This document shows positions 1-64,000 of a DNA stretch of 64,000 bases, one piece after another. A program made the position numbers and the translations under genes. The notes beneath the pieces were generated by a model. It saw only the letters and a program-made list of their open reading frames with translations. It did no database searches and was not told the origin of the DNA. Each line of letters opens with the position of its first letter. Positions within the stretch are counted from its first letter, which is position 1. Source of the stretch: Zelonia costaricensis (taxonomy: Eukaryota > Euglenozoa > Kinetoplastea > Trypanosomatida > Trypanosomatidae); the NCBI GenBank assembly GCA_030849075.1, contig JASAOO010003494.1, positions 1 to 64,000 of the forward strand, written 5' to 3'.

Positions 1-1027
1 GTGGGTAGTGAAAAACCAGCAGCAACAAAACGCGTTCAGTGTTGTGGGGAGAGGGGAGAGGGGGAGGGGGGAGGGGACGATTAGTGGTGGACGACGGAAG
101 ATGGGGAGGGGGGGGGCAGCGCGTGGGTACGCAGCGACGGCGACGAATGTGGAGGAACCACAATATGGAGCTTCTCAGGAGGGAAGGGGGTGCCACTGGA
201 AGTGAGGCGGTTCAACTAAAAAGGAAGCGTGCCTTAACGGAACATGTCGATGCATCTTGCGACACGGTAAAGTGAGCCCTCACAGCTTTTTTTGATTCTC
301 TTGAACCGCAGCCTTCGTACGGGGGGTCAGAGCTCGTACTGTCGTTCTGTTCGATGAGGCACTGGAACACGCATATCCCCCCTCCCCCCACACACGCAGA
401 CACCGAACTCCCTCCCCCTCCCGCTATTCACTGGGTCGTCCTTCTTCTCTTCGTGTACGTTGTCAGCGTGAATTCGCAGTACTGTGGTAGTGCAAGCCAT
501 CTAGCAAGTCGCGCATTCCTTTCACGTCCCTTGTGGAAGAACACGGGAAGGGAGAGGGGGCAGAGGTAAAAGTAGGGAGAGAGAAGTAAGGCGCCGTGAT
601 GCAGATACAGGGCGGCTCTCCGTGGCGACCGGAGACCGCACACAAAAGAACCAGGAGGAGGAGGAGGAGGGGGAGGGGGAGCGGCGCACCGGCGCTGGGC
701 CTACCCTTTCCTGCTCCTCCACAAGACTCTCTCTCTCACACAGGCACAAGCATGCCAGAAGCGTGGCCCGTGCCTGTTTGGAAAACAACAAACCACACAC
801 ACACACAGCAACAGCAACAAGAGTGAAGGAAACAGTACCCGGCAGCGCTAAGACCGCACTACCGGGCAGTTGGTTGGACAAGCGGGAGCGCAGCGAAAGT
901 GCTGGGAAGGGCGACGGAGAACGAAAATACAGCCGCCGCGGGTACGTTTGCTTCTCTTTGCAGTACGTGTTCGCTGTCCTCCTGACCGGTCCGTCAACCA
1001 TTTGTCAGCCCCCCCCCTCATTATGGC
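1..1027. other. Intergenic, 3' side of the ARMC1-like gene
   Basis: No convincing coding sequence is seen on either strand. The stretch is rich in G runs on the + strand (roughly 50-120 and 655-690), which are pyrimidine tracts on the transcribed minus strand, and has short CA tracts near 790-810. It should hold the 3' UTR of the ARMC1-like gene and the trans-splicing signals of the next gene off the left edge. Confidence 0.7.
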
Positions 1028-2155
1028 TCACCACCACCGCGAGAAGGCTTGCGCGAGGCGGTCAGCCGTGGTGCTCCCGCCCTCTTCCTGCGCCGCCTGC
1101 TGCTGCCGCACGCGCGCCGCAAGCGAGTTGCTCTGCGGGTCGCGGTATACCATGACGGAGCGGAACAGATTGGATGCAAAGTTCTTCGCGCTTTGCACGT
1201 ACGACGGCCGCTTGCTCTCGTCGTCGTAGAAGAAGCTGCCGTTGAAGCTCTGGTTCCCTGTGTCGCCGCCGTGGTGCCGCATCCGCTCCGCGCTGGCGAG
1301 CATGTTCTCGTACCCGGCCTCGTGCAGCGCGTTCTGCAGCGGGGCCTGGGCGAAGGCAGACAGGAAGACGCGGATCTGATGCGCGCCCGCGGTGATCGTG
1401 TAGGATAAGACGCCGCGCGTGGTCTGCAGGATTTCCTCGATGTGCGACGTGTCGGTCATCACATCCAGCGCCGGGATCTCCAGTACAATGGAGAGCCGGC
1501 AGTCTTTGCCGACGCTGCGTAGCACATCTGACGGCCGCCGCAGCGCCGGGTCGGTCATGCGCCGCATCTGGTAGGAGCTCGTGCTTGCCATGTCGAAGCC
1601 GGTGCCGCCGGAGATGACGGACACCTGGTCGAAGTCGAAGCCCGTTTCACCGTGGCCGTCGCCGACGATGGTGTCGTACTCGCCAATGGCGTTGCTCAGG
1701 TCGCGCAGCTCGGAGGAGCTCCCGGCATGCGGCAGGACCGGTGTGGCACGCGAGGCGGAGATGCCGCTGACGGAGGCGCCTGTCTCCTGCTGAGCTCGCC
1801 GCGCCACCACCTCTGCGCGTGGGTCGCCGTCGTGGAAGGTGGGGGCGAGGAGGTCGAGCGTCTTGCTGGCCAGCTCGCACAGCTCTGGATCATCGTACTG
1901 CGCTGCGTCGTAGATCTCGACCACGCCCTTCACGAGTTCGCGGTTGTTGCCGAGCAGCTCGAGGTTCTCGGGGTGCTCGGCGAGCAGATGGACTGCCTCA
2001 AGCGACATCTTACGGATCTGGCGATCTTTGCTGCGCAGGAAACGCGACAGAGTCGGCAGTGTGTTGCGGCGCGCCACGGCGGGACGGGCATCGTAGTTCT
2101 GCAGGAGCGCGTGAAAGCGTCGCACCAGCGAAAGCTCTGTATTGATGCTCGCCAT
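1028..2155 (-). CDS. ARMC1-like protein (armadillo + HMA-like domains)
   Basis: The 375-residue product has helical armadillo-type repeats at about residues 1-105, a Ser/Gly-rich linker, and a ferredoxin/HMA-like module at about 219-285 that lacks a CxxC metal motif. It ends with an aromatic amphipathic tail in which SAKNFASNLFR resembles the WLSTAANFLSRSFYW ending of animal ARMC1. Animal ARMC1 is a mitochondrial outer-membrane protein tied to mitochondrial distribution and the MICOS/MIB complex; a similar role here is inference. The start is the first ATG, two bases after a strong polypyrimidine-AG acceptor; in-frame sequence upstream has no ATG. The extra length over human ARMC1 (282 aa) lies in the linker. 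It is the most downstream gene in the window. A generic armadillo hypothetical is the alternative. Confidence 0.72.
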   Translation of the reverse strand: MASINTELSLVRRFHALLQNYDARPAVARRNTLPTLSRFLRSKDRQIRKMSLEAVHLLAEHPENLELLGNNRELVKGVVEIYDAAQYDDPELCELASKTLDLLAPTFHDGDPRAEVVARRAQQETGASVSGISASRATPVLPHAGSSSELRDLSNAIGEYDTIVGDGHGETGFDFDQVSVISGGTGFDMASTSSYQMRRMTDPALRRPSDVLRSVGKDCRLSIVLEIPALDVMTDTSHIEEILQTTRGVLSYTITAGAHQIRVFLSAFAQAPLQNALHEAGYENMLASAERMRHHGGDTGNQSFNGSFFYDDESKRPSYVQSAKNFASNLFRSVMVYRDPQSNSLAARVRQQQAAQEEGGSTTADRLAQAFSRWW

Positions 2156-3072
2156 TTCTAGAGGGGGGGGGCGAAAACTCAGTACAATGAACGGGGAAAC
2201 GGCCTCGCTGCGCGCGTCGGACGGCAGTTGCACACGGGCACGCACGACCAGCTGCACAGCGCGTTGTGGGGAGACAGCTGTGTTTTCGCTTTACGGTTAC
2301 CCGCGCGGGGAAGGGAAGGGGGTTCGCTGGTGGTGGTTGTTCCTTTCTATGAGCAGGGGAGGAGGGGGGAGGCGTCTGTGAGGAAGGCAGAGAATGTGCG
2401 TGCGTGTATGAATGTGGGCTGATGTCCGAGTATTCAAGGTGGTCTTTGCAGAGTCCAATGACCGCACAGAAGAGCTCTTTGAGGAGCCACGCACTCTAGC
2501 CGATGGAGAGAGGCGCAGTTGGGTTCGAGTATAGGCTACACACACACACACACCGGCGGCCGACAGCACAGAATCGGTATCCGTCACCAAGACCGAAGGT
2601 TCAAACAGATGGGTGGGTGTGTGGGGGGGGGGGGGGACGGGAGGAAGGGGGCGGGGATGAGGGCCGCTGCAGCCCTGAAATGGAAAGAAAGAGAGATGTG
2701 TTGAGGGTCAGTGAAGGGGGAGGGGTGGTAGAAAGTTGAAGAGGATAAGCTGAATGGTATTACTTCAACAGCGTGCTCTTCTTTGAGGCCAGGGGCGAGA
2801 GAGGGAGGCCTGAGGCAAGCGCGGCATCAGACACACCGTAGAGCTTTTGTGCGCTCCAGTTTTCTAAATCCAGTGAAGACGGCGGTCGCACTCCACTTTC
2901 CGTGTGCGCGTTTCTCGCTTCCCCCAACGTGAGCACGGGGCCTCACGGTGTATGCGCAGGATCGAAAACAACAACACAAAAGAGAGACTCCGGCAACAAG
3001 GTGCTTTTCTACGGCAGTCGTGGGGGTGGCACACCACAACCGTCACGTGGCTGGAAGGGGACGCTCATCGCT
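2156..3072. other. Intergenic CAP / ARMC1-like
   Basis: Apart from the acceptor next to the ARMC1-like start, I see a short CA repeat near 2537-2553, G runs near 2621-2640 and no coding sequence. It should contain the CAP 3' UTR. Confidence 0.65.
2158..2180 (-). promoter_or_regulatory. 3' trans-splice acceptor, ARMC1-like gene
   Basis: On the minus strand a T/C tract with nine consecutive C ends in CTCTAG at 2159-2158. The ATG follows after only AA, so the 5' UTR would be the spliced leader plus two bases. It decides the start codon. Confidence 0.6.
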
Positions 3073-3906
3073 CTAGAAGGTGTCGCTAGGCTTCGTTTCT
3101 GCCTTGAAGCCGCCCTTGCCATCCGGGACAATGCGCGTCACGAACTGCTCGGGAATTGCCCGCTCGACGATGTCGTCGCCGTTCTCGGACGGGAAGAGCA
3201 CGTTCACTGTCGAGCTGCACGCCGTCACGATCTCGGTGTTGCGAGCATCGTTCTTGTCGAGCAGGTAGACGTTGACGCTCGTCGACCGCTCAATATCGAT
3301 TGTCGGTGCTGCCAGCGCCACCTGGACATCGACGTCCGTGCAGCTCAGCACCTCCAGCGACGCCACGATGGTCTGCAGCGCCACCTGCACTTTGGTGCAG
3401 TTGACAATACTGACGGAGTTGACCTTGTTCGTGATGGTGATGTATGCGTGCTGGCAGTTCTCAATGCGCACAGCGTGTCGCATTTCGGCCCTGTCAAGCT
3501 CGAGCTGCAGCTGCTCCGCCGTGCTGCCAACCTGGTACTTGACGACCCATCGCTTGTCGCCCTCCAGCGCCAGCACAGGCTGCTGCGCCGGCTCTGCGCC
3601 AGCCCCGCGCTCGCTCTGCTTCTGGGCGAGGCGGCGCTGCTCGGCGGCCGCTTTTTTGCGCTCCAGCTCGCTCATGTCGATCTCGCCATGCTGGATGTTC
3701 TGCTTGTACGCCTTCTCGGCGTCGGTGACGTGGCGCAGACGCGCTGTGATGTTGTCGCCCCCCTCGCGAATCTCGGCGAACATCGCGGCCGCCGCGCCAC
3801 CAACGCCAGCGCTGGAGGCACCCGCATTGGAGGCCGGCGGTGGCGGTGGCGGTGGCGGTGGCGGCGGCGGTGGAGGGGGAGGCGGCGGAGGCGGTGGTGC
3901 CGACAT
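3073..3906 (-). CDS. CAP: Cyclase-associated protein (CAP/Srv2), C-terminal type
   Basis: The 277-residue product starts MSA followed by 21 consecutive prolines (residues 4-24), then a charged helical stretch and a C-CAP/CARP beta-helix domain over about residues 120-277, with regular short strands such as VRIENCQHAYITI and VSIVNCTKVQVAL. CAP proteins recycle ADP-actin with cofilin and profilin. This version lacks the N-terminal helical cyclase-binding/oligomerisation domain of yeast and animal CAP, so it is about half their length. The polyproline run is a natural profilin-binding site (family knowledge). The start is the ATG just before the proline run; upstream in-frame sequence looks like UTR. 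The proline run is coded by a GGN-type repeat at 3835-3897 that may vary in length between strains. Confidence 0.85.
   Translation of the reverse strand: MSAPPPPPPPPPPPPPPPPPPPPPASNAGASSAGVGGAAAAMFAEIREGGDNITARLRHVTDAEKAYKQNIQHGEIDMSELERKKAAAEQRRLAQKQSERGAGAEPAQQPVLALEGDKRWVVKYQVGSTAEQLQLELDRAEMRHAVRIENCQHAYITITNKVNSVSIVNCTKVQVALQTIVASLEVLSCTDVDVQVALAAPTIDIERSTSVNVYLLDKNDARNTEIVTACSSTVNVLFPSENGDDIVERAIPEQFVTRIVPDGKGGFKAETKPSDTF
3835..3897 (-). repeat. Proline-codon repeat in CAP
   Basis: Twenty-one consecutive proline codons (CCN on the minus strand, GGN-like on plus) form a coding microsatellite inside the CAP gene. Such tracts are prone to length change and to sequencing collapse. Confidence 0.85.
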
Positions 3907-4435
3907 GATGTAAAGCAGGGTGTGACAGCCGAAGCAAAAGGCACAAGTGGCTGGACGTAGGCGCTGTAGTGATGCGGAAGGGGAATGCGACTCGTCGCAG
4001 TACGCGAATTCTTCCCTCTCCAACGGGAAGGATGAGAGACGGCACATAGAGGATTCAGGCAAGGGGCGAGGGGAGTGGAGCAGCTCGGGGAACAACAGCT
4101 GAGGCTTGGAACCAACACGCGCGGGCCACTGAGCGGCTGCTGCGGCGGTGGAAGTGTCGGGATGGTCCGCTGAACCTGACGGGCGGTGCCTCTCATAACG
4201 CCTTCCGCGACACTGACTCAAACTGCGTCGATGTTACCAGTTGCTTTTTTAGTTCCTGGTCATGGGTGCGAGACGAGCAGGACTCGCGCAGCCGCGACCA
4301 GGCAGGCGGGGGCGGCCAGCGCCGGCCACTCGAGGTCGGATGCGGCGCAAAGAAACAAAGAGTGAAGCATGCGCTGCCACGGTAGTTTGATGCCGCCGCC
4401 GCCCAGCACAAAAAAAAGCACAGAGGCCCCCCTCC
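3907..4435. other. Intergenic beta-adaptin / CAP
   Basis: An open frame at 4193-4411 has UTR-like composition and no homology I recognise, so I do not call it. No other structure is seen. Confidence 0.6.
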
Positions 4436-6724
4436 CTACTGCGTCGACTGCAGCGCAGATCGCACCACCGTTTCGACGTCTGCCAAATCGAGTGGCTCAG
4501 CGCATTTGACCGTCAAGCGCACAGTGCCGGACGGCGCGACGAGGGCTTCCAGCAGGAGCCACGCGTGCAGCGGCGCGACGACCTCGGCGTAGAGAAACAG
4601 CTTGTGCGCCCCGTCCTGGACACCGGAGGCGAGGACGAAAATGTGGCACGCTTCCAGCGCTGCCTCGACAGCCTCGGCGTCCAGCGCAGGACGCGCGCTA
4701 CGCGGCCCCACCGTGAAGGTCGCGGCGTGGGTGGCGGCCGTCCACTGTTGCTGGAACGTCTGCGGCTCCAGCTCCGCCCCGGGTGAGAGACGGAGTTGCC
4801 CAGTCGACGCCGGTGCTGCCGCGCCGCAGAGGTGCTCCACGCCCGCCTCTCGGTGCGCCTCCGGACTCGCTACAGCGGGCGCCACGTCGTCGTCGGCGGC
4901 ATCTTCTCCGACGGCCTCCCCGTTTGTGCGGTGCCGCTCCCTCGCAAGGAACTTCTCTTCTGGCACGCCGTAGACGATGGAGAGGGTGTCGAACTCGGCC
5001 ATGAGGCGGTCCAGCATTGCGGCGACCATGTCCTCCACGTAGGCGCTGACGGCGGCTTTCGGCGCACCAATCACGCGCGCCGCGGCCGCCACGTCGGTGC
5101 GCAGGAGCCGATAGTAGAGCAGCGCCTTGTCGAGCACATCGGCGTTGGTGAAGTCGTTTAGCAGCGCGTGAAAGATGCCGCCAAGACAGCGCTGCATCTC
5201 TGGCGGACGCTTGAAGAAGAGCGTGGCGGCGGAGGTGAGCAGCTGCAGCCGCAGCGGCGCCGACTCCTTCAGGATGGCGTGCAGGAAGAGCTCCATCAGG
5301 TACGGTGCCTCGGCCACGTACTCGCCATACTCACCGAGCAGCCAAAGCAGCGCGATGCGGCTCTCGTCGTCCTTGAAGGGGGCGTCAGTGTAGCACTGCA
5401 CAACCGTCTGCAGGATGGGCCGCACCGCGTCGAGCGGGACGCGCTGCCGGAGCACGTCGGTCAGCACCGCCAGCGTGGCCCCGCGGACGTCCTCGAGGCC
5501 AAGTGTGATGAAGTCGGTAAAAAGCGTGAGCACGGCACCCAGCGTATCCGGTAGTCGCAGCGAGATGAGGCCCAGGGTCGCGATGGCGGTGCGGGCCACC
5601 GCCGCGCTGCGGTCCTCGGAGCAGGCGACGAGCTCGTCCAAGATGGCCGCCGCCGAGGCGGGCGAGGCGACCGCCGCAAGGATGTCCATCTTGACGCACT
5701 TGTTGCACGACGGCTCGTTGACGTCGCAAAAGAAGACCTTGAAGTCGCCGAGGAAGAGGCGCGCGTCTCGCTTGACGAGCAGCTTGATGTGGCACAGCGC
5801 AGCGTACGCCGTCTCCGTGGCTGCGCTCGAGGCGACCATGAGCAGCGGCTCGCGCAGTCGCTCGAACACCTTGCGCTGCACTGCTGGCGCGTTCTGCGTC
5901 AGGTGCAGAAAGACGCGGCTGCAGGCGAGGACGACCCCGGAGTTGGTGGACTCGAGGCGCTCGTCGAGCAGGTTCATCATCTCGAACATCTCGTCCTCGC
6001 TCACCGGCGTGTACTGGAGGCAGAGATGCAGCGCCTGGATCTGCTGCCACTCATTCACCTGGCGGAGCCGGTTGAGCAGCTGGTACAGCAGGGCTCGGCT
6101 CACGGTGAAGGGCGAGTGCATCTCGCTCGCCAGCTCCTGCGCCGACTCGCGCCGCGACACCTCGAGCAGCAGCTCGAGCGCGTTCGAGCTCACCTGCACG
6201 TCCGGGTCACCAAGCAGACGCACGGCGTGGTCGAAGCCCTTGTGCTCGTAGAAGTCCGACGGGGAGCGGCGGAGAAGGCGCAGGAGGGCGCACACGGCGC
6301 CCTTGCGTACGTAGGCGGAGGAGTCTGCCAGGCCCTTCTCCAGCACCGGTATGAGGTACTCGAGAAGATTGCACACGTGCATCGCGGAGAGCGAGCGCAG
6401 CGCCAGGCCGCGGACGACGGGGCTCTGGTCGTGGCACTCCTTCACGAGCGCGTTGATGGCCAGCACAGCCAGCTCCTCCTTCCCCTTCGACTGCGTGACG
6501 AGGTAGAGGTAGATCATCTTCTTGCACACAATGTCGTCCGTGAAGCAGGACATGATGACGTCAGGGAACATCGCCGCCGTGTCGATACCACTCGTCATGA
6601 GGGCGATCACTTTGCGGAGGGCAATGCGCTTGGAGGTAGTATTGCCAGCCTGCGGTGCCGCACGTAGGCACGATCGAATCTCCTCGATCTCGCCTACTTT
6701 CTTTGTGACCTGCGGCTGGCTCAT
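4436..6724 (-). CDS. Beta-adaptin, AP-4 type
   Basis: This 762-residue adaptin trunk has HEAT/armadillo repeats from about residue 5 to 570, including the family-typical RGLALRSLSAM and SAYVRKGAVCALLRL segments, then an acidic linker and a small C-terminal appendage. Length (human AP4B1 is 739) and the segments LLWLLGEYGEYVAEAPYL and LLYYRLLRTDV fit beta-4 better than beta-1/2 or beta-3. AP-4 is a clathrin-independent coat complex at the trans-Golgi. The start is the ATG reading MSQPQ; the preceding in-frame GTG is not used because a clear acceptor lies 46 bases upstream of this ATG. Beta-1 adaptin is the alternative subclass. Confidence 0.85.
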   Translation of the reverse strand: MSQPQVTKKVGEIEEIRSCLRAAPQAGNTTSKRIALRKVIALMTSGIDTAAMFPDVIMSCFTDDIVCKKMIYLYLVTQSKGKEELAVLAINALVKECHDQSPVVRGLALRSLSAMHVCNLLEYLIPVLEKGLADSSAYVRKGAVCALLRLLRRSPSDFYEHKGFDHAVRLLGDPDVQVSSNALELLLEVSRRESAQELASEMHSPFTVSRALLYQLLNRLRQVNEWQQIQALHLCLQYTPVSEDEMFEMMNLLDERLESTNSGVVLACSRVFLHLTQNAPAVQRKVFERLREPLLMVASSAATETAYAALCHIKLLVKRDARLFLGDFKVFFCDVNEPSCNKCVKMDILAAVASPASAAAILDELVACSEDRSAAVARTAIATLGLISLRLPDTLGAVLTLFTDFITLGLEDVRGATLAVLTDVLRQRVPLDAVRPILQTVVQCYTDAPFKDDESRIALLWLLGEYGEYVAEAPYLMELFLHAILKESAPLRLQLLTSAATLFFKRPPEMQRCLGGIFHALLNDFTNADVLDKALLYYRLLRTDVAAAARVIGAPKAAVSAYVEDMVAAMLDRLMAEFDTLSIVYGVPEEKFLARERHRTNGEAVGEDAADDDVAPAVASPEAHREAGVEHLCGAAAPASTGQLRLSPGAELEPQTFQQQWTAATHAATFTVGPRSARPALDAEAVEAALEACHIFVLASGVQDGAHKLFLYAEVVAPLHAWLLLEALVAPSGTVRLTVKCAEPLDLADVETVVRSALQSTQ

Positions 6725-7131
6725 GGTACCCACCCCCCGAAGTCCGGCTGATGAACTGTGGCGGGATGGACTGAGGAACGAACAGGGTGGGAGAAGAAAG
6801 AGAGGGAGAGGAGGGGGGGGGATGGACGCCGGAAGTGGTAAGCGACAGCGGAGGAGCAGCAGTGACGGCGGTGGCGTGCAGGAGAAGGCACAGGCGGTGT
6901 GCCGACAAAGCCCGCAGGGCCAAGTGGCATTCGGAGGGTTTTCGTATCAGAACTGTGGCAACTTCGCATTGCCTCCGTACTCCCTACCTGCGTTTTTCTT
7001 GTTTGTTTTGCGAGGTCTTTACGTGTGAGGAGGGCGGCATACGCAGGACGCAGAGGAAAAGGGTGCGTGGTCAGGCCTGGCACCGACAATCAAAACCCGT
7101 CGCCGTCGTCTGAGAGGGATGGCACACGAAC
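6725..7131. other. Intergenic, mitochondrial hypothetical / beta-adaptin
   Basis: This holds the beta-adaptin acceptor at 6771-6832 and otherwise non-coding 3' UTR-like sequence. Confidence 0.6.
6771..6832 (-). promoter_or_regulatory. 3' trans-splice acceptor, beta-adaptin gene
   Basis: A pyrimidine-only stretch of about 40 bases on the minus strand leads to TTCCTCAG with AG at 6772-6771. No ATG occurs before 6724. The predicted 5' UTR is 46 bases. Confidence 0.7.
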
Positions 7132-8691
7132 TCAGTCAGCACGGCCCGCCTTGATGAGGTCGGCAGTGACGTGGTCGTAGTAGGCGATCCGGTCAGATGG
7201 CACCTTGCTGTCCTCGCCGCCGTCGACGAGCACGCCCTTGCCCGACAGCGTCGTGCTCCACGCGAAGACCTCGGAGAGGAGTAGCTGCGGCTGCTCCATT
7301 CCCTCCGTCAGCCGCGCGGCGCGCAGGAGCTGGTGCGACACGGCAACAACGAAGTCGTGCTGCGCCGGCATCGACCTTCGGCTGCTATCCTGCACGGCTG
7401 TCAGCAGCTCCGCGGTCGCTGTGACGGCAGCTAGGTCGGACAAGAAGGTTACCACGTCGGCGCGGCGGTGCACCGACGCGGTGGCCGCCGTCAGCGCCTC
7501 GAGGAGCAGAAAGAGCGGGCACGAAAGGGCACTGGCGAGCGCGCGCAGGGTCGCGTCGGCAGCCAGCACCGCCGCTACGCTGCGCTCGTCTACCGTGTCC
7601 CCCTCGTCCGTGGCAGGCACGTCCCCAGCAGCAGCGCCGCTGCCGCTGCCGTGTGACGGGGCAGCGCCGTGTCTGTTCTGCGCCAGCGCTTTCTTGAAGG
7701 CTCGGGCACGCTTGTGGAACTCTCCAGCCGGCGTGGTGGCGTCGTAGAGGGCGGCTCGCAGCGCCCGCGTCACAGCTTTTGTCGAGGGCTGCTGGTGGTG
7801 GCCGAAGCGGTGGAGGGCGACAAGCAGCTGGAGGAGCTCGACGACGGAGTAGCGGCGCAGCTCGCGGTAGAGCAGACCGCGCCGTGCGGGCGTGCCGTCG
7901 AGCGGCGCGCAGCTTGTCACGAGGTCTAGCACCGCCTCCTCCACCACGCCGAGGGACGACATGACGTACAGCATGGCCGGTAAAGGAAGCGCTTCCTCTT
8001 CGGCCGCGCTCAAAGGCTCGAGGTTCGGTTCGGCCGGCTGCTTTGTTGAAGCTCTCCGCGTCCGTGTGAGCAGCCGCTGGCGCACCTCCGCCATGATCTG
8101 CGCGAGCAGCTGCCCGTCTTCGGCGTTGACGCGCTCGTAGAGCTGCAGGAACAGCACCAGGTCATCCAGCGTGTAGGCGGCAGGAGTCGCCGCGTCGTGC
8201 GCCGGCGGCGGCGCGTCAGCGCCGTTCTCGTCAACGACTTCTGCCACGACACGAAAGCGGTGCGGCGCTGTTGTCGGCGACGCGGTGCCGCCGGAGTGGC
8301 GCGCCGGTGTAACACAAAGGCTACCTCGCAGTGACCCGAGCACCTCTTGACGGACGCTGAACTCTGCGCGGGCGAGCGCGGCGCTCGATTGCGGACTTTG
8401 GTGTGCGCAGTTTAGATCAAGAAGAAGCTCTTGCGCGCGCTTCACAATTGGGGAGGCGCTATGCGTCGATGGCGGCGGCGGTGTGGCACATGCGCGTGAC
8501 GCGGGGCGCGCCGCTGACGGCGTCGCAGGTGCCGGTGACGACACCGGCGCGACGCTCGCGGGTGGACGGGTGTTGGCGACGGCGCCATCGAGATCGCGCG
8601 TGCGCCGGTTGCCCAGGCGCCGCCCCACACCGCCCGCCCGACCGCGGAAGTACTGCGGCGTCCACAGACGCAGCGCCGTGCGGACAAACAT
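7132..8691 (-). CDS. Conserved hypothetical, probable mitochondrial protein
   Basis: I do not recognise this 519-residue protein. The N-terminus (MFVRTALRLWTPQYFRGRAG) is Arg-rich, lacks acidic residues and could form an amphipathic helix, as in a mitochondrial presequence. A Pro/Ala/Ser-rich linker follows to about residue 85. The rest is predicted all-helical with short repeating leucine-rich pairs such as LYRELRRYSVVELLQLLVAL, a style seen in kinetoplastid mitochondrial RNA-processing and mitoribosome factors. The ATG at 8691 lies two bases after TTCTGAG. Function is unknown; organelle targeting is inferred from the N-terminus only. Confidence 0.7.
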   Translation of the reverse strand: MFVRTALRLWTPQYFRGRAGGVGRRLGNRRTRDLDGAVANTRPPASVAPVSSPAPATPSAARPASRACATPPPPSTHSASPIVKRAQELLLDLNCAHQSPQSSAALARAEFSVRQEVLGSLRGSLCVTPARHSGGTASPTTAPHRFRVVAEVVDENGADAPPPAHDAATPAAYTLDDLVLFLQLYERVNAEDGQLLAQIMAEVRQRLLTRTRRASTKQPAEPNLEPLSAAEEEALPLPAMLYVMSSLGVVEEAVLDLVTSCAPLDGTPARRGLLYRELRRYSVVELLQLLVALHRFGHHQQPSTKAVTRALRAALYDATTPAGEFHKRARAFKKALAQNRHGAAPSHGSGSGAAAGDVPATDEGDTVDERSVAAVLAADATLRALASALSCPLFLLLEALTAATASVHRRADVVTFLSDLAAVTATAELLTAVQDSSRRSMPAQHDFVVAVSHQLLRAARLTEGMEQPQLLLSEVFAWSTTLSGKGVLVDGGEDSKVPSDRIAYYDHVTADLIKAGRAD

Positions 8692-9463
8692 GGCTCAGAA
8701 CGCTCGCTGTGCGTATGTGTGTGTGTGTGTTGCTCGAACCCAACCAGCCGGCGGCGTGCGCGCGATGTGCCGCAATGCGACGAGGGCCGATGTGGAGTTG
8801 GGCCAGGCGGCAGCCACGAGGAGAGGAGGAGAAGAGAGTTTCGAATCACCAGCAAGGACAAAGCAAACGCACGCGTGCATGAGTGCTGGCTGCACGTTCT
8901 GTCGTGTGTGCGGACCTGTGCGGTGTACTTCGCCACACCGCAAGTGGTGCCGCATAAAGCACACCTCGACGTTGCCCTACGGGCGCGTCACTGAGCGAGT
9001 GTGCAGTGCATGACATCGAGAATACAGAGTCGTACCTGCTTGATGCGTTGCCGCGCTCTTAGATTTTGCTTGTCTTTTGTGTCGTGCGCGCTAACCCTGC
9101 AGCGCTGACCGCCCAACACGAGAGAGAGAAAAGGCAACAAACGTGCGATGTACGAGAGAGCCGCGGCTTCGCACACACACGCAAACTGTTATGATTAAGC
9201 GGAAGGGGGGGGTGAAGAGAGGGAAAAAGGGGAGATCCAAGGTCGACAGCATCAACAAACAGCGAATACAGGGAAGAGAAACGACACACGCGGTGCTGTG
9301 CGGCAGCACGGGCGGCAGACGGCCATTGTCCCCTGCATAGGCCCGTTGGCCAGATGACGAGTTGGGGGAGGGGGTCCGCGGATGCGCAAACCTCGTCGCC
9401 GTCCACACACGCCAACTGCGCCGTTCACTCCACCACCGCCGCCCTCCCGATCTGTCCAACGCT
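8692..9463. other. Intergenic, NERD gene / mitochondrial hypothetical
   Basis: A GT repeat lies near 8716-8730 and G runs near 9203-9230 and 9365-9375. No credible gene is seen on either strand. Confidence 0.6.
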
Positions 9464-10777
9464 TCACTGCAGCTGCTTTTCGCTCTCGTGCAGGTGGTGG
9501 CTAAGGGAGATGCGGTCCACATCGCACAGGAGCACCGTCTGCAGCTTTCCCGTTCCGGCCATCTTCATGACGAGGTGGTCGTTCTCCTTCTTCCTCTTGG
9601 GCTGCATCGCGAACACGATGTTGCCGGCGGCGTTGCGGGGCTTCCTCTCCTTGCGCTTCTTGGCGAGCCGCTTCGCCGTGGTGAGGACGAGCTCTATGGA
9701 GCCGACCTTGTTTGTGACGAAGGTGCGGAGCAGCCCCAGCGGCCCGCGGTTCCACCGGACATTCACGTCAAGCAGATGCTTGCGCTCGTACATGCAGAAC
9801 GCACTGGGCACCTCGATCTTCTGCAGGTCGCCAGTGATGAGGCGGCGGTCGAGGAGGTAGACGAGGTCCCAGGTGCGCAGCACGTCCACAACACCGGCGA
9901 CGTTGTCCTGCTGGTCCTCCGTGAGGAAGACGGGGGAGCGGGCGGTGGCCGTCAGCCGGCGTGGGACGCGCTGAAGGGGCAGCCAAGCCGGCCACCACCG
10001 CGATGCGGTTGACACCTCGTTGAGGGCGTCGAGGTCGATGTTGCCGTGGATCGCCTGGGCCGCGAACGCCGCGAACGTTTTCAGCGTGAAGACGTACTTC
10101 TTCGCGTCCACGGTGGCGGGGTCCAGCTTCACGTTGGGGTGGGTGAAGACGACGACGGGCACGACGCACTTTCCACACACCTTGTGAATCGCCTTGTCCG
10201 AGTACCACGTCCCGCGTGCGGCGGCCTTGTCCTGGCCGAAAGCCACGGCATCCGTCTGGACGATGCCCGAGTCGGGCAGCTCCACGCGGCGTGCGTTCTC
10301 AATGTAGCGCCGCAGTGCGGCGGCCTTCTCGACGTTGTCTTCTTGCACGTCCTCAAACTCGAGCGTGTCCATGGTGCGGCGGTTGCGGCACTGGTACCAG
10401 CGCGGGCCGTTGCTCCACACAAAGCCCTGCCAGTTCTTTACCTCCACCACGAGAATGACCGGGCCGACGGCAATCACATCGATCTCGCGGTTGTGCCCGA
10501 CGCGCGCCACCGCGACGCGGCGGCGCAAAAAGACGTCCGTCCAGCCAGCCTCGTGCAGCACCGCCTCCACCTTCTCCTCGGCCTGCATGGACCGGAGAAA
10601 GTTCTCGTGCTCCTTCGACAGCGTGTCCTCGCGGCGCAGCTCGGCACGGGCCTGCACCCGCAGCGCATCGCGGTACATGTTGCGGCTGAGCGCGAATGCC
10701 ACCGCACCCAGCAGCACCGTCGTGACGGCGAGCAGCGCGTAGACGCTGTTGTCCACAAGGGCGAGCACACTCTCCAT
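9464..10777 (-). CDS. Membrane-anchored NERD (nuclease-related) domain protein
   Basis: The 437-residue product has one hydrophobic segment at about residues 12-31, then a helical linker and a NERD domain at about 65-190. The PD-(D/E)XK-like core is visible and intact: Asp100 in REID, then Glu112 and Lys114 in VVEVKNW. NERD domains belong to the restriction-endonuclease-like fold and are mostly known from bacteria and plants. The C-terminal half has a lysine/arginine-rich patch (about 390-415) that could contact nucleic acid. The chosen ATG (MESVL) lies 15 bases after a clear acceptor; the upstream in-frame codons begin with TTG. Substrate and cellular membrane are unknown. No homologous neighbour is nearby. 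Confidence 0.82.
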   Translation of the reverse strand: MESVLALVDNSVYALLAVTTVLLGAVAFALSRNMYRDALRVQARAELRREDTLSKEHENFLRSMQAEEKVEAVLHEAGWTDVFLRRRVAVARVGHNREIDVIAVGPVILVVEVKNWQGFVWSNGPRWYQCRNRRTMDTLEFEDVQEDNVEKAAALRRYIENARRVELPDSGIVQTDAVAFGQDKAAARGTWYSDKAIHKVCGKCVVPVVVFTHPNVKLDPATVDAKKYVFTLKTFAAFAAQAIHGNIDLDALNEVSTASRWWPAWLPLQRVPRRLTATARSPVFLTEDQQDNVAGVVDVLRTWDLVYLLDRRLITGDLQKIEVPSAFCMYERKHLLDVNVRWNRGPLGLLRTFVTNKVGSIELVLTTAKRLAKKRKERKPRNAAGNIVFAMQPKRKKENDHLVMKMAGTGKLQTVLLCDVDRISLSHHLHESEKQLQ

Positions 10778-10792
10778 GACCCTGCGGCGGCG

Positions 10793-10845
10793 CTCAGCAA
10801 GGGAGGAGGGGGGAGGGGGTGGGACGCAGTGAAGGGGAGCGCTCA
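10793..10845 (-). promoter_or_regulatory. 3' trans-splice acceptor, NERD gene
   Basis: A C/T-rich minus-strand tract ends in TTGCTGAG with AG at 10794-10793, 15 bases before the ATG. A second AG (GCCGCAG) lies nearer the ATG and could be used instead. Confidence 0.6.
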
Positions 10846-12738
10846 AAGAAAAGTAAGCGCTGTGCGGTGTCCTGCACCTGCGTCACAAACTCACAAAAGG
10901 AAATATGAAGGCAGAGGAAGGTTGGGGGGTGGGGTGGGGGGGATCGTAAAGAGGGTCGAGATATACTGTGGTCATTGTGTGCTGAACGGCACCATCGGCA
11001 CCGGTAAAGGAGATGGGCCGAGTCATAAACCAAGTATGACCTGTTCGAGTGCGACACACGGTCGTGTCGGTGGGCATCGGGCATCACCCTGAGGCAACGC
11101 TGGATTGCGGGTGCACTGACGGCCGCACCGCTACTCCCCTCACCATCCCCCCGCGCTAAGCAGCCGACATGCGTGCCTCGCAACGCATTCGCGTCGAGAA
11201 AGCGGAGCCCGGCGCAGCCATATCGGGACGAGCACGCTGTTCCGAAGCCACACAGCGCATGTGGTGAGCATGCGTCGTTGACTTCCTCTCTTCCCTGTCT
11301 CTTGTCTCTTCTCTGAAGCCCGCCGTTGCATGAGACACGGCTAGGGAGTCCTTAAAAAAGGGGGTGTCGGCGCAGCATCGCTGTAGGCCAGCGTTAGCTG
11401 CGCACTCAGTTTTCTCTCTCCTTCACCGCTCTTCTCGTCCTTGCCTTGGCCCTCCTGGCCATGTGCAGGATCGCGCACCAGAGCCGACCACTGTGCCACA
11501 CGAAACCAAACAGAAAGCAACGCAGCACAAAAATGCGGGAGGGGCGTGCACGGTTTGCGTAGCTATCAAGTGCTGACAAGACCTGGCCAACTCACCGCCG
11601 GGGTGCGTGCGAGGAAAACAGAGAAAAAAGACCGGCGGCGGCGGGGGGGGGGGAGGGCTCTGAGGGGCAGGGGAGGGAGAAGGCAAGCATGCCGAGAAGT
11701 CGGCGCAGGGCGATCCCCTCACACAGTGAGCACCTGCGAAGTGACCCTTCCCACAGCTCCACGGGACACGTGTTCCGCTCGCTCGCGATGAAGCACGACG
11801 CGAGAGTAAAGAAGAGCGAAACACACACAAAAAACGAAAGAGAATGCACGTTATAACAGAATTTTGCCCCGCACATACGGGGCCTCGGCACACACAGGCA
11901 GAGGCGCTTGGAGTTTCACATGCCCGTTAGAGAGTCAGCAAAGGAGCGTCGCACAGACTTATATGCACTGCTCCAATAACCGACGAGAACGCCGTCACGA
12001 GGATTGCGCGCCACGCGCACACCTTACAGTTCTCGCAAGACCTCGCAACAGCGCCGCCCTACAGACAGTAACCACACACACAATACGAAAAAGAACGAGC
12101 ACAAGCACTGGTTTGAATTCGATCGCGAGGTCGAGGTTGGAGTACACAGGAAGTCCTGCACATCGCAGCGTTACCAAAGACAAACACCAGCCCCAACAAA
12201 GACAGACAGACAGACACACAGTCAACGTGAAGCACAGTGAAAAGGTCGGGGAGTTTCTCCCGACCTCGTGCCGTTTCTCCCTCCTTTCCCAAACAGCTGA
12301 CGCGCGTCATGGCATCCATTCTGAGCCACGCTTCTTCGATATTCGTCCTCTCCCTCACTTTCTTCAGGCACGCCCGCTGAGATCAGAGGCGCGGCGAGCT
12401 GCCGGCAACGCACGACGACCGAGTAGAACCCACCGGCAAGACTCGCGTGCCATGCTGAACACGAATCGGGGGAGAAGGACCAACAGAAAAGTATCCTGTG
12501 ACGAACACGGTACGGGCGGGGTAGGAGAAAAGAAAGGAGGAGGGGAAGGGGTCTGAGGCGCGCAGGAGCGATTCGCGGGAAAGCCGCGGGTACAACACAG
12601 CCGTCGAAGGGGGCCTGGGCGCAGGGGAAGAGGAAGAGAAAGGGGAGGTGCAGTTCAGCACTGCGAGGCGACCAAGTCGCATAGCAAAAGGCACCGACAC
12701 GAAGAACAGTCAAACAGATAAACACACAGACAGACGCG

Positions 12739-12762
12739 CACACACACACACACACACACACA
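12739..12762. repeat. (CA)12 microsatellite
   Basis: Uninterrupted CA dinucleotides, followed by AAACACAAG. It lies in the probable 3' UTR of IleRS. Confidence 0.9.
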
Positions 12763-12956
12763 AACACAAGCTCACGTACTGCAACGAAGAGCCGGACAAA
12801 TAAGCACTCAAACAACCAGCGAGACTGGGGTCTCTATGACAAGGAAAAGAAAACACAAACACAAAATTTGTTTTCTCTTCCCCTTTGCCGAGATGAGAGG
12901 TTGGGGTTGAGGTTGGGATTGGGAGGGGGAAGGGGCGGCGGCACGACAGAACCGTC

Positions 12957-15900
12957 TTATGCCATGGGCTTCGTGAGGACAAAGCGCACGGCAACGCCAG
13001 AGATGCTGTTGTCCTCCTCGGCAATCAGCTCGGCATCGGCGGGCTTCGCGTCCATCGTCGTCCAGAGGCCCCTCAGCGTCTGGTTGATCTGCTCCTTGCA
13101 GTTGAAGATGGACGTCGTCAGCTCCGCCTCCTCCGCCTCAAAGTAGACCTCGACCTCGTCAGAGAGGAGCAGCTTCGCCTTCTTGCGCAGCTGCTGCACA
13201 CGGTTCACAAACTCGCGCGCGCGCCACGAGTCGATCAGCTCCTGGTCCTCGCGCTTGTCCACAAGGACGACAACGTCGTTGTCGGTGTTGCTCTGGAAGT
13301 CCGTCACACCGTCCTTGACCTGCCGCAGCACCTTGACGTCCTCCATCGTCAGCTCCTTGTCGGCGATGACGATCTTCTGGTCGTGCAGGAACTTGGCCAC
13401 GTCCTCCGGCGTCATCGCCTGGATGCCCTTGCGGATCGCCGGCATCTCCTTGCGGTACTTCTTGCCGAGCACCTCGAAGTTGGCGTCCAGCTTCGTCTCC
13501 ACGTACTCTTGGCCGCTCGACAGCACCACTTCGAAGGCGTTCACCTCCTCCTTGATGTAGTCAGACACCTTGCGCACGTCGTCGAGGTACTCCTGGTCGG
13601 GGTGCACAATGACCACCTGGCGCACCGGCCGCTTGATCGGGATGACCATCTGGTCGCGCAGCACACGCACGAGGTCGACGATGTTCATCATGCGCGTCAT
13701 GGCGCGCTCGAGTGCCGGGTCGTCGAAGGAGGCGTCCTCCTCCGGGATCATGAGGTAGTGGACCGAGTCCGCCTGCTCGCTGGACGGCAGCAGCGGCTTG
13801 ATGTGCTGGTACAGCATCTCCGCCACGAACGGCGCGATATGGCCCATGATGCGGGCCGTCGAGAAGAGCACGTACAGCATCGTCGACAGCGCCTGCGAGC
13901 GGTCCTCGCTGTCCGTCGCATTCTTCATGCGGCGCCGGTTCATGCGGACGTACCAGTTGGAGAGGTCGACGACGAAGCGCAGGATGCCGGGGACGACGTT
14001 GTACAGGTGGTACAGCGCCATCTCGGCCTTGACGTAGCGCAGCAGCGTCTGGCACGACGCAAGAATCCAGCGGTCCATCTCGTTCGTGCTGCGCACCGCC
14101 AGCGACACCTGGCCACCCGCCTCGATGCAGTAGTTCGTGTTCGAGATGAAGAACTTGGCGGCGTTGAAGAGCGGCAGGAGGATGTCCTTGATGATGTTCT
14201 TGAGGCCGGCCTCGCGGAAGCGCATCGGCTCGGCGCGCACCACGGGGGTGCTGATCATGTACATGCGCAGCGCGTCGGCGCCGTACATCTTGATCATGTT
14301 GTTCGGCTCCGGGTAGTTCTTCAGCCGCTTGCTCATCTTCTTGCCATCCTCGGCCAGCACGAGGCCGCTGACCGCGCAGTTGCGGAACGGCGACACATCA
14401 AAGAGGGCCACGCCGAGCACGAGCAGGGTGTAGAACCAGCCACGCGTCTGGTCCAGCCCCTCCGACACAAAGTCGGCCGGGAAGAGCTGCTTGAAGCGGT
14501 CCTGGTTCTCGAACGGGTAGTGCTCCTGGGCGTACGGCATCGAGCCGGACTCGAACCAGCAGTCGAAGACCATCGGCACGCGCGTCAGCGGCGCCACGCC
14601 GGGGCGTTTGCTCGGGATCGTGATCTTGTCGACAAACTCGCGGTGCAGGTCGTCGATGCCGGTCACGCCGGACAGCTCCTCGAGCTGCTTGATGCTGCTG
14701 ATGCAGATCACCTCCTCCCAGTCCTCGCTGTGCCAGATGGGCAGCGGCGTGCCCCAGTAGCGGTTGCGCGACACGTTCCAGTCGCGGGCCTCGACCAGCC
14801 AGTTCGAGAAGCGGCGCGTCTTGACAAACTCGGGCACCCAGTACGTCTGGTCGTTGCACGCGATGAGACGGTCGCGGAACTTCTCGACGTTGACGAACCA
14901 CGAGTCGACCGCCTTGTAGATGAGCGGGGTGTCGCTGCGCCAGCAGAATGGGTAGCTGTGCACAATGGAGCCCTTGTGGAAGAGCAGCCCCTTCGCCTCC
15001 AGCGCCTTGACGATGTTCGGGTCCGCCTCCTTCACGTGCTGGCCAGCGAAGTCCGTCACCTCGCTCGTGAACATGCCGTTCTCGTCCACCGGGCAGATCA
15101 CCTTGTCGCCCTTCTCGAAGACGCCGGCGTCGAGGCAGGCGCGGTAGTCATCCTCACCGAAGGCTGGCGCCTGGTGCACAATGCCCGTACCGGCGTCCGT
15201 CGTCACGTACAGACCGGAGATGATGCGGAAGCTCGTCTTCTTCGCGAGCTCGTAGAAGTACGGGAACACCGGCGTGTACGTGAGCCCCACAAGCGCCGCG
15301 CCCTTCACCTTCTCCACAATCGTGTACGTCGCCTCCTCGGCCGCCGCGGCGTCCTTGGCGTCCTTGCCCTTCTTCGCGTCCTTCTTCTTCGGGTACACCT
15401 CGGCGAGGCGGGCCTCGGCCAGCCAGTAGTGCCGCTTCGACTTGGCGTCGAGCACCTTCACGTAGTCGATGTCGGGGTGCACGCACAGGCTGAGGTTGCT
15501 TGGCAGTGTCCACGGCGTCGTCGTCCAGGCGAGGAAGAAGGTGTTCTCATCCGCCTCACTGCGGAACGAGACCGTCACGGCGAGGTCGCTGACGTCCTTG
15601 TAGTTGGAGTTGGCCTCGAAGTTGCTGAGCGGCGTCGTGCACGCCGTCGAGTACGGCATGACGCGGAAGCCGCGGTACACGAGACCCTTCTCCCACAGCT
15701 GCGAGAAGACCCACCACACACTCTCCATGTAGGACAGGTACATCGTCTTGTAGTCGTTCTCGAAGTCGATCCAGCGACCCACGCGCTCGACCGTCTTCTC
15801 CCACTGGTTGACGTAGCGCGTGACAATCTTGCGACACTCGGCGTTGTACTTGTCGATACCCATCTTGGCCACGTCGTGCGACGTCTTGATGCCGAGCATC

Positions 15901-16625
15901 TTGTCGATCTCGTACTCCACCGGGAGGCCGTGGCAGTCCCAGCCGAAGCGGCGGACAATGTGGTGGCCCGTCTGGTACGCAAAGCGGGTGACCATGTCCT
16001 TGATGGTGCCGGCGAGGATGTGGCCGTAGTGCGGCAGACCGGTCGCGAACGGCGGCCCGTCGTAGAAGCTGAACGGCTTGCGGCCCTCGGACAGCTTGTG
16101 CGAGGCCCGGAAACAGTCCTTCGCGCGCCACATCGCGAGAACCTCCTCCTCCATCGCGGAGAAGTTCAGCACATCGGGGAAGTTCTTCAGCACCTTCGAC
16201 CCCGCCGCCGGGTCCTGGTGGTGGTGCTGCTGCTGCTGCTGCTTCCCCTCGTCCGCCATGGCTAGCTTGGACGCGAGGCAAGAGGGTGGTGAGGGGGTGG
16301 GGGATGAGGTGCTGGGGTTCGTGGTACGGCTGTGATAGGTGGGGTCGCTAAGGGTGTTGGAGGCTGCGTGACAGCTGCCCGCGGCGCCAGACCGCGAAGG
16401 AGACGAAGAGGAGGAGGAGAAGGAGGGAGGAGGAGAGGTGGAAGCAGTAGTACTCGTCGGCGTTGCGTGGCTCGTCACGGGCTTGCCGGCCGAGTAGATG
16501 ACGGTGCGCGTCGCATTGGGATAAGGGTTACTACTCTTCTCGCTCTTCCTCCTTAGCCTCCCCGCAGTGCACGCCAGAGCACCACCGCCGTATCCCCGCG
16601 CCAGACGCGTGCTACACCGCAGCAT
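12957..16625 (-). CDS. IleRS: Isoleucyl-tRNA synthetase, with mitochondrial-type N-extension
   Basis: The long form is 1222 residues; an internal ATG at 16259 (MADEGK) gives a 1100-residue short form with a normal cytosolic eukaryotic IleRS length. The class I signatures are present: HYGH (about residue 76 of the short form) and KMSKR (about residue 640), with the CP1 editing domain between them and a tRNA-binding C-terminus. The first about 40 residues of the long form (MLRCSTRLARGYGGG onward) are Arg-rich, lack acids until a Glu near residue 32, and look like a mitochondrial presequence; a Ser/Thr/Pro linker fills the rest of the 122-residue extension. The upstream in-frame codons start with TTG, so 16625 is the first ATG. 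In Trypanosoma brucei one IleRS gene makes both isoforms by alternative trans-splicing; this layout matches. A glutamine/histidine stretch follows MADEGK. Confidence 0.95.
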   Translation of the reverse strand: MLRCSTRLARGYGGGALACTAGRLRRKSEKSSNPYPNATRTVIYSAGKPVTSHATPTSTTASTSPPPSFSSSSSSPSRSGAAGSCHAASNTLSDPTYHSRTTNPSTSSPTPSPPSCLASKLAMADEGKQQQQQHHHQDPAAGSKVLKNFPDVLNFSAMEEEVLAMWRAKDCFRASHKLSEGRKPFSFYDGPPFATGLPHYGHILAGTIKDMVTRFAYQTGHHIVRRFGWDCHGLPVEYEIDKMLGIKTSHDVAKMGIDKYNAECRKIVTRYVNQWEKTVERVGRWIDFENDYKTMYLSYMESVWWVFSQLWEKGLVYRGFRVMPYSTACTTPLSNFEANSNYKDVSDLAVTVSFRSEADENTFFLAWTTTPWTLPSNLSLCVHPDIDYVKVLDAKSKRHYWLAEARLAEVYPKKKDAKKGKDAKDAAAAEEATYTIVEKVKGAALVGLTYTPVFPYFYELAKKTSFRIISGLYVTTDAGTGIVHQAPAFGEDDYRACLDAGVFEKGDKVICPVDENGMFTSEVTDFAGQHVKEADPNIVKALEAKGLLFHKGSIVHSYPFCWRSDTPLIYKAVDSWFVNVEKFRDRLIACNDQTYWVPEFVKTRRFSNWLVEARDWNVSRNRYWGTPLPIWHSEDWEEVICISSIKQLEELSGVTGIDDLHREFVDKITIPSKRPGVAPLTRVPMVFDCWFESGSMPYAQEHYPFENQDRFKQLFPADFVSEGLDQTRGWFYTLLVLGVALFDVSPFRNCAVSGLVLAEDGKKMSKRLKNYPEPNNMIKMYGADALRMYMISTPVVRAEPMRFREAGLKNIIKDILLPLFNAAKFFISNTNYCIEAGGQVSLAVRSTNEMDRWILASCQTLLRYVKAEMALYHLYNVVPGILRFVVDLSNWYVRMNRRRMKNATDSEDRSQALSTMLYVLFSTARIMGHIAPFVAEMLYQHIKPLLPSSEQADSVHYLMIPEEDASFDDPALERAMTRMMNIVDLVRVLRDQMVIPIKRPVRQVVIVHPDQEYLDDVRKVSDYIKEEVNAFEVVLSSGQEYVETKLDANFEVLGKKYRKEMPAIRKGIQAMTPEDVAKFLHDQKIVIADKELTMEDVKVLRQVKDGVTDFQSNTDNDVVVLVDKREDQELIDSWRAREFVNRVQQLRKKAKLLLSDEVEVYFEAEEAELTTSIFNCKEQINQTLRGLWTTMDAKPADAELIAEEDNSISGVAVRFVLTKPMA
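16375..16440 (-). promoter_or_regulatory. Internal 3' trans-splice acceptor in IleRS
   Basis: Within the IleRS extension the minus strand has about 45 bases of almost pure C/T (coding PPPSFSSSSSSPSRSG), and the first AG after it is GGGCAG at 16376-16375. Splicing there removes the 16625 ATG. No ATG occurs before 16259, leaving a 115-base 5' UTR for the cytosolic form. Confidence 0.65.
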
Positions 16626-17611
16626 TGACCGCAGGAAGAGCAGCAGCAAGCACACACACAGACACACAAGCGCCAACGCACGAGTGTATTGCCAAGTGCT
16701 GTGAGCCCTTGTGCGTGCCGGGTGTGACAGTCCACAAATGCGATGCTTCTCGTTTCTTTCGGGATTGCTTTAGCTTGGCTGTTTTTGAGTGCCTTGACGA
16801 GCCCGTGGTACGCGAGGCTTACGCAAGTGCGTCTGTGAGGTGGTGACGATAAAGCTGTCGATGCGCGCCAGCAGAGCAAAGGAGAAACGAAGAGGGCGAG
16901 GAACAGACTCGAGAGCTCTATGTGAGTAGTGTGGTGCGTAGAACGCAGCGCAGCGATGAAGTGGATGTTTGTGTGTGTGTGTGTGTGTGACGAGTGTGGA
17001 AGAGAGATGATGGTGAAATGTGTGGAAATGCTGTCTTCGAGAGTGCTGTGTGTGTGTGTGTGTGTGGCAAACAAAAAGCACGATAATGCGCGCTTGTTAT
17101 ATGGGAACAACTGGAGATGAGAAAAGATGGCTGGCCCCAAAAAAGACGAGACGGTAAAGCCAGGGCTCGGTAATTGAGATGTGCCGCTGCTAATTTGCAT
17201 ACACGACGCCCCGGAGCCACCAATGCAAACCCCACCCCGTGGTGGCAGTAACACACACACACACACACGCGAGAGGAGAAAAAGATAGAAAGCCAGGCAA
17301 GAGGGAGGAGAGGAAAGTGACAGGAGTCGACAAGACGTGACGCACATGGCATGTGACACAACGCCTTTCTTCACGTGGTGTGCTGCGACTTGAGGGGAAG
17401 GGCGTCGCTCGCGCCGTGCCACGACGATGGTTCTTTGCTTTGCTTCGACAAACAGCAGCGACAAACAACAAGGCAGGGTTTTACGGCGCAGTGGATGCCT
17501 GCGAATGTACGGAAAGGGCAGCCACACCGCAATCACCGGAGACTGGCCCTCTTTTATCTCTCTGTTCCTCGTCTGGACGCCCCCCACCCCTCCCCGTCTC
17601 CCTCTGCGGTG
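16626..17611. other. Intergenic SWS1-like / IleRS
   Basis: GT/CA microsatellites lie at 16970-16989, 17047-17065 and 17249-17268. A weak acceptor for the long IleRS transcript may be CTCACAG with AG at 16700-16699, 73 bases before the first ATG. No gene is seen. Confidence 0.6.
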
Positions 17612-18250
17612 TCAGAGCGCCTGCTGCAGCAGACGCTCGTACTCGGCCGCGTCGACGACGCGCACGCGGAGGTTGTCCTGGCTGACGCCGTGCGCCTCGA
17701 CTCGGAGGACAAGCTGCAGGGCGAGAAGATGCTTGCAGCACCACACTTCTTGGCGCTGGATCGACTGATACGCGTACGCCGAGCAGGGGCAGTAGTACGG
17801 CGAGAAGAGCGTGTGCTCGCCGACTTGGTAAAGCCACCGTGCCTGCTGCGCGGAATGCGCGGTGGCGGGGTGCGAGGCAGTCGCCGGCGCCGGCGAGGGT
17901 GGGGCACCGTGCACGTACCCCTCCTCGTCATCGGACGTGCGCTCCTCGGCGTCGCTCTCGCCGGCGCTCGCGTCCGCGCGCTCGACGTAGCGAATCACCG
18001 GTTCTGCACCGTGCAGCGCGATGCCGATGGCGGACAGCGCCGTCTTGCCGTGCAGGACCTCAAGCGGCGCGAGCGCCTCCTCGAGGGAGCCGGGCAGCGC
18101 GGCTGCCGGGGACGAGCCACGTACGTCGGCACTAGTCGGCTGGGCCTCCTCCGCACGTGCGCATGCGGCGATGTACCGCGCGTAGGTGTCGAGCACTGCG
18201 TTGGTGAGAAGCGCCGGGTACTCCTTCGTAGCCCTCGGCGGGCCCTCCAT
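17612..18250 (-). CDS. SWS1: SWIM zinc-finger protein, SWS1/ZSWIM7-like
   Basis: The 212-residue product has a SWIM motif near residues 150-180: CPC in YYCPCSAYAYQS followed by CKH in VWCCKHLLALQL, the CxC...CxH pattern. The run YQVGEHTLFSPYYCPC and the following helix align well with human ZSWIM7, the SWS1 subunit of the Shu-type complex that helps RAD51 filaments in homologous recombination. The N-terminal half (Ala/Glu helices) and an acidic linker make it longer than human ZSWIM7 (140 aa). The start is the ATG (MEGPP) 11 bases after a T-rich acceptor. The Zn ligands are complete. The partner (a RAD51 paralogue) is not in this window. Confidence 0.8.
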   Translation of the reverse strand: MEGPPRATKEYPALLTNAVLDTYARYIAACARAEEAQPTSADVRGSSPAAALPGSLEEALAPLEVLHGKTALSAIGIALHGAEPVIRYVERADASAGESDAEERTSDDEEGYVHGAPPSPAPATASHPATAHSAQQARWLYQVGEHTLFSPYYCPCSAYAYQSIQRQEVWCCKHLLALQLVLRVEAHGVSQDNLRVRVVDAAEYERLLQQAL

Positions 18251-18592
18251 CACGTGAAGCGCTGAAAAAAAGAGTACCGGCTGCACCAAGTTCGAGAGAT
18301 GAAAGACGTGAGGAGGAGAAGTGGGCGCGTCAAATAAGGGCAGCGGGGGGAGGGAGGAATGGGGAGGGGGCTGCTGGTGCGACTTGGGTATCCTCAATGG
18401 TCATATGGGCGAACTCGCCCCCCCGGCGCAACACTTCGTTAGCAGCACAGCCACGACCCCGCTGCTTCCTTTCATTGCCGTTGCTCCTTTGACGGCTGCG
18501 TTTGGCTTCTTTTTTTCCTTCTTCTTCTCCTGCTCTCTCGCGCAGCGGGGCTGAAGAGGCAGTGGCGGTGCGCACGTGCACAACACGTTACC
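18251..18592. other. Intergenic, cyclin / SWS1-like
   Basis: Short spacer with the SWS1-like acceptor and A/G-rich minus-strand sequence; no gene is seen. Confidence 0.65.
18262..18275 (-). promoter_or_regulatory. 3' trans-splice acceptor, SWS1-like gene
   Basis: The minus strand reads CTCTTTTTTTCAG with AG at 18263-18262. The predicted 5' UTR is 11 bases, which fixes the start at 18250. Confidence 0.7.
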
Positions 18593-19954
18593 TCACTTGC
18601 GGTGGCGGTGACGGTGGTGATGCTTCTCCCGCTTTGCCCGACGCACGAGGATGATGTCATCGTCGTCGCTGCTCGCACGTTGGCGGCGCTGCGCGGTGTC
18701 AGCTGGCAGGTGCACACCCCCGCCCCCGCCGCCAATCAAGTCCTGCAGCTCTTCAAGGCTTGCGGGTGCCGTGAAGGGAGTCGCCGCGGCTGTGGCGCTC
18801 GCCGCTGCAGCCGCCTCACACGCCTGCCGAAGACTCTGTAGAGTGCTCTCGTACTGCTCCTTTTCGGCGACGGTGCGGTAGAGCGGCACGGTGGTGAGCG
18901 CGCGCACCTCCTCCAGCGCCGCCGCGGCGCGACGGCTGCCGACACCCTTGCTTCGGTACGTCGCGTAGCGGTTGGCTATTGCCTTGAGAAGCCGCTCCGG
19001 CACCCCGAAAGCCGCGCACCACTGCGGCGGCAGCGCGAGGTCTGCCGGGCACGTCTGCTGAATGGCGTACACGGCGAGCGCATCGGCAGGCACAAACGCG
19101 AGGCGGCGGCACCGCGGCAGGTCGTTGACGAGCTGCACGGCGCGCACCATCCACTGGATGAGGGCGGCTGGAGCGCGGGAGCTCGACGCCGCGGCGGCGG
19201 CAGCGGCCGCCGTTTCCGCGCCGGTGGGAGTGCTGTCCGCTGCTGCAGGCTCGACCAGCAGGTTGAGGTACAGGAGCACGTACTTGTACGGGCAGTCGAC
19301 GAACGTCTGAAAGCCGAGCTGGTGCAGCACCACCTCCTCCGCCTCCACGACGCACGCCTTGTAGTCCTCGTAGCGAGGCGGCGCCGGCTTCGATGTGTCG
19401 ACTGCCGTCGCGCCGGTGCCGCGCGCGCTGAGTCGCATGCACGTGTTCACGATGGCGCGGATGCGCGTCGACGGATCCTCCATCTTGGCGGCGACCAACA
19501 GGCAGGCCGCGACGAGGTACATGACGTCCTCCTGGTCCGCCAAGTGGTGGATGCTGTAGTCTAGGGGAGCGTGAAGGTCGATCAGCGGGACGAGCCCCGT
19601 TCGCATCTTGAGGTGCACGTGGCTCGGCACCAGGTACTCCACCCCCGCCGGTGCCTCGGCCGCCTTGTCCGCCTGCGGTGGTGGGCTGCTGCTGCCGTTG
19701 CTTGGCGACGAGGCGGCGATAAACTCGAGCTGGGCGCGCTGCAGTTGGCTGCTCAGCGTGTTACGGAGAGCCGGCATGTCCGCGGCGCCGATGTAGTGCG
19801 CACGGAAGTGCGTCTCTACCGAGGCCTCAAAGCGGAGGAAGAGGAGACAGGCGCGGTAAACGGTGGACGGGGTCGTGTGCAGCAGCAACCCAGCGGTGCG
19901 AACGAGGTCGACACCGTACGCCGTGTAGGCGTCCCGCGCTGCCGGGTCTGACAT
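18593..19954 (-). CDS. L-type cyclin (CYC12-like candidate)
   Basis: The 453-residue product has two cyclin folds: box 1 over about residues 10-225, interrupted by an Ala/Ser/Pro insert near 75-105 and including VMYLVAACLLVAAKMED and VVEAEEVVLHQLGFQ, and box 2 over about 250-330. A basic His/Arg-rich tail (about 430-453) follows an acidic DDDD stretch, recalling the RS tail of cyclin L. In T. brucei the L-type cyclin CYC12 partners CRK9 and is needed for trans-splicing and RNA polymerase II CTD phosphorylation; identity with CYC12 is inference. The start is the ATG six bases after CTTCAG; the in-frame upstream codon is GTG. A K/T-type transcriptional cyclin is the alternative. Confidence 0.75.
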   Translation of the reverse strand: MSDPAARDAYTAYGVDLVRTAGLLLHTTPSTVYRACLLFLRFEASVETHFRAHYIGAADMPALRNTLSSQLQRAQLEFIAASSPSNGSSSPPPQADKAAEAPAGVEYLVPSHVHLKMRTGLVPLIDLHAPLDYSIHHLADQEDVMYLVAACLLVAAKMEDPSTRIRAIVNTCMRLSARGTGATAVDTSKPAPPRYEDYKACVVEAEEVVLHQLGFQTFVDCPYKYVLLYLNLLVEPAAADSTPTGAETAAAAAAAASSSRAPAALIQWMVRAVQLVNDLPRCRRLAFVPADALAVYAIQQTCPADLALPPQWCAAFGVPERLLKAIANRYATYRSKGVGSRRAAAALEEVRALTTVPLYRTVAEKEQYESTLQSLRQACEAAAAASATAAATPFTAPASLEELQDLIGGGGGGVHLPADTAQRRQRASSDDDDIILVRRAKREKHHHRHRHRK

Positions 19955-20694
19955 GCGGAGCTGAAGAAGGAAAGCTTGAGAAGAGAAAGGGAGAGGGTGT
20001 AGACACTCCACGCCGTTGTGTTGGCCGGGAACGGGGAGCTGGTGGCCAGCGAGGTGCGCGGGTACGTGTGTACGCGGCTGTGCAATTGGGGCCGCGGCGG
20101 TGCGGTGCAGTGGGCGTGGCGTGCTCCTGCGAAATGCGCGTTACATGATCCGCCAGGTGAAGGTGGCGAGCGAGGTGGGAAGGTGGTGGAAACGGCATGA
20201 GGGAGTGCGCGTGTGCTGCACGCACGCGCCAGGTGACAGCTGGCCGTCCAGGCGGGCCGCTGCGAAACAGCGCTTCATTTTTTTGTTCTTTTCTGCTGCG
20301 CGTACGATGTCGTTGCAGCGTGGCAAGGCCGGCGCTGCGCGGAGGGCGCGTCATGAATCGACGAGCTCCAGCACGGCCGCTGCGGAGGGGTGCGCGGCGG
20401 TACGCAAAAAAAAAAAAAAACAAGTGTGACGCGCTGGGGAAACGAGCGGAACACCGTGGCAACAACGGCACAAAAAGAGGATTTGGGGGAGGGGAGGGGA
20501 GGGCGGGCCGCGTTCCGCCGCGGTGGACTATGCGTGTGTCGTGCCCAATGGATTACACGACACGGAACCGCGGCGCCTTCGAGTGCCGCCGCCTCTGACA
20601 AGGCGGATGAAGACGTGCATAGGTGCCATAGTGCACACGAGCGGCCCCACTGCCATCCCATCTTTATTTTGTTCTCTTGTGTGTGGCCGTTTCC
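19955..20694. other. Intergenic, canopy-like / cyclin
   Basis: It contains an A15 run on the + strand at 20406-20420 and a G-rich + strand patch near 20487-20510. No gene is supported. Confidence 0.6.
19961..19998 (-). promoter_or_regulatory. 3' trans-splice acceptor, cyclin gene
   Basis: A minus-strand C/T tract contains two candidates, TCTCAAG and then CTTTCCTTCTTCAG with AG at 19962-19961. The nearer one leaves a six-base 5' UTR. Confidence 0.6.
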
Positions 20695-21681
20695 TCACAG
20701 GTCCTCCTCGGCGACGTTGTAGCTGCGGCGTTGGTGCATCTGCTGCTGCTGCTGCTGCTGCTGCCCACCACCGTTGTTCTGCGCCTCCTCCTGTCGCATG
20801 TACTGCTGGATCGTCTCAAACTCGTCGTCGTTGAGGTCAAACGCGGTGGGGTCGATGGCCTGGACGTCTTCCTTGGTGCCTGTCGCGAAGGCCTCCTTCA
20901 TCTGGCGAATCTCGTCGCGGGCAAAGACGTCCGCCGACTGTCCCTGCTCGCGTGTGAGGCGGTGCAGCATCGTCTCCATCTCGCGCTCCTCCGACTCGAT
21001 CTCGACCGGCTCGTCGGCCACGATGGCGTCGCGCAAGTCCTCGTCCTTGGTCAAGGCGGCGTCCAGCTTGCGCACGTACGTTGCGTGCTTCTTGCAGTGT
21101 GGCGAGGGGGCGCAGAAGCTGCCGAAAACGGAGTCGCGCAGCGGCGTACCGCTCATGTTGCGGCCCTTCTGCGCCTCCTTGACGAGGCGGCCAGAGAAGC
21201 CGTCCATCGCGTCGCTGTCCAGCCACACCTCGCAGAGCGCGGCAACCGTGTCGCAAACGCGCCCGCAGCGGGTGTAGTAGTCGAGGACGCCTACATTCAT
21301 GTGGTACTGCGGCGACGCCACGTCCGCGCTGTCCGACGGCTCCACCTCCTCGACTTTCAGGGCCACCTGCCGAATCCACTGGCCCTGCTCCTTGAAGGGA
21401 ATGCACATGTTCTCCACCTCCTCGAGCACGTCGTCCTCGCGCACCGACAGCCGCTTCTTCTGCAGCTCTTCCCGCTTGGCGTCGACCTGGTACAGGGCGT
21501 TGGTCACGACGAAGGAGCACACATCGCAACGTAGCGCGTTCTGCACGACAGACGGGTACGGGGTGTTCATCGGCAACTGCTTGCGCGCACCGGCGCCGAG
21601 GGAAAAGGCAAGTAGCACACCCACGAGAGCGAGCAGCGACAGCGCCGCCGCGCTGCCAGCCCGTTGGCTGCGAGTACACAT
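20695..21681 (-). CDS. Canopy-like (DUF3456/saposin-type) ER protein with EEDL terminus
   Basis: The 328-residue product begins with a cleavable-looking signal peptide (residues about 1-33, core SLLALVGVLLAFSLGA). The mature part has a Cys pattern resembling canopy/MIR-interacting saposin-like proteins: CDVC near 51-54, NMC near 92, CGRVC...C near 140-150, and FC...HC near 190-200, with E-rich helices between. Canopy proteins are ER co-chaperones. An acidic helical region, a polyQ run (eight Gln, about residues 306-313) and the last residues EEDL follow; EEDL resembles the xDL retrieval signals of trypanosomatid ER proteins. The ATG reading MCTRSQ is the first in frame; upstream is TTG. The family assignment rests on Cys spacing and length and is moderate. 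Confidence 0.65.
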   Translation of the reverse strand: MCTRSQRAGSAAALSLLALVGVLLAFSLGAGARKQLPMNTPYPSVVQNALRCDVCSFVVTNALYQVDAKREELQKKRLSVREDDVLEEVENMCIPFKEQGQWIRQVALKVEEVEPSDSADVASPQYHMNVGVLDYYTRCGRVCDTVAALCEVWLDSDAMDGFSGRLVKEAQKGRNMSGTPLRDSVFGSFCAPSPHCKKHATYVRKLDAALTKDEDLRDAIVADEPVEIESEEREMETMLHRLTREQGQSADVFARDEIRQMKEAFATGTKEDVQAIDPTAFDLNDDEFETIQQYMRQEEAQNNGGGQQQQQQQQMHQRRSYNVAEEDL

Positions 21682-22686
21682 GCGCGCCGCACCGATTGGC
21701 AAGCGGAGCAGAACAGGGAAAAGCAGAAGACCAAGCCACGCGGTTGTGAATGCCAGTTTTAGCTTCTTCTGTAATTACCGTGGATGCCGTTCGCTGTTTC
21801 TTTTTTGTTGTTTGTTTGTTTTGTTGGGCTCTGTGGTGAAAAGGGACAGCGGTGCGAGCGATGGTCGCCGCGGGGAAGCGAATAGAAAAACAAAAACGGC
21901 GGCGGGAGGTAAGAGATAGAGAGAGCGCGCGCGAGTTTTGTGGCGGGTGTGAGAGGACCTGGGGCAACGAGGAGGGCACGCGTCATGGAGGCGGAGGAGG
22001 AATGGACGCAGGCGAGGTGCGACGGCGCTCTCGCTGCCCTGACGACGAAAACAAAAACAGAAAAGAAAACAAGGGAGAGTGGGTAGTCTGGCAGGGCAAC
22101 AACCCTTTCGACTCACCCGCACTCACGGCTAGAGGCGCCGTAAAGGTTCGCACAAACGGGTGCGCCTTTGCACACCGAGGACTGCACGTAGATGTCCTCG
22201 GTTAGCCTCGCCGGCGCTCCTTTCAAAGCACCCCTTTGTTTCTTGTTCGTTTTGCGAGCTGTCATTGTATGGGTATGTGTGTGTGTGTGAGAACGGCACG
22301 GCGCCGCCGATTGAGGGGGGAAGAGGAGTGATGCGTGGCCATTGCTGGTGGTGCTGTCTGCGTGGAGCGGTAGACAAGCAACCAACTGTGATGAATCGGA
22401 AAACGACGTCGACGTGGGCGTTCGTGCGTCCGCGCGTGTGCGACGGCGCGCCGCTGCAGCCTTCCCCGTCTCCTCCACGAGGGCAGCCTTCTTCCACGCC
22501 GTGGCACACACACCAGCCAACACGAGCGACAGCAACAACCACGGCAAAGGAAAGCAACAGCGTGGTGGCACACAGGTGCACTGGCATCCGCACGACGCAC
22601 GCGTGGCCCCTCCCCACTCCACTCCCCACTTCAGTAGCGTGACGACTAGCTCGAAGAGGTCCACCTCGGCAGCTGACACCACGTGC
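21682..22686. other. Intergenic, FAD oxidoreductase / canopy-like
   Basis: T-rich and GT tracts lie near 21801-21827 and 22271-22288. No gene is supported on either strand. Confidence 0.6.
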
Positions 22687-24816
22687 TCAGTTAGGCTTCG
22701 CGAAAAGCTCGCGCGCGCGGCGCTCCAGCTCGGCCTGCTTGCGGTTGCTCCGCTCCGCCGGCGTGAGTGTCGCCGTGTCAAGAGCAGCGCCGCTGGCGGG
22801 CGCCTCGTACTTCTCGGCAAGGGCCCGCACCTGCTGCGCGTGCTTCTCCCGCTGCGCCACGGCGGCAGGGCTGTCGTCCTCTTCGAACATGTAGCAGAAC
22901 ACGATGGTGCGCACCCAGTCCGGTGTGTGGCGGCGTGCCGCCCAGTCGGCGACGGCGGCGTGGAAGCGGCGGCGGTACGGCTCGAAGCGGGTGAGGGTGC
23001 CCTCTTCCAGTCCGTTCAGCTGGTCCAGCAGCGCGGGCCCCGTCACGACCTTCACCTCCTTCTGCACCATGCCGGTGAGGCGGTCTGTGCTGAACGGGTT
23101 GCCCTGGAACTTGAGCGGCACGTTCGCCGCGGCGGCCGCCGTCGTGCCCCGCGTGATCTCCGGGTCGATACCGTTGAAGAGCAGCTGCAGCTCATCCTCC
23201 ACCTCGGCTCGTCGGCTGGGCGTCAGCTTCGTCGCCAGAAGCCCCCAAGTCTTCACTTGCTCCATGTCGGCCTCGCGCAAGCGCTCGGCCTCGTGCTCCA
23301 CCAGCCGCCCGAGCACCTTCGCCGCACCGGGCGCGAAGTCCATTGCGTGGTCGCCAAAGCCGCAGCAGACGAAGCAGTTGAAGGCGCCGCCGTTGTGGTC
23401 GACGATGGGGACGCCGTCCGGGGTGAAGCCGCGCACGTACTCGCGCACCGCCACGGTGCCGCTGGAGCGCTGCTCACCATCCTGCTGGGCGGCGGTGCTG
23501 TTTGAGGAGGCGTCGTGGAGGGGGATGAAGCGGCTGCACTTGACGCGCAGGTACGACTCCAGCCGCTCCAGCTGTCGCCTCACCAAGGCATGCGTTTGTG
23601 TCTTGACAGTCGTGTCGAGGGACAGGAGGCCCTGCAGCACAGCGTCCCGCGGTGTCGGCATCACCTTCGACTGCAGCATGGACGTGACCGCCGCCGACGA
23701 CGCCGCGTCGTCCGTCTCTGCGGCGGAGCTGTTGCTGCTGAGCGTCGCTGGCCACGTGTAGCCGTAGAGACTGCAGCGGCTGCTGAGCACCGCCAGCGTC
23801 GCCGGCGCCGGCCGCGCAATCGATGTTGCCCCTGCAGCCGGGGGCTGCGACACCGCCTCGTCTGCGGTGTGGTGCGGCTGGCGCTGGAAGAGGGACCAGA
23901 CGGCGTCCTTGACCGCCCCGCTCGGCTGCTGCACGACGGCAGATATGCCGCTCAGCCCCACCACCGGCAGGCGGGAGCTGGGTAGCGTCAGGGTGCCGGT
24001 GCTCGCCCCTGCCGCGAGCACGACGACGTCGTAGCGCTCGCTGGCGAACACGCGCTTGCTGGGGTCGGTCGGGTCCTGCTTGGACACGCGAATGCTCTTG
24101 GTCGACTCCACGTCGTACTTGAGGTAGGTGGCCGTGTCCTCGAGCCGCTCGCACAGCGCAAACTGGACGCCGTGCTGCCGCGCGCACACGCCGGCGAGCG
24201 TTCGCGTCCAACCCACCGGGTCCACCATGAGCGGCTCGGGGTGCGCCGTCACGACGGGCTCCTTGTTGTCGCCCAGCACCGTGACAGGGCCGCTGAAGAC
24301 GTGCTGCTGCAGCTGCGGGTGCTTGTTCACCAGGTTGCGCACCACGGTGTGGCTCAGGCACGAGAGGTTGTTGGTGTAGTCCATCACCTCGCGTGCCGTG
24401 AACGAGGAGCGGACACGGCCCAGCATCCAGCGATAGACGACCGGGTTGAGGACCGTGTTGAAGAGGTTTTCGCGCGCAATCAACTCTGGACAGACGCTGG
24501 GGAAGAGCATCCCGCGAAGCACCTCGGCGCCGAAGCTCGACCGCGCCATCGAAGGCTCGAGAAGGCCGACGCCGAAAAACGGGAGAGAGAAGCTCGTCTC
24601 GCCGCCTGCAACGTCGTTGCGCCGCTCGAAGACGGTCACCTGGAAGCCGAGCTTGGCCAGTTCGTAGGCGACGTGCACGCCGGCAATGCCGGCCCCCACC
24701 ACGGCGGCAGTAGGCGCCGTCAGCGAGAGGCGCTCGGTCGGGTCTGGTCCGGCAGGCGTCGCCGCATCGCTGACGGGTGCGCCTTCCGCCAGGCGACGAG
24801 ACCCGCGTTGGCCCAT
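22687..24816 (-). CDS. DAO/DadA-family FAD-dependent oxidoreductase
   Basis: The 709-residue product has an N-terminal Rossmann dinucleotide site at about residues 38-65 (VVGAGIAGVHVAYELAKLG, ending in an acidic Glu for FAD ribose). The C-terminal part of the FAD domain (YVRGFTPDGVPIVDHN then CGFGDHAMDFAPG) is typical of glycine oxidase/D-amino-acid dehydrogenases. A low-complexity insert (about 320-400) and a helical C-terminal extension of about 170 residues make it much longer than DadA (about 430). No targeting peptide or peroxisomal SKL-type signal is seen; it ends KPN. The substrate is unknown: an amine, amino acid or sarcosine-type compound is possible. The start is the only ATG that leaves the FAD site intact; the upstream in-frame codon is GTG. 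Confidence 0.8.
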   Translation of the reverse strand: MGQRGSRRLAEGAPVSDAATPAGPDPTERLSLTAPTAAVVGAGIAGVHVAYELAKLGFQVTVFERRNDVAGGETSFSLPFFGVGLLEPSMARSSFGAEVLRGMLFPSVCPELIARENLFNTVLNPVVYRWMLGRVRSSFTAREVMDYTNNLSCLSHTVVRNLVNKHPQLQQHVFSGPVTVLGDNKEPVVTAHPEPLMVDPVGWTRTLAGVCARQHGVQFALCERLEDTATYLKYDVESTKSIRVSKQDPTDPSKRVFASERYDVVVLAAGASTGTLTLPSSRLPVVGLSGISAVVQQPSGAVKDAVWSLFQRQPHHTADEAVSQPPAAGATSIARPAPATLAVLSSRCSLYGYTWPATLSSNSSAAETDDAASSAAVTSMLQSKVMPTPRDAVLQGLLSLDTTVKTQTHALVRRQLERLESYLRVKCSRFIPLHDASSNSTAAQQDGEQRSSGTVAVREYVRGFTPDGVPIVDHNGGAFNCFVCCGFGDHAMDFAPGAAKVLGRLVEHEAERLREADMEQVKTWGLLATKLTPSRRAEVEDELQLLFNGIDPEITRGTTAAAAANVPLKFQGNPFSTDRLTGMVQKEVKVVTGPALLDQLNGLEEGTLTRFEPYRRRFHAAVADWAARRHTPDWVRTIVFCYMFEEDDSPAAVAQREKHAQQVRALAEKYEAPASGAALDTATLTPAERSNRKQAELERRARELFAKPN

Positions 24817-25635
24817 GCGTGGACAATGACAAGATGAAGTGATGATAAGCGCACGTAAGGGGGGGGAGGGGGAGTGGCCTCTTTTCAGTGTTCCTTTCCA
24901 GCTGCTCAGGAGGAGAACGGCGCCGAGGCCGGCTTCCTTCCACCCAGCAGACGCCGCGCGGCGCAGCCCACCAAGCAGAAGAAACGAGAGGCGGCTTCTC
25001 GCACACACTCACGCCGACGCGTGCGCACACGAGGTACACAGAGAGAGAGTGTGTGTGTGTGTGCGAGCGTGGGAGAGTGTGTGCGTGTGTCCGTGTCTGC
25101 AGTGCGAACCTCACCTGTTTCCCTTCGGTGCGCGTGTGCGAACTCTTGGTGCACAGGATGGAACGACGCAGTTGCCAGCGTCGCCGCAGCGGAAGTGATG
25201 GTGGTTGTGACGACAGAAGGTTCAAGTGAGGGAATAGATGGCAGTGGCAACGAGCAGGGAAAACTTGGTGCGGAAAGAGCAGTCGCATTGCCGACCAGAG
25301 AGCGGAATACCTGCCACCCATCCGTGCCGGTGGGCCACAGCGGAGAGGCGGCGTGCCAGACGGCATAAAGGACGACTCGGCGCCTCCGACTTCACAAGAG
25401 CGGTTTGCTTTTTTCTTCCCCAGTTCGATGGAAGTCTGTTAGCCGCACGCGGATTTCATTACTCGTGGAGGTGGACGACAGTAAGCAAAGGAAAAGAACG
25501 CAGGAGGAGGCACACAGGGCGAAGCGAGAGCGGGTCCACTACTTCGCAATGACGAGAGCACCGGCTTGGCCTGCGCGAGGGGGCTGCGTGGGTGGTGGGC
25601 ATCCTTGTTGCCGCCGCGGCTCTCGGCACGGCGGC
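24817..25635. other. Intergenic, DEAH helicase / FAD oxidoreductase
   Basis: A GT microsatellite lies at 25047-25064 and a C/T tract for the oxidoreductase acceptor near 24858-24912. No gene is seen. Confidence 0.6.
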
Positions 25636-27777
25636 TCACGAGGCAGAAGTCAGGAGCGCCGGGGCGGCGTCCTGCAGCCACTCCTCGTGCACCACCGAGA
25701 CGTCCTTCATGTACCGCTTCGTCGTGCGCACCACGCTGTTGAAGAGAACGAGCGCCGGCTTCTTGCGATGTGTGAAGAGGACGCTGGAGGGGTGGATGTG
25801 CACCGGCAGCTGGCCAACGATCGTCTGGTACATACCGAGCTTGGCGTTGTAGAAGGCGGCATTTAGAAAGTAGCCGAAGCACAGCGCGCGACGCAGCAGC
25901 TCCGCGTCGAGCAGCTTACCCTTCCGCTCCACCGCGCCCCCTGCGCCGCTTTCGCCGTACCGCAGCTGCTCGTAGCGCTCCAGCAGGTCCTCCGTTTCGG
26001 CGAGGTCGCGACTGCCCCCGTCTCGGCGGGCACGCTTCTGCGGCGGCGCCGGCGACGCGGGTCCGTGGTGGCCGTTGCTGGCGTGGCTGCTGTTGCCGTC
26101 GCTGCTGTCACGCCGCAGGTAGCGCAGTGACGGCGGGAGTATCTTGGCGAGCAGCTCGCTGTCACTCTTTTCCTCGAGGAGACTCTGCAGCTGCGTGATG
26201 ATGTCCTCGACCTTGAGCATCTGCCGGTGGCTCATCGAGTTGGACTCGCACCACGTCTTGCGCTGGTCGCGCGGCGAGCGGCGGTAGGCCTGGTAAATGC
26301 TCAGCAGGGTGGCGTGGTCGCCAGCGGACTTCGCGAAGGTCGCGCGGCAGCGGTCGGCCCCCTCCTTGAACTCGCGCGACGTGAGAAAGAGGTTCTCCGT
26401 GCTCGCCATGGCGATCACCACCACCGCCTCACGAGCGACGCCGAGGGCCTTGGCGGCGAGCAGCACCATCGCCGGCATCGGCTCGATTGGAAAGTCGGTC
26501 AGGCGGTCGCCGAGGGCGGTGATGCGGCCCTGCTTGTCGAGCGCTTGCAGCAGCATCAGCGTCTCCTCGGCCTTGGCAACGGCGCGAGGCTGTGGCACGT
26601 CCATAAACTCAAAAGCAAGAATATTGTCGATGTGCAGGCTCTTCATCTGCAGCACGACGCTGAGAAGGCTGCTGCGGCGGATTTCGGGAATGGTATTCTC
26701 GCTCAGGTTCTCAAACGCGTTGGCCGTGTACAGGCGGTAGCACTTGCCAGCCGCGACACGACCGGCGCGGCCGCTGCGCTGGGTCGCCTGAGCGCGGCTG
26801 ATGTCTACCTCCGTCAGCGCCTCCATGCCTGACTTGCTGTTGTAGTACTTCGCCTTGACCACCCCGCTGTCGACCACGTAGCGGATGCCCTCGACGGTGA
26901 TGGAGGTTTCGGCGATGTTGGTCGCCAGAATGACCTTGCGCTGTCCATTTGGGGTCGGCTCGAAGACGAGGAGCTGCTGCTCGTACGGCATCGCCGCGTA
27001 GAGCGTCAGCACTGCAAAGTCCGGCACCTCGCGCGGGAGCAGTTTCATCCGCTCAGTCAAGATGCGCTTCGCGTCCTCGATCTCCTCTTGGCCGGTGAGG
27101 AAGCACAGCACGTCGCCCGGCGGCTCTGTTTCGTGGATTTGCAGGACGGTGCTGATGGCGGCCTCGACGTAGTCGGCCTGGGGTTCGACCGTGTGCAGGA
27201 TCGTGACGGGAAACATCCGCCCGTGCACGACGCCGATCGGGGCGTTCCACCAGAACTTGGAGAAGTGCTCGGCGTTCAAGGTTGCCGACATTACAACAAT
27301 CTTGAGCGAGTCCTCGCGCTTCCGCGCGATTGCCTTGAGCAGACCAAACAGCACGTCCCCGTGCAGGGTGCGCTCGTGTGCCTCGTCGAGGATGATGCAC
27401 CCGTACTTGGACAGTGTCGGGTCCGCCTGTATCTCACGCAGCAAGATGCCGTCCGTGAGGAACTTCACCCGCGTCGCGTCTGTGCACGTGTCGTCGAAGC
27501 GGACCGCGTAGGCCACCTCGCCGCCAACCTTGCCACCGCGTTGCTGCGCGACGTGCCTGGCAATGCTGACAGCCGCCACACGGCGCGGCTGGGTGCAGCC
27601 GACGATGCCGGCACCGGGTCGCTTGCTCAAGATGTCGTCCCAGACGTACTGCGGGATCTGCGTCGTCTTGCCCGAGCCGGTCTCGCCCACAATGATGACG
27701 GCCTGGTTCTTGCGAATCATCCGCACAATTGACGCACGCGCCTCCGTCACCGGAAGCTGCGGACTGCTGCTCGCCAT
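25636..27777 (-). CDS. DEAH-box RNA helicase, DHX33-like
   Basis: All core motifs are present in the 713-residue product: I GETGSGKT (about 28-35), Ia TQPRRVAAV, II DEAH (about 129-132), III SAT, and VI QRSGRAGR. The winged-helix/HA2 and OB-fold follow, with a low-complexity insert near 540-575. The OB-fold ending IHPSSVLF ... KRYMKDVSVV ... WLQDAAP is closest in style to DHX33 and DHX35. The lack of an N-terminal extension and the overall size (human DHX33 is 707 aa) fit. DHX33 acts in ribosomal RNA synthesis and translation initiation in animals. DHX35 (spliceosome-linked) is the alternative. The start ATG (MASSS) is 50 bases after TTCTAG. Confidence 0.85.
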   Translation of the reverse strand: MASSSPQLPVTEARASIVRMIRKNQAVIIVGETGSGKTTQIPQYVWDDILSKRPGAGIVGCTQPRRVAAVSIARHVAQQRGGKVGGEVAYAVRFDDTCTDATRVKFLTDGILLREIQADPTLSKYGCIILDEAHERTLHGDVLFGLLKAIARKREDSLKIVVMSATLNAEHFSKFWWNAPIGVVHGRMFPVTILHTVEPQADYVEAAISTVLQIHETEPPGDVLCFLTGQEEIEDAKRILTERMKLLPREVPDFAVLTLYAAMPYEQQLLVFEPTPNGQRKVILATNIAETSITVEGIRYVVDSGVVKAKYYNSKSGMEALTEVDISRAQATQRSGRAGRVAAGKCYRLYTANAFENLSENTIPEIRRSSLLSVVLQMKSLHIDNILAFEFMDVPQPRAVAKAEETLMLLQALDKQGRITALGDRLTDFPIEPMPAMVLLAAKALGVAREAVVVIAMASTENLFLTSREFKEGADRCRATFAKSAGDHATLLSIYQAYRRSPRDQRKTWCESNSMSHRQMLKVEDIITQLQSLLEEKSDSELLAKILPPSLRYLRRDSSDGNSSHASNGHHGPASPAPPQKRARRDGGSRDLAETEDLLERYEQLRYGESGAGGAVERKGKLLDAELLRRALCFGYFLNAAFYNAKLGMYQTIVGQLPVHIHPSSVLFTHRKKPALVLFNSVVRTTKRYMKDVSVVHEEWLQDAAPALLTSAS

Positions 27778-28267
27778 GGTGGAGTGTGCGGCTTGTCTTT
27801 GTGTATGGGCAGAGGGCGGCAATTTCTAGAAGTGGAAACGCAATGAAGAGGGGTCAATAGGGTCAAGGGTAGGGAGGAGGAGAGGAGTGGTGGGGAGGGA
27901 GTGGGGGGTGGGGGACGGTCGAGTGCTGTACATGGGGTGGCGTAACGGGCATGGGTGCGGAGTACTTCACGCAGCACACCGGGTGGCCCCCCTCGAGCGT
28001 TTCTGATCTGTTTGTCTGTGTCTTCAGTGCCACAATGTCTGTCATCTTTTTTTTCTTTTTTAACCGCTTGCACTCGGCAGGTGCAACGCGCGAGCGAGCT
28101 CTCACGAGCAGAAAGCAGGGCCGTGTTGCTGCGGCTCTGCTCGGGCACACACATGCCGCGTGCCGTGGTCGCAGCGACTACGCGTCACTTCGGTTGTCTT
28201 CCTCTGTGAGAACCAACACACACACACACGCGCCGTCGCCGCACCGTACCTCGTTGCGCCTACGTCT
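27778..28267. other. Intergenic, 238-aa hypothetical / DEAH helicase
   Basis: C/T tracts lie at about 27866-27920 on the minus strand upstream of the helicase acceptor, and a T-rich + strand run near 28046-28063. No gene is seen. Confidence 0.65.
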
Positions 28268-28984
28268 TCAGCCGCAGAGGGAGGCGAGGTCGCCGCCGAA
28301 GAGGTACTCCTCCGGGACGGAGTTGAAGAGCTGCTGGAACTGGTAGGAGCTGGAGAGGTAAAACGGGATGTCGACCGGCTGCAGCCGCGTCCACTCCGCC
28401 CTCGCCGCGTCGCCCATCGGCGTCTTGGCGCGCAGGGCGGTGCTCAGCAGCTGGTGACTCGGGTACGTGGCGTCCGCCCACAGCTCCGCCACGGCGAGTC
28501 CCATCAGGATTGGCATTGTGCGGCCGCGCAGGAAGCGTGGGATCTTCTCGTGGAACATCTTGAAGAAAACGTAAAGGGGCGGTGTGACGATGCATGCGGG
28601 GGCGAGGAAGAGCTGGTACTGCATGAACCGGTACGACGTCCAGAACTTCTTCTCCTCCTTGGTGGCTGGTAGCTCGTCCGCGAGGCAGATGCGCCGGCAG
28701 TTGTCCATGAGCAGCTTCACGTTGCGCACCTTCTCGCGCGTGTGGCGCTCGCTAGGAATGGGGAAGAGCGCGACACGGTAGCGCAGCCCGTCCGCGCCGG
28801 ACCAGCTCCGCGTCTCCGGGTCGTAGATGCCCGGGTTGGCGTCCTCGGGGGCGGCGGCCTGGAAGGTGGTTTGCGCCTGTCCTAGCACGACTTGAATGAA
28901 GTCGACCAAAAAGGCAGTGATGCTGTTGCCCATGTCGAAGAGGGAGGGCACATTGCTGCCGATACCAGTGTTGTAGTGGGACAT
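28268..28984 (-). CDS. Conserved hypothetical, possible membrane protein
   Basis: I do not recognise this 238-residue protein. It has moderately hydrophobic stretches near residues 25-40 (ITAFLVDFIQVVLGQ), 130-150 (LFLAPACIVTPPLYVFF) and 162-178 (TMPILMGLAVAELWA), so it may be membrane-associated. The central part is charged. The compact size, aromatic-rich sequence and absence of low complexity suggest a structural subunit, for example of an organellar complex, but nothing here proves it. The start is the ATG at MSHYN; the upstream in-frame codon is TTG. It is adjacent to another probable mitochondrial protein upstream. Confidence 0.68.
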   Translation of the reverse strand: MSHYNTGIGSNVPSLFDMGNSITAFLVDFIQVVLGQAQTTFQAAAPEDANPGIYDPETRSWSGADGLRYRVALFPIPSERHTREKVRNVKLLMDNCRRICLADELPATKEEKKFWTSYRFMQYQLFLAPACIVTPPLYVFFKMFHEKIPRFLRGRTMPILMGLAVAELWADATYPSHQLLSTALRAKTPMGDAARAEWTRLQPVDIPFYLSSSYQFQQLFNSVPEEYLFGGDLASLCG

Positions 28985-29566
28985 GGCCGCGTGGGTGGCG
29001 CACAAAACGCTTGATAGACGGCCTGCAAAATATGCTTTAGCGGGGGTTCGGGAGGTGGGGGAGGGGGTTGGCGCGCGGAATAGAGCGGCGCGCTGTGGCG
29101 GTCACAGTTTGAGAACAAGCCACATTTTTTTTTTTAAGCACAAGAGGACCCAACAGCATTACAAAAAGAAGAGAGTAGGAGCAGTGTACGTCACTGTTCG
29201 TGTAAGAGGGGCGTCAGACGGCAAAGCGCTCCGTTTCTGTCGTTGGCTAGCCGGGGTCGTGAGGTTGGCAACTCCACTCTGCGTCGGCGCGTGCTGTTGT
29301 GTAACGGCGACACCCTAGTGAACGCGCGCCCAGCTTCGAAAAAACCTCGCTGTTTCTCCTTTTTGCCGCACAGGGACGAGCCACAGTCCGAAACTTGAAG
29401 GTTAGCGAGGAAACAGAAGAGCTGCACGCGCTCTCTAGTGTGTGAGGAGGAGGAAGGAAGGGGGGGGGGCGCACGCGGCACACAAGCCAGAGTTCAAAAA
29501 ACCGCCAGAGTTCATCTTGTCGCGCTTCTTGCTCCGAGGCGCACTCTCGCTGTGCCCAGTCGCTCA
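28985..29566. other. Intergenic between two hypothetical genes
   Basis: A T10 run on the + strand lies at 29126-29135 and G runs near 29461-29468. No gene is seen. Confidence 0.6.
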
Positions 29567-30538
29567 TCACGATGTCCACGAGTGCTTCTCGGGACGGTGC
29601 GGGATGGCGAGCAGATTGCGGTGGACGTCGTTGGGGCGCATGGGGCTGTGGTAGATCTTGCGGCTGCGGGACCCGTAGAAGAACTCCGGCCTCTTCTGCC
29701 TCTCAAGAACCCACGGCATGTCCTTGAAGCGCGCACTCAGCTCCGCGGTCGCCTTGGCGCGCTGCGCGCTGTGCAGCTCCGTGATGCTTGGCGGCAGCAG
29801 CTGTGCCTTGGTCTGCAGCGGGCGAGCGGACGAATGGGCCCGGTCCAGCCGCCGCGCCATGACCTCTGCGACGTGCGTCATCTCCTCCCGCTTGTCAACG
29901 CAGCGCATCTCGTCGCAGATGGTGGCAGCACGCAGCACGATGGCGACTGCGTCGGGGTGCGAGTGCGAGCACCCCTGCGCGAACTGGGCACAGCCCTCCA
30001 CGTACTGCAGGAACGTGTCCTGGTCCGGCTCTGGCAGCTCCGCAAACACCTTGATCTGACCCAGCGCCCGCATCTCGCTGAAGCACTCCAGCGCCTTGAG
30101 CAGCATCTTGGCCTTGTCGTAGCCGCGGTTGTTGTCCTTCACCTTCCAGCGCACCGTCATGAGCGACACCAAGACATTCAGCCGCTCGGCCGGCGGCAGG
30201 TCCTCGAGGCGGTTGGTGGAAAGTACATACGCGTCTTTGTCGCTGTCGTCCCGCAGCTCCGCAAAGTTCTCCGTGGCCTCGCGCTCGTGGCCCGACTCGG
30301 AGACAAGCTCGTAGTTGTTGCCCGCCGTCAGCCACCAGTTGCGCGAAAAGCGGCGGAAGTCCTTCCCGAGGCTCTTGTGGCGGGCGTGGGAGTACTGGTG
30401 CAAGTTGCGCAGACCGCGCCGCTGCACCGTCAGCGGTGAGCACGAGGCAGACATGCTGCACGGCGCCGCGGCCATCGAGGCACCGCCGTACCGCTGGCCG
30501 GCTGCCACCGCGCACGTGCGCGAGGCGAACCGCTGCAT
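29567..30538 (-). CDS. Conserved hypothetical, probable mitochondrial protein
   Basis: I do not recognise this 323-residue protein. The first about 55 residues (MQRFASRTCAVAAGQRYGG onward) are rich in Arg, Ala and Ser with no acids, as in a mitochondrial import signal. A basic aromatic segment follows (RRFSRNWWL), then helical regions such as AKMLLKALECFSEMRALG, and a basic tail rich in Arg/His/Pro (FFYGSRSRKIYHSP). The composition is compatible with a mitoribosomal or RNA-binding subunit, but I see no named domain. The start is the first in-frame ATG downstream of a C/T tract that ends in CTCTCGAG. Confidence 0.68.
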   Translation of the reverse strand: MQRFASRTCAVAAGQRYGGASMAAAPCSMSASCSPLTVQRRGLRNLHQYSHARHKSLGKDFRRFSRNWWLTAGNNYELVSESGHEREATENFAELRDDSDKDAYVLSTNRLEDLPPAERLNVLVSLMTVRWKVKDNNRGYDKAKMLLKALECFSEMRALGQIKVFAELPEPDQDTFLQYVEGCAQFAQGCSHSHPDAVAIVLRAATICDEMRCVDKREEMTHVAEVMARRLDRAHSSARPLQTKAQLLPPSITELHSAQRAKATAELSARFKDMPWVLERQKRPEFFYGSRSRKIYHSPMRPNDVHRNLLAIPHRPEKHSWTS

Positions 30539-31099
30539 GGTCGCTCGGGCGGGCGACGTCTGCGGCGGGGCTCGAGAGAGAGTGAAAGGCAAGAGCAGCT
30601 CGCTCGCTGTTCAGCAACTGCTGCGTTGGGAGTGTGTTGGGTAGAGCGGAAGGGATTGGAGGAGGGGGGAAGGGGGGGGAGGGTAATACAAAGCACGCGA
30701 AACAGAGAGAGAGAGCTCAAAGCGTCAGGTGATTCTAGAAGGCTGCTGAGGAAAAGGCGAGCGCCACGTTTGCGCAGTGAACGGAATCCGAGCGCGTTTT
30801 TTTTTCTGTGTCTGTGTTGACCGACTCCCTTGCTCGTTACGGTGAAGGAGTTGCGGGGCACTCTGCGGGGAGGTGGCTAGAATACGCCGGTGCTACCTTC
30901 GTCACGGATCGTGCCCCTTCGAAAAAGTGTTCCGATAGACACACACACACACACACAAAACAGGAAAACAATAATGAAAAAGAACGACATCCCCGAGAAA
31001 TCTGGCAATGCGCGGAGGAGAACAGGCACGCGGAGCTCTTTCCCCGCAGCTCACGGATGCCACACCAAACGCCGACTCCCTCACCGGTGGGGTGCCTGC
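30539..31099. other. Intergenic, ASCC2-like / mitochondrial hypothetical
   Basis: It contains a CA repeat at 30939-30956 and a T9 run on the + strand near 30798-30806. No gene is seen. Confidence 0.65.
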
Positions 31100-33499
31100 T
31101 CAGGCGTCTGCGTCATACTTGCCCTTCCTCACGGCGCGCTGCAGCGTTGCCCTGGCGCCTCCTGCCTTCGCCTTGGACGTCTTCTTCTTGTTCGCGTACG
31201 CTGGCACGCGCTCCTGCCGCTCGACCTGGATCTGCTTCGTCCGTGCGAGGCGATCCTTGGAGCGCTTCTCGTGGTAGCGCTTGTCGTGGTAGTCGTCGCG
31301 CGGGGCGCGGGGCGGTGGCGCGGGGGTCGCGCCGGCGGTTGCCGGCTCCTGACCTTCACCGGTTGTGGCTGCTGCAGCCACTGGACCCGCGTCGGCCTGC
31401 GCGGTACCCCCACCACCCCCACCGCCTCCAGCACCACCACCGCGCCCGCCTCGGCCGCGTCGGTTGCGGCGACCGGCGCCGCCGTCGTCGTCGCTATCGG
31501 AGGCGTCGGCGATGATGTCGCCGCCCGCGAGGTGCACATCCTGCTGACCGTCGTCGAGCTCGTCCTCGTACATGATCTCGTTGAGCATGCGAATCTTCAC
31601 CTTCATGTCTTCGTCGACGTCGAAGGCATCGGACATGTACGACTGCGGATCGTTCATCGTGATCTTGTAATCCATCGTGTCCTCAGCCGTGTCCTCGCCG
31701 TCGACGGTGCAGCCGTCGTCGCCGTCCGAGTCGGTCACCAGCTCGTACAGGTCGCGGCCCAGCAGCCGGTACAGCGCCTCCGGCTCAAGTGCGTCGTCGA
31801 AGTCGTTCGGCGCGAGGTGCGCAGACGCGTCGCGGCGAGCACCCCCCGCAACCGCACCCTCTCCCGCCGGCGTCGCCGAGGTTGACACTGGCGAACTCAC
31901 ACCAACGCCCGCCTCCTCCGCAGCCAGCGCCGCTGCAAGTTCGGCGTCGGAAAGCCCGGTCGCGGTGAGCGGCCCGACCAGGTGCGGCGGCAAGTTCTCC
32001 ATGCTCGCGTCCATGATGAACTGCTCGACGTCGTTGCTGTAGAAGTTCAACGCAGCCCGCACGCCGCTGGCGCTGTACTGCGGGAAGACCTCCATCACCA
32101 TCGCGACCAGCGGGTCGTCCACCGTCTCCAGCGCGGACGTTACAGCCGCTGCCGGAGGCGGGGACGGCGAGGCGGCTGGTGTGCCGTGCTCCTCCGCGGT
32201 GCCCTGCCCCGTGGGCAGACCGGCCAGCGCGCACGTAATGGTGTCCTCTGACGCGCCGAGCCTCTTGGCCTCCTCGGTCAGCAAGAGGTGGCGCGCGAGG
32301 AGGTCGTCGATGTGCACGCCCTGCCGCACCACCTCGAGCAGCAGCAGCTCAAAAAAGCGCTGCCGGCTGCCGCGCGCCGCCTCGGAGAAGTCGTTGCTGT
32401 CTGCCGTCTCGGTGGTGAGGGTGAGCAGGACGTGCCCGAGCGACCCGTCCTTCGGGTCTTCTGGGAAGCGGAGGGGCGGGTACAGGAAGTGGAGGAGACC
32501 GAGGAAGGAGCCGTTGCCGTACGCTTGCAGAGTCTCCTCCACAAAGCCGCGCCCGTACTGCCGCAGGTACTCGCGGAGCTGACTGTAGGTACGCTGCGGC
32601 AACGGCGGCACGCAGTACGCGTCCACCTGCTGACGGCGCACCCCCTGCGTGGAGAAGGTGTGGTACAGCAGCAGCACCGACGACGTGTTGATCGCGGCGT
32701 TCGCAATCACGGCGTTGGCGCGGCTCAGAATGGCCCGCCGCGCGGTGAGCTCATCGCACACGATGATGAAGTGCTGCAGGATGGGGGAGACGACGTCGAC
32801 GACGACGCGCAGGGCGCGCAGGGTGCGTGGAAGCGAAAGGTAATCGGCGAGGAACGGTGCGCACTGCACAACGGCCCAGAACTGCTTCGTGAGGCGGTAC
32901 ACCTGCTCAAAGGTGGAGATGATGTCGCCCGGGAGTCGCTGGAAGCGGCCGCGCTGCAGCTCACGCGCGCAGCGCACGGCGAAGCGGTTGATGCCGTCCC
33001 ACCAGGTCGGCATGTACGTGTTCAGCGTGCACAGGTAGCCCGGGTTGAGCAGGATGAGCGAGGTCAGGGCAACCGAGGCGGCCGCACCACTGTGCCGCAG
33101 GAGCATCAGCGACGCGGGGAAAAGCACCTTCCACGGCAGAAGGACACCCAGCCGCGCTGCGAAGCTGCTCGACTCGACGTGCCGCCGCGAGCACGGCTCT
33201 GTCGCCGTGGCAAGCCGCAACACAATCTCAATCACGTGCTGCTCGCCGTCCGCCGCCACGGCACGCCGCTGCGCCTTGGAGTGGGAGCTGTGCGCGTGGT
33301 CCACCGCCGTGACGACGTTCAGCAGGACAGCCGGGAGGCGGTCGTGGTTCGCCACGACGGTCCAGAAGGTGAGGTCGTCGGCCCCGGCGAGGCGCTCGAT
33401 GCCGGCCCAGAGTTTGTCCGACAAGTCCACCGAGGGGAAGAAGGTGCTGCACACTGCGCCGCCGGCATCCGGGAACGCCACCTGAATGGACGTGGCCAT
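31100..33499 (-). CDS. ASCC2: ASCC2/Cue3-like CUE-domain protein
   Basis: The 799-residue product carries an N-terminal helical domain (about 1-420) as in ASCC2, then a CUE domain at about 460-506: DPLVAMVMEVFPQYSASG, then NDVEQFIMDASMENLPPHL, close to the human ASCC2 CUE ending in LPPHL. Further on is an IRMLNEIMYEDELDDG segment, like the YEDEYDDTYD stretch of ASCC2, then Gly/Arg-rich and basic tails. ASCC2 (yeast Cue3/Rqt3) binds K63-ubiquitin on stalled ribosomes and helps the ASCC3/Slh1 helicase split them. The start ATG lies seven bases after TTTGCAG. The basic C-terminus could bind RNA. The partner helicase is not in this window. Confidence 0.82.
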   Translation of the reverse strand: MATSIQVAFPDAGGAVCSTFFPSVDLSDKLWAGIERLAGADDLTFWTVVANHDRLPAVLLNVVTAVDHAHSSHSKAQRRAVAADGEQHVIEIVLRLATATEPCSRRHVESSSFAARLGVLLPWKVLFPASLMLLRHSGAAASVALTSLILLNPGYLCTLNTYMPTWWDGINRFAVRCARELQRGRFQRLPGDIISTFEQVYRLTKQFWAVVQCAPFLADYLSLPRTLRALRVVVDVVSPILQHFIIVCDELTARRAILSRANAVIANAAINTSSVLLLYHTFSTQGVRRQQVDAYCVPPLPQRTYSQLREYLRQYGRGFVEETLQAYGNGSFLGLLHFLYPPLRFPEDPKDGSLGHVLLTLTTETADSNDFSEAARGSRQRFFELLLLEVVRQGVHIDDLLARHLLLTEEAKRLGASEDTITCALAGLPTGQGTAEEHGTPAASPSPPPAAAVTSALETVDDPLVAMVMEVFPQYSASGVRAALNFYSNDVEQFIMDASMENLPPHLVGPLTATGLSDAELAAALAAEEAGVGVSSPVSTSATPAGEGAVAGGARRDASAHLAPNDFDDALEPEALYRLLGRDLYELVTDSDGDDGCTVDGEDTAEDTMDYKITMNDPQSYMSDAFDVDEDMKVKIRMLNEIMYEDELDDGQQDVHLAGGDIIADASDSDDDGGAGRRNRRGRGGRGGGAGGGGGGGGTAQADAGPVAAAATTGEGQEPATAGATPAPPPRAPRDDYHDKRYHEKRSKDRLARTKQIQVERQERVPAYANKKKTSKAKAGGARATLQRAVRKGKYDADA

Positions 33500-34195
33500 G
33501 ATGGAGCTGCAAATGGAGATCGGTGCGCGAAGAAAAGAGAGAGGGTGAGGTTTTGCAGTGTGTGCCGACGCAGAAACCGGCGCTGTCGCGAAGGCAGCCG
33601 CTGGACGACAACTGAATTGCTTGCTGAGTTCCACGCCAGCACCGTGTGTAGACGATGCAAGTTGCGAAGAACAAGAGGAGAGGAGGAAGCAGAAAAAAAA
33701 AAGAGGTGCAAAGAGAAACAAAGAGTAGGCGCACCCGCAACATGTCAGTGAGGCACAACGCTCACATACACAGAGGAAAAAAAAACGCAGCCGCCGTGGC
33801 AAACAGCTCCACAGCGTCCTCCGCCTTTTGAGGACGGCGCGCCTCCGTGCGTTTTGCTGATGCGTTGTGGACACCTTGTCACCACTACTGTGTGGCGATC
33901 ATCACGCTATTGCTTTGCTATCCCGTGACGCTGCTGTGGGACACGTAAACGAGACTAGATGGCGAGCGGCACAACCGCTGCTCTGTTTCGGCTTCGAGAC
34001 GCATCGCGCGCGCACACACACGGAGAGCTCGGCCTTGTCGACCAACGCGTGACTGGGTGCGTCGAGACGCAGCTGTCCGAGTGGGACCAGGAAAGAGAAA
34101 AAAACACGGCGACCCGCACAGGCGTTGGCTTTGGGCAAGGTCACACACGCACACACCTGTTGCCGCACCACCACACACTCGTCTGCGAGATCCAA
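33500..34195. other. Intergenic, ROCO-like / ASCC2-like
   Basis: Apart from the acceptor, an A10 run on the + strand near 33694-33703 and short A runs near 33778-33785 are seen. No gene is supported. Confidence 0.6.
33507..33555 (-). promoter_or_regulatory. 3' trans-splice acceptor, ASCC2-like gene
   Basis: The minus-strand tract CCTCACCCTCTCTCTTTTCT precedes ATTTGCAG with AG at 33508-33507. The predicted 5' UTR is seven bases. Confidence 0.7.
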
Positions 34196-37060
34196 CTACG
34201 TTTGGTCGCGCAGCAGCGTGCGCAGAAGGTCCTCCACACGCCGACACGCTGGATGCGGTGCGAGCGGTGCGGTCTCCGGCTCCACCTCGGAAGCGGCAGA
34301 CGCTGGAGGGGAGAGGGCAACGCCGGGTGTGCGCTGGAGTAGAAGGCGGCGCAGTTCCGTGCAGGTCGCCCGCTCCACAAAGTGCGCCTGCGTCGTTGAG
34401 TCCGCAAACACAAAAAGACGCAGAAGCTCCGCGGCGCGCGTCGGGGCGCCGCCCGCTGTTGGTGCGCAGTGCACAAACAGGCAAACGTTCCGCTCTACAC
34501 CGCGCCGGGAGCGCGATGCCGCCGCCGCGGCAAGCGGTGCCGTTGCACTCGACGCGCCAGTGGAGGTGCGAACACGGGCGTCAGCACCGCGAAAAAGGTG
34601 TCGCGTGTCGCCAGAGAGGAGAAGCGCGTCGTGGTACGCCCGCTCAACGTGCATGCCAACACTCGCAAAACGGCACAACAGAGAGGCCACAAAGTCGGCG
34701 GGAAACGGGTCCAGTTCCAGGCCGAGCTGCGTTGACGACACCTCGCCCGCCACCGCGGTCGCTGCAATCGACGCCTGTCGCTCGACTTGTTGCACAAGCA
34801 GTGTGGGGCACGGCAGGCGCACCTGTAGCGCCGGGACCACAAGCACCACATCACGAGCCGTGCCGGTGGGGGTGCGGTCATCGCCGCGGGCCACGTAGTG
34901 GGGGCTGTGAAGTGGGTCGCGGACTGGATCGTGGAAGGGGCCCGTGCTGCGTGACAGGGCTGCCGGGGATGCATCGGGGGCGGGGGTGAACTCGCCCAGC
35001 AAAAAAAGGGAGGTGAGCTGCGCCACCGTGGCGCTGCGCACGGTGCCTGCGTTGTCGCGTCCGTCCGCGTCGTCGAGGGCCGGCGACGAGACCGAGAGAC
35101 TCAGCAGCTCGTCCGCCGTGGCTGTAGAGGCGCCGTGTGCACTGCCGCGGATGGGGCTTGTGGCGCTGCTCGCTGGCGTCGATGCCGCTCCCCGCGAGCC
35201 CGGGGACGGCGGCTGCAGCGGGTGCTGCGCAGGCACAGAGGCGCTGGCTGTGGACGTGTCCGCGGCGCTGTCGCCTTCGCTGCACTGCGCGCAGCTCGTC
35301 GGCAGCTCAGCAGGCACGGTGAGGTAGGCGAGGTCGGCCCCAATGAGCGTGGCAGCGAGCACGTCAGCTGCCTCCGCGGGCGATGCGCCCTTCAGTGCGA
35401 GAGCCGTGGCCAGCTGGTGGAGAAGTGCGGCACGGAACTGCCCCTTGGCGGCTAGCCCTCCCTTGTCTGCGGTCTCGCACTCTTGCATGTCGACGCCGCG
35501 GAGGCACTTGCGGATGTGCCGGCGTTGCCGCCGCGCTGCCCAGTCGCTGTAGACGTAGACGACCGCCAGCGACGCGCGCAGCAGGGCGGGGCAGAGGCAG
35601 ACAGTCTCGTTGGTGCCTGGAAAGGCGCTGACGGCCCTTTCGTGCGCGTAGGCGAGCGCGCGGCCCAGCAGGACAACCTCGCCCGTCGCCTCCATCTGCC
35701 GGAGGGTGAGGTACAGCTGTTCGCGGGCCTGCATGCCGAGCGCGTAGGCCACCCGCCACAGCCGCGGCAGCGGGAGAAGCCAGGTCCGTTTGCGCGCCTT
35801 CAGCTCTGTGACGAAGTCCACCACGAGTGACGCCACCCGGGCGTCCTCAGCACGCGTCTCCCGCGTGGCGACTTCGCTGCTCACCGGCACCGCGGCAGCG
35901 TCGACGGCTTCCGTCACACGGAAGAGGCGCGGGCTAGCACGCCCGCCGCCGCCCACGTGTCGCACGCCACCGTGAAGAGCGGTCAGAGGGTTGTGGTGGC
36001 CAAGGAGGTGTCGCACTGCGTCGTCGGATGCAGGTAGCGGCGCCGGCGGGCTCACTGCCCGGGCCGAGGTGGCAACCCCGTTCAGCATCCGCGGCCACCA
36101 CGCGGCTAGCGAAAGCTGCTGCTGTGACCGCAACAGGACGCAGGTGTCCTCTGTAGTGCTCACAGCCACGACATCGTGCACGCGGGGCAGCCCCGGCGAC
36201 TCCTGCGCGGCCCTCGCGCACAAGCGTCGCAGAGCGGCGAGAATGGTGTGCGTCGCGGCCACGGAGGCGTCACGCAGCGTGTCTTGAAAGGTGCCAACGA
36301 GAAGCACTGCGGGCGGGGCCGCAAACGGCGTCGCCGTGGAGACGCGGCAGCACCGGCTGGCGATGGCACCGAGCAGCGTGCACAGAAGTTGGCACTCCCG
36401 TGCGTGAATGAACGCCTCAGTCGGCTTGGGTGCGGCACCGAAAAGCCCACCCACGACGCCACCAAAGCCCGCCCCATCCTCTGCCCTGCGCGTCTCGACC
36501 ACCTGCTTGACGCTGTAGAGCGGGAAGCAGAGGAGCACGACGTCGGCCTCGGCCACGGCCCACAAGCCGGCGCCACTCGTCAGCGGGGCGGGTCCGCTGT
36601 CGGTGATAGTCACCTCCAGCGCCGCGCACTCGGTCTCGGTGCGCAGGTCGTACGTTTGCACGGACATAATCGACGCGTCAAGCTTGAGCGAGGCCGCCGC
36701 GCCCGACACGATGAGCGGGTGCGCCGTCGTGCGCTCGGCCGCGGCGTCGAGGCTCGCACACAAGCTGGTGCGGCCACTCTCCGACTCCCCGACCACGGCG
36801 ACCTTTAACCGGTGGCGGCGCACGCGCTGCTCGGCCGTGTCGCGGCCAGAGCTCTTCTCTGTACCAGGCTCTGACGAGCTGTGGGAGACTGTGCCGCTAC
36901 TGAGGAGCACGGCTGCGGCAGCGCTGTCGTGTGCCTGTGCAAACAGGCGGCGGAGCAACCGTGGCACGGCGCTTGCCGGCGGCTCGGCGTCGCGCGCGTC
37001 GGCTGGCGAGGCGGCTGTGGTGACGTCATCCCCGCGGCGGCGCAACCCTGCGTCGTGCAT
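34196..37060 (-). CDS. Roc-COR (ROCO-like) protein with altered P-loop
   Basis: The 954-residue product begins its GTPase-like domain at about residue 80. The P-loop reads VVGESESGRT, i.e. GxxxxG[R]T with Arg where Lys is expected. A hydrophobic strand follows (ADVVLLCFPLYSV) and the base-recognition loop VGTFQD (about 250) resembles the GTHxD of Roc domains. From about residue 410 a COR-like region is visible: RLWRVAYALGMQ, LRQMEATGEVVLLG, then NETVCLCPALL; the COR-B-like half runs LDPFPADFVASLLCRF to NVCLFVH. A Ser/Ala insert separates the halves. No LRR or kinase is present. ROCO proteins are large multidomain GTPases, LRRK2 being one. This assignment is inference. An acceptor AG sits directly before the chosen ATG; starts at 37105 or 37186 are alternatives. 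Confidence 0.6.
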   Translation of the reverse strand: MHDAGLRRRGDDVTTAASPADARDAEPPASAVPRLLRRLFAQAHDSAAAAVLLSSGTVSHSSSEPGTEKSSGRDTAEQRVRRHRLKVAVVGESESGRTSLCASLDAAAERTTAHPLIVSGAAASLKLDASIMSVQTYDLRTETECAALEVTITDSGPAPLTSGAGLWAVAEADVVLLCFPLYSVKQVVETRRAEDGAGFGGVVGGLFGAAPKPTEAFIHARECQLLCTLLGAIASRCCRVSTATPFAAPPAVLLVGTFQDTLRDASVAATHTILAALRRLCARAAQESPGLPRVHDVVAVSTTEDTCVLLRSQQQLSLAAWWPRMLNGVATSARAVSPPAPLPASDDAVRHLLGHHNPLTALHGGVRHVGGGGRASPRLFRVTEAVDAAAVPVSSEVATRETRAEDARVASLVVDFVTELKARKRTWLLPLPRLWRVAYALGMQAREQLYLTLRQMEATGEVVLLGRALAYAHERAVSAFPGTNETVCLCPALLRASLAVVYVYSDWAARRQRRHIRKCLRGVDMQECETADKGGLAAKGQFRAALLHQLATALALKGASPAEAADVLAATLIGADLAYLTVPAELPTSCAQCSEGDSAADTSTASASVPAQHPLQPPSPGSRGAASTPASSATSPIRGSAHGASTATADELLSLSVSSPALDDADGRDNAGTVRSATVAQLTSLFLLGEFTPAPDASPAALSRSTGPFHDPVRDPLHSPHYVARGDDRTPTGTARDVVLVVPALQVRLPCPTLLVQQVERQASIAATAVAGEVSSTQLGLELDPFPADFVASLLCRFASVGMHVERAYHDALLLSGDTRHLFRGADARVRTSTGASSATAPLAAAAASRSRRGVERNVCLFVHCAPTAGGAPTRAAELLRLFVFADSTTQAHFVERATCTELRRLLLQRTPGVALSPPASAASEVEPETAPLAPHPACRRVEDLLRTLLRDQT

Positions 37061-37150
37061 CTGTGTTGTATGGCAATGGGTTCGATGAGCAGTGTGCACG
37101 GGCATGGTAAGAGACGGAGAGGGATGTGAAGAGGAGTCAGGACGAGTGCG
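37061..37150 (-). promoter_or_regulatory. Candidate acceptor flush with the ROCO-like ATG
   Basis: After a minus-strand C/T tract (about 37106-37150) the first AG is ACACAG at 37062-37061, immediately followed by ATG. If used, the leader is the spliced leader alone. An ATG at 37105 lies between tract and AG and would be discarded. Confidence 0.45.
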
Positions 37151-37838
37151 CAGCGGGGAGTGGGGAGGCGTAGCGCCTTGTTGCATCGGCCAGACGATAC
37201 ACATCGGTAGGCGGCTCATGGGCAAATCGCAAAGGTGGCGGGAAAGCACGAGCTGCTGCGCTGAGCAGCTTTCCCTTCCCCTCCTCGCGTGAGCTTCTGG
37301 TATATGCTTCGTTTTCTTTTCTGTGTCTGCACGTGCATCGGACTGATGCGACTCGACCATCCACCGGACTGTGCACCCTTGGGAGAGACCAACACAACTA
37401 CACACACACACACACAAACTCAAACGCACGCATACGGGGCTCGTGATGAAACACGACGCCACCCGTTGGGATTCTGCCGGAAAACACACACACACACACA
37501 GGCACGCTTGTGAAAGGGTGTGCGACTTTTATGTTCATGATCGCGTCCTTCAGTAGCCGCTCGAATAACGACATCTGCGACAAGAATCTGTGGTGGCAAT
37601 GAGGGATGGGCAGAAGCGTCGACTGTGCATTGCCGCGCCGCAGAAGAGGCCCTACTGACACAGACGGTCCACACAGAGAAAAGAGCGACAGAAAGGGGCA
37701 AGAGGGTTTCTGCTTGCGATAGCCGCTTCAGCAGCCGATACCAGGCGCAGGCCTTGGGTGGGAGGCCCACGCTCGTGTATGTGTGCGTACGCAGCACGCA
37801 GTCCAGCGCGCCCCCCCACCCCCCGTCGCCGCTCCTTG
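37061..37838. other. Intergenic, DCN1-like / ROCO-like
   Basis: CA repeats lie at 37398-37414 and 37484-37501; C/T tracts serve the ROCO-like gene. The in-frame extension above the ROCO-like start has UTR-like composition. No further gene is seen. Confidence 0.6.
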
Positions 37839-38636
37839 TCACTTCCGTGACTTCTCCACCTGGAGCACGTACTCCACAAAGTCGTCCATGGCGACCGGCC
37901 ATGAGTCCTCGTCGTCGTAGGCCTCGTAGTTGGTGAAGGACGCGAAGAGCACCAGCTGCGTCCACGTGTCGAGCGAGACACCCGACTGCTCCAACGCCGC
38001 CTTGCTCATCTTGCCACCGCCCTGCGACTTCTCATTGCGCGACGTGATGAAGTCAAGCCACTGATTGATGCGTGGGAAGCAGACGTACGCCGTGAACTTC
38101 CGGGCCTCCTCCTGCGGCTTGAACGACACCGGCGACGCCGTGAAGAAGCAGGACCACAGCTCCTTGGCGCTGTCCACGCGGTCGGACGCGTCGTTGCCCT
38201 TGAGACACCAGTTGTACAGGAACTGGTAGAACTTGCTGCGGCGGTCGGGGTCGCTGCGGATGGACTTGTTGAGGTCCACAACGGCGTTGTGTGCGGCGGC
38301 GAAGAGCGACGCGTAGCTGTTCTCGCGCGTGGGTGGTGCGGTGTTGCGGGGTAAGCTGCGCTGCAGCTCGGCAAGCCAGGCCACAAAGTGCTTCTCTGAG
38401 ATTTTGTAGATCTGCTTGGCCGACTCGTCGACGGCGTAGGCGAGAACGTAGAGCGACAGGTCCTCGAGGTTCAGGTGCGTCAGCGCAGAGAGCGCCTCGA
38501 AGTGGCCGATCTCGAGAAAGCGCTCGCCTGCCGCGTCGGCCGGGGCCGGAATTCGGCCGAAGATGAAGTCGAAGGCGTCCTGCGCCACGTTGGCCTTGGC
38601 CGGCTCGTTGCCCTTGGACAGCTTCAAGAAACCCAT
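37839..38636 (-). CDS. DCN1: DCN1-like cullin neddylation factor
   Basis: The 265-residue product carries a PONY/Cullin-binding domain over about residues 65-262, ending in the diagnostic segment SLDTWTQLVLFASF then DDEDSWPVAMDDFVEYV, which matches DCUN1 proteins. DCN1 works as a scaffold E3 that recruits Ubc12-NEDD8 to cullins and so activates SCF-type ubiquitin ligases. No UBA domain is seen at the N-terminus, and a short Lys-rich start (MGFLKLSKG) replaces it. The ATG lies nine bases after CTGTAG; the preceding in-frame codon is GTG. An insert of about 20 residues (RSLPRNTAPPTRENSYA) lies in the domain. Confidence 0.88.
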   Translation of the reverse strand: MGFLKLSKGNEPAKANVAQDAFDFIFGRIPAPADAAGERFLEIGHFEALSALTHLNLEDLSLYVLAYAVDESAKQIYKISEKHFVAWLAELQRSLPRNTAPPTRENSYASLFAAAHNAVVDLNKSIRSDPDRRSKFYQFLYNWCLKGNDASDRVDSAKELWSCFFTASPVSFKPQEEARKFTAYVCFPRINQWLDFITSRNEKSQGGGKMSKAALEQSGVSLDTWTQLVLFASFTNYEAYDDEDSWPVAMDDFVEYVLQVEKSRK

Positions 38637-39365
38637 CACGCCAAGCTACAGAGCAGGAGGAAGCAAAGAGAAGCAAAGAGGGAACCCCTCCGAAAGGCGA
38701 AACGCGTGGTTGGAGCGACTCGTGCGCGTGTACGTGTGTGCGTGCGGGGAATAGAGGAGGACGCAAGGCGCGGACACGAATGTGAGCAAGACTGCAAAGA
38801 AGACACACGAGATGCGTGTGTGCGTGTGCGTGTGCGGGGGAGAGAGCAGAAGGGTGGGGGTGGGTGGGAAGGGGTTTGCGTGTGCAGGGGGGGGGCCGTC
38901 TGGTGGCGCGGCGACAGTGGTGCGTGTGTCAGAAGGGGCGCAGGCCTCCACGGAGGTGCCACCTTGTGCTGCCACGCAAGGGTTCACCGATGAAGCTGAG
39001 AAGCTAGGGCGTAGTCGCAGAGGGTGGCAGCGGAGGGAGTGGAGGGGAGAGGACAGGACCGGAGGCAACACAAGAGCGTCTGGGAGAGGAGGAGGAGGAG
39101 GAGGGGGAGAGGAGAGAGGGGGCGGGCAGTCGCGACGGAGGGCAGCCTTAAGACAAGACCTCGGGAGCGGTTCAGGGTGCGCTGTTCCTTCATTTTCCCG
39201 TGTCACAAACCACTTGAGCCTTTTCTTTGTTTCCGTTAATCGCCGAAGTCCGTTTAGTGCGCGCAACTGGAGTTCTGAAACAGACACGCTCACCGCATGC
39301 GCCGTCAGTGAATGGAAGCAGAGAGACACACAGGCACACACGCCAGCACAGCCGTCAGACGAGGC
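38637..39365. other. Intergenic, 88-aa gene / DCN1-like
   Basis: GT tracts lie near 38814-38836 and a G-rich + strand patch near 38884-38900 and 39087-39122. No gene is seen. Confidence 0.65.
38646..38685 (-). promoter_or_regulatory. 3' trans-splice acceptor, DCN1-like gene
   Basis: A minus-strand tract of TTTGCTTCTC-type pyrimidines ends in GCTCTGTAG with AG at 38647-38646. The predicted 5' UTR is nine bases. Confidence 0.7.
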
Positions 39366-39632
39366 TCACCGGTTTGTGATGTGGCGCATGCGGGTCGGGT
39401 CTGTGCGCTTGACGCAGTCGCACACCGTGTGAATGTTGCACTTCCGCTCGCCCGTCTTGACCCACTTCCCGCCCTTGCCCTGCTTGACATCGAAGGCGAC
39501 GTTGCGGGAGCTGACCATTTTGAGGTCGCCCCGCTTGTGCTTGATCTTGCCCTTGTTGGTCAGCTTGCGCGGCCGGTCCGCCATCGCGAGCTTCCGCTTC
39601 TGCTTTGGTGCCTTCTTGGTGCGCTTGCCCAT
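39366..39632 (-). CDS. Small basic conserved protein, 88 aa
   Basis: The product is very basic, starting MGKRTKKAPKQKRKLAMADR, with a Cys/His group near the end (KCNIHTVCDCVKRTD). It has no signal peptide, membrane segment or low complexity. Codons have the high G/C third position of its neighbours. Size and charge fit a ribosomal, ribosome-biogenesis or nucleolar protein, but I recognise no family. The 5' side is unusual: after the acceptor TTCTCAG at 39678-39677 the leader would contain C10, then A16, then G before the ATG. It is the only gene between DCN1-like and the helical protein. Confidence 0.75.
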   Translation of the reverse strand: MGKRTKKAPKQKRKLAMADRPRKLTNKGKIKHKRGDLKMVSSRNVAFDVKQGKGGKWVKTGERKCNIHTVCDCVKRTDPTRMRHITNR

Positions 39633-39660
39633 CTTTTTTTTTTTTTTTTAGGGGGGGGGG
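39633..39660 (-). repeat. C10-T-A16-G homopolymer leader before the 88-aa ORF
   Basis: On the + strand there are 16 T (39634-39649), one A and 10 G (39651-39660). On the transcribed strand this is a poly(C) then poly(A) block ending one base before the ATG at 39632. The preceding acceptor is TTCTCAG at 39677-39678, so the block would lie inside a 44-base 5' UTR. Confidence 0.85.
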
Positions 39661-39676
39661 TTGTTTGTCGTGTGTG

Positions 39677-39694
39677 CTGAGAAGCGGAGAAAAG
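39677..39694 (-). promoter_or_regulatory. 3' trans-splice acceptor, 88-aa gene
   Basis: The minus strand reads CTTTTCTCCGCTTCTCAG with AG at 39678-39677, a standard short tract plus CAG. It places the homopolymer block inside the mature 5' UTR. Confidence 0.65.
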
Positions 39695-40165
39695 ACGCGC
39701 ACTGCGCTTGTTGTTTGTGTGTTCAGGTTACTGTGCCGCCATGAGAGGTGGAGTGCAGGAGGGTGGATGCAACTTTCATAGGGACATCGCATCGGCACTC
39801 AAGCCGGCGCGTGGAGCGGCGTCGTGTGCGAGCTAATGTGGCGTCTTCACAGAAAGAGTTGCTTCTTGGCCGCTGCTTTCCTTCGCGGAGCAACTTGCGT
39901 CTCATGTCGCGAGGATCGACTACACCATCTCTTGCTTGTATTGTCTTCCGCGCTCGCCAAGTGGTGGCGTCCTGTGAATCGCAAATTCCTGCGGTGAGAA
40001 CGCTCGGCGTGTTCTTCACCTCCCGTTCTCGACGGCAACGCCAACGATACCAGTAGTAAGGAGGGAGGGAGTGAGAGCAGTGTGTGTGTGTGCGTTGATT
40101 TGGGAGCGTGCGATGCGAGTCCACCCGTCTGACTCTGTCGCCGTGTGAGTTCGGCAACCCGACCG

Positions 40166-42151
40166 CTAATGCGAGGCGGCAAACTGCAGGAGTCGCATGG
40201 CGTCGGGCTGGTCGGCACACAGCTGCACACAATCGCAGCACCGTGTCAGCTGCTCCCCGTCGAGGTCGTACCGCCGCGTCCACAAGTTGGCGAGGAGCAG
40301 GCGGATGGCGTTCTGCTGCCGGGGACCCGTGCGGCCGAGGCGCAGCAGTGCCTGTAGCGTCTGCATCAAGTCCCCAACCGTCATGTCGGCCGAGTGCGCC
40401 TCAACGGCGGCACACAGCGGCTCCAGCCGATGCGACTCCTCCTGCGACGCCTCGGCAAATGTGGCCGCGACGCGCGTGACAACCTTGGCCAGCGTGGCCG
40501 GGGCGCGTTGGGTGGTCGTGCGCAGGTGCTGCGGCTTGATCTGCTCCGCCAGCTCCAGCACCCGCTCCTTCGGCACGGTCGCCCACGTGCGCAGGAGCAC
40601 CTCGACAGGGTTCTCGTCCGACCCAAGCCGCGGCGCGCGGGGAATGCGTGGGTGGTCGCGGATGCCGCAGTGCAGCAGTGCGTTCATGACGTACGGGCCC
40701 TCGTGCGGCTCGATCTCTTTCAGCTTCTCTGCCGTGATGGCAATCGACCGCTCCACCTTGGAGCTCCACGCTGGCTGCAGCTCCGCCGGCACCTGCTCCC
40801 GCGTCACCCCGCCCACCGCGTAGAGCAGCTTGCACCGCTCCGCTGTCGTGAGGCGACCGATGCTGCGTCGCGTCTGACGCGCCGTCATCAGCTTGAACTT
40901 GGGGTGGCGGATGTCGAGGCAGCAGAGACCGTGACCAACGTCGATGTACCACTGCGGCGGCAGCTGGTATTCGCTCGGGTCGTTGAGCGGGTCGGCGATG
41001 GCGCGGCGCGTGCTGGACGAGATCCGGTGCGCTGCGCCGCTTTCGGATGGGCTAGCGCGACGCTGTGAGTTGCGCGGCTCCGAGTGCGGCGGTCGCGCGT
41101 GTGAGGTGCGCAAGGCGTGGAGGAAGATGCCGTTTATCAGCCGCAGCTCACTCGATGGCGGCTGCCGCAGCATCGCGAGCCCCAGCACGTGCTGCCGCAC
41201 CGCCTCGGCGTTGCACTTTTCTGCCTGCACAAGGCTCGAGAAGAACTTCTGGTGGACGTGGCGGTGCTGCAGGGTGCCGAGGTGGTAGACGACCTGGCAG
41301 AGCTGCTGGCTTGAGAGGAGGGCGTGCTGGGTGAAGAGGGCGTCGCAGCTGCGGTTGCACAGCTCAGCGTCGTACAGGCCCGTCTGCGCCATGGTCGCCA
41401 AACTCATCCCCGCATCGGTGCGCGAGAGCTCCATCTCGCGCAGCGCCGCTAGCAGCCCGCGGGCGCCGAAGCACCGCTGCATCTTGGCCTCCATCTGAAT
41501 CTTCGCCTTAGCCGGCAGCAGCCCGTTCCTGTCGGCGCCGGCAGCGCGGAAGTGGAAGCCCTTCCCATGCACGCGGCTCGTCGCCTCGATGAGGGACAGC
41601 ACGTTGAGCGGCGTCGCCGTCCGCTGCGGCAGCGACCAAAGCTGCATCGCCTGCCGGTACACCGGCATGAGGAACGCGTCAAAGCGCCGCGCTGGTGGTC
41701 GCAAGGACACCGCCGCCGCGCTCGAGTCTTTGCCAGGCGTGTGGTGCACTGGCAGCGCCGCCAGCTCGAGCAGGCGCGCCTGGCAGTCATCCAAGGTGCT
41801 GAGGGAGCGGAGAAGGGAGCAGAGCTCGCTGAGGTGCACGCACGCACCGACGTTGCCGCCCTCATCGTACTGCGTCGTGAGATTCGCGCAGAAGTCCAAC
41901 GCCTCCAGCGCCGACAGCACGTCCTCGTCCGGCACAAAGCGCAGCACCGTCGCGCAGGACCGCAGCAGTTTCGGCACCAGCGCGGTGATCTCGCGCGACA
42001 CGGAGGAGGGCAACTCGAGGGTGGGCAGCTGATCTCGTAGAAGCTGCACACCCTCGTGTGCGAGCAGCAGAGGGGAGGCCCGGCGCTGCAGCAGCTCTAC
42101 CTGGATGCGGGACAGCTCTGTGCACAGCCCTGAAAGGCGCGACGTCGCCAT
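40166..42151 (-). CDS. Conserved hypothetical, all-helical (possible RNA/organelle factor)
   Basis: I do not recognise this 661-residue protein. It is predicted all-helical with repeated Leu-rich helix pairs, for example LCQVVYHLGTLQHRHVHQKFF and LMQTLQALLRLGRTGPRQQ, a pattern like FASTK/RAP-type or other kinetoplastid mitochondrial RNA-processing repeats. No RAP or PPR motif can be asserted. A basic low-complexity insert lies near residues 340-385 (PHSEPRNSQRR). The N-terminus (MATSRLSGLCTELSRIQVELLQRR) lacks early acids and could be a weak mitochondrial signal. The start is two bases after a GCGAG acceptor that follows a very long C/T tract. Confidence 0.7.
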   Translation of the reverse strand: MATSRLSGLCTELSRIQVELLQRRASPLLLAHEGVQLLRDQLPTLELPSSVSREITALVPKLLRSCATVLRFVPDEDVLSALEALDFCANLTTQYDEGGNVGACVHLSELCSLLRSLSTLDDCQARLLELAALPVHHTPGKDSSAAAVSLRPPARRFDAFLMPVYRQAMQLWSLPQRTATPLNVLSLIEATSRVHGKGFHFRAAGADRNGLLPAKAKIQMEAKMQRCFGARGLLAALREMELSRTDAGMSLATMAQTGLYDAELCNRSCDALFTQHALLSSQQLCQVVYHLGTLQHRHVHQKFFSSLVQAEKCNAEAVRQHVLGLAMLRQPPSSELRLINGIFLHALRTSHARPPHSEPRNSQRRASPSESGAAHRISSSTRRAIADPLNDPSEYQLPPQWYIDVGHGLCCLDIRHPKFKLMTARQTRRSIGRLTTAERCKLLYAVGGVTREQVPAELQPAWSSKVERSIAITAEKLKEIEPHEGPYVMNALLHCGIRDHPRIPRAPRLGSDENPVEVLLRTWATVPKERVLELAEQIKPQHLRTTTQRAPATLAKVVTRVAATFAEASQEESHRLEPLCAAVEAHSADMTVGDLMQTLQALLRLGRTGPRQQNAIRLLLANLWTRRYDLDGEQLTRCCDCVQLCADQPDAMRLLQFAASH

Positions 42152-42153
42152 GG

Positions 42154-42235
42154 CTCGCGTGCGTGCGTCGCAGGGAGGGGGTGGGGGGGGGGGGAAGAGC
42201 GAAGGGGTGGAGGAGGAAGCGGGGTGAACGATGTG
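42154..42235 (-). promoter_or_regulatory. 3' trans-splice acceptor, helical protein gene
   Basis: A long C/T tract on the minus strand (about 42175-42230) is followed by GCACGCGAG with AG at 42155-42154, then CC and the ATG at 42151. The predicted 5' UTR is two bases. Confidence 0.55.
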
Positions 42236-42728
42236 AAGCGTCAGCACCGCTGCGTCGAAACCATCACCTCGCCTCCTCGCCGCACTTGGGTGCACCAAAG
42301 GCGTACAAAGAGGCTTCTGCGACTGGTGCTCGGCAGGTGTCAAGTCGAGGAACGGAGAGAGAGGAGGGGACGTGTGGCTCGGCGCAAAAGGTGGAATGAA
42401 CGTCAGGTACGAGTGGCACCTGAGAGGCCCGCGCAGGCACCGCGCGCAGGCACCACACCGTCGCAGCTGCGTCGCTCATCGCACCGGTAGGAGTGTGAGT
42501 CTTTCAAACGGGCGTCGCTGACTTGACTCGCGCTGCTGGCAACACGGCAGCTTCTTTTTTTTTTTCTAGTGACGTCTCCCCTCTCCCGTCTCGCACAGAG
42601 GCGAGTCCCACGCTGAGGAATCCTCCTCACCTTCTTCACTTTTGTGTCGTTCTCTCCTCGCTCACGCGAATGGAAAGCATGAACGGAGCGTGTCGGCACA
42701 GGAGGCACCGGGACGGAGAGGGGAGAGG

Positions 42729-42753
42729 GTGTGTGTGTGTGTGTGTGTGTGTG
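42729..42753. repeat. (GT)n microsatellite
   Basis: About 12 GT units, uninterrupted; it is CA on the transcribed strand, in the 3' flank of the coiled-coil protein gene. Confidence 0.85.
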
Positions 42754-42827
42754 CGTGCGCCATGGAAGCGGCTTGGCTAGCAGCCAGTACAACTTCTCAG
42801 CATCTGCGTGTGGCGTCGCCGGCGCCG

Positions 42828-44894
42828 TCATGACGCTTCGGCCGCCGAGTTGGACGCCACGCTCTGCTGACTCACACTGGCGGCGTTCAAGTCGTAGCCG
42901 TAGTAGTACCCACCCGCCGCAATCGACCCGCGCCGGCTCGCTGACGAGGCCACCAGCGAGGCGCTCTGCGGGCTCTGGTGCGGCGTCGCGGACTGGGAGA
43001 GGGGCGAGCCGCCGCCGGCTATGTCCTGCTGCCGCGGCGTCCTGCCGTGGGACGAGTACTGCAGCGAGTACGCCGCGAAGCTGTACGCGTCCTGGCTCTG
43101 GGAGCGGGAGGGGTCGCCGTGCGGCGGCGGGGACACGAGCCCCGCCCCACGCGCCTCCTGCGACGACGTCGTCTCGGAGTAGTTGTGGAAGCTGGAGTCC
43201 TGGTGCATTGCTGGTGCGGCCTGCCGCCGCGACGGCGGTGGGCGGAAGACGGCGTTGTCGGACGAGGAGGACGTGGAGGAGGTGCCGGTCGGCGCGATGG
43301 GGCGGGTGCCGGGGAGCATCTCGCTGCGCGCCGGCACCGCCGCGTAGGGGCCAGACAGGGAGGCGGCGAGGGCGGCAGCACGCTTGTCGTTGGGTGCCGC
43401 CGGCGGCGGTGGTGGGCCAGTGAGGGCGTGCACGCCGATGGGCTGCCGGGCACCGAGGATGAGGCCAGCCTTGAAGGGGCTTGGCTTGGTGGTGGACTGC
43501 AGCGCCGACTGCAGCTGCGCCGCCTCCCCGTCGGAGCTGTCGTCAGAGCTGCTCGACGACGCGGACGCCGCTGCGCGGGGCGTCGGCGACAGTGCGCTCG
43601 TCTGATGTGGCAGATGCTTGCTGCTCTGCTGCGTGACAGTCGACTCGAGCGGAAGCGCTTGTGGGGACGACAGACTGACCCGCGAGGCACGCAGCGCCGA
43701 GACCGGGTCGTCAGCCACGTGGCTCATCGCTGGAGAGTTGAAGGCCGACGGCAGGGCGCCGTAGCTGTACGCGCCGTACTCGCTGTGCACGAGGCTGTTC
43801 GAGACGCTGGCGGGGAGGGCGGCGCCGGAGTACAGGGAGCCGGGCTTGCTTGACACCGGCGACGCCGACATCTGCACCGGCGCTTTTGAGGGCGCTTGCC
43901 TCAGCTTGCTGGACACCAGGCTAGTGGAGGGCAAGCTCTGCGACGCGGCAGCCGCCAGCTCCGCCGCGATCGTCTCCTTGGGCGCGACGATCGACACGGT
44001 GGTCGCGTTCATGACGTACTTGCGCCGCGCACTCGACGTCATCGGCGATGCCGTGGTCGGGCTGAACTGCGGCTTGGCCATCGGCATCACGTTGCTGCTG
44101 TCGGAGGAGTCGCTCTGCTCGGTGGCCGCCTCGCGCTGCCGCTGAGCTCGCAGTCGCTCCAGCACCGACGCCGAACCGGGCTCCGCGCCGACGGCCCCCG
44201 CGGCGGCCCCCTCGCCGCTGCTGTGCCGTCCGGCCGCAACGGAGTCGACTCCCACGCGAGACGCGCTGTCGGCCTCCACGGCGAACGTAGGCACTTTTAT
44301 TTGGGCCGTCACCCTCGTTGCCGCGTGTGACGCAGAGGCCGGGGTGCGGTCGGCGTGCTGCGCCTGCGGAGCGGGTGCACCGGCGACGGGCGATGCGGTG
44401 TGCAGCGGCGCTTCGCCGTCGGTGGAGTCGGAGGCGGAGGCGGACGGCGCGCTCGAGGTCGCGGAGGCCTGCGACGAAGAAGAGGACGAGGCACGCCGCT
44501 TCTCGCGGCTGCTGCTGCTGGCCTTGGTGGGCTTGTGGTCCTCCTGACGTGACCGACGCTGTTGCCGCCGAGAGCGTGATGCTCCCCTGCTCGTACGCCG
44601 CTCCTCTTCACGTTGATGCTGCTGCTGCTGCTGCTGCGCGAGGAGCAGCTGGACGAGCGGAAGGATTTGCTTGTACGAGTCGACAGTGGCTTGCAGGTCG
44701 TGCGGTGGTGCGGCCGCTGTGCCTGTGTGAGCCACAGCGGGCGCCGCGCGCAGCGGGTCGACATGCACCGCAGCGCTGTCGCTCCGCGGCGCGGGGGCCT
44801 CCATAACCTGCGTGACGCGGTGCACCATGAGGCGCAGCCGCGTCACCTCCGCGCTGAGGGCCTCGACCTCCTGCTCAAGGATATCCATATACAT
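42828..44894 (-). CDS. Low-complexity Ser/Ala-rich protein with N-terminal coiled coil
   Basis: I do not recognise this 688-residue protein. A short coiled-coil helix opens it (MYMDILEQEVEALSAEVTR, residues 1-35), followed by a polyQ patch near residue 90, a basic Arg/Ser segment and then long Ser/Ala/Pro-rich regions with scattered phosphorylation-like S/T-P sites. A Tyr-rich tail ends the protein (GGYYYGYD). Such proteins in trypanosomatids are often cytoskeletal or RNA-granule components, but that is only a possibility. The ATG at 44894 is chosen because the upstream in-frame codon is GTG. A start at 44888 (MDILEQ) is equally possible. Confidence 0.65.
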   Translation of the reverse strand: MYMDILEQEVEALSAEVTRLRLMVHRVTQVMEAPAPRSDSAAVHVDPLRAAPAVAHTGTAAAPPHDLQATVDSYKQILPLVQLLLAQQQQQQHQREEERRTSRGASRSRRQQRRSRQEDHKPTKASSSSREKRRASSSSSSQASATSSAPSASASDSTDGEAPLHTASPVAGAPAPQAQHADRTPASASHAATRVTAQIKVPTFAVEADSASRVGVDSVAAGRHSSGEGAAAGAVGAEPGSASVLERLRAQRQREAATEQSDSSDSSNVMPMAKPQFSPTTASPMTSSARRKYVMNATTVSIVAPKETIAAELAAAASQSLPSTSLVSSKLRQAPSKAPVQMSASPVSSKPGSLYSGAALPASVSNSLVHSEYGAYSYGALPSAFNSPAMSHVADDPVSALRASRVSLSSPQALPLESTVTQQSSKHLPHQTSALSPTPRAAASASSSSSDDSSDGEAAQLQSALQSTTKPSPFKAGLILGARQPIGVHALTGPPPPPAAPNDKRAAALAASLSGPYAAVPARSEMLPGTRPIAPTGTSSTSSSSDNAVFRPPPSRRQAAPAMHQDSSFHNYSETTSSQEARGAGLVSPPPHGDPSRSQSQDAYSFAAYSLQYSSHGRTPRQQDIAGGGSPLSQSATPHQSPQSASLVASSASRRGSIAAGGYYYGYDLNAASVSQQSVASNSAAEAS

Positions 44895-46106
44895 GGCGAC
44901 GCAGAGCTTGTGTAGGTGTGGGCTGGGTGTGGGTGTCGCCACGGGTACGGCGAGCGAGGATTTGTGGTTCCCGTTCTTGATCTATGAGAGCGGATCGGCG
45001 TCTAGCTTGTCTATGACGTTGCTTCTGCGTGCGTGTATTGTGTGCGCTCGTGAAAATCGGTGCCGCTTCGATGGAAAGAGGAGAAGGTGGATGAGAGAGA
45101 GAAAGAAAGAGGCCGAGTCTCGTGAGAAAAAAACTTCGCCACTTGTGAACTAGGGACAAGTCAGCCAAAAGTCTCCTCCGCGTCACCAAAAAAAAAGGGC
45201 GAGCAGAGAACATGGGGATTTGTGCACGCAGCGTGGTGCTCGGCGCTCAAGTGGTGCCGCAGCTGCCAGCGGTGAGAGGCCCACCAGCTGTTTCATGATG
45301 TCGCTCGTCACAATGGTAGATGCTTCTTTTCTTCTTTTCTCGTCCTCGAGAACCTCAAGTGCTAGCACGATTACTGAAAGGCTGTCAGAGCAGCCAGGCC
45401 GAGTGATGGGCAGGTTCATCACCGGCGCAATAACAAACAAACAGCCACGGTGAGCACGTGCGAAGTCAAGAACGGAAAAAAAAGGTGAAGAAGGAGAGGC
45501 GTGAAAACTGCGTTGTCGCACTCAGAAACGCGTCAACGCACGCACGCACGCACGCACACATACACACACACACACACATACAGAAACACACAAGCGCGTA
45601 CCAAAAAAACAGAAAAACGAGAGAGAGCCACTGACGGAAAGGGAACAAGAAAAGAAAGCCGGCCGACAAAAGCGGAACGGTAACGGCACGGTCAGCGATG
45701 ATGGAAAGAGAGCCAAGGGGGGGGGGGGTGATGGTCAGGGGAGGGAAGGGGAAGGGGAGAAGGAGCCAACTCTCAAAAGGAGGAAGTGCGGTCGAACGCA
45801 AAGGGCGAAGATCGAACCCGAAGACAGCGAAGGGAAACGCACCAGGAGTACAACAGAGCCACGAAGACAAGTGCGAGTGACCGATAGGTAATAGAAAAGG
45901 AAAAGCAAAAATGAACAGCGACGACGAGAGGAAAGTGGCACTTGCATTAGAGCCGTGGCCAGGGCAGTATGGACCACAGCAGGGAGACGCCCGCCCCTCT
46001 CTCTCGGTGTCCATCAATACGAGCAAGCGCGCCGCACACGAAGTGACGTGAAAGCACGGTATGGAGCGAATCCCACCCACAAGCCTACGAGTACAATCGG
46101 GTAGCT
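44895..46106. other. Intergenic, M20 peptidase / coiled-coil protein
   Basis: About 1.2 kb. Contains ACGC then CA repeats at 45537-45579, a G11-type run at 45718-45728 and an A9 run at 45187-45195. Minus-strand open frames here have hydrophobic UTR-like composition (e.g. 45466-46149) and are not called. Confidence 0.6.
45537..45579. repeat. ACGC/CA compound microsatellite
   Basis: Tandem ACGC units followed by CA dinucleotides broken by one TA; it is non-coding and lies in the M20 peptidase 3' flank. Confidence 0.85.
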
Positions 46107-47309
46107 TTACAGGTGAGACTCCAGCGGCTGCGCTGTCTTGGTACAGCAAGCCACGAGCCGCTTCGTGAGCTGCACGCAGGCCAGCAGGTCACGGACGGCG
46201 GTGTACTCATTCGCTTCGTGGGCCCCGGCCGTGCCGGGCCCGATGATAACCGTTGGAATGCCCAGCTCCTCTTGAAAGAAGCCAGCCTCGGTCGTGCCGT
46301 TGCCCTTGACCACCTTGTAGTCGCTCATCAGCTTCCGCGCCAGCCGCGTGAAAGGGGCGTCCTCCTTGGCGTTGAAGGCGGGGCAGAAGCAAAACGCATC
46401 CAGCTCTACTGCAGCTTCGGCGTACTCCTCCCGCATCGCCGGCAGCACCACCTCTGCAAGGTACTGGCGGATGCGTGCGTCGACGCTCATGGCAACCTTG
46501 GTGTCGGCGATGCGGATGTTAAACTCGAAGGTGCATTCGGCCGGAACGGTGTTGACGGCGTTGCCGCCGGCAATGAGGTTTGTCGACATCGGGGAAAAGG
46601 GGCAGCCGTAGCTCGCGTCGCGGGTGTCATGGTCCCGCACGTCCTTGGCGATCTCGCGGATCTTCGTGATGATCTGCGCGGCGTACTCGATGGCGTTGCA
46701 GCTCGTGTTCATGAGCGCCATCGACGAGTGAATCGCCTTGCCTTTTACGGTGCACCGCCACACGCGGTGCCCCTTGTTGCCCGTCTGCACTTGCATGCCA
46801 CCGTCGCCAACGAGGCAGGCATCGGCGGTGATGCCGTGCTGCTTCATGTAGTCGATCAGAACCGGTATGCCGACGCAGCCGAGCTCCTCGTCGTAGGAGA
46901 AGGCGAGGTGCACCGGCTTCGCCCGCTTCGTCGCCAGGAAGGTCGGCACGAGCGCCAGTGCCACCGCCAGGAAGCCCTTCATGTCGCACGTGCCGCGGCC
47001 GTACAGCTTGCCGTCCTTTTCCACGAGGTGGAACGGGTCGCTGTTCCACTTCTGTCCAAGCACCGACACCACGTCGGTGTGGCCGGAGAGGATGATGCCA
47101 CCGGTGGTCACGCCGTTTTCGCCGGGCAGCGTGCAGAACAGGTGCGCCTTGTCCCTGTCCGCGTTGTACACGAGCTGCACCCTTTGCCGAATGGCCTCCA
47201 GGTAGTCACGGACATAGTAGACAAGCGCCAGATTCGACTTGGTGCACGTCGTGTCGAAGCTGACGAGCTTCGCCAGCCACTGTTTCGCGCTTTTGGGGTA
47301 CGTCGCCAT
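46107..47309 (-). CDS. M20/ArgE-family metallopeptidase
   Basis: The 400-residue product has the M20 pattern: LSGHTDVV (His near 78, Asp 80), GRGTCDMKG (Asp near 111, bridging metal), YDEELG (catalytic/metal Glu pair near 144-145), a dimerisation domain about 180-290, and a C-terminal GTTEAGFFQEELGIP...GAHEANEY metal His. Size is usual for acetylornithine deacetylase/carboxypeptidase-type members. Such enzymes cleave N-acyl amino acids or dipeptides using Zn or Co. No signal peptide is present, so it should be cytosolic. The start ATG (MATYPK) lies 21 bases after CCGCAG. Trypanosomatids annotate this as acetylornithine deacetylase-like; they lack a complete arginine pathway, so the true substrate is uncertain. 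Confidence 0.87.
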   Translation of the reverse strand: MATYPKSAKQWLAKLVSFDTTCTKSNLALVYYVRDYLEAIRQRVQLVYNADRDKAHLFCTLPGENGVTTGGIILSGHTDVVSVLGQKWNSDPFHLVEKDGKLYGRGTCDMKGFLAVALALVPTFLATKRAKPVHLAFSYDEELGCVGIPVLIDYMKQHGITADACLVGDGGMQVQTGNKGHRVWRCTVKGKAIHSSMALMNTSCNAIEYAAQIITKIREIAKDVRDHDTRDASYGCPFSPMSTNLIAGGNAVNTVPAECTFEFNIRIADTKVAMSVDARIRQYLAEVVLPAMREEYAEAAVELDAFCFCPAFNAKEDAPFTRLARKLMSDYKVVKGNGTTEAGFFQEELGIPTVIIGPGTAGAHEANEYTAVRDLLACVQLTKRLVACCTKTAQPLESHL

Positions 47310-47330
47310 TGGAGAGAGGGTCGCGCGACA

Positions 47331-47390
47331 CTGCGGTGTTTTTGATGGTGAGGGAAACGAAGAAGAAGAAAAAGAGGAAAAGCAAAGACG
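47331..47390 (-). promoter_or_regulatory. 3' trans-splice acceptor, M20 gene
   Basis: The minus-strand tract TTTTCCTCTTTTTCTTCTTC is followed by CACCGCAG with AG at 47332-47331. The predicted 5' UTR is 21 bases. Confidence 0.7.
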
Positions 47391-47646
47391 GGAAAATGTG
47401 CGCAGGAGAGAAGCGGGGAGACTTGTAGCACAGTAATGTGGCAGCAATGGGGCGAGGGAGTAACGAGGCGGCAGGTGTGGAATTGGCGCATTCGCAACAC
47501 ACAGGCTTGGCAAAGGGGACAAGGAAACGAGGAGAGGGAGGGAGAGCCAGCGGAGTCACGTCTGAGATGCAGCGGACGAGGGCAGCGCTGCTCACGGTCC
47601 GTTTTTCCTTCCAGCCCCCCCCCTCCACCCGACGGCCCCCGCCACG

Positions 47647-47673
47647 CCCCGCCCTCTCGGCGAGAGGGCGGGG
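47647..47673. repeat. Perfect 13+1+13 inverted repeat
   Basis: The arms CCCCGCCCTCTCG and CGAGAGGGCGGGG are exact reverse complements around a single G at 47660. RNA from either strand could fold into a very stable hairpin. It lies 232 bases past the PUS7 stop, in its 3' UTR or the spacer before the M20 gene. Confidence 0.85.
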
Positions 47674-47905
47674 ACCGGAGGGGGGTTCAAGAAGTGCGCA
47701 CACCCCCTCTTCGCGCACGGCAGGACGTACACCTGCACATGAGGAGAGAAACACCAGGATCGCTTTGGTCTTATGTTACTCGAGAACGCCGTCGTGCGCC
47801 GGACACCAAGCGGTCGACGATCTTCAGTATACCGCGTCGCCGGCCACGATAGGAAGCAAAACACGGCCGGCGTCTACCGCCGCATCTGTTTCCTTCTTGC
47901 CCCGC

Positions 47906-49987
47906 TCACTCCTCAACCTGTTCCTCCGCTTCTCCTCCTGCGGCAGCGTCTGTGCGCTGGAAGGTCTCCGTCGACGCAATGCAGAACTCTCGCAGGACGC
48001 TGGTGGCGTAGCAGCCCGGCGGCAGCGCAAAGGAGGCAACGACGGCTTGCACGGGCCCCGCCGGCTCAGCCGCCGCGCCAGCCCGCGGCACCCGCTCACC
48101 CGCGTCCGCGCGGGGCAGCGGGAGACCTTCTGCCCTGCAGTGCCGCTCCCAGTCGGACTCCAGCACCGGCGCGCGCCAGCTCGCGACCGTCTCGAGGCGC
48201 AGCGCAAAGTCCGTCGGCCGCACGCCAAGCGACCTGTAGGTGCCGTGGAAGTGGAACACCTTCGTGAGCGCCAGGGTCTCCTTCAGCGAGAAGTCCACGC
48301 CGAGGGCGGCCAGGACGGCGTCGTAGTCCGCACGCGTGCACCCCGGAGACCCAGGGTAGACGAGGTCCTGGTCCGGACCCGGCACGGGTAGCACGACGTC
48401 TGCGAGGCCATAGCGCGTGCAGTCGTCGTCCGCAGTGAGCTGCCGCACTGTCGGGAGCTTGGCCTCCTCCTCGCCCCACCGGGGCGCCGGCTCGGCGCCA
48501 GCAACGCGTGCCTGGTAGGTGGACTCAAGGACGAGGTCGCCCACCTCGGCCTGCACCCGCGCGGCGCTCGACAGCCGCGCCGAGGCGATGCGGTTCCACA
48601 CGAGGCTCTGCACGGCGTGGAAGTACATCATCGCCATGGTGCGCGCCATCGCCTGCAGCGCACCGAGGAAGTCGTTCGGGTTCGCGCACAGGTGCTTCAA
48701 GACGTCGCGCTCCTGGTAGCAGTAGTACGGGGACGCCTGCAGCGCCGCGGCGTAGTCGCTCGCGTCGTACAGCTCGACAACACGCTGCATTTCCGGTACC
48801 ATGCTTCCCTTCGAAACGAGCATGAGCCGCAACCCCTCCCGCAGGTGCCCTTGCAGGAACTGCACTCCAACGTCGCTCGTGAGCACGTCAGTCGTGCCAA
48901 AGCGCTGCGGCCCAAAGTAGTTGACAATGCCCCGCTCCCGCACCACCCGCTCCACCTCCAGTAGCCGCGCGGCAGTAGCGGCAGGCGGGGCGTCGGCACC
49001 GGTGCCACCCGGGAAGGCGCGGAGGACGATGCGGAAGTGGTTGCCGAGCGCGTCGCCGAGGCGCAGCCCGTGCTCCTCCTCGTTGAAGCCGCACACCTTG
49101 ATGACGTTGTGCGGCCCAAAGGTGCGCTCGTTGACGGTCCTGAGTCGCTCCACCGTCGTCTCCTTCACGGCAACCCGCTGCAGTGTGACGGCGCGCTTGT
49201 CCTTGGTGCCGCAAAACTGCAGCTGCCGCAGGGACAGCTTGAGGTGACCGGCAAGCATGCGCAGTGCCTGGTTGCTATCTGTGTTCTCCTTGTACAGGGT
49301 GAAGTGATGGTACTTTGGTGGCGGCCGGCTGACGCGAGAGCGGCGCCGCTCCTCGCGCCGGTCCGCCGCGTTCGCCTTGACCACCGTCACAACGCCGTCC
49401 ACGGTGTTGCTCACGTGGGTGCCGCCGAGGCACGCCTTGATGGCCTTGTGCAGCTCCGTCCGCTTCTCCTTGTCCGTCACGCTGGGCAGCGGAACCGCAC
49501 GGGCCTCCTCGGCGAGGCCGGCGAGGAGCCGTGCCAGGTCGTCGGTGCTGACGAGCGGTCCGATTGTGCTCGTGACAGCGCTGGACGCCGTCGTGCTGCT
49601 GGCGGTGGCGGCAGAGGCCGTAGCCGCGACCGCGTCCGTCTCGACTTCCGTTTCCTTCGCCTCTCCTGCGCGCGCCGCCGCCTCGACCTCACGAGGACGC
49701 TTGTGAGGCTGGTCGGGAGCAACGCCTGTCGCGACCGCGGCGCCGTCGTGTAGCTCCAGTACCAGAGGGGCACCGTTGCGGTAGAACGCGGGCAGCTCGC
49801 GCACCTCGAAGTCGGTGTACAGTGTCTTGAGCGACACGACCGGCAACGTAGCGGCACTTTTTTCACCGTTCTGCTCGCCGCCGCTCGTCAGCTCGACAAT
49901 GCGCCGCGTGGCGCCGATTCGTTCTTCGCGTGCGTGGTGCCTTCCCGCCACACTCGAGATGAAGCGTGTCAGCGAGTCGGGGTCCAT
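47906..49987 (-). CDS. PUS7: tRNA pseudouridine synthase, TruD/PUS7 family
   Basis: The 693-residue product contains the catalytic TruD motif FCGTKDKRAVT at about residues 254-264 (catalytic Asp in TKDKR) and the second family signature NYFGPQRFG (about 358-366). PUS7 makes pseudouridine-13 in tRNAs and modifies some mRNAs and snRNAs. An Ala/Thr-rich insert near residues 100-145 and an acidic C-terminus (EAEEQVEE) extend it. No mitochondrial signal is seen; the protein is probably nuclear or cytosolic. The start is the ATG at MDPDSL, preceded by CG and an A11 run on the transcribed strand, with the acceptor CACAG 54 bases upstream. Confidence 0.92.
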   Translation of the reverse strand: MDPDSLTRFISSVAGRHHAREERIGATRRIVELTSGGEQNGEKSAATLPVVSLKTLYTDFEVRELPAFYRNGAPLVLELHDGAAVATGVAPDQPHKRPREVEAAARAGEAKETEVETDAVAATASAATASSTTASSAVTSTIGPLVSTDDLARLLAGLAEEARAVPLPSVTDKEKRTELHKAIKACLGGTHVSNTVDGVVTVVKANAADRREERRRSRVSRPPPKYHHFTLYKENTDSNQALRMLAGHLKLSLRQLQFCGTKDKRAVTLQRVAVKETTVERLRTVNERTFGPHNVIKVCGFNEEEHGLRLGDALGNHFRIVLRAFPGGTGADAPPAATAARLLEVERVVRERGIVNYFGPQRFGTTDVLTSDVGVQFLQGHLREGLRLMLVSKGSMVPEMQRVVELYDASDYAAALQASPYYCYQERDVLKHLCANPNDFLGALQAMARTMAMMYFHAVQSLVWNRIASARLSSAARVQAEVGDLVLESTYQARVAGAEPAPRWGEEEAKLPTVRQLTADDDCTRYGLADVVLPVPGPDQDLVYPGSPGCTRADYDAVLAALGVDFSLKETLALTKVFHFHGTYRSLGVRPTDFALRLETVASWRAPVLESDWERHCRAEGLPLPRADAGERVPRAGAAAEPAGPVQAVVASFALPPGCYATSVLREFCIASTETFQRTDAAAGGEAEEQVEE

Positions 49988-50615
49988 CGTTTTTTTTTTT
50001 CTTCCTGTTGTTGGTTTGTGTTCAACTCTCTGACGCCCCGCCTGTGGTGCGTTGGTCCAGACATAAAAGAAGAAAAAAATGACGCGTTGTGGACGGGATA
50101 AAAAAAAAAGGGGATGCAAGACGTGGACACAAGCAGAGTCACCTGCGTTGTTGGCGACGGCACGGCTAATGCTGCAGAAAACCACAGCTGGGCCTGAGCA
50201 CAGGCGTACCGGGTTCACTTCGTCGCGACTTCGGCAGAAGAAGAGAAGTCATCGGCGCTTCGTTCTTGATTCGGGAGCGGCGGCTCACTTTCTTGTTTTC
50301 GTCTGTTCAGAGCAACTCGGCTGGCGGGAGAAGCGGGTGGCTGGGCAGGGATTGGAAAGGGAAACGAAGTCTGCGCAGGGCAGAGCACCCCTTCGCCTTC
50401 TCCTCCCCCCTCCCCCCAAAACGGAAGTCACCACTGTCACAAAAAAAAACACACACACACACACACACACACACGATTGTGACAACGTTACATGCACGTA
50501 AAACAAAGAAGGGAACGCCTCAGCCCACTCGGCGGCTCTCTTGACGACCGCTTTCCTCGTTTGCTCTCGCCCTTCTGCAGAGGCGCCTCCGTGCCGTGAC
50601 TTCGCCACACTGCCC
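49988..50615. other. Intergenic, Rab3GAP2-like / PUS7
   Basis: It holds the PUS7 acceptor and A11 leader run, an A10 run on the + strand near 50100-50109, and a CA microsatellite at 50449-50474. No gene is seen. Confidence 0.65.
50042..50085 (-). promoter_or_regulatory. 3' trans-splice acceptor, PUS7 gene
   Basis: The minus strand reads TTTTTTTCTTCTTTTATGTC, then CACCACAG with AG at 50043-50042. The predicted 5' UTR is 54 bases and includes an A11 run at 49990-50000 just before the start codon. Confidence 0.6.
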
Positions 50616-53600
50616 TCACAGGAGACGCTCCCACTTTTCGGCGATGAGCGGCAACTCGCGTGCCACGCGGCGTGTGGCGGGTGGGAGCAGCGCCGGACTC
50701 TCGCACACCCACTGCGACAGCGTGAAGAGGAGCTGGAAGAAGTTCTTCTGCACCGGCGACCCCCGCCCTGCGGCCAGGGCAGCGCTCACCAGGCGATGCA
50801 TGTCCTGGTGCTCCTGCGGGGTCACCCACTCCGCACTCGCGAAGAGCGACTCGAGCGCCGCCGCGCTCGTCGCCGGCTCCGCCCGCTCCTTCTTTTCAGG
50901 AGGTGTGGGCCCCGAGGCCATCGCCGCTTCCCGTTCCCGAAGCCAGCTCCGCACCTCGGCCGACAGCCCGTGCACCATGTCGCGGAGCTGCTCCGACGCA
51001 GCCTCGTGCGCGGCCCTGTCGCCCCGCAGCCCGCAGGCCCTCCGACGCGCCGTCACGTGCTGCAGCGTCAGCAGCAACAGTGACTGCAGCGCCGCGGCAG
51101 CCACCTGCGGCACGACCGACTTGTCCGACAGCAGCAGCATCTCCTGCTCCACCGCGGCGACAGGGAAGAGGTGCTTCACTTCAAAGTCCATGAGCACCAC
51201 GTCGGCGATGTCAGGGTGGCGTTCCTGCAGGCCGAGGCACTGGGCGAGTCGCGACAGGCTCCGACGCGTGTCGGGCGCCACCAGGCCCACGCACGGCGGC
51301 GGCGCCACGCTCCCGCTAGCTGTCACCGCCGGCGGGGGCTGCTGCTGGCTCGCAACGATGGCAGCGCCGGCGGCGAGAAAGCGCCGCAGCAGCGCGGCGG
51401 CCACCCCAACGTCCAGCGGTGCGCCTCGCGGGTCCTCCTCCTCCGCGGCGTACGGTGAGCGCGGCATGCCAGGCAGCGGGGCGGGCAGCGGAGGCAGCGC
51501 TTCTAGCGACGCACGCCGGGCCGAGGCGATCGCGGTCGCGGTCGTGGTGCTCTGCCCTGGCGGTGGTGTGTTGTTGGTGAGGAAGCCGGTCGGGAAGAGC
51601 TGCAGTTGCACCCAGCGGCTCGGCCCGCCCAGCAAGTCCCGCCACGGGACGCTGAGGTGCGACTGGAGCTGCGTCAGCGGCACCCCGCCCATCGTCAAGG
51701 CCGACGCCTCCGAGAAGAAGAGGAGGAGCTCGACAAGCTGACGCACGCGGCGGGCGCGACGCAGTGGGGCACGCGGGGTCTGCACCAGCACCTGCATCCA
51801 GATGGTGAGCCGCACGCGTAGGAAGTTCGGCACGAGCGGGAAGAGCAGCGCGTCGTCGCTCGCGAGGGCTAGGCTGATGCGCTGCAGCAGCAGCACCCGC
51901 TCCGCGTTCTGCAGCGGGGCGACGGTCTGCGCGACAATGCGCTCCAGAAAGCTCGCGAGTCGCTGGAGGCTCTTCAGGTAGTCGCGTGACGTGCGGCTGC
52001 CCGAGAGCACCAGGCCAGCAGGCGCGCCGTCGACCGGAAAGAAGTTGCCATCCGGCACGGCGTTCGTCTCCCAAAAGAAGAAGGCGACGTCGGTGAGCGG
52101 GCGTAGGGCGTGCTGCAGCACACTCATCGTCACGAGAATCTGGCACGACTCGTACACTGCAGACGCACCCCCGCGCGCCGGCCCTTTACCGAGCAGCCCA
52201 CCCGTGCTGGCGGTGGTGAGCTGCTGCCACAGCTGCTCCAGCGGCCGGACCGCCTCGTTGTGAAACCGCTCCGCATCCCAGCGGCGCTCGTCAATCCAGG
52301 GCACCGCCTCGACTGTGACGGCGTCGGGGTCGCTCACGTAGCCGGCTTCGCCCAGCAGCGACACGAACGCGGAGAAGAGCGGGAAGAGGCGCGCCGCGTC
52401 CGCGTCGGCATCGCCGCGTGGCACGGCGAACCCGTCCAGCAGCGCGATTGAGAAGCCGTTGCGCTGCAGGTACACCTCCACGACGTCGCCGTCCACATGC
52501 GCCGCCACTGCACCGGAAGCCGCGCCGTCACTGGCTGGTGCAGGGGCTCCTCGCGCCATCGCGTGGCCGTCGCCTACTTGCTCGCCGGTGCCAGCAGTCC
52601 CTGGCACGGACGGCGGCTCGACAGCGCAGAGCCGCAGGAACAGCGCGACACGCTCGTCCGAGAAGGCGACGGCGTCGTCCGTCTCGGTTGGCGGCGCGGC
52701 CGCACCCTTCCGCAGCGCCTGCCACAGCTGCAGCAGCTGCCTCAAGCGCCGGTCGAGGCGCTCTCGCTCGGCGAGGGGCGGTGACGCAGGCAGCAGCGCC
52801 GCCCGCACGGCCGCGCACCACAGCAGCCCCGCCACGCTGTCCGCCGCCGCCGCCCACGCGACGTCGCCCTCGACGGCCACAAAAGGGACCGGCGCCCGCT
52901 CGAGCGCGGCGACGAAGTGCCCGCCCGAGAACGTCAGCAGCGTTGCGGCAAGGCAGCCGACGGTGGTGCTGGCAAACAGCGCGGCCAGGTTGCGGCCAGC
53001 CTGCCGGGCCACCCACGTCACGGTAAGGCTGGCGACGTCGCTGTCGGTGCAGCCCACGTCGCGCAGCGCCGGCAGCTGGGCCAGGAAGCCGTCCAGCCCG
53101 CGGACCCCGTAGACGAGGTCGGAAAGCGGGCCCATAAAGTTGACGCTGCCGTCCGCGTCCTCGGCGGCCGCGATGGCGCCACGCAGAAAGGTGGGCCGCG
53201 CAGTGCCCACGTAGAAGCAGCGCAAAAACACGTGCAGCGGCATGCGGCTCGCGGAGAGGCACCCGGGCGACGCTGCGGCTGCTGTCGTGTGCGCCTCACG
53301 CATGCGTCGATGCAGGTACGGGGCGAGTTGCTTCTTGTAGACGTTCTGTTCCGCCGGGTACGCCGCGAGAGAGGCTGTGAACTGCGCCTCGACGGCCCGC
53401 GTGAACGCCGCGGCGGGGGCCGAGGCGGCCGTGCAAAACGTTGCCTTCCAGAGGTCCGGTGTGACAAGGGCGGAGGTCCACTGCAGCGGGTCAAAGTAGC
53501 GCGTCGCTGCGGCCGACACGGCCTTGCACGTGAGGAGACGGTGATAGTTCTCCACGAGGCCCGCGTAGAGCTGAATGTAGTGCAAGCACTGGGCAGCCGT

Positions 53601-55850
53601 CAAGCCGCGCGGCACGACGGGCGCCGTCGTGCCCTCGAGAATGTCACGCGCCGTGCCGCCGCGCATCGGCGTTGTCGCGATCTCCGCGTACCCTGGCGCG
53701 AACCGCCGCTGTACAGTGTTGCACACCAGCGCCAGGTCGCCGAGGAACCCGCGAACGGCGTCGCCGCCGGTGATGTGGCAGCCCGACGGCGCGTTGGCGT
53801 CCTGCTGCACGTGGTGCTGCGGTAGCGGGAGCTGCAGCGCGACGTCCAGAAAGTCGTCGGGGGTCTGGCAGCCCCGCAGCAGCGAAGCGCTCACCACGGA
53901 CGAGGCGGCGTTCTGGGCAGGGGCGCTCGCGCCTGTTTTGGCGGACAGGCGCGAGGGGTCGTAGGTGGTGGCTGCTGCGGCGGCGACCCACGAGATGGTG
54001 ACGCGGTAGACGTGGCCAGCGGGGTCCATGAGCAGGGCCGCCGGACCGTCGCCACCGAGCGGCGGCTGCCGGCCACGGACGCTCGTCGAGAGCGCGCCGA
54101 AACGCGTCTCGCTTGGCGGCCCGGCAGTGCGGAGGAGGACGCTGCCCTCGGGCACGTGGCGCGCGGCGAGGCGCTGGCCGGTGCGAGCCGTGTATACCTC
54201 GACTGCGCGGCGCAGGGGAAGGTAGACGACGAGGAGCAGTGCTGGTCGACCGCCGCCGTCGCCACCCCCGCTGCCGCTGCTCGCCGTTGTCTCTGTCCAC
54301 CACCACGTAAACTGCGCCGTGCGGCAGCCCTTGAGCACGCCCGTCACGACGCCGTTCTCGAGGTCGGCAATGTAGATGCGGCCCCCGCCCTCGACGGCGA
54401 AGGCGGCCCACTGCTGCGTCGCGTCCACCTGCACGGCCCCGCACTTGGCGTCCGCCTGCAGAAACGCGTGCTTGCGCGGCGCTGCCACCTTCTTGAGGTG
54501 TGGCGGCCGCTCCACCGGCCCGGTCGTGCCCAGCGCACTGAGCCACAGCGAGCGCGCCACCCCAGTGACCATGTTCTTCACCGCCTTGACGGTGTTGGAT
54601 GCCGAGAAGCCTGACGGCGCAGACTGGAGGCGGTAGCTCGCGAAGAACGGGTTGGTGCCGGCGACGAGCAGCACCTCGGCGCACCCGCGTTGGGGTCCGA
54701 GCGGGGCCAGCAACGGCGACGGCCCGTCGTTGAGGGGCTGCAGAAAGAGGTCGGCGTCGCGGATGGAGAAAGCGGTCGTCTCGGCTGTGGCCGCCTTGGC
54801 CGTTGCCGTGCCGCCCTCGATGTTCGAGTACGCCGTCGACGGCGGGGCCAGTACGAAGACGCCGCTCACCAGATTCGCCATCTCACTGGCTGGGCCGGCG
54901 ATCGGGAAGGCCGCTGTCGATGTGTCGGGCGACCACTCGAGGATGAGGTGCGGACGGCGGCCGTCGAGGCGGTCGATGGAGGCGCGCACGCACGTGTCCA
55001 GCGCCGCCCGGGTCAGTTCCACCACCTTTCCACCGCTGTGCAACACGTACACGCTCGCCAGCCGCGACCCGGCCGTGGGCGACTCCTGCGCGCTCTTCCT
55101 CTTCCCCGCGCTTGCGGTGCCTGCACCCGCGGCGCTGACGCCCTGCGTGTACGGGATCGCCGGGTTCCAGAGTTGCGCGTCGGATCGCTGCCGCACCACA
55201 AACTTGACCACCGCCTCGTTGACCTTGGCACGGTGCGGTGCCGCCTCGCTGCCCGTGTCCGTGCCCGCCGTCTCTCCGGTGCGGGCGGTGTCGGTCGTCG
55301 TGAGGCGGTCGCCGCGTCGCTCGTCGTCGAAGCGGTGGTGGTACTGAAACTGCGCCACCACGAGGATGGTGCCGCGCAGGGCGTTGCCAATCAAGACAGT
55401 GCCGTTCGAGGTGCCAATGAAGAAGTGCACGTGGACGTGGTGCACCGAGACGCCGTCCGCGCCACCGCCGCTGCTGCTGCTGCTGGACGGACCACCACCG
55501 CTCGTCGCCTCCTGCGCCTCGAGGGCCGCGGCGAAGGAGGTGCCGACGGGCTCGCGCACGAGGGCGACGGTTTCAATGACGCCCTCGTCCTCGGCAACCA
55601 GCTGAATCACCCGCGGCACGCGAAAGCCGGACTTGAGGGCCGCCGGCACGGGTGCTGCCGCGGTGCTCGGCGAAGCAACGGGCTGCACCAGCTCCAGCAC
55701 GCACCGATTCTTGGCACGCACCATGGTGGCTATGAGGTACACCTCGGGGAACACCTCGACGACGGTTGAGGCGGTCGCACGCGACGAGGATGCGGCCTCG
55801 CGCGGGGGCACCTGCCCCACCCTCGTCAGCTCAAGCGGTGTCGTCTCCAT
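50616..55850 (-). CDS. RAB3GAP2: Rab3GAP regulatory (non-catalytic) subunit-like protein
   Basis: This 1744-residue protein has an N-terminal half of WD/beta-propeller-like strands with the PF14655-type signature at about residues 465-545: DAKCGAVQVDATQQWAAF, GGGRIYIADLENG, KGCRTAQFTW, then VVYLPLRRAVEVYTARTGQ, close to the KGYRDAQIGW and Y-P-R-x-LEVW features of RAB3GAP2. The C-terminal half is helical. In animals Rab3GAP1/2 is a GAP for Rab3 and an exchange factor for Rab18, acting in ER, Golgi and autophagy traffic. The start ATG (METTPL) follows TCAAG plus five bases. Several Ser/Gly/Ala low-complexity inserts enlarge it relative to human (1393 aa). The catalytic partner is not in this window. 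Confidence 0.72.
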   Translation of the reverse strand: METTPLELTRVGQVPPREAASSSRATASTVVEVFPEVYLIATMVRAKNRCVLELVQPVASPSTAAAPVPAALKSGFRVPRVIQLVAEDEGVIETVALVREPVGTSFAAALEAQEATSGGGPSSSSSSGGGADGVSVHHVHVHFFIGTSNGTVLIGNALRGTILVVAQFQYHHRFDDERRGDRLTTTDTARTGETAGTDTGSEAAPHRAKVNEAVVKFVVRQRSDAQLWNPAIPYTQGVSAAGAGTASAGKRKSAQESPTAGSRLASVYVLHSGGKVVELTRAALDTCVRASIDRLDGRRPHLILEWSPDTSTAAFPIAGPASEMANLVSGVFVLAPPSTAYSNIEGGTATAKAATAETTAFSIRDADLFLQPLNDGPSPLLAPLGPQRGCAEVLLVAGTNPFFASYRLQSAPSGFSASNTVKAVKNMVTGVARSLWLSALGTTGPVERPPHLKKVAAPRKHAFLQADAKCGAVQVDATQQWAAFAVEGGGRIYIADLENGVVTGVLKGCRTAQFTWWWTETTASSGSGGGDGGGRPALLLVVYLPLRRAVEVYTARTGQRLAARHVPEGSVLLRTAGPPSETRFGALSTSVRGRQPPLGGDGPAALLMDPAGHVYRVTISWVAAAAATTYDPSRLSAKTGASAPAQNAASSVVSASLLRGCQTPDDFLDVALQLPLPQHHVQQDANAPSGCHITGGDAVRGFLGDLALVCNTVQRRFAPGYAEIATTPMRGGTARDILEGTTAPVVPRGLTAAQCLHYIQLYAGLVENYHRLLTCKAVSAAATRYFDPLQWTSALVTPDLWKATFCTAASAPAAAFTRAVEAQFTASLAAYPAEQNVYKKQLAPYLHRRMREAHTTAAAASPGCLSASRMPLHVFLRCFYVGTARPTFLRGAIAAAEDADGSVNFMGPLSDLVYGVRGLDGFLAQLPALRDVGCTDSDVASLTVTWVARQAGRNLAALFASTTVGCLAATLLTFSGGHFVAALERAPVPFVAVEGDVAWAAAADSVAGLLWCAAVRAALLPASPPLAERERLDRRLRQLLQLWQALRKGAAAPPTETDDAVAFSDERVALFLRLCAVEPPSVPGTAGTGEQVGDGHAMARGAPAPASDGAASGAVAAHVDGDVVEVYLQRNGFSIALLDGFAVPRGDADADAARLFPLFSAFVSLLGEAGYVSDPDAVTVEAVPWIDERRWDAERFHNEAVRPLEQLWQQLTTASTGGLLGKGPARGGASAVYESCQILVTMSVLQHALRPLTDVAFFFWETNAVPDGNFFPVDGAPAGLVLSGSRTSRDYLKSLQRLASFLERIVAQTVAPLQNAERVLLLQRISLALASDDALLFPLVPNFLRVRLTIWMQVLVQTPRAPLRRARRVRQLVELLLFFSEASALTMGGVPLTQLQSHLSVPWRDLLGGPSRWVQLQLFPTGFLTNNTPPPGQSTTTATAIASARRASLEALPPLPAPLPGMPRSPYAAEEEDPRGAPLDVGVAAALLRRFLAAGAAIVASQQQPPPAVTASGSVAPPPCVGLVAPDTRRSLSRLAQCLGLQERHPDIADVVLMDFEVKHLFPVAAVEQEMLLLSDKSVVPQVAAAALQSLLLLTLQHVTARRRACGLRGDRAAHEAASEQLRDMVHGLSAEVRSWLREREAAMASGPTPPEKKERAEPATSAAALESLFASAEWVTPQEHQDMHRLVSAALAAGRGSPVQKNFFQLLFTLSQWVCESPALLPPATRRVARELPLIAEKWERLL

Positions 55851-57040
55851 CAGCCCTTGACGTGCATGGCATTCACAAACGTGTAAGAGAGAAGGAAGTG
55901 TACGAGATAAACAAAGCAGAGCCACAGAAAGCGGAGGCTGTAAGAACGGTGTTGTGAATGCCGCAGCTGCTGCGGTGTTTGCTGTGGTCTCGTGTAGCGG
56001 GGCGTGAGCAGCGGGCGGGGGAACGGAGAGGGAAAGAGGGGGGAGGAGGGGAAACAGAACTACAATCCATGCAGTCCGCCGCGAAGTGCAAAGGTGCAGA
56101 TAAGCAGGGGATGAGCCCCAGACACGGAGTTCTGGCTACGGCTTCTCCTTGCCGCGCGGTGAGATGTGGTGGGGTGCGAAAAGAACAGAAAGGTGGACAG
56201 GAGAGGTGAGGAATGATGCGAATGAACGAAATGCCCAGCGCTGCCCATGTGCGACCTCGCACGGCCCTCGTTTTTCTTTTACAGATATTTTCGAAAAGGA
56301 AGACGTCGTGGCAGAGTGGCCTCCTCGGTGGGGCGCCGACGAAGAGCGCCTTTCTTGACTGTGGATGGACGGCGTACTTCTTCCCTCTTTGGAGCTCTCC
56401 CTGCCACGTCATGCTGTGCCGAGGGAGGCGTGGCTCTGCTCTTCACCACTGTCGCTGATGCGTGTGTGTGTGTGTGGGCGCGCAGCATGCGCGAAAGCGG
56501 CAACGTGCGACGTACAGCACGAGCACACGACCAGCCACAACAAAGGAGGAGAAAACGTGAACAGGCAAACGGAGGTGGACGGATGAAATACAGCCGTGGG
56601 AGCCGCGCACACGGGGGTCTTTACGAGGATGTGTCGATGTGTGTGTGTGTGTGAATGCGACGAAGCGGGGTCGCGCGATGCAGGGCGAGGGGGAAGGAAA
56701 GGGGATCAACGGAAAACCGATATGCCGCAGAAGCGACAAGCAACAGCCCAGCGGCGGGCAGCGCTTGCCTGCATCAGATAATAAGTGGGAAAAGAAAGCG
56801 AAATGGGACAGATGCGTGCGGCTTCACAGGGGCCAGCGCTGGTTTGTCAAAGGTCTGTCTGTGAGTGTGTGTATAAAGAGAGAGAGAGAAGACGAAGGGT
56901 CTCGGTGCGTCGCTGTCTTCTTGCCATCCAACACCGTCCACCAGCACGGCATCTCTAAGCAGGAAAGAAGAAAGGTGGGGGGGGGGCACACACGTCCCAT
57001 TGCGCATCCACCTGGAGAGAGGGAGGAAGTGCGTGGGCCT
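55851..57040. other. Intergenic, MscS-like / Rab3GAP2-like
   Basis: About 1.2 kb with GT tracts near 56463-56476 and 56638-56651 and a G9-type run at 56978-56986. No gene is supported. Confidence 0.6.
55856..55905 (-). promoter_or_regulatory. Candidate trans-splice acceptor, Rab3GAP2-like gene
   Basis: A minus-strand C/T tract (CTTCCTTCTCTCTTAC) is followed, after two out-of-frame ATGs, by the first AG in GTCAAG at 55857-55856. This leaves a five-base 5' UTR before the start. Confidence 0.5.
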
Positions 57041-57556
57041 CTATTTTTGCGGCGGCTCCGCTGCATTGGCGGCGGCTTTCCACTCCTTGTTGTCCTTTTC
57101 CGGCGCCAGACCACCTTTCGTCGGCGAGGCCCCCGGCGGCGAGTCCTTCCACACGACAACCGAGTTGAGCACGACGTTGTTGGGGACGCAAATGATGGAC
57201 TTGTCCTCGCCGCGGAGGTACAGGTAGCGGGTGTCCCAGTCCATGACGGTGCCAGACACCGTCGTCGGGCCACCGCCGACGGAGACCTTGTTGCCCGTCC
57301 GCAGCGTCCGCTGCCCCGACAAAGCGATGCTGGCAACGAAGTTTGCGCCGAAGTCCTTGCACGCGAAACCGATTGTCGCACCGGTCACTCCGGCCGCCGC
57401 GATCAGCGGCGACGTGTCCACGCCGAGGGTGCCCAGCGCGGTGAAGAGGAGCACGCCCTCAACCGCCAGGGCGGTCACGCGGCTCGCAATACTGCGCTGC
57501 CCCGGGTCCTTGATGATGCCGGTACCCTCGTACAGCGTGTTGAAGAAGCGCTTCAT
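57041..57556 (-). CDS. MSCS: Compact MscS-type mechanosensitive channel
   Basis: The 171-residue product keeps little beyond the MscS core. One hydrophobic helix lies at about 30-50, then the Gly/Ala-rich pore-lining helix at about 50-75 (LIAAAGVTGATIGFACKD followed by FGANFVASIALSG), then the beta domain (VSVGGGPTTVSGTV ... VPNNVVLNSVVV). A Lys/Ala tail ends it. Bacterial MscS is about 286 aa with three membrane helices; here the N-terminal helices are reduced, as in the small Trypanosoma cruzi TcMscS linked to the contractile vacuole and osmotic response. The ATG at 57556 is immediately after the acceptor AG; no other ATG precedes the pore helix. The upstream in-frame codon is GTG. Confidence 0.85.
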   Translation of the reverse strand: MKRFFNTLYEGTGIIKDPGQRSIASRVTALAVEGVLLFTALGTLGVDTSPLIAAAGVTGATIGFACKDFGANFVASIALSGQRTLRTGNKVSVGGGPTTVSGTVMDWDTRYLYLRGEDKSIICVPNNVVLNSVVVWKDSPPGASPTKGGLAPEKDNKEWKAAANAAEPPQK

Positions 57557-57592
57557 CTCGCCCACGAATGGAGGAGGGAGAGAGGAAGCAAG
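57557..57592 (-). promoter_or_regulatory. Acceptor flush with the MscS ATG
   Basis: The minus-strand tract TTGCTTCCTCTCTCCCTCCT is followed by a first AG in GGGCGAG at 57558-57557, and the ATG begins at the next base. The leader would be only the spliced leader. Confidence 0.5.
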
Positions 57593-58590
57593 TGGTGCGA
57601 GTGTGGGCACCCTCTCTGCTCGAGGTGCTGGCTCGATGCGACGGACAATTCTAGTGCGCACACGTCAAACGCTCACGGCAAGCGATCTGAAGGGAAGCGG
57701 GGGGGGGGGCAAGGTGGTATGTGGTGATGGTGCTGCAGAGACACACAAGCGGCAAGCAAAGCAGGCGTCGTTTGTTGATCAGAGGAGACAGGTGCAGAAA
57801 AACTCGCGCGGCTGCATGCACAGGTGTTCTCCGCTCCAAGCACCGTGTCGCGCGGTTTCGGTCATGCTGTCAGCGGCCTCTGCACTAGGCAAGTGCGAGC
57901 GTGCCTCCCATTTCGCCGGGGCTTTGCCACAAAAAAGCAAAGCCAGCCAACCAACCAAGGATGTGCGGAGAGGTCGCGCCACCCAACTGGAGGACAGCTC
58001 ACTCCGGCAATCGACTCCTTCGTTGCCACACTGGAGTTCGCTTTGCTTCCTGTGTCTTAGTGGCTCTAGATGCGCCGCGGGACGTACTGCACACCCTTGA
58101 CTTCCGTGTTGTTCTTTTCTTCGTTCTCAATTACGAGGTTACTCGCACGTCCTGCGCACCGCAACACGCGTCTCCTCTTCTCTGGCGAATACACGCAGAA
58201 AAAAAAAAAAAAGAGACTGCCAAGACGAACGTCGCGCAGCAGGCAGGAGTGCGGATTAACTTTTTCCCATCGTGCCTCTCCGCTCATCGCCCGTTCGCAC
58301 GCATCTGCCCACCCCAATGCTTGCTCCGCATCACGCGAGTCGCTGGTCGCGTCCTCAAGAAGGACGGTGAGAGGGCAAATAGAACGAAAGGGGATGAAGA
58401 GAGACAGAGAGCCACACGACCACTAACACACAAAAAAACAAAAACACCACTACGGTCGTACACCGCGTGTGCGCGCGGCAAGACAGTCGGTCCCCCGTCG
58501 TGACCCGCACCGCCGCCCACACGCGGGCCCTCTCATCAAGGGAGGTCAAACCGCCAACACGAGCATCTGTCCGAGCGCGCGAGCGACTCT
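57557..58590. other. Intergenic, mini-gene / MscS-like
   Basis: It contains the MscS acceptor, G10-type run at 57699-57708, A14-type run at 58198-58212 on the + strand, and no further gene that I can support. Confidence 0.55.
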
Positions 58591-58734
58591 CTACAGACCA
58601 GTGCTCGCCGCACCCGCCGGCTTAGAGGTCTGCTTGCTGACGATGGCCGTCTTGGACTTGCCGTAGTCGTCGCGGCGGCGGCCGCTCGACCTAAGGAACT
58701 GCTGGAACTGAGCAGAGTTGGTGTCGTAGATCAT
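58591..58734 (-). CDS. Candidate 47-residue mini-gene
   Basis: A 47-codon frame starts MIYDTNSAQFQQFLRSSGRR, continues with a basic Asp/Lys/Ser segment and ends ASTGL. I recognise no family. Its coding character is good: about 40 of 47 codons end in G or C, as in neighbouring real genes, and it lacks the homopolymer composition of the surrounding UTR. It lies alone in a 1.7 kb gap between MscS and TRM6, a gap that is otherwise long for this cluster. A possible acceptor TTTCAG lies about 80 bases upstream. Length alone does not prove translation; it could be a chance frame inside a UTR. Confidence 0.5.
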   Translation of the reverse strand: MIYDTNSAQFQQFLRSSGRRRDDYGKSKTAIVSKQTSKPAGAASTGL

Positions 58735-59275
58735 CGTGAAGTGCAGGGTAAGGGTTCGGGGGGAGTAAGAGAATTCGAGGAAAGTGGTGTGGAGTTGCTT
58801 TTCTTTTCTTTTCTGAAAGGGCAGTGGGACTGTGTGAACTTCTCGCCGCGTGCGGACCTTGTGAAGACAAGACGGAACACAACAGCCGCAGCGGAACGGG
58901 GGCGGGCACACCGCGACAAAGAACGGGAGACGAACATCAGCAGCAAGAGTGGGAGAGAGTAGCGGAAGGCGGCTTCATACCAAACGGACTCTCCTGAGCA
59001 AGCAGAAGCAGCGCACTTGATGGTGTGCCAGTGACTTGCGTCGGTGCTCCGTGTCGGGCGGTGTAGCCAATGCAGGGCTGGTCGTGAGCATGCGTGCTTC
59101 GCCCCCTCTCAGAGAACGAGAGGGATAGAGAGGAATACATGAACTCCATCTTCGTCTGAGTTTTGCTTAATCGCCTTAAACGTCGTTGCAAGCGGCGAAG
59201 GAGGCTGAAATACCCGCCTCTCCCCCCTCCCCCGCCCGCCAGTCAAACAAGCAGCGCACAACACCAGACTTCTGT
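58735..59275. other. Spacer, TRM6 / mini-gene
   Basis: Holds the possible mini-gene acceptor near 58815-58825 and an A-rich transcribed-strand leader (58797-58816). No other gene is seen. Confidence 0.55.
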
Positions 59276-60670
59276 TCAGCTCGCGGCGTCTCCGCCGGCG
59301 GCATCCGTCCTTTCGCGCTTCTCCGGTGCGGCCTCGTCGTCGTCAGCGGTGGCGCCCGCGTCTGCTGGGCGTTTGTGCCCCGCCTCCGACGCGTTTGCCG
59401 CCGCTGCGACTGGGGCTGCCTCTGTGGTGGTTTTCCCCACCTTGATGGCTGTCAGCAAGTAGCCAGCCGCGGTGCTCATGTTCACGGTTGGGTGGGTCCG
59501 CTTGGGCAGGACCTGGTGGTGGCGGTACCACGTCTCGGAAATCTGCACGTTGACGCAGTCGGCGCGCAGCGCGAGGAAGATGCGTGTCAGGTCCTCGAGG
59601 AAGGGGCTGTAGACGACGATGTGGCCGCCACACGCGAGAAAGGGGAGCAGGTCGGTCACGGCGCGGTGTGGCGCCTCGTCGTCGCAGACAACCAAAGAGT
59701 CTGCCGGGCTGTCAAGCAGAATCCGGTGCGCCTCCAGTCCCTTGACCCACTGCGACACGCCGCTGCCGGTGTGCTGCCGCTGCTGCCGCTCACTGCCCCC
59801 CGTTGTTGTGGCCGCGGCGCCGCCGTCAGCGTCTACAGGCGACTCCTTGGCGGGCCTTTCCGCCTCCTCGACCCCCTCGAGGAAGCCGGGGTTGCGCGGC
59901 ACGGCCTTCCAGCGCTCCTTGACGAGCGGCAGCTTGAGCACCTTGATTGCCGTGGTCGGGTCTGGCTGCGCGTTCTTGTCGAGCACCTGGAAGATGCGCC
60001 CCTCGCTGCTCATGCGCGTCAAAAGGCTCGCCGGCAGCACGCCGTTGGTCTTCTCGTAGACGAGGACGCGGCTGTTGTGGTGGACGTCGCTGTGGTGCAG
60101 GAGGAGAGCCATGGTGTCGGCGCGGAGGCGCATGCCGCGGGCGTCATCAGGGAGACTGTCGGATGGGTTGACGGTGGGCAGGTGCAGCTCGGCCAGGTTG
60201 TCCACGGTGACCCGCTCTACCTTGAACAGGGTGCCGTACTTCTTCTGTTTCTTCCTCAGGTACTTCTCCTGCGCAAAGTTCGTCTTGGTTTCGTAGCTGG
60301 CACTCTTCTCAACGAGAGTCTGGAGAAGCTCGCCGAGGCCCTTCTCGCGGCGAATGGCGGCCACCTCGTCGTTGGACAGCTGCTGGTTCGTGTTGTTGTC
60401 AACGAGGTCGCGATTGTCCTTCACCTCGTCCGCGTCGCCGACCTCGGTAATGTCCAGGTCGGGGTACTCGTGGCTCTCGACGAAACGCTTGCCGCCGTGG
60501 TCGAGGTGGCACACCCCGCCGTAGCGCATGCCGATCAGCGTCGTGGCCAGGGCGGCGCCGGAGCGGCCCAGGCGCACCCTCACATCCTTCTTGACCTGCA
60601 CAATCTTGGTGTGCCCGCCGCCGCTGATAAAAACGTAGTCGTCCTCTTGAATCACATCCGAGGCGCTCAT
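59276..60670 (-). CDS. TRM6: tRNA m1A58 methyltransferase non-catalytic subunit TRM6 (Gcd10)
   Basis: The 464-residue product has an N-terminal beta domain (VFISGGGHTKIVQVKK, LIGMRYGGVCHL) and a Gcd10-type Rossmann-like C-terminal half in which the SAM-binding motif is absent, as expected for TRM6 (LLPFLACGGHIVVYSPFLEDL lies near 350-370). It pairs with catalytic TRM61 to methylate A58 of tRNAs, including initiator tRNA-Met. An acidic/Ala-rich tail carries a KR-type basic patch, possibly nuclear. The start is the ATG at MSASDV, 19 bases after a long C/T tract with GTGCTCAG. TRM61 is not in the window. The catalytic pair is needed for activity in yeast. Confidence 0.88.
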   Translation of the reverse strand: MSASDVIQEDDYVFISGGGHTKIVQVKKDVRVRLGRSGAALATTLIGMRYGGVCHLDHGGKRFVESHEYPDLDITEVGDADEVKDNRDLVDNNTNQQLSNDEVAAIRREKGLGELLQTLVEKSASYETKTNFAQEKYLRKKQKKYGTLFKVERVTVDNLAELHLPTVNPSDSLPDDARGMRLRADTMALLLHHSDVHHNSRVLVYEKTNGVLPASLLTRMSSEGRIFQVLDKNAQPDPTTAIKVLKLPLVKERWKAVPRNPGFLEGVEEAERPAKESPVDADGGAAATTTGGSERQQRQHTGSGVSQWVKGLEAHRILLDSPADSLVVCDDEAPHRAVTDLLPFLACGGHIVVYSPFLEDLTRIFLALRADCVNVQISETWYRHHQVLPKRTHPTVNMSTAAGYLLTAIKVGKTTTEAAPVAAAANASEAGHKRPADAGATADDDEAAPEKRERTDAAGGDAAS

Positions 60671-61091
60671 CTCGCCACCGCTCTTCGCCCTGAGCACGAA
60701 GTAGACAGGGAGAGTGACAGGCCGGAGGCGAGGCAGGTGTGGGGGTGGGAGAGTGGGGGGGGGGGGGAGTGGGGCGCAGCGGAGGANGCGCGAGTCTGCG
60801 AGCAGGGCGTTGTAGTGCCGCTCTGCATCGTTGTGTATTCAAAGGAAACATGGGACAGTAGCGGGGAGGGATAGTGGGAGGGTAGCAGCAGCTTTTCACA
60901 TCTCGTGTGTTTGTCGCCAGCCCAGTGTTGGTTGGCGTGGCACGCTCCGGGGAGTGTCGGACCCCCGGCGACGAACCAGGGCGCTCTCGCGGCGATCAAG
61001 AGAGTTGCGGCCCTTTTTTGCACTGTTTGTTTGCGTTGTGTCGCTTTCCTTTCCAAGTCGTGCAGCAGCAGATCAATTTGTGCAGGCGACT
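60671..61091. other. Intergenic, LRRC61-like / TRM6
   Basis: Contains the TRM6 acceptor, one undetermined base (N) at 60787 and no further gene. Confidence 0.65.
60690..60780 (-). promoter_or_regulatory. 3' trans-splice acceptor, TRM6 gene
   Basis: A very long minus-strand pyrimidine tract with C13-type runs (about 60700-60775) ends in TTCGTGCTCAG with AG at 60691-60690. The predicted 5' UTR is 19 bases. The undetermined base N at 60787 lies just beyond the tract. Confidence 0.75.
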
Positions 61092-61844
61092 TTACGCTTG
61101 TCCCGGCTTCGAGGGTGCCGCGGCAGGAGACGCGGTTCTTGTACATCGACTCGTGGCGCGGTTCAGCAAACTGCGCAGTGTGGCCTCTTCCGGTACAGGG
61201 GCGGTCATCTCGACCCGGGCAGTCTTGAGGGACTCCACGCTGCGCTTGATGACGGCAGCGCTTGAGTTCGCGTCGACCTTTGCGTCCGCCTCCTCCTCCA
61301 GCAGTCGGGCGCGGCGATACGAAGACACGCCGTCCACCCAGCAAATGTGGGGCACCTTCGCCAGAAACGTTGCCTGGTACGCGGCCACGTCGCGGCAGAC
61401 CGGGTTGTCGAGCAGAAGCACACCGCCTCCCGACTGCTGCCCCGTTGCGAGCGCTGCATCCTCCTCACTCAGCGACACCTGCCGCTGTAGCACCAGCTCG
61501 CTCAGGCTCGGCAGCGCGACAAGAGGCTGCAGGGCGGCCGGAAAGGCGAGCATGTTGCCCTCCAGCATGCACTGAGTCAAGGCAGCGCACGAGGCGAGGG
61601 GCGCAATGTCGACCAGCCTGTTCTCTGCCGCGTTGAGAAAGGTCAGCTGCGGTGCAATGCACTCTATACCGACCAAGGTGGTGAGCTTGTTGCCACTCAC
61701 GTCGATCATGCGCAGGGCGTGGCAGCGCAGCAGCGCACTTGCGTCGATGTTTGTGTAGCCCTTTCGCGGCACGCTCAGGTGGTACATGAGCTCGGGATCG
61801 TACTGCTGGGCACCGACGAGGCAGTCCCTCTCAGTGAGCGACAT
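61092..61844 (-). CDS. Leucine-rich repeat protein, LRRC61-like
   Basis: The 250-residue product has three to four SDS22-type leucine-rich repeats at about residues 35-115 (LRMIDVSGNKLTTLVGIE, LTFLNAAENRLVDIAPL, LTQCMLEGNMLAFPA). An LRR cap follows with the DNPVCRD...YQATFLAKVPHICWVDG motif, typical of LRRC61 and other flagellar/ciliary LRR proteins. The C-terminal third is a charged helix. Human LRRC61 is 259 residues, so the length agrees. The function is not settled; ciliary association is an inference. The start ATG (MSLTER) lies 29 bases after TTTTCGAG. Confidence 0.75.
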   Translation of the reverse strand: MSLTERDCLVGAQQYDPELMYHLSVPRKGYTNIDASALLRCHALRMIDVSGNKLTTLVGIECIAPQLTFLNAAENRLVDIAPLASCAALTQCMLEGNMLAFPAALQPLVALPSLSELVLQRQVSLSEEDAALATGQQSGGGVLLLDNPVCRDVAAYQATFLAKVPHICWVDGVSSYRRARLLEEEADAKVDANSSAAVIKRSVESLKTARVEMTAPVPEEATLRSLLNRATSRCTRTASPAAAPSKPGQA

Positions 61845-62520
61845 CGCGCCGCCGTTGCCGTCACACAGCACGGCTCGAAAATGAGAGTTTGGGAGGGAGG
61901 AGGTGGAGGGTACTGCACGGCGATACGAGTTGTATGATGGGCGTAAGTGGCTCTCAGAAAAAAGAGGGTGGGGGCAGCGGCTGCACTCCAGAGCAGACGC
62001 GTGAGATCTGAGAAAGGGCACGCACACACATACACACACACGCTGTCCGTCCGTTCTACCAGGAAAGAAACAAAACATCGCGAAGAGAGCAAGATGGCAC
62101 GTGAGAAGAGGGGCGGGACGAGGGGGGGGGGGGGTAGAGAGAAAGAGGACATAACGCTGATGAACCGGCGTGTGTAGAGGAAAAGGAAAACAGATCGCGT
62201 TCAGCGCGACGAGAAAACAACAACACCAAAGTGGCGTGCTCCACACGAGAGGGCAACCACACACGGCAGGAGGAGCCATCGGAAAAAGGAGAGGGGAGAA
62301 GTAGCGCACCTCAGCAGCGCGCCTCCCTGTTTTGTTGTTCGTGTGTTCTGAGTCTCTTCATTTCTTAAATTGTTTTCTTTCTGGCCTTGTCTGTTTCAAA
62401 CCGCACTACCACGGGGCTTAACAGATGATGCAGTCTGTGAGTAAGATCAACCAACGCACGCAAAGGCACCGTGTCTCTTCTCCTAGTTCCCTTCCCACCC
62501 TCCCTGCCCCTCGGCGGAGT
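61845..62520. other. Intergenic, edge gene / LRRC61-like
   Basis: CA tract at 62022-62042 and a G11-type run at 62121-62131. No gene is seen. Confidence 0.65.
61874..61915 (-). promoter_or_regulatory. 3' trans-splice acceptor, LRRC61-like gene
   Basis: The minus-strand tract CCCTCCACCTCCTCCCTCCC, then CTCTCATTTTCGAG with AG at 61875-61874. The predicted 5' UTR is 29 bases. Confidence 0.6.
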
Positions 62521-64000
62521 TCACGCAGAGAGGCGGTAGTGGAGGAGGGCCTGCTGCTTGACGCGGCGCTGCGCCGACCAGAAGTCCTGCACGCGTTGCT
62601 TGTGCATTTGCTTGCGCAGTCGGGACGCGCGCAGCGTCGGCGGCAGCTCCACTTCGAAGACGCTGCATAGCTCCTCTGCCATCGCCTGGAACTGCGAGTG
62701 GCCACGGGCACTGTCGCGGCTGTCGAGGATGTGCAGCACCAACGCGCTCACGCTTGGAATGAAACCCATCTCAAGGTCTAGGATGAGCCGGCCGACCTGG
62801 TACTGCTGGCCCGGGGTCAAGGCCGTCACGCTCTTCTCGAGTCGCTGGAAGCACATGACGACAAGCCGCAAGGGCGGCCGCGCCTCGCAGAGATTTGCGA
62901 TGGACTGCAGGACGGCGAGCACCTGCACCACGTCCAGCTTCACCTCCGAAGTGGACTGCCGCTCAAGTGCCAGCAGCGCCGCCGTCACCACCGCCTCGTC
63001 ACGGATGCCGAACTGAGTGTGGCACTGCAGCAGGCGCACGAGGGTGCTGCGCCGGCACTGGTCTATCATCGGCAGCAACCGCGTGTCGATGGCGTCAAGC
63101 ACCGGCTCGGCAAGGAGCTCGCTACTCACCTGCTGCACCGCCACCAGCACCAGCTCCAGGTCCTCGCTCGACAACAATGCGACGTCGTCGTGCGTGGGGA
63201 GAAAGGCGATGTCCTCAAAGCGGCGCAGCACCGCCGTCTCCGTCGCAATGGCGCGCAGCAGCACGCAGCGGCTGTGCGCGTCGGCGCGACCGTAGCACGA
63301 CGCAAACGTGCTGTCGAACGCCGCACCACCGCCGGCTGCGCTTCCGCCAGCGGAGTCTGAGGCCAACGCCAAATCCCACGCCTTCACTCGGCTGATGTAC
63401 TGGACAAGGCGGGCGAACTCGCTCGGGGTGAGTGCCGCGCCACGCTGCAGCAGCGCGGTGCACATGTGCCGCGCGGCAGCCTCCACGGCGGACGGAGCGG
63501 TCGCCGACGCCAGCACGTTGCCGAGAGCCGCCAGCCAGTGGTGGGTGCCGTCAAAGACGCGCAGCACCACTGCCAGCAGAGGCTCGAGCACGGCTGCGTT
63601 GTGCGTCCGCGGCGCCGTCGCCGTCCCTGCAAACACGCAGGTCGCCGCCACTTGCAAGAGACTCGTGAGGGCTGCGACGACGTCACTGTCCGAGCTCGAC
63701 GCGGATGCCGCGTAGATGCTGCGCAGGTTCGGCTCCGTGAAGAGGGAATCGACGACGTGACGCACCGTCGAGGGCAACAGCACGTGGTGCTCCGCGAGAA
63801 GCTGCACGAGCGCCGCCAGGTCCCTCCACTTGGGCGGCGAGGCACCGAGCACCTCCGGCAGCAAACGCTGCTCCACCTTGGCGACCACGCCACGCTCGCG
63901 CATCTGGTACAGGGAGGGCGGGTAGCCGACCAGGAAGAAGCGCAGCGCCTCCAGCGTCGCGATGTGGTCGAGCGAAAGAACGCGGTCACAGCAGGCACGC
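62521..64000 (-). CDS. Conserved hypothetical, helical-repeat protein (5' part missing)
   Basis: The frame stays open to the right edge, so only 492 C-terminal residues are seen; an internal ATG at 63903 is not taken as the start because coding-like sequence (ALRFFLVGYPPSLYQ) continues upstream. The visible part is all-helical with Leu-rich pairs, for example LDVVQVLAVLQSIANLCEA and LVVMCFQRLEKSV, and a basic helical tail (RASRLRKQMHKQRVQDF). This style is common in kinetoplastid mitochondrial RNA-processing or mitoribosome-assembly factors, but no named motif is visible. The targeting region would be outside the window. Confidence 0.75.
   Translation of the reverse strand, partial: RACCDRVLSLDHIATLEALRFFLVGYPPSLYQMRERGVVAKVEQRLLPEVLGASPPKWRDLAALVQLLAEHHVLLPSTVRHVVDSLFTEPNLRSIYAASASSSDSDVVAALTSLLQVAATCVFAGTATAPRTHNAAVLEPLLAVVLRVFDGTHHWLAALGNVLASATAPSAVEAAARHMCTALLQRGAALTPSEFARLVQYISRVKAWDLALASDSAGGSAAGGGAAFDSTFASCYGRADAHSRCVLLRAIATETAVLRRFEDIAFLPTHDDVALLSSEDLELVLVAVQQVSSELLAEPVLDAIDTRLLPMIDQCRRSTLVRLLQCHTQFGIRDEAVVTAALLALERQSTSEVKLDVVQVLAVLQSIANLCEARPPLRLVVMCFQRLEKSVTALTPGQQYQVGRLILDLEMGFIPSVSALVLHILDSRDSARGHSQFQAMAEELCSVFEVELPPTLRASRLRKQMHKQRVQDFWSAQRRVKQQALLHYRLSA

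What the first reader, a model, noticed from the sequence alone, without database searches (positions are those of the whole stretch)
34196..37060. ROCO-like (Roc-COR) protein with an Arg-for-Lys P-loop
The sequence shows GESESGRT where a GTPase P-loop needs GxxxxGK[ST], a VGTFQD loop that resembles the GTHxD of Roc domains, and a following COR-like layout in two halves, with no LRR or kinase. If correct this is a stand-alone Roc-COR pseudo-GTPase in a trypanosomatid, an unusual member of the LRRK2 family. The altered Lys predicts weak or absent nucleotide hydrolysis or a scaffold role.
Basis: partly seen in the sequence, partly recalled or inferred. Interest (0 to 1): 0.75.

Follow-up and report, generated by a model that had tools for sequence, protein, structure and literature searches.

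The report
Degenerate second Roco protein in trypanosomatids
This trypanosomatid gene encodes a fast-evolving relative of the LRRK2 (Parkinson's) protein family whose GTP-switch has lost key residues, so it probably works as a binding scaffold rather than as an enzyme.

Summary
The minus-strand gene 37060-34196 (954 aa) is real, with coding bias and orthologues at 44-46% identity in Leptomonas (two species), Lotmaria, Novymonas and one unnamed source. The P-loop Arg is invariant in 6 of 6. DxxGQ and the switch-I Thr are also lost; the G4 Asp is kept. A Ras-like G domain is predicted without Roco sequences.

The same genome holds a canonical Roco (L009), with relatives in Leishmania, Trypanosoma, Phytomonas and Bodo. 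Profile comparison matches the target's G domain to that family's Roc (P 2.4e-4) and the next segment to COR-A (P 1.2e-4); 0 of 150 shuffles did as well, and COR-A keeps its register in 6 of 6 single rows. Whole against whole is weaker (P 0.0021). A model that included canonical Rocos gives a confident COR-A, with LRRK1 as top Foldseek row. COR-B is not demonstrated.

Best reading: a second, degenerate Roc-COR pseudoGTPase, probably a nucleotide-insensitive scaffold. None of the four named orthologues is from Leishmania or Trypanosoma.

The parts
34196..37060 (-). whole gene, 954 aa pseudo-Roco; start ATG at 37060, stop 34196-34198
   Evidence: open frame; two orthologues (P0003, P0004) also start Met-His; codon bias
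37061..37063 (-). candidate trans-splice acceptor (CAG directly before the ATG), first AG after a pyrimidine-rich tract at about 37170-37105
   Evidence: sequence read; function inferred, not tested
36056..36817 (-). Roc-like Ras-fold G domain, residues 82-335
36767..36790 (-). degenerate G1/P-loop GESESGRT, residues 91-98 (R97 for Lys)
   Evidence: Arg in 6 of 6 family members, Lys in 12 of 12 canonical Rocos compared
36581..36601 (-). G3/switch II replaced: DSGPAPL, residues 154-160, where canonical has DFAGQE
   Evidence: D154-L160 invariant in 6 of 6; the canonical Gly and Gln are absent
36281..36295 (-). G4 motif GTFQD, residues 256-260, counterpart of (A)THLD
   Evidence: T257 and D260 kept in both families
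36155..36166 (-). G5 region AVST, residues 299-302; the canonical Lys that follows (AVSCK) is lost
35336..35878 (-). COR-A-like domain, residues 395-575, better conserved than the G domain
   Evidence: hhalign P 1.2e-4, 124 columns in register, 0 of 150 shuffles; all 6 rows singly P 1.8e-6 to 0.014; AF2 with canonical rows: 14 of 17 blocks over residues 402-571 at pLDDT 82-93
34856..35293 (-). low-complexity linker, residues 590-735, poorly conserved apart from a TVAxLTSLFLLGE block (residues 678-690)
   Evidence: alignment A1; pLDDT under 35
34331..34855 (-). possible COR-B, residues 736-910
   Evidence: order of elements in a low-confidence model resembles by eye what the canonical sequence suggests; sequence comparison not significant (P 0.35, 60 of 150 shuffles as good)

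Best explanation
The gene encodes a second, highly divergent member of the Roc-COR (Roco) family in a group of Leptomonas/Novymonas-type trypanosomatids. Its Roc domain has degenerated into a pseudoGTPase: the P-loop Lys is fixed as Arg, the switch-I Thr and the DxxGQ of switch II are lost, and the G4 Asp is kept. COR-A is retained and is better conserved than the G domain. Shown here: the gene, the invariant changes, the Ras-like fold prediction, and profile-level relationship of both parts to the canonical Roco in the right order. Inferred: it cannot hydrolyse GTP and binds it weakly or not at all. Also inferred: it acts as a nucleotide-insensitive Roc-COR interaction module, self-associating through COR or pairing with the canonical Roco of the same cell. 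About 0.8 that it is a degenerate Roco, 0.7 that it is hydrolysis-dead, 0.3 that it partners the canonical Roco.
Against: No Pfam Roc or COR match even at E 10. The genome searches with PF08477 and PF16095 do not list the target. BLASTP to the canonical Roco is not significant (best E 2.4). hhalign probabilities are modest: 13.5% whole, 43.5% G-Roc, 55.2% COR-A, and the domain cuts were chosen after I had seen the likeness by eye. COR-B is not significant. In the Roco-free model the COR part lies mostly below pLDDT 50. The confident COR-A model had 12 canonical rows among 18, so it is partly circular. COR-A does not match two LRR-type Rocos (P 0.29) or P0046+P0047 (P 0.09), and with only the first 13 canonical rows P is 0.0075. 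The G domain matches own-genome Rabs about as well as Roc, though over 24 P-loop columns only. No interaction or nucleotide data exist.
Confidence: 0.65

Rival explanations
1. A working Roco GTPase: the P-loop Arg replaces Lys functionally and the G domain still cycles, with switch II residues supplied elsewhere.
For: Strong conservation of GExESGRT, D154 and G4 T..D in all 6 family members shows that the site is under selection.
Against: The switch-I Thr, G3 Gly and Gln, and G5 Lys are all gone. Conservation also fits a structural role.
Confidence: 0.15
2. A pseudoGTPase of Ras-like origin with an unrelated helical / winged-helix C-terminal part; the COR-A likeness is convergent and the merged model copied it from the Roco rows.
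For: COR-A was unpredicted without Roco rows; no Pfam match; no match to LRR-type Roco COR; COR-B not found.
Against: Profile match in register over 124 columns, 0 of 150 shuffles, 6 of 6 single rows, with the Roc match lying before it.
Confidence: 0.15
3. A decaying gene copy on its way to loss.
For: Fast evolution: 47-49% identity against 75-80% for the canonical Roco between the window and the same three species; few species found.
Against: Full-length frames in 6 of 6 members, invariant DSGPAPL and many invariant COR-A columns, coding bias kept in the window gene.
Confidence: 0.05

Closest known systems
Canonical kinetoplastid Roco (L009:271-3156, G000:C742; homologues among P0006-P0050)
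   Same: G domain followed by COR-A in the same order; no kinesin, LRR or kinase domain listed in the named trypanosomatid hits; target COR-A aligns in register
   Different: Canonical keeps GYQEVGKTS, TTTG, DFAGQE, THLD and SCK, has a zinc-ribbon-like cysteine stretch (read by eye), evolves slowly and is found in many kinetoplastids; about 19-21% identity to the target
LRRK1 / LRRK2 and Methanosarcina barkeri Roco2 (Roc-COR structures)
   Same: Foldseek rows of the merged model with more than 400 alignment columns, none other in the top 50
   Different: Target lacks LRR and kinase; P-loop and switch II degenerate; no direct sequence-level COR match to two LRR-type Rocos
PseudoGTPases such as CENP-M, Rnd1/3 and the p190RhoGAP pseudoGTPase domains (PMC10211241, passages seen)
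   Same: GTPase fold with lost catalytic function used as scaffold, regulator or interaction domain
   Different: Those are not described there as Roc-COR proteins

Membership tests
Roco (Roc-COR) family | Ras-like Roc G domain | tested here: met
   Ras-like fold without Roco rows; Roc profile P 2.4e-4, 0 of 150 shuffles. Pfam Roc not reached, and the Rab profile scores alike over 24 columns
Roco (Roc-COR) family | COR-A directly C-terminal of Roc | tested here: met
   P 1.2e-4 in register, 6 of 6 single rows; merged model. Pfam COR-A not reached; a spacer of about 60 low-confidence residues lies between the two
Roco (Roc-COR) family | COR-B after COR-A | tested here: inconclusive
   P 0.35, 60 of 150 shuffles as good; global mode gave nothing usable; element order alike by eye in a low-confidence model
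Roco (Roc-COR) family | intact G1-G3 nucleotide motifs (GxxxxGK[ST], switch-I Thr, DxxG) | tested here: not met
   R97 for Lys, Ser-Gly at switch I, DSGPAP for DFAGQE in 6 of 6. The canonical Roco of the same genome has all of them. Hence 'degenerate Roco-derived protein', not 'Roco GTPase'
Roco (Roc-COR) family | GTP binding and hydrolysis; dimerisation through COR | not testable with these tools
   needs purified protein
LRRK group of Rocos | LRR before and kinase after Roc-COR | tested here: not met
   no such Pfam domain at E<=10 in any of 6 members
PseudoGTPase | GTPase fold with lost catalytic motif residues | tested here: met
   loss of activity itself is inferred

The most novel reading that the evidence does not exclude
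A natural 'pseudo-Roco': a Roc-COR protein that abandoned nucleotide switching and serves as a dedicated, COR-mediated partner or regulator of the canonical kinetoplastid Roco, comparable to a pseudokinase paired with its kinase, and confined to one branch of insect trypanosomatids.
Probability: 0.25. Interest if true: 0.7.

Novelty: new variant of a known kind. Interest (0 to 1): 0.52.

Why it matters
How much of Roc-COR function depends on GTP turnover rather than on COR-mediated assembly is an open question for LRRK2. A Roc-COR protein whose switch residues were lost while COR-A became its better conserved part is a natural test of that separation, in a genome that also carries an ordinary Roco. 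Neither the canonical kinetoplastid Roco nor a degenerate one appeared in the listed rows of the paper searches made here. Those searches cover open-licence papers only, and searches listed only the top 20 of 126, 15 of 313 and 8 of 292.

Tried and rejected
Pfam scans of the target and of all 6 family members gave nothing above cut-off. Sequence searches of PDB: the single protein gave one chance row; the family profile and the G profile gave GTPase Der as best row (E 7e-4 and 5.5e-4, P-loop region) and weak others, LRRK2 at E 1.0 among those; the COR-A profile gave no Roco chain. The iterated protein search brought no relative beyond the five; the two scored only 7,995 and 7,993 candidates, so remote relatives may be missed.

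COR-B: profile comparison and global mode (whose null is erratic, maximum 125) gave no support.

Tree: it resolves the target clade (100/100; window sister to Novymonas 98/100), but the branch to all others is 4.57 changes per column, so the origin (recent duplication or old paralogue) is not resolved. One canonical row, P0031, was cut at a wrong P-loop-like site in that script.

Full report
THE GENE. The minus-strand frame 37060-34196 encodes 954 aa and is open throughout. Its codon-position GC of 0.732/0.574/0.789 follows the pattern of five neighbouring frames, although their GC3 is higher, 0.805-0.861. The start is supported by two orthologues that begin Met-His (P0003, P0004). A CAG, the first AG after a pyrimidine-rich stretch, lies directly before the ATG and could be the trans-splice acceptor (inferred).

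RELATIVES. A search of a database of 5.8 billion proteins (7,993 candidates scored) found five relatives: Leptomonas pyrrhocoris, L. seymouri, Lotmaria passim, Novymonas esmeraldas and one without a name, at 44-46% identity. A profile search returned the same five. None of the four named ones is from Leishmania or Trypanosoma, whereas the same kind of search with the canonical Roco did find those genera. This is absence from two capped searches, not proof of loss.

A CANONICAL ROCO IN THE SAME GENOME. One place in the assembly matches COR-A at E<=10 (C742, E 0.003, under the cut-off), in the same 1039-codon frame as a Roc match of 55 bits. The 962 aa read from a GTG in that frame (L009) have Roc at 50 bits plus COR-A and COR-B matches below their cut-offs. 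Its 45 relatives include Leishmania, Trypanosoma, Phytomonas, Angomonas, Porcisia and Bodo; many have no source name. Between the window and the same three species, the canonical Roco is 75-80% identical and the target 47-49%. Neither family search lists the target itself.

THE LINK. hhalign of the target family (6 rows) with 18 canonical rows gives G against Roc P 2.4e-4 over 77 columns and COR-A against COR-A P 1.2e-4 over 124 columns. G or COR-A against any other single domain gives 0.36-0.95. None of 150 column shuffles reaches either real score, and reversed profiles give 0.19 and 0.46. Each of the 6 target rows alone aligns COR-A in the same register, P 1.8e-6 to 0.014. G against four more distant Rocos gives P 1.6e-5 over 170 columns.

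RESULTS AGAINST THE LINK. hhalign's probabilities are modest (13.5% whole, 43.5% and 55.2% for the domains), whole against whole is P 0.0021, and I chose the cuts after seeing the likeness by eye. COR-A P is 0.0075 with only the first 13 canonical rows, and then Roc matches over 24 columns only. COR-A gives P 0.09 against P0046+P0047, 0.29 against two LRR-type Rocos, and 0.068 against those four together. Own-genome Rabs score as well as Roc for the G domain, though over 24 P-loop columns. BLASTP of the two proteins is not significant. MAFFT, run freely, places the G domain and COR-A in register, with 21 invariant columns over 18 rows, but not COR-B.

STRUCTURE OF THE SECOND PART. Residues 82-595 with 6 target and 12 canonical rows gave mean pLDDT 70.9, pTM 0.49, with 14 of 17 COR-A blocks at 82-93. 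Foldseek's first row is dimeric LRRK1 (E 2.1e-6, 482 columns, rmsd 10.8), row 6 is M. barkeri Roco2 RocCOR (454 columns, rmsd 13.8) and row 11 is LRRK2 (428 columns, rmsd 11.2). No other row of the 50 shown has over 300 columns. In VIA, LRRK1 8e05 aligns 314 residues over model residues 1-503 at rmsd 8.7 and LRRK2 8fo7 aligns 244 over 1-408 at rmsd 6.8, so the relative domain placement is not reproduced. Because canonical rows were in the alignment, this is a consistency check, not independent proof. COR-B rests only on the order of elements in a low-confidence model; sequence tests are negative.

HOW IT MAY WORK. Within the target family COR-A is better conserved than the G domain (65% against 57% mean identity), while among 12 canonical Rocos it is the reverse (50% against 59%). 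Conservation of the altered G motifs shows that the site is kept for something, and the lost residues argue against GTP turnover. PseudoGTPases that serve as scaffolds or regulators are known: CENP-M, Rnd1/3 and the p190RhoGAP domains (PMC10211241, passages). I therefore favour a nucleotide-insensitive Roc-COR interaction module, perhaps partnered with the canonical Roco. The partner step is inference without direct evidence.

LITERATURE. Passages of two reviews list Rocos from prokaryotes, Dictyostelium, plants and animals (PMC6320773, where 'kinetoplast', 'leishmania' and 'protozoa' do not occur) and from prokaryotes, metazoa and plants (PMC6337361, where 'protozoa' does not occur). Searches on Roco with trypanosomatid, Leishmania and Trypanosoma terms, and on pseudoGTPase Rocos, showed nothing on the subject among the listed rows (listings, plus passages of PMC2175518). 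Subscription papers are not covered.

VERDICT. A real and conserved degenerate Roc-COR protein: a new variant of a known kind, of moderate interest. Chief uncertainty: COR-B, and whether nucleotide is bound at all.

Noticed in passing
P0033 (Bodo saltans, 1635 aa) and nine further hits: In Bodo saltans the canonical Roco is fused behind a kinesin motor (PF00225) and an FHA domain; 10 of the 45 hits carry the kinesin domain, the other nine from unnamed organisms, while none of the named trypanosomatid hits does. No paper was found with kinesin, Roco and Bodo saltans together.
   Followed up: partly
L009 (G000:C742:25714-28599, minus): A canonical stand-alone Roco with relatives in many kinetoplastids and a zinc-ribbon-like CPNQDC..CPTC stretch in its C-terminal part (read by eye); names given by sources include 'hypothetical protein', 'Miro-like protein/Ras family' and 'Roc domain-containing'.
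   Followed up: yes
window 34991-35029 (-), residues 678-690 in the linker: A TVAxLTSLFLLGE block stays nearly invariant in 6 of 6 members inside an otherwise unconserved linker; it may be a binding motif.
   Followed up: no
window 31103-33874 (-): Downstream neighbour without a Pfam hit at 0.01; by eye it has a CUE-like stretch recalling ASCC2 (recalled, untested).
   Followed up: no
window 50619-55925, 47909-50218, 46110-47522, 25639-27822 (all -): RAB3GAP2-like, TruD pseudouridine synthase, M20 peptidase and DEAH helicase genes on the same strand as the target, as in a trypanosomatid polycistron.
   Followed up: no
G000:C227:15359-15625 (+): A weak TBLASTN match (E 0.001, 35%) of canonical Roco residues 400-494 inside a 2284-codon frame; nature unknown.
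   Followed up: no
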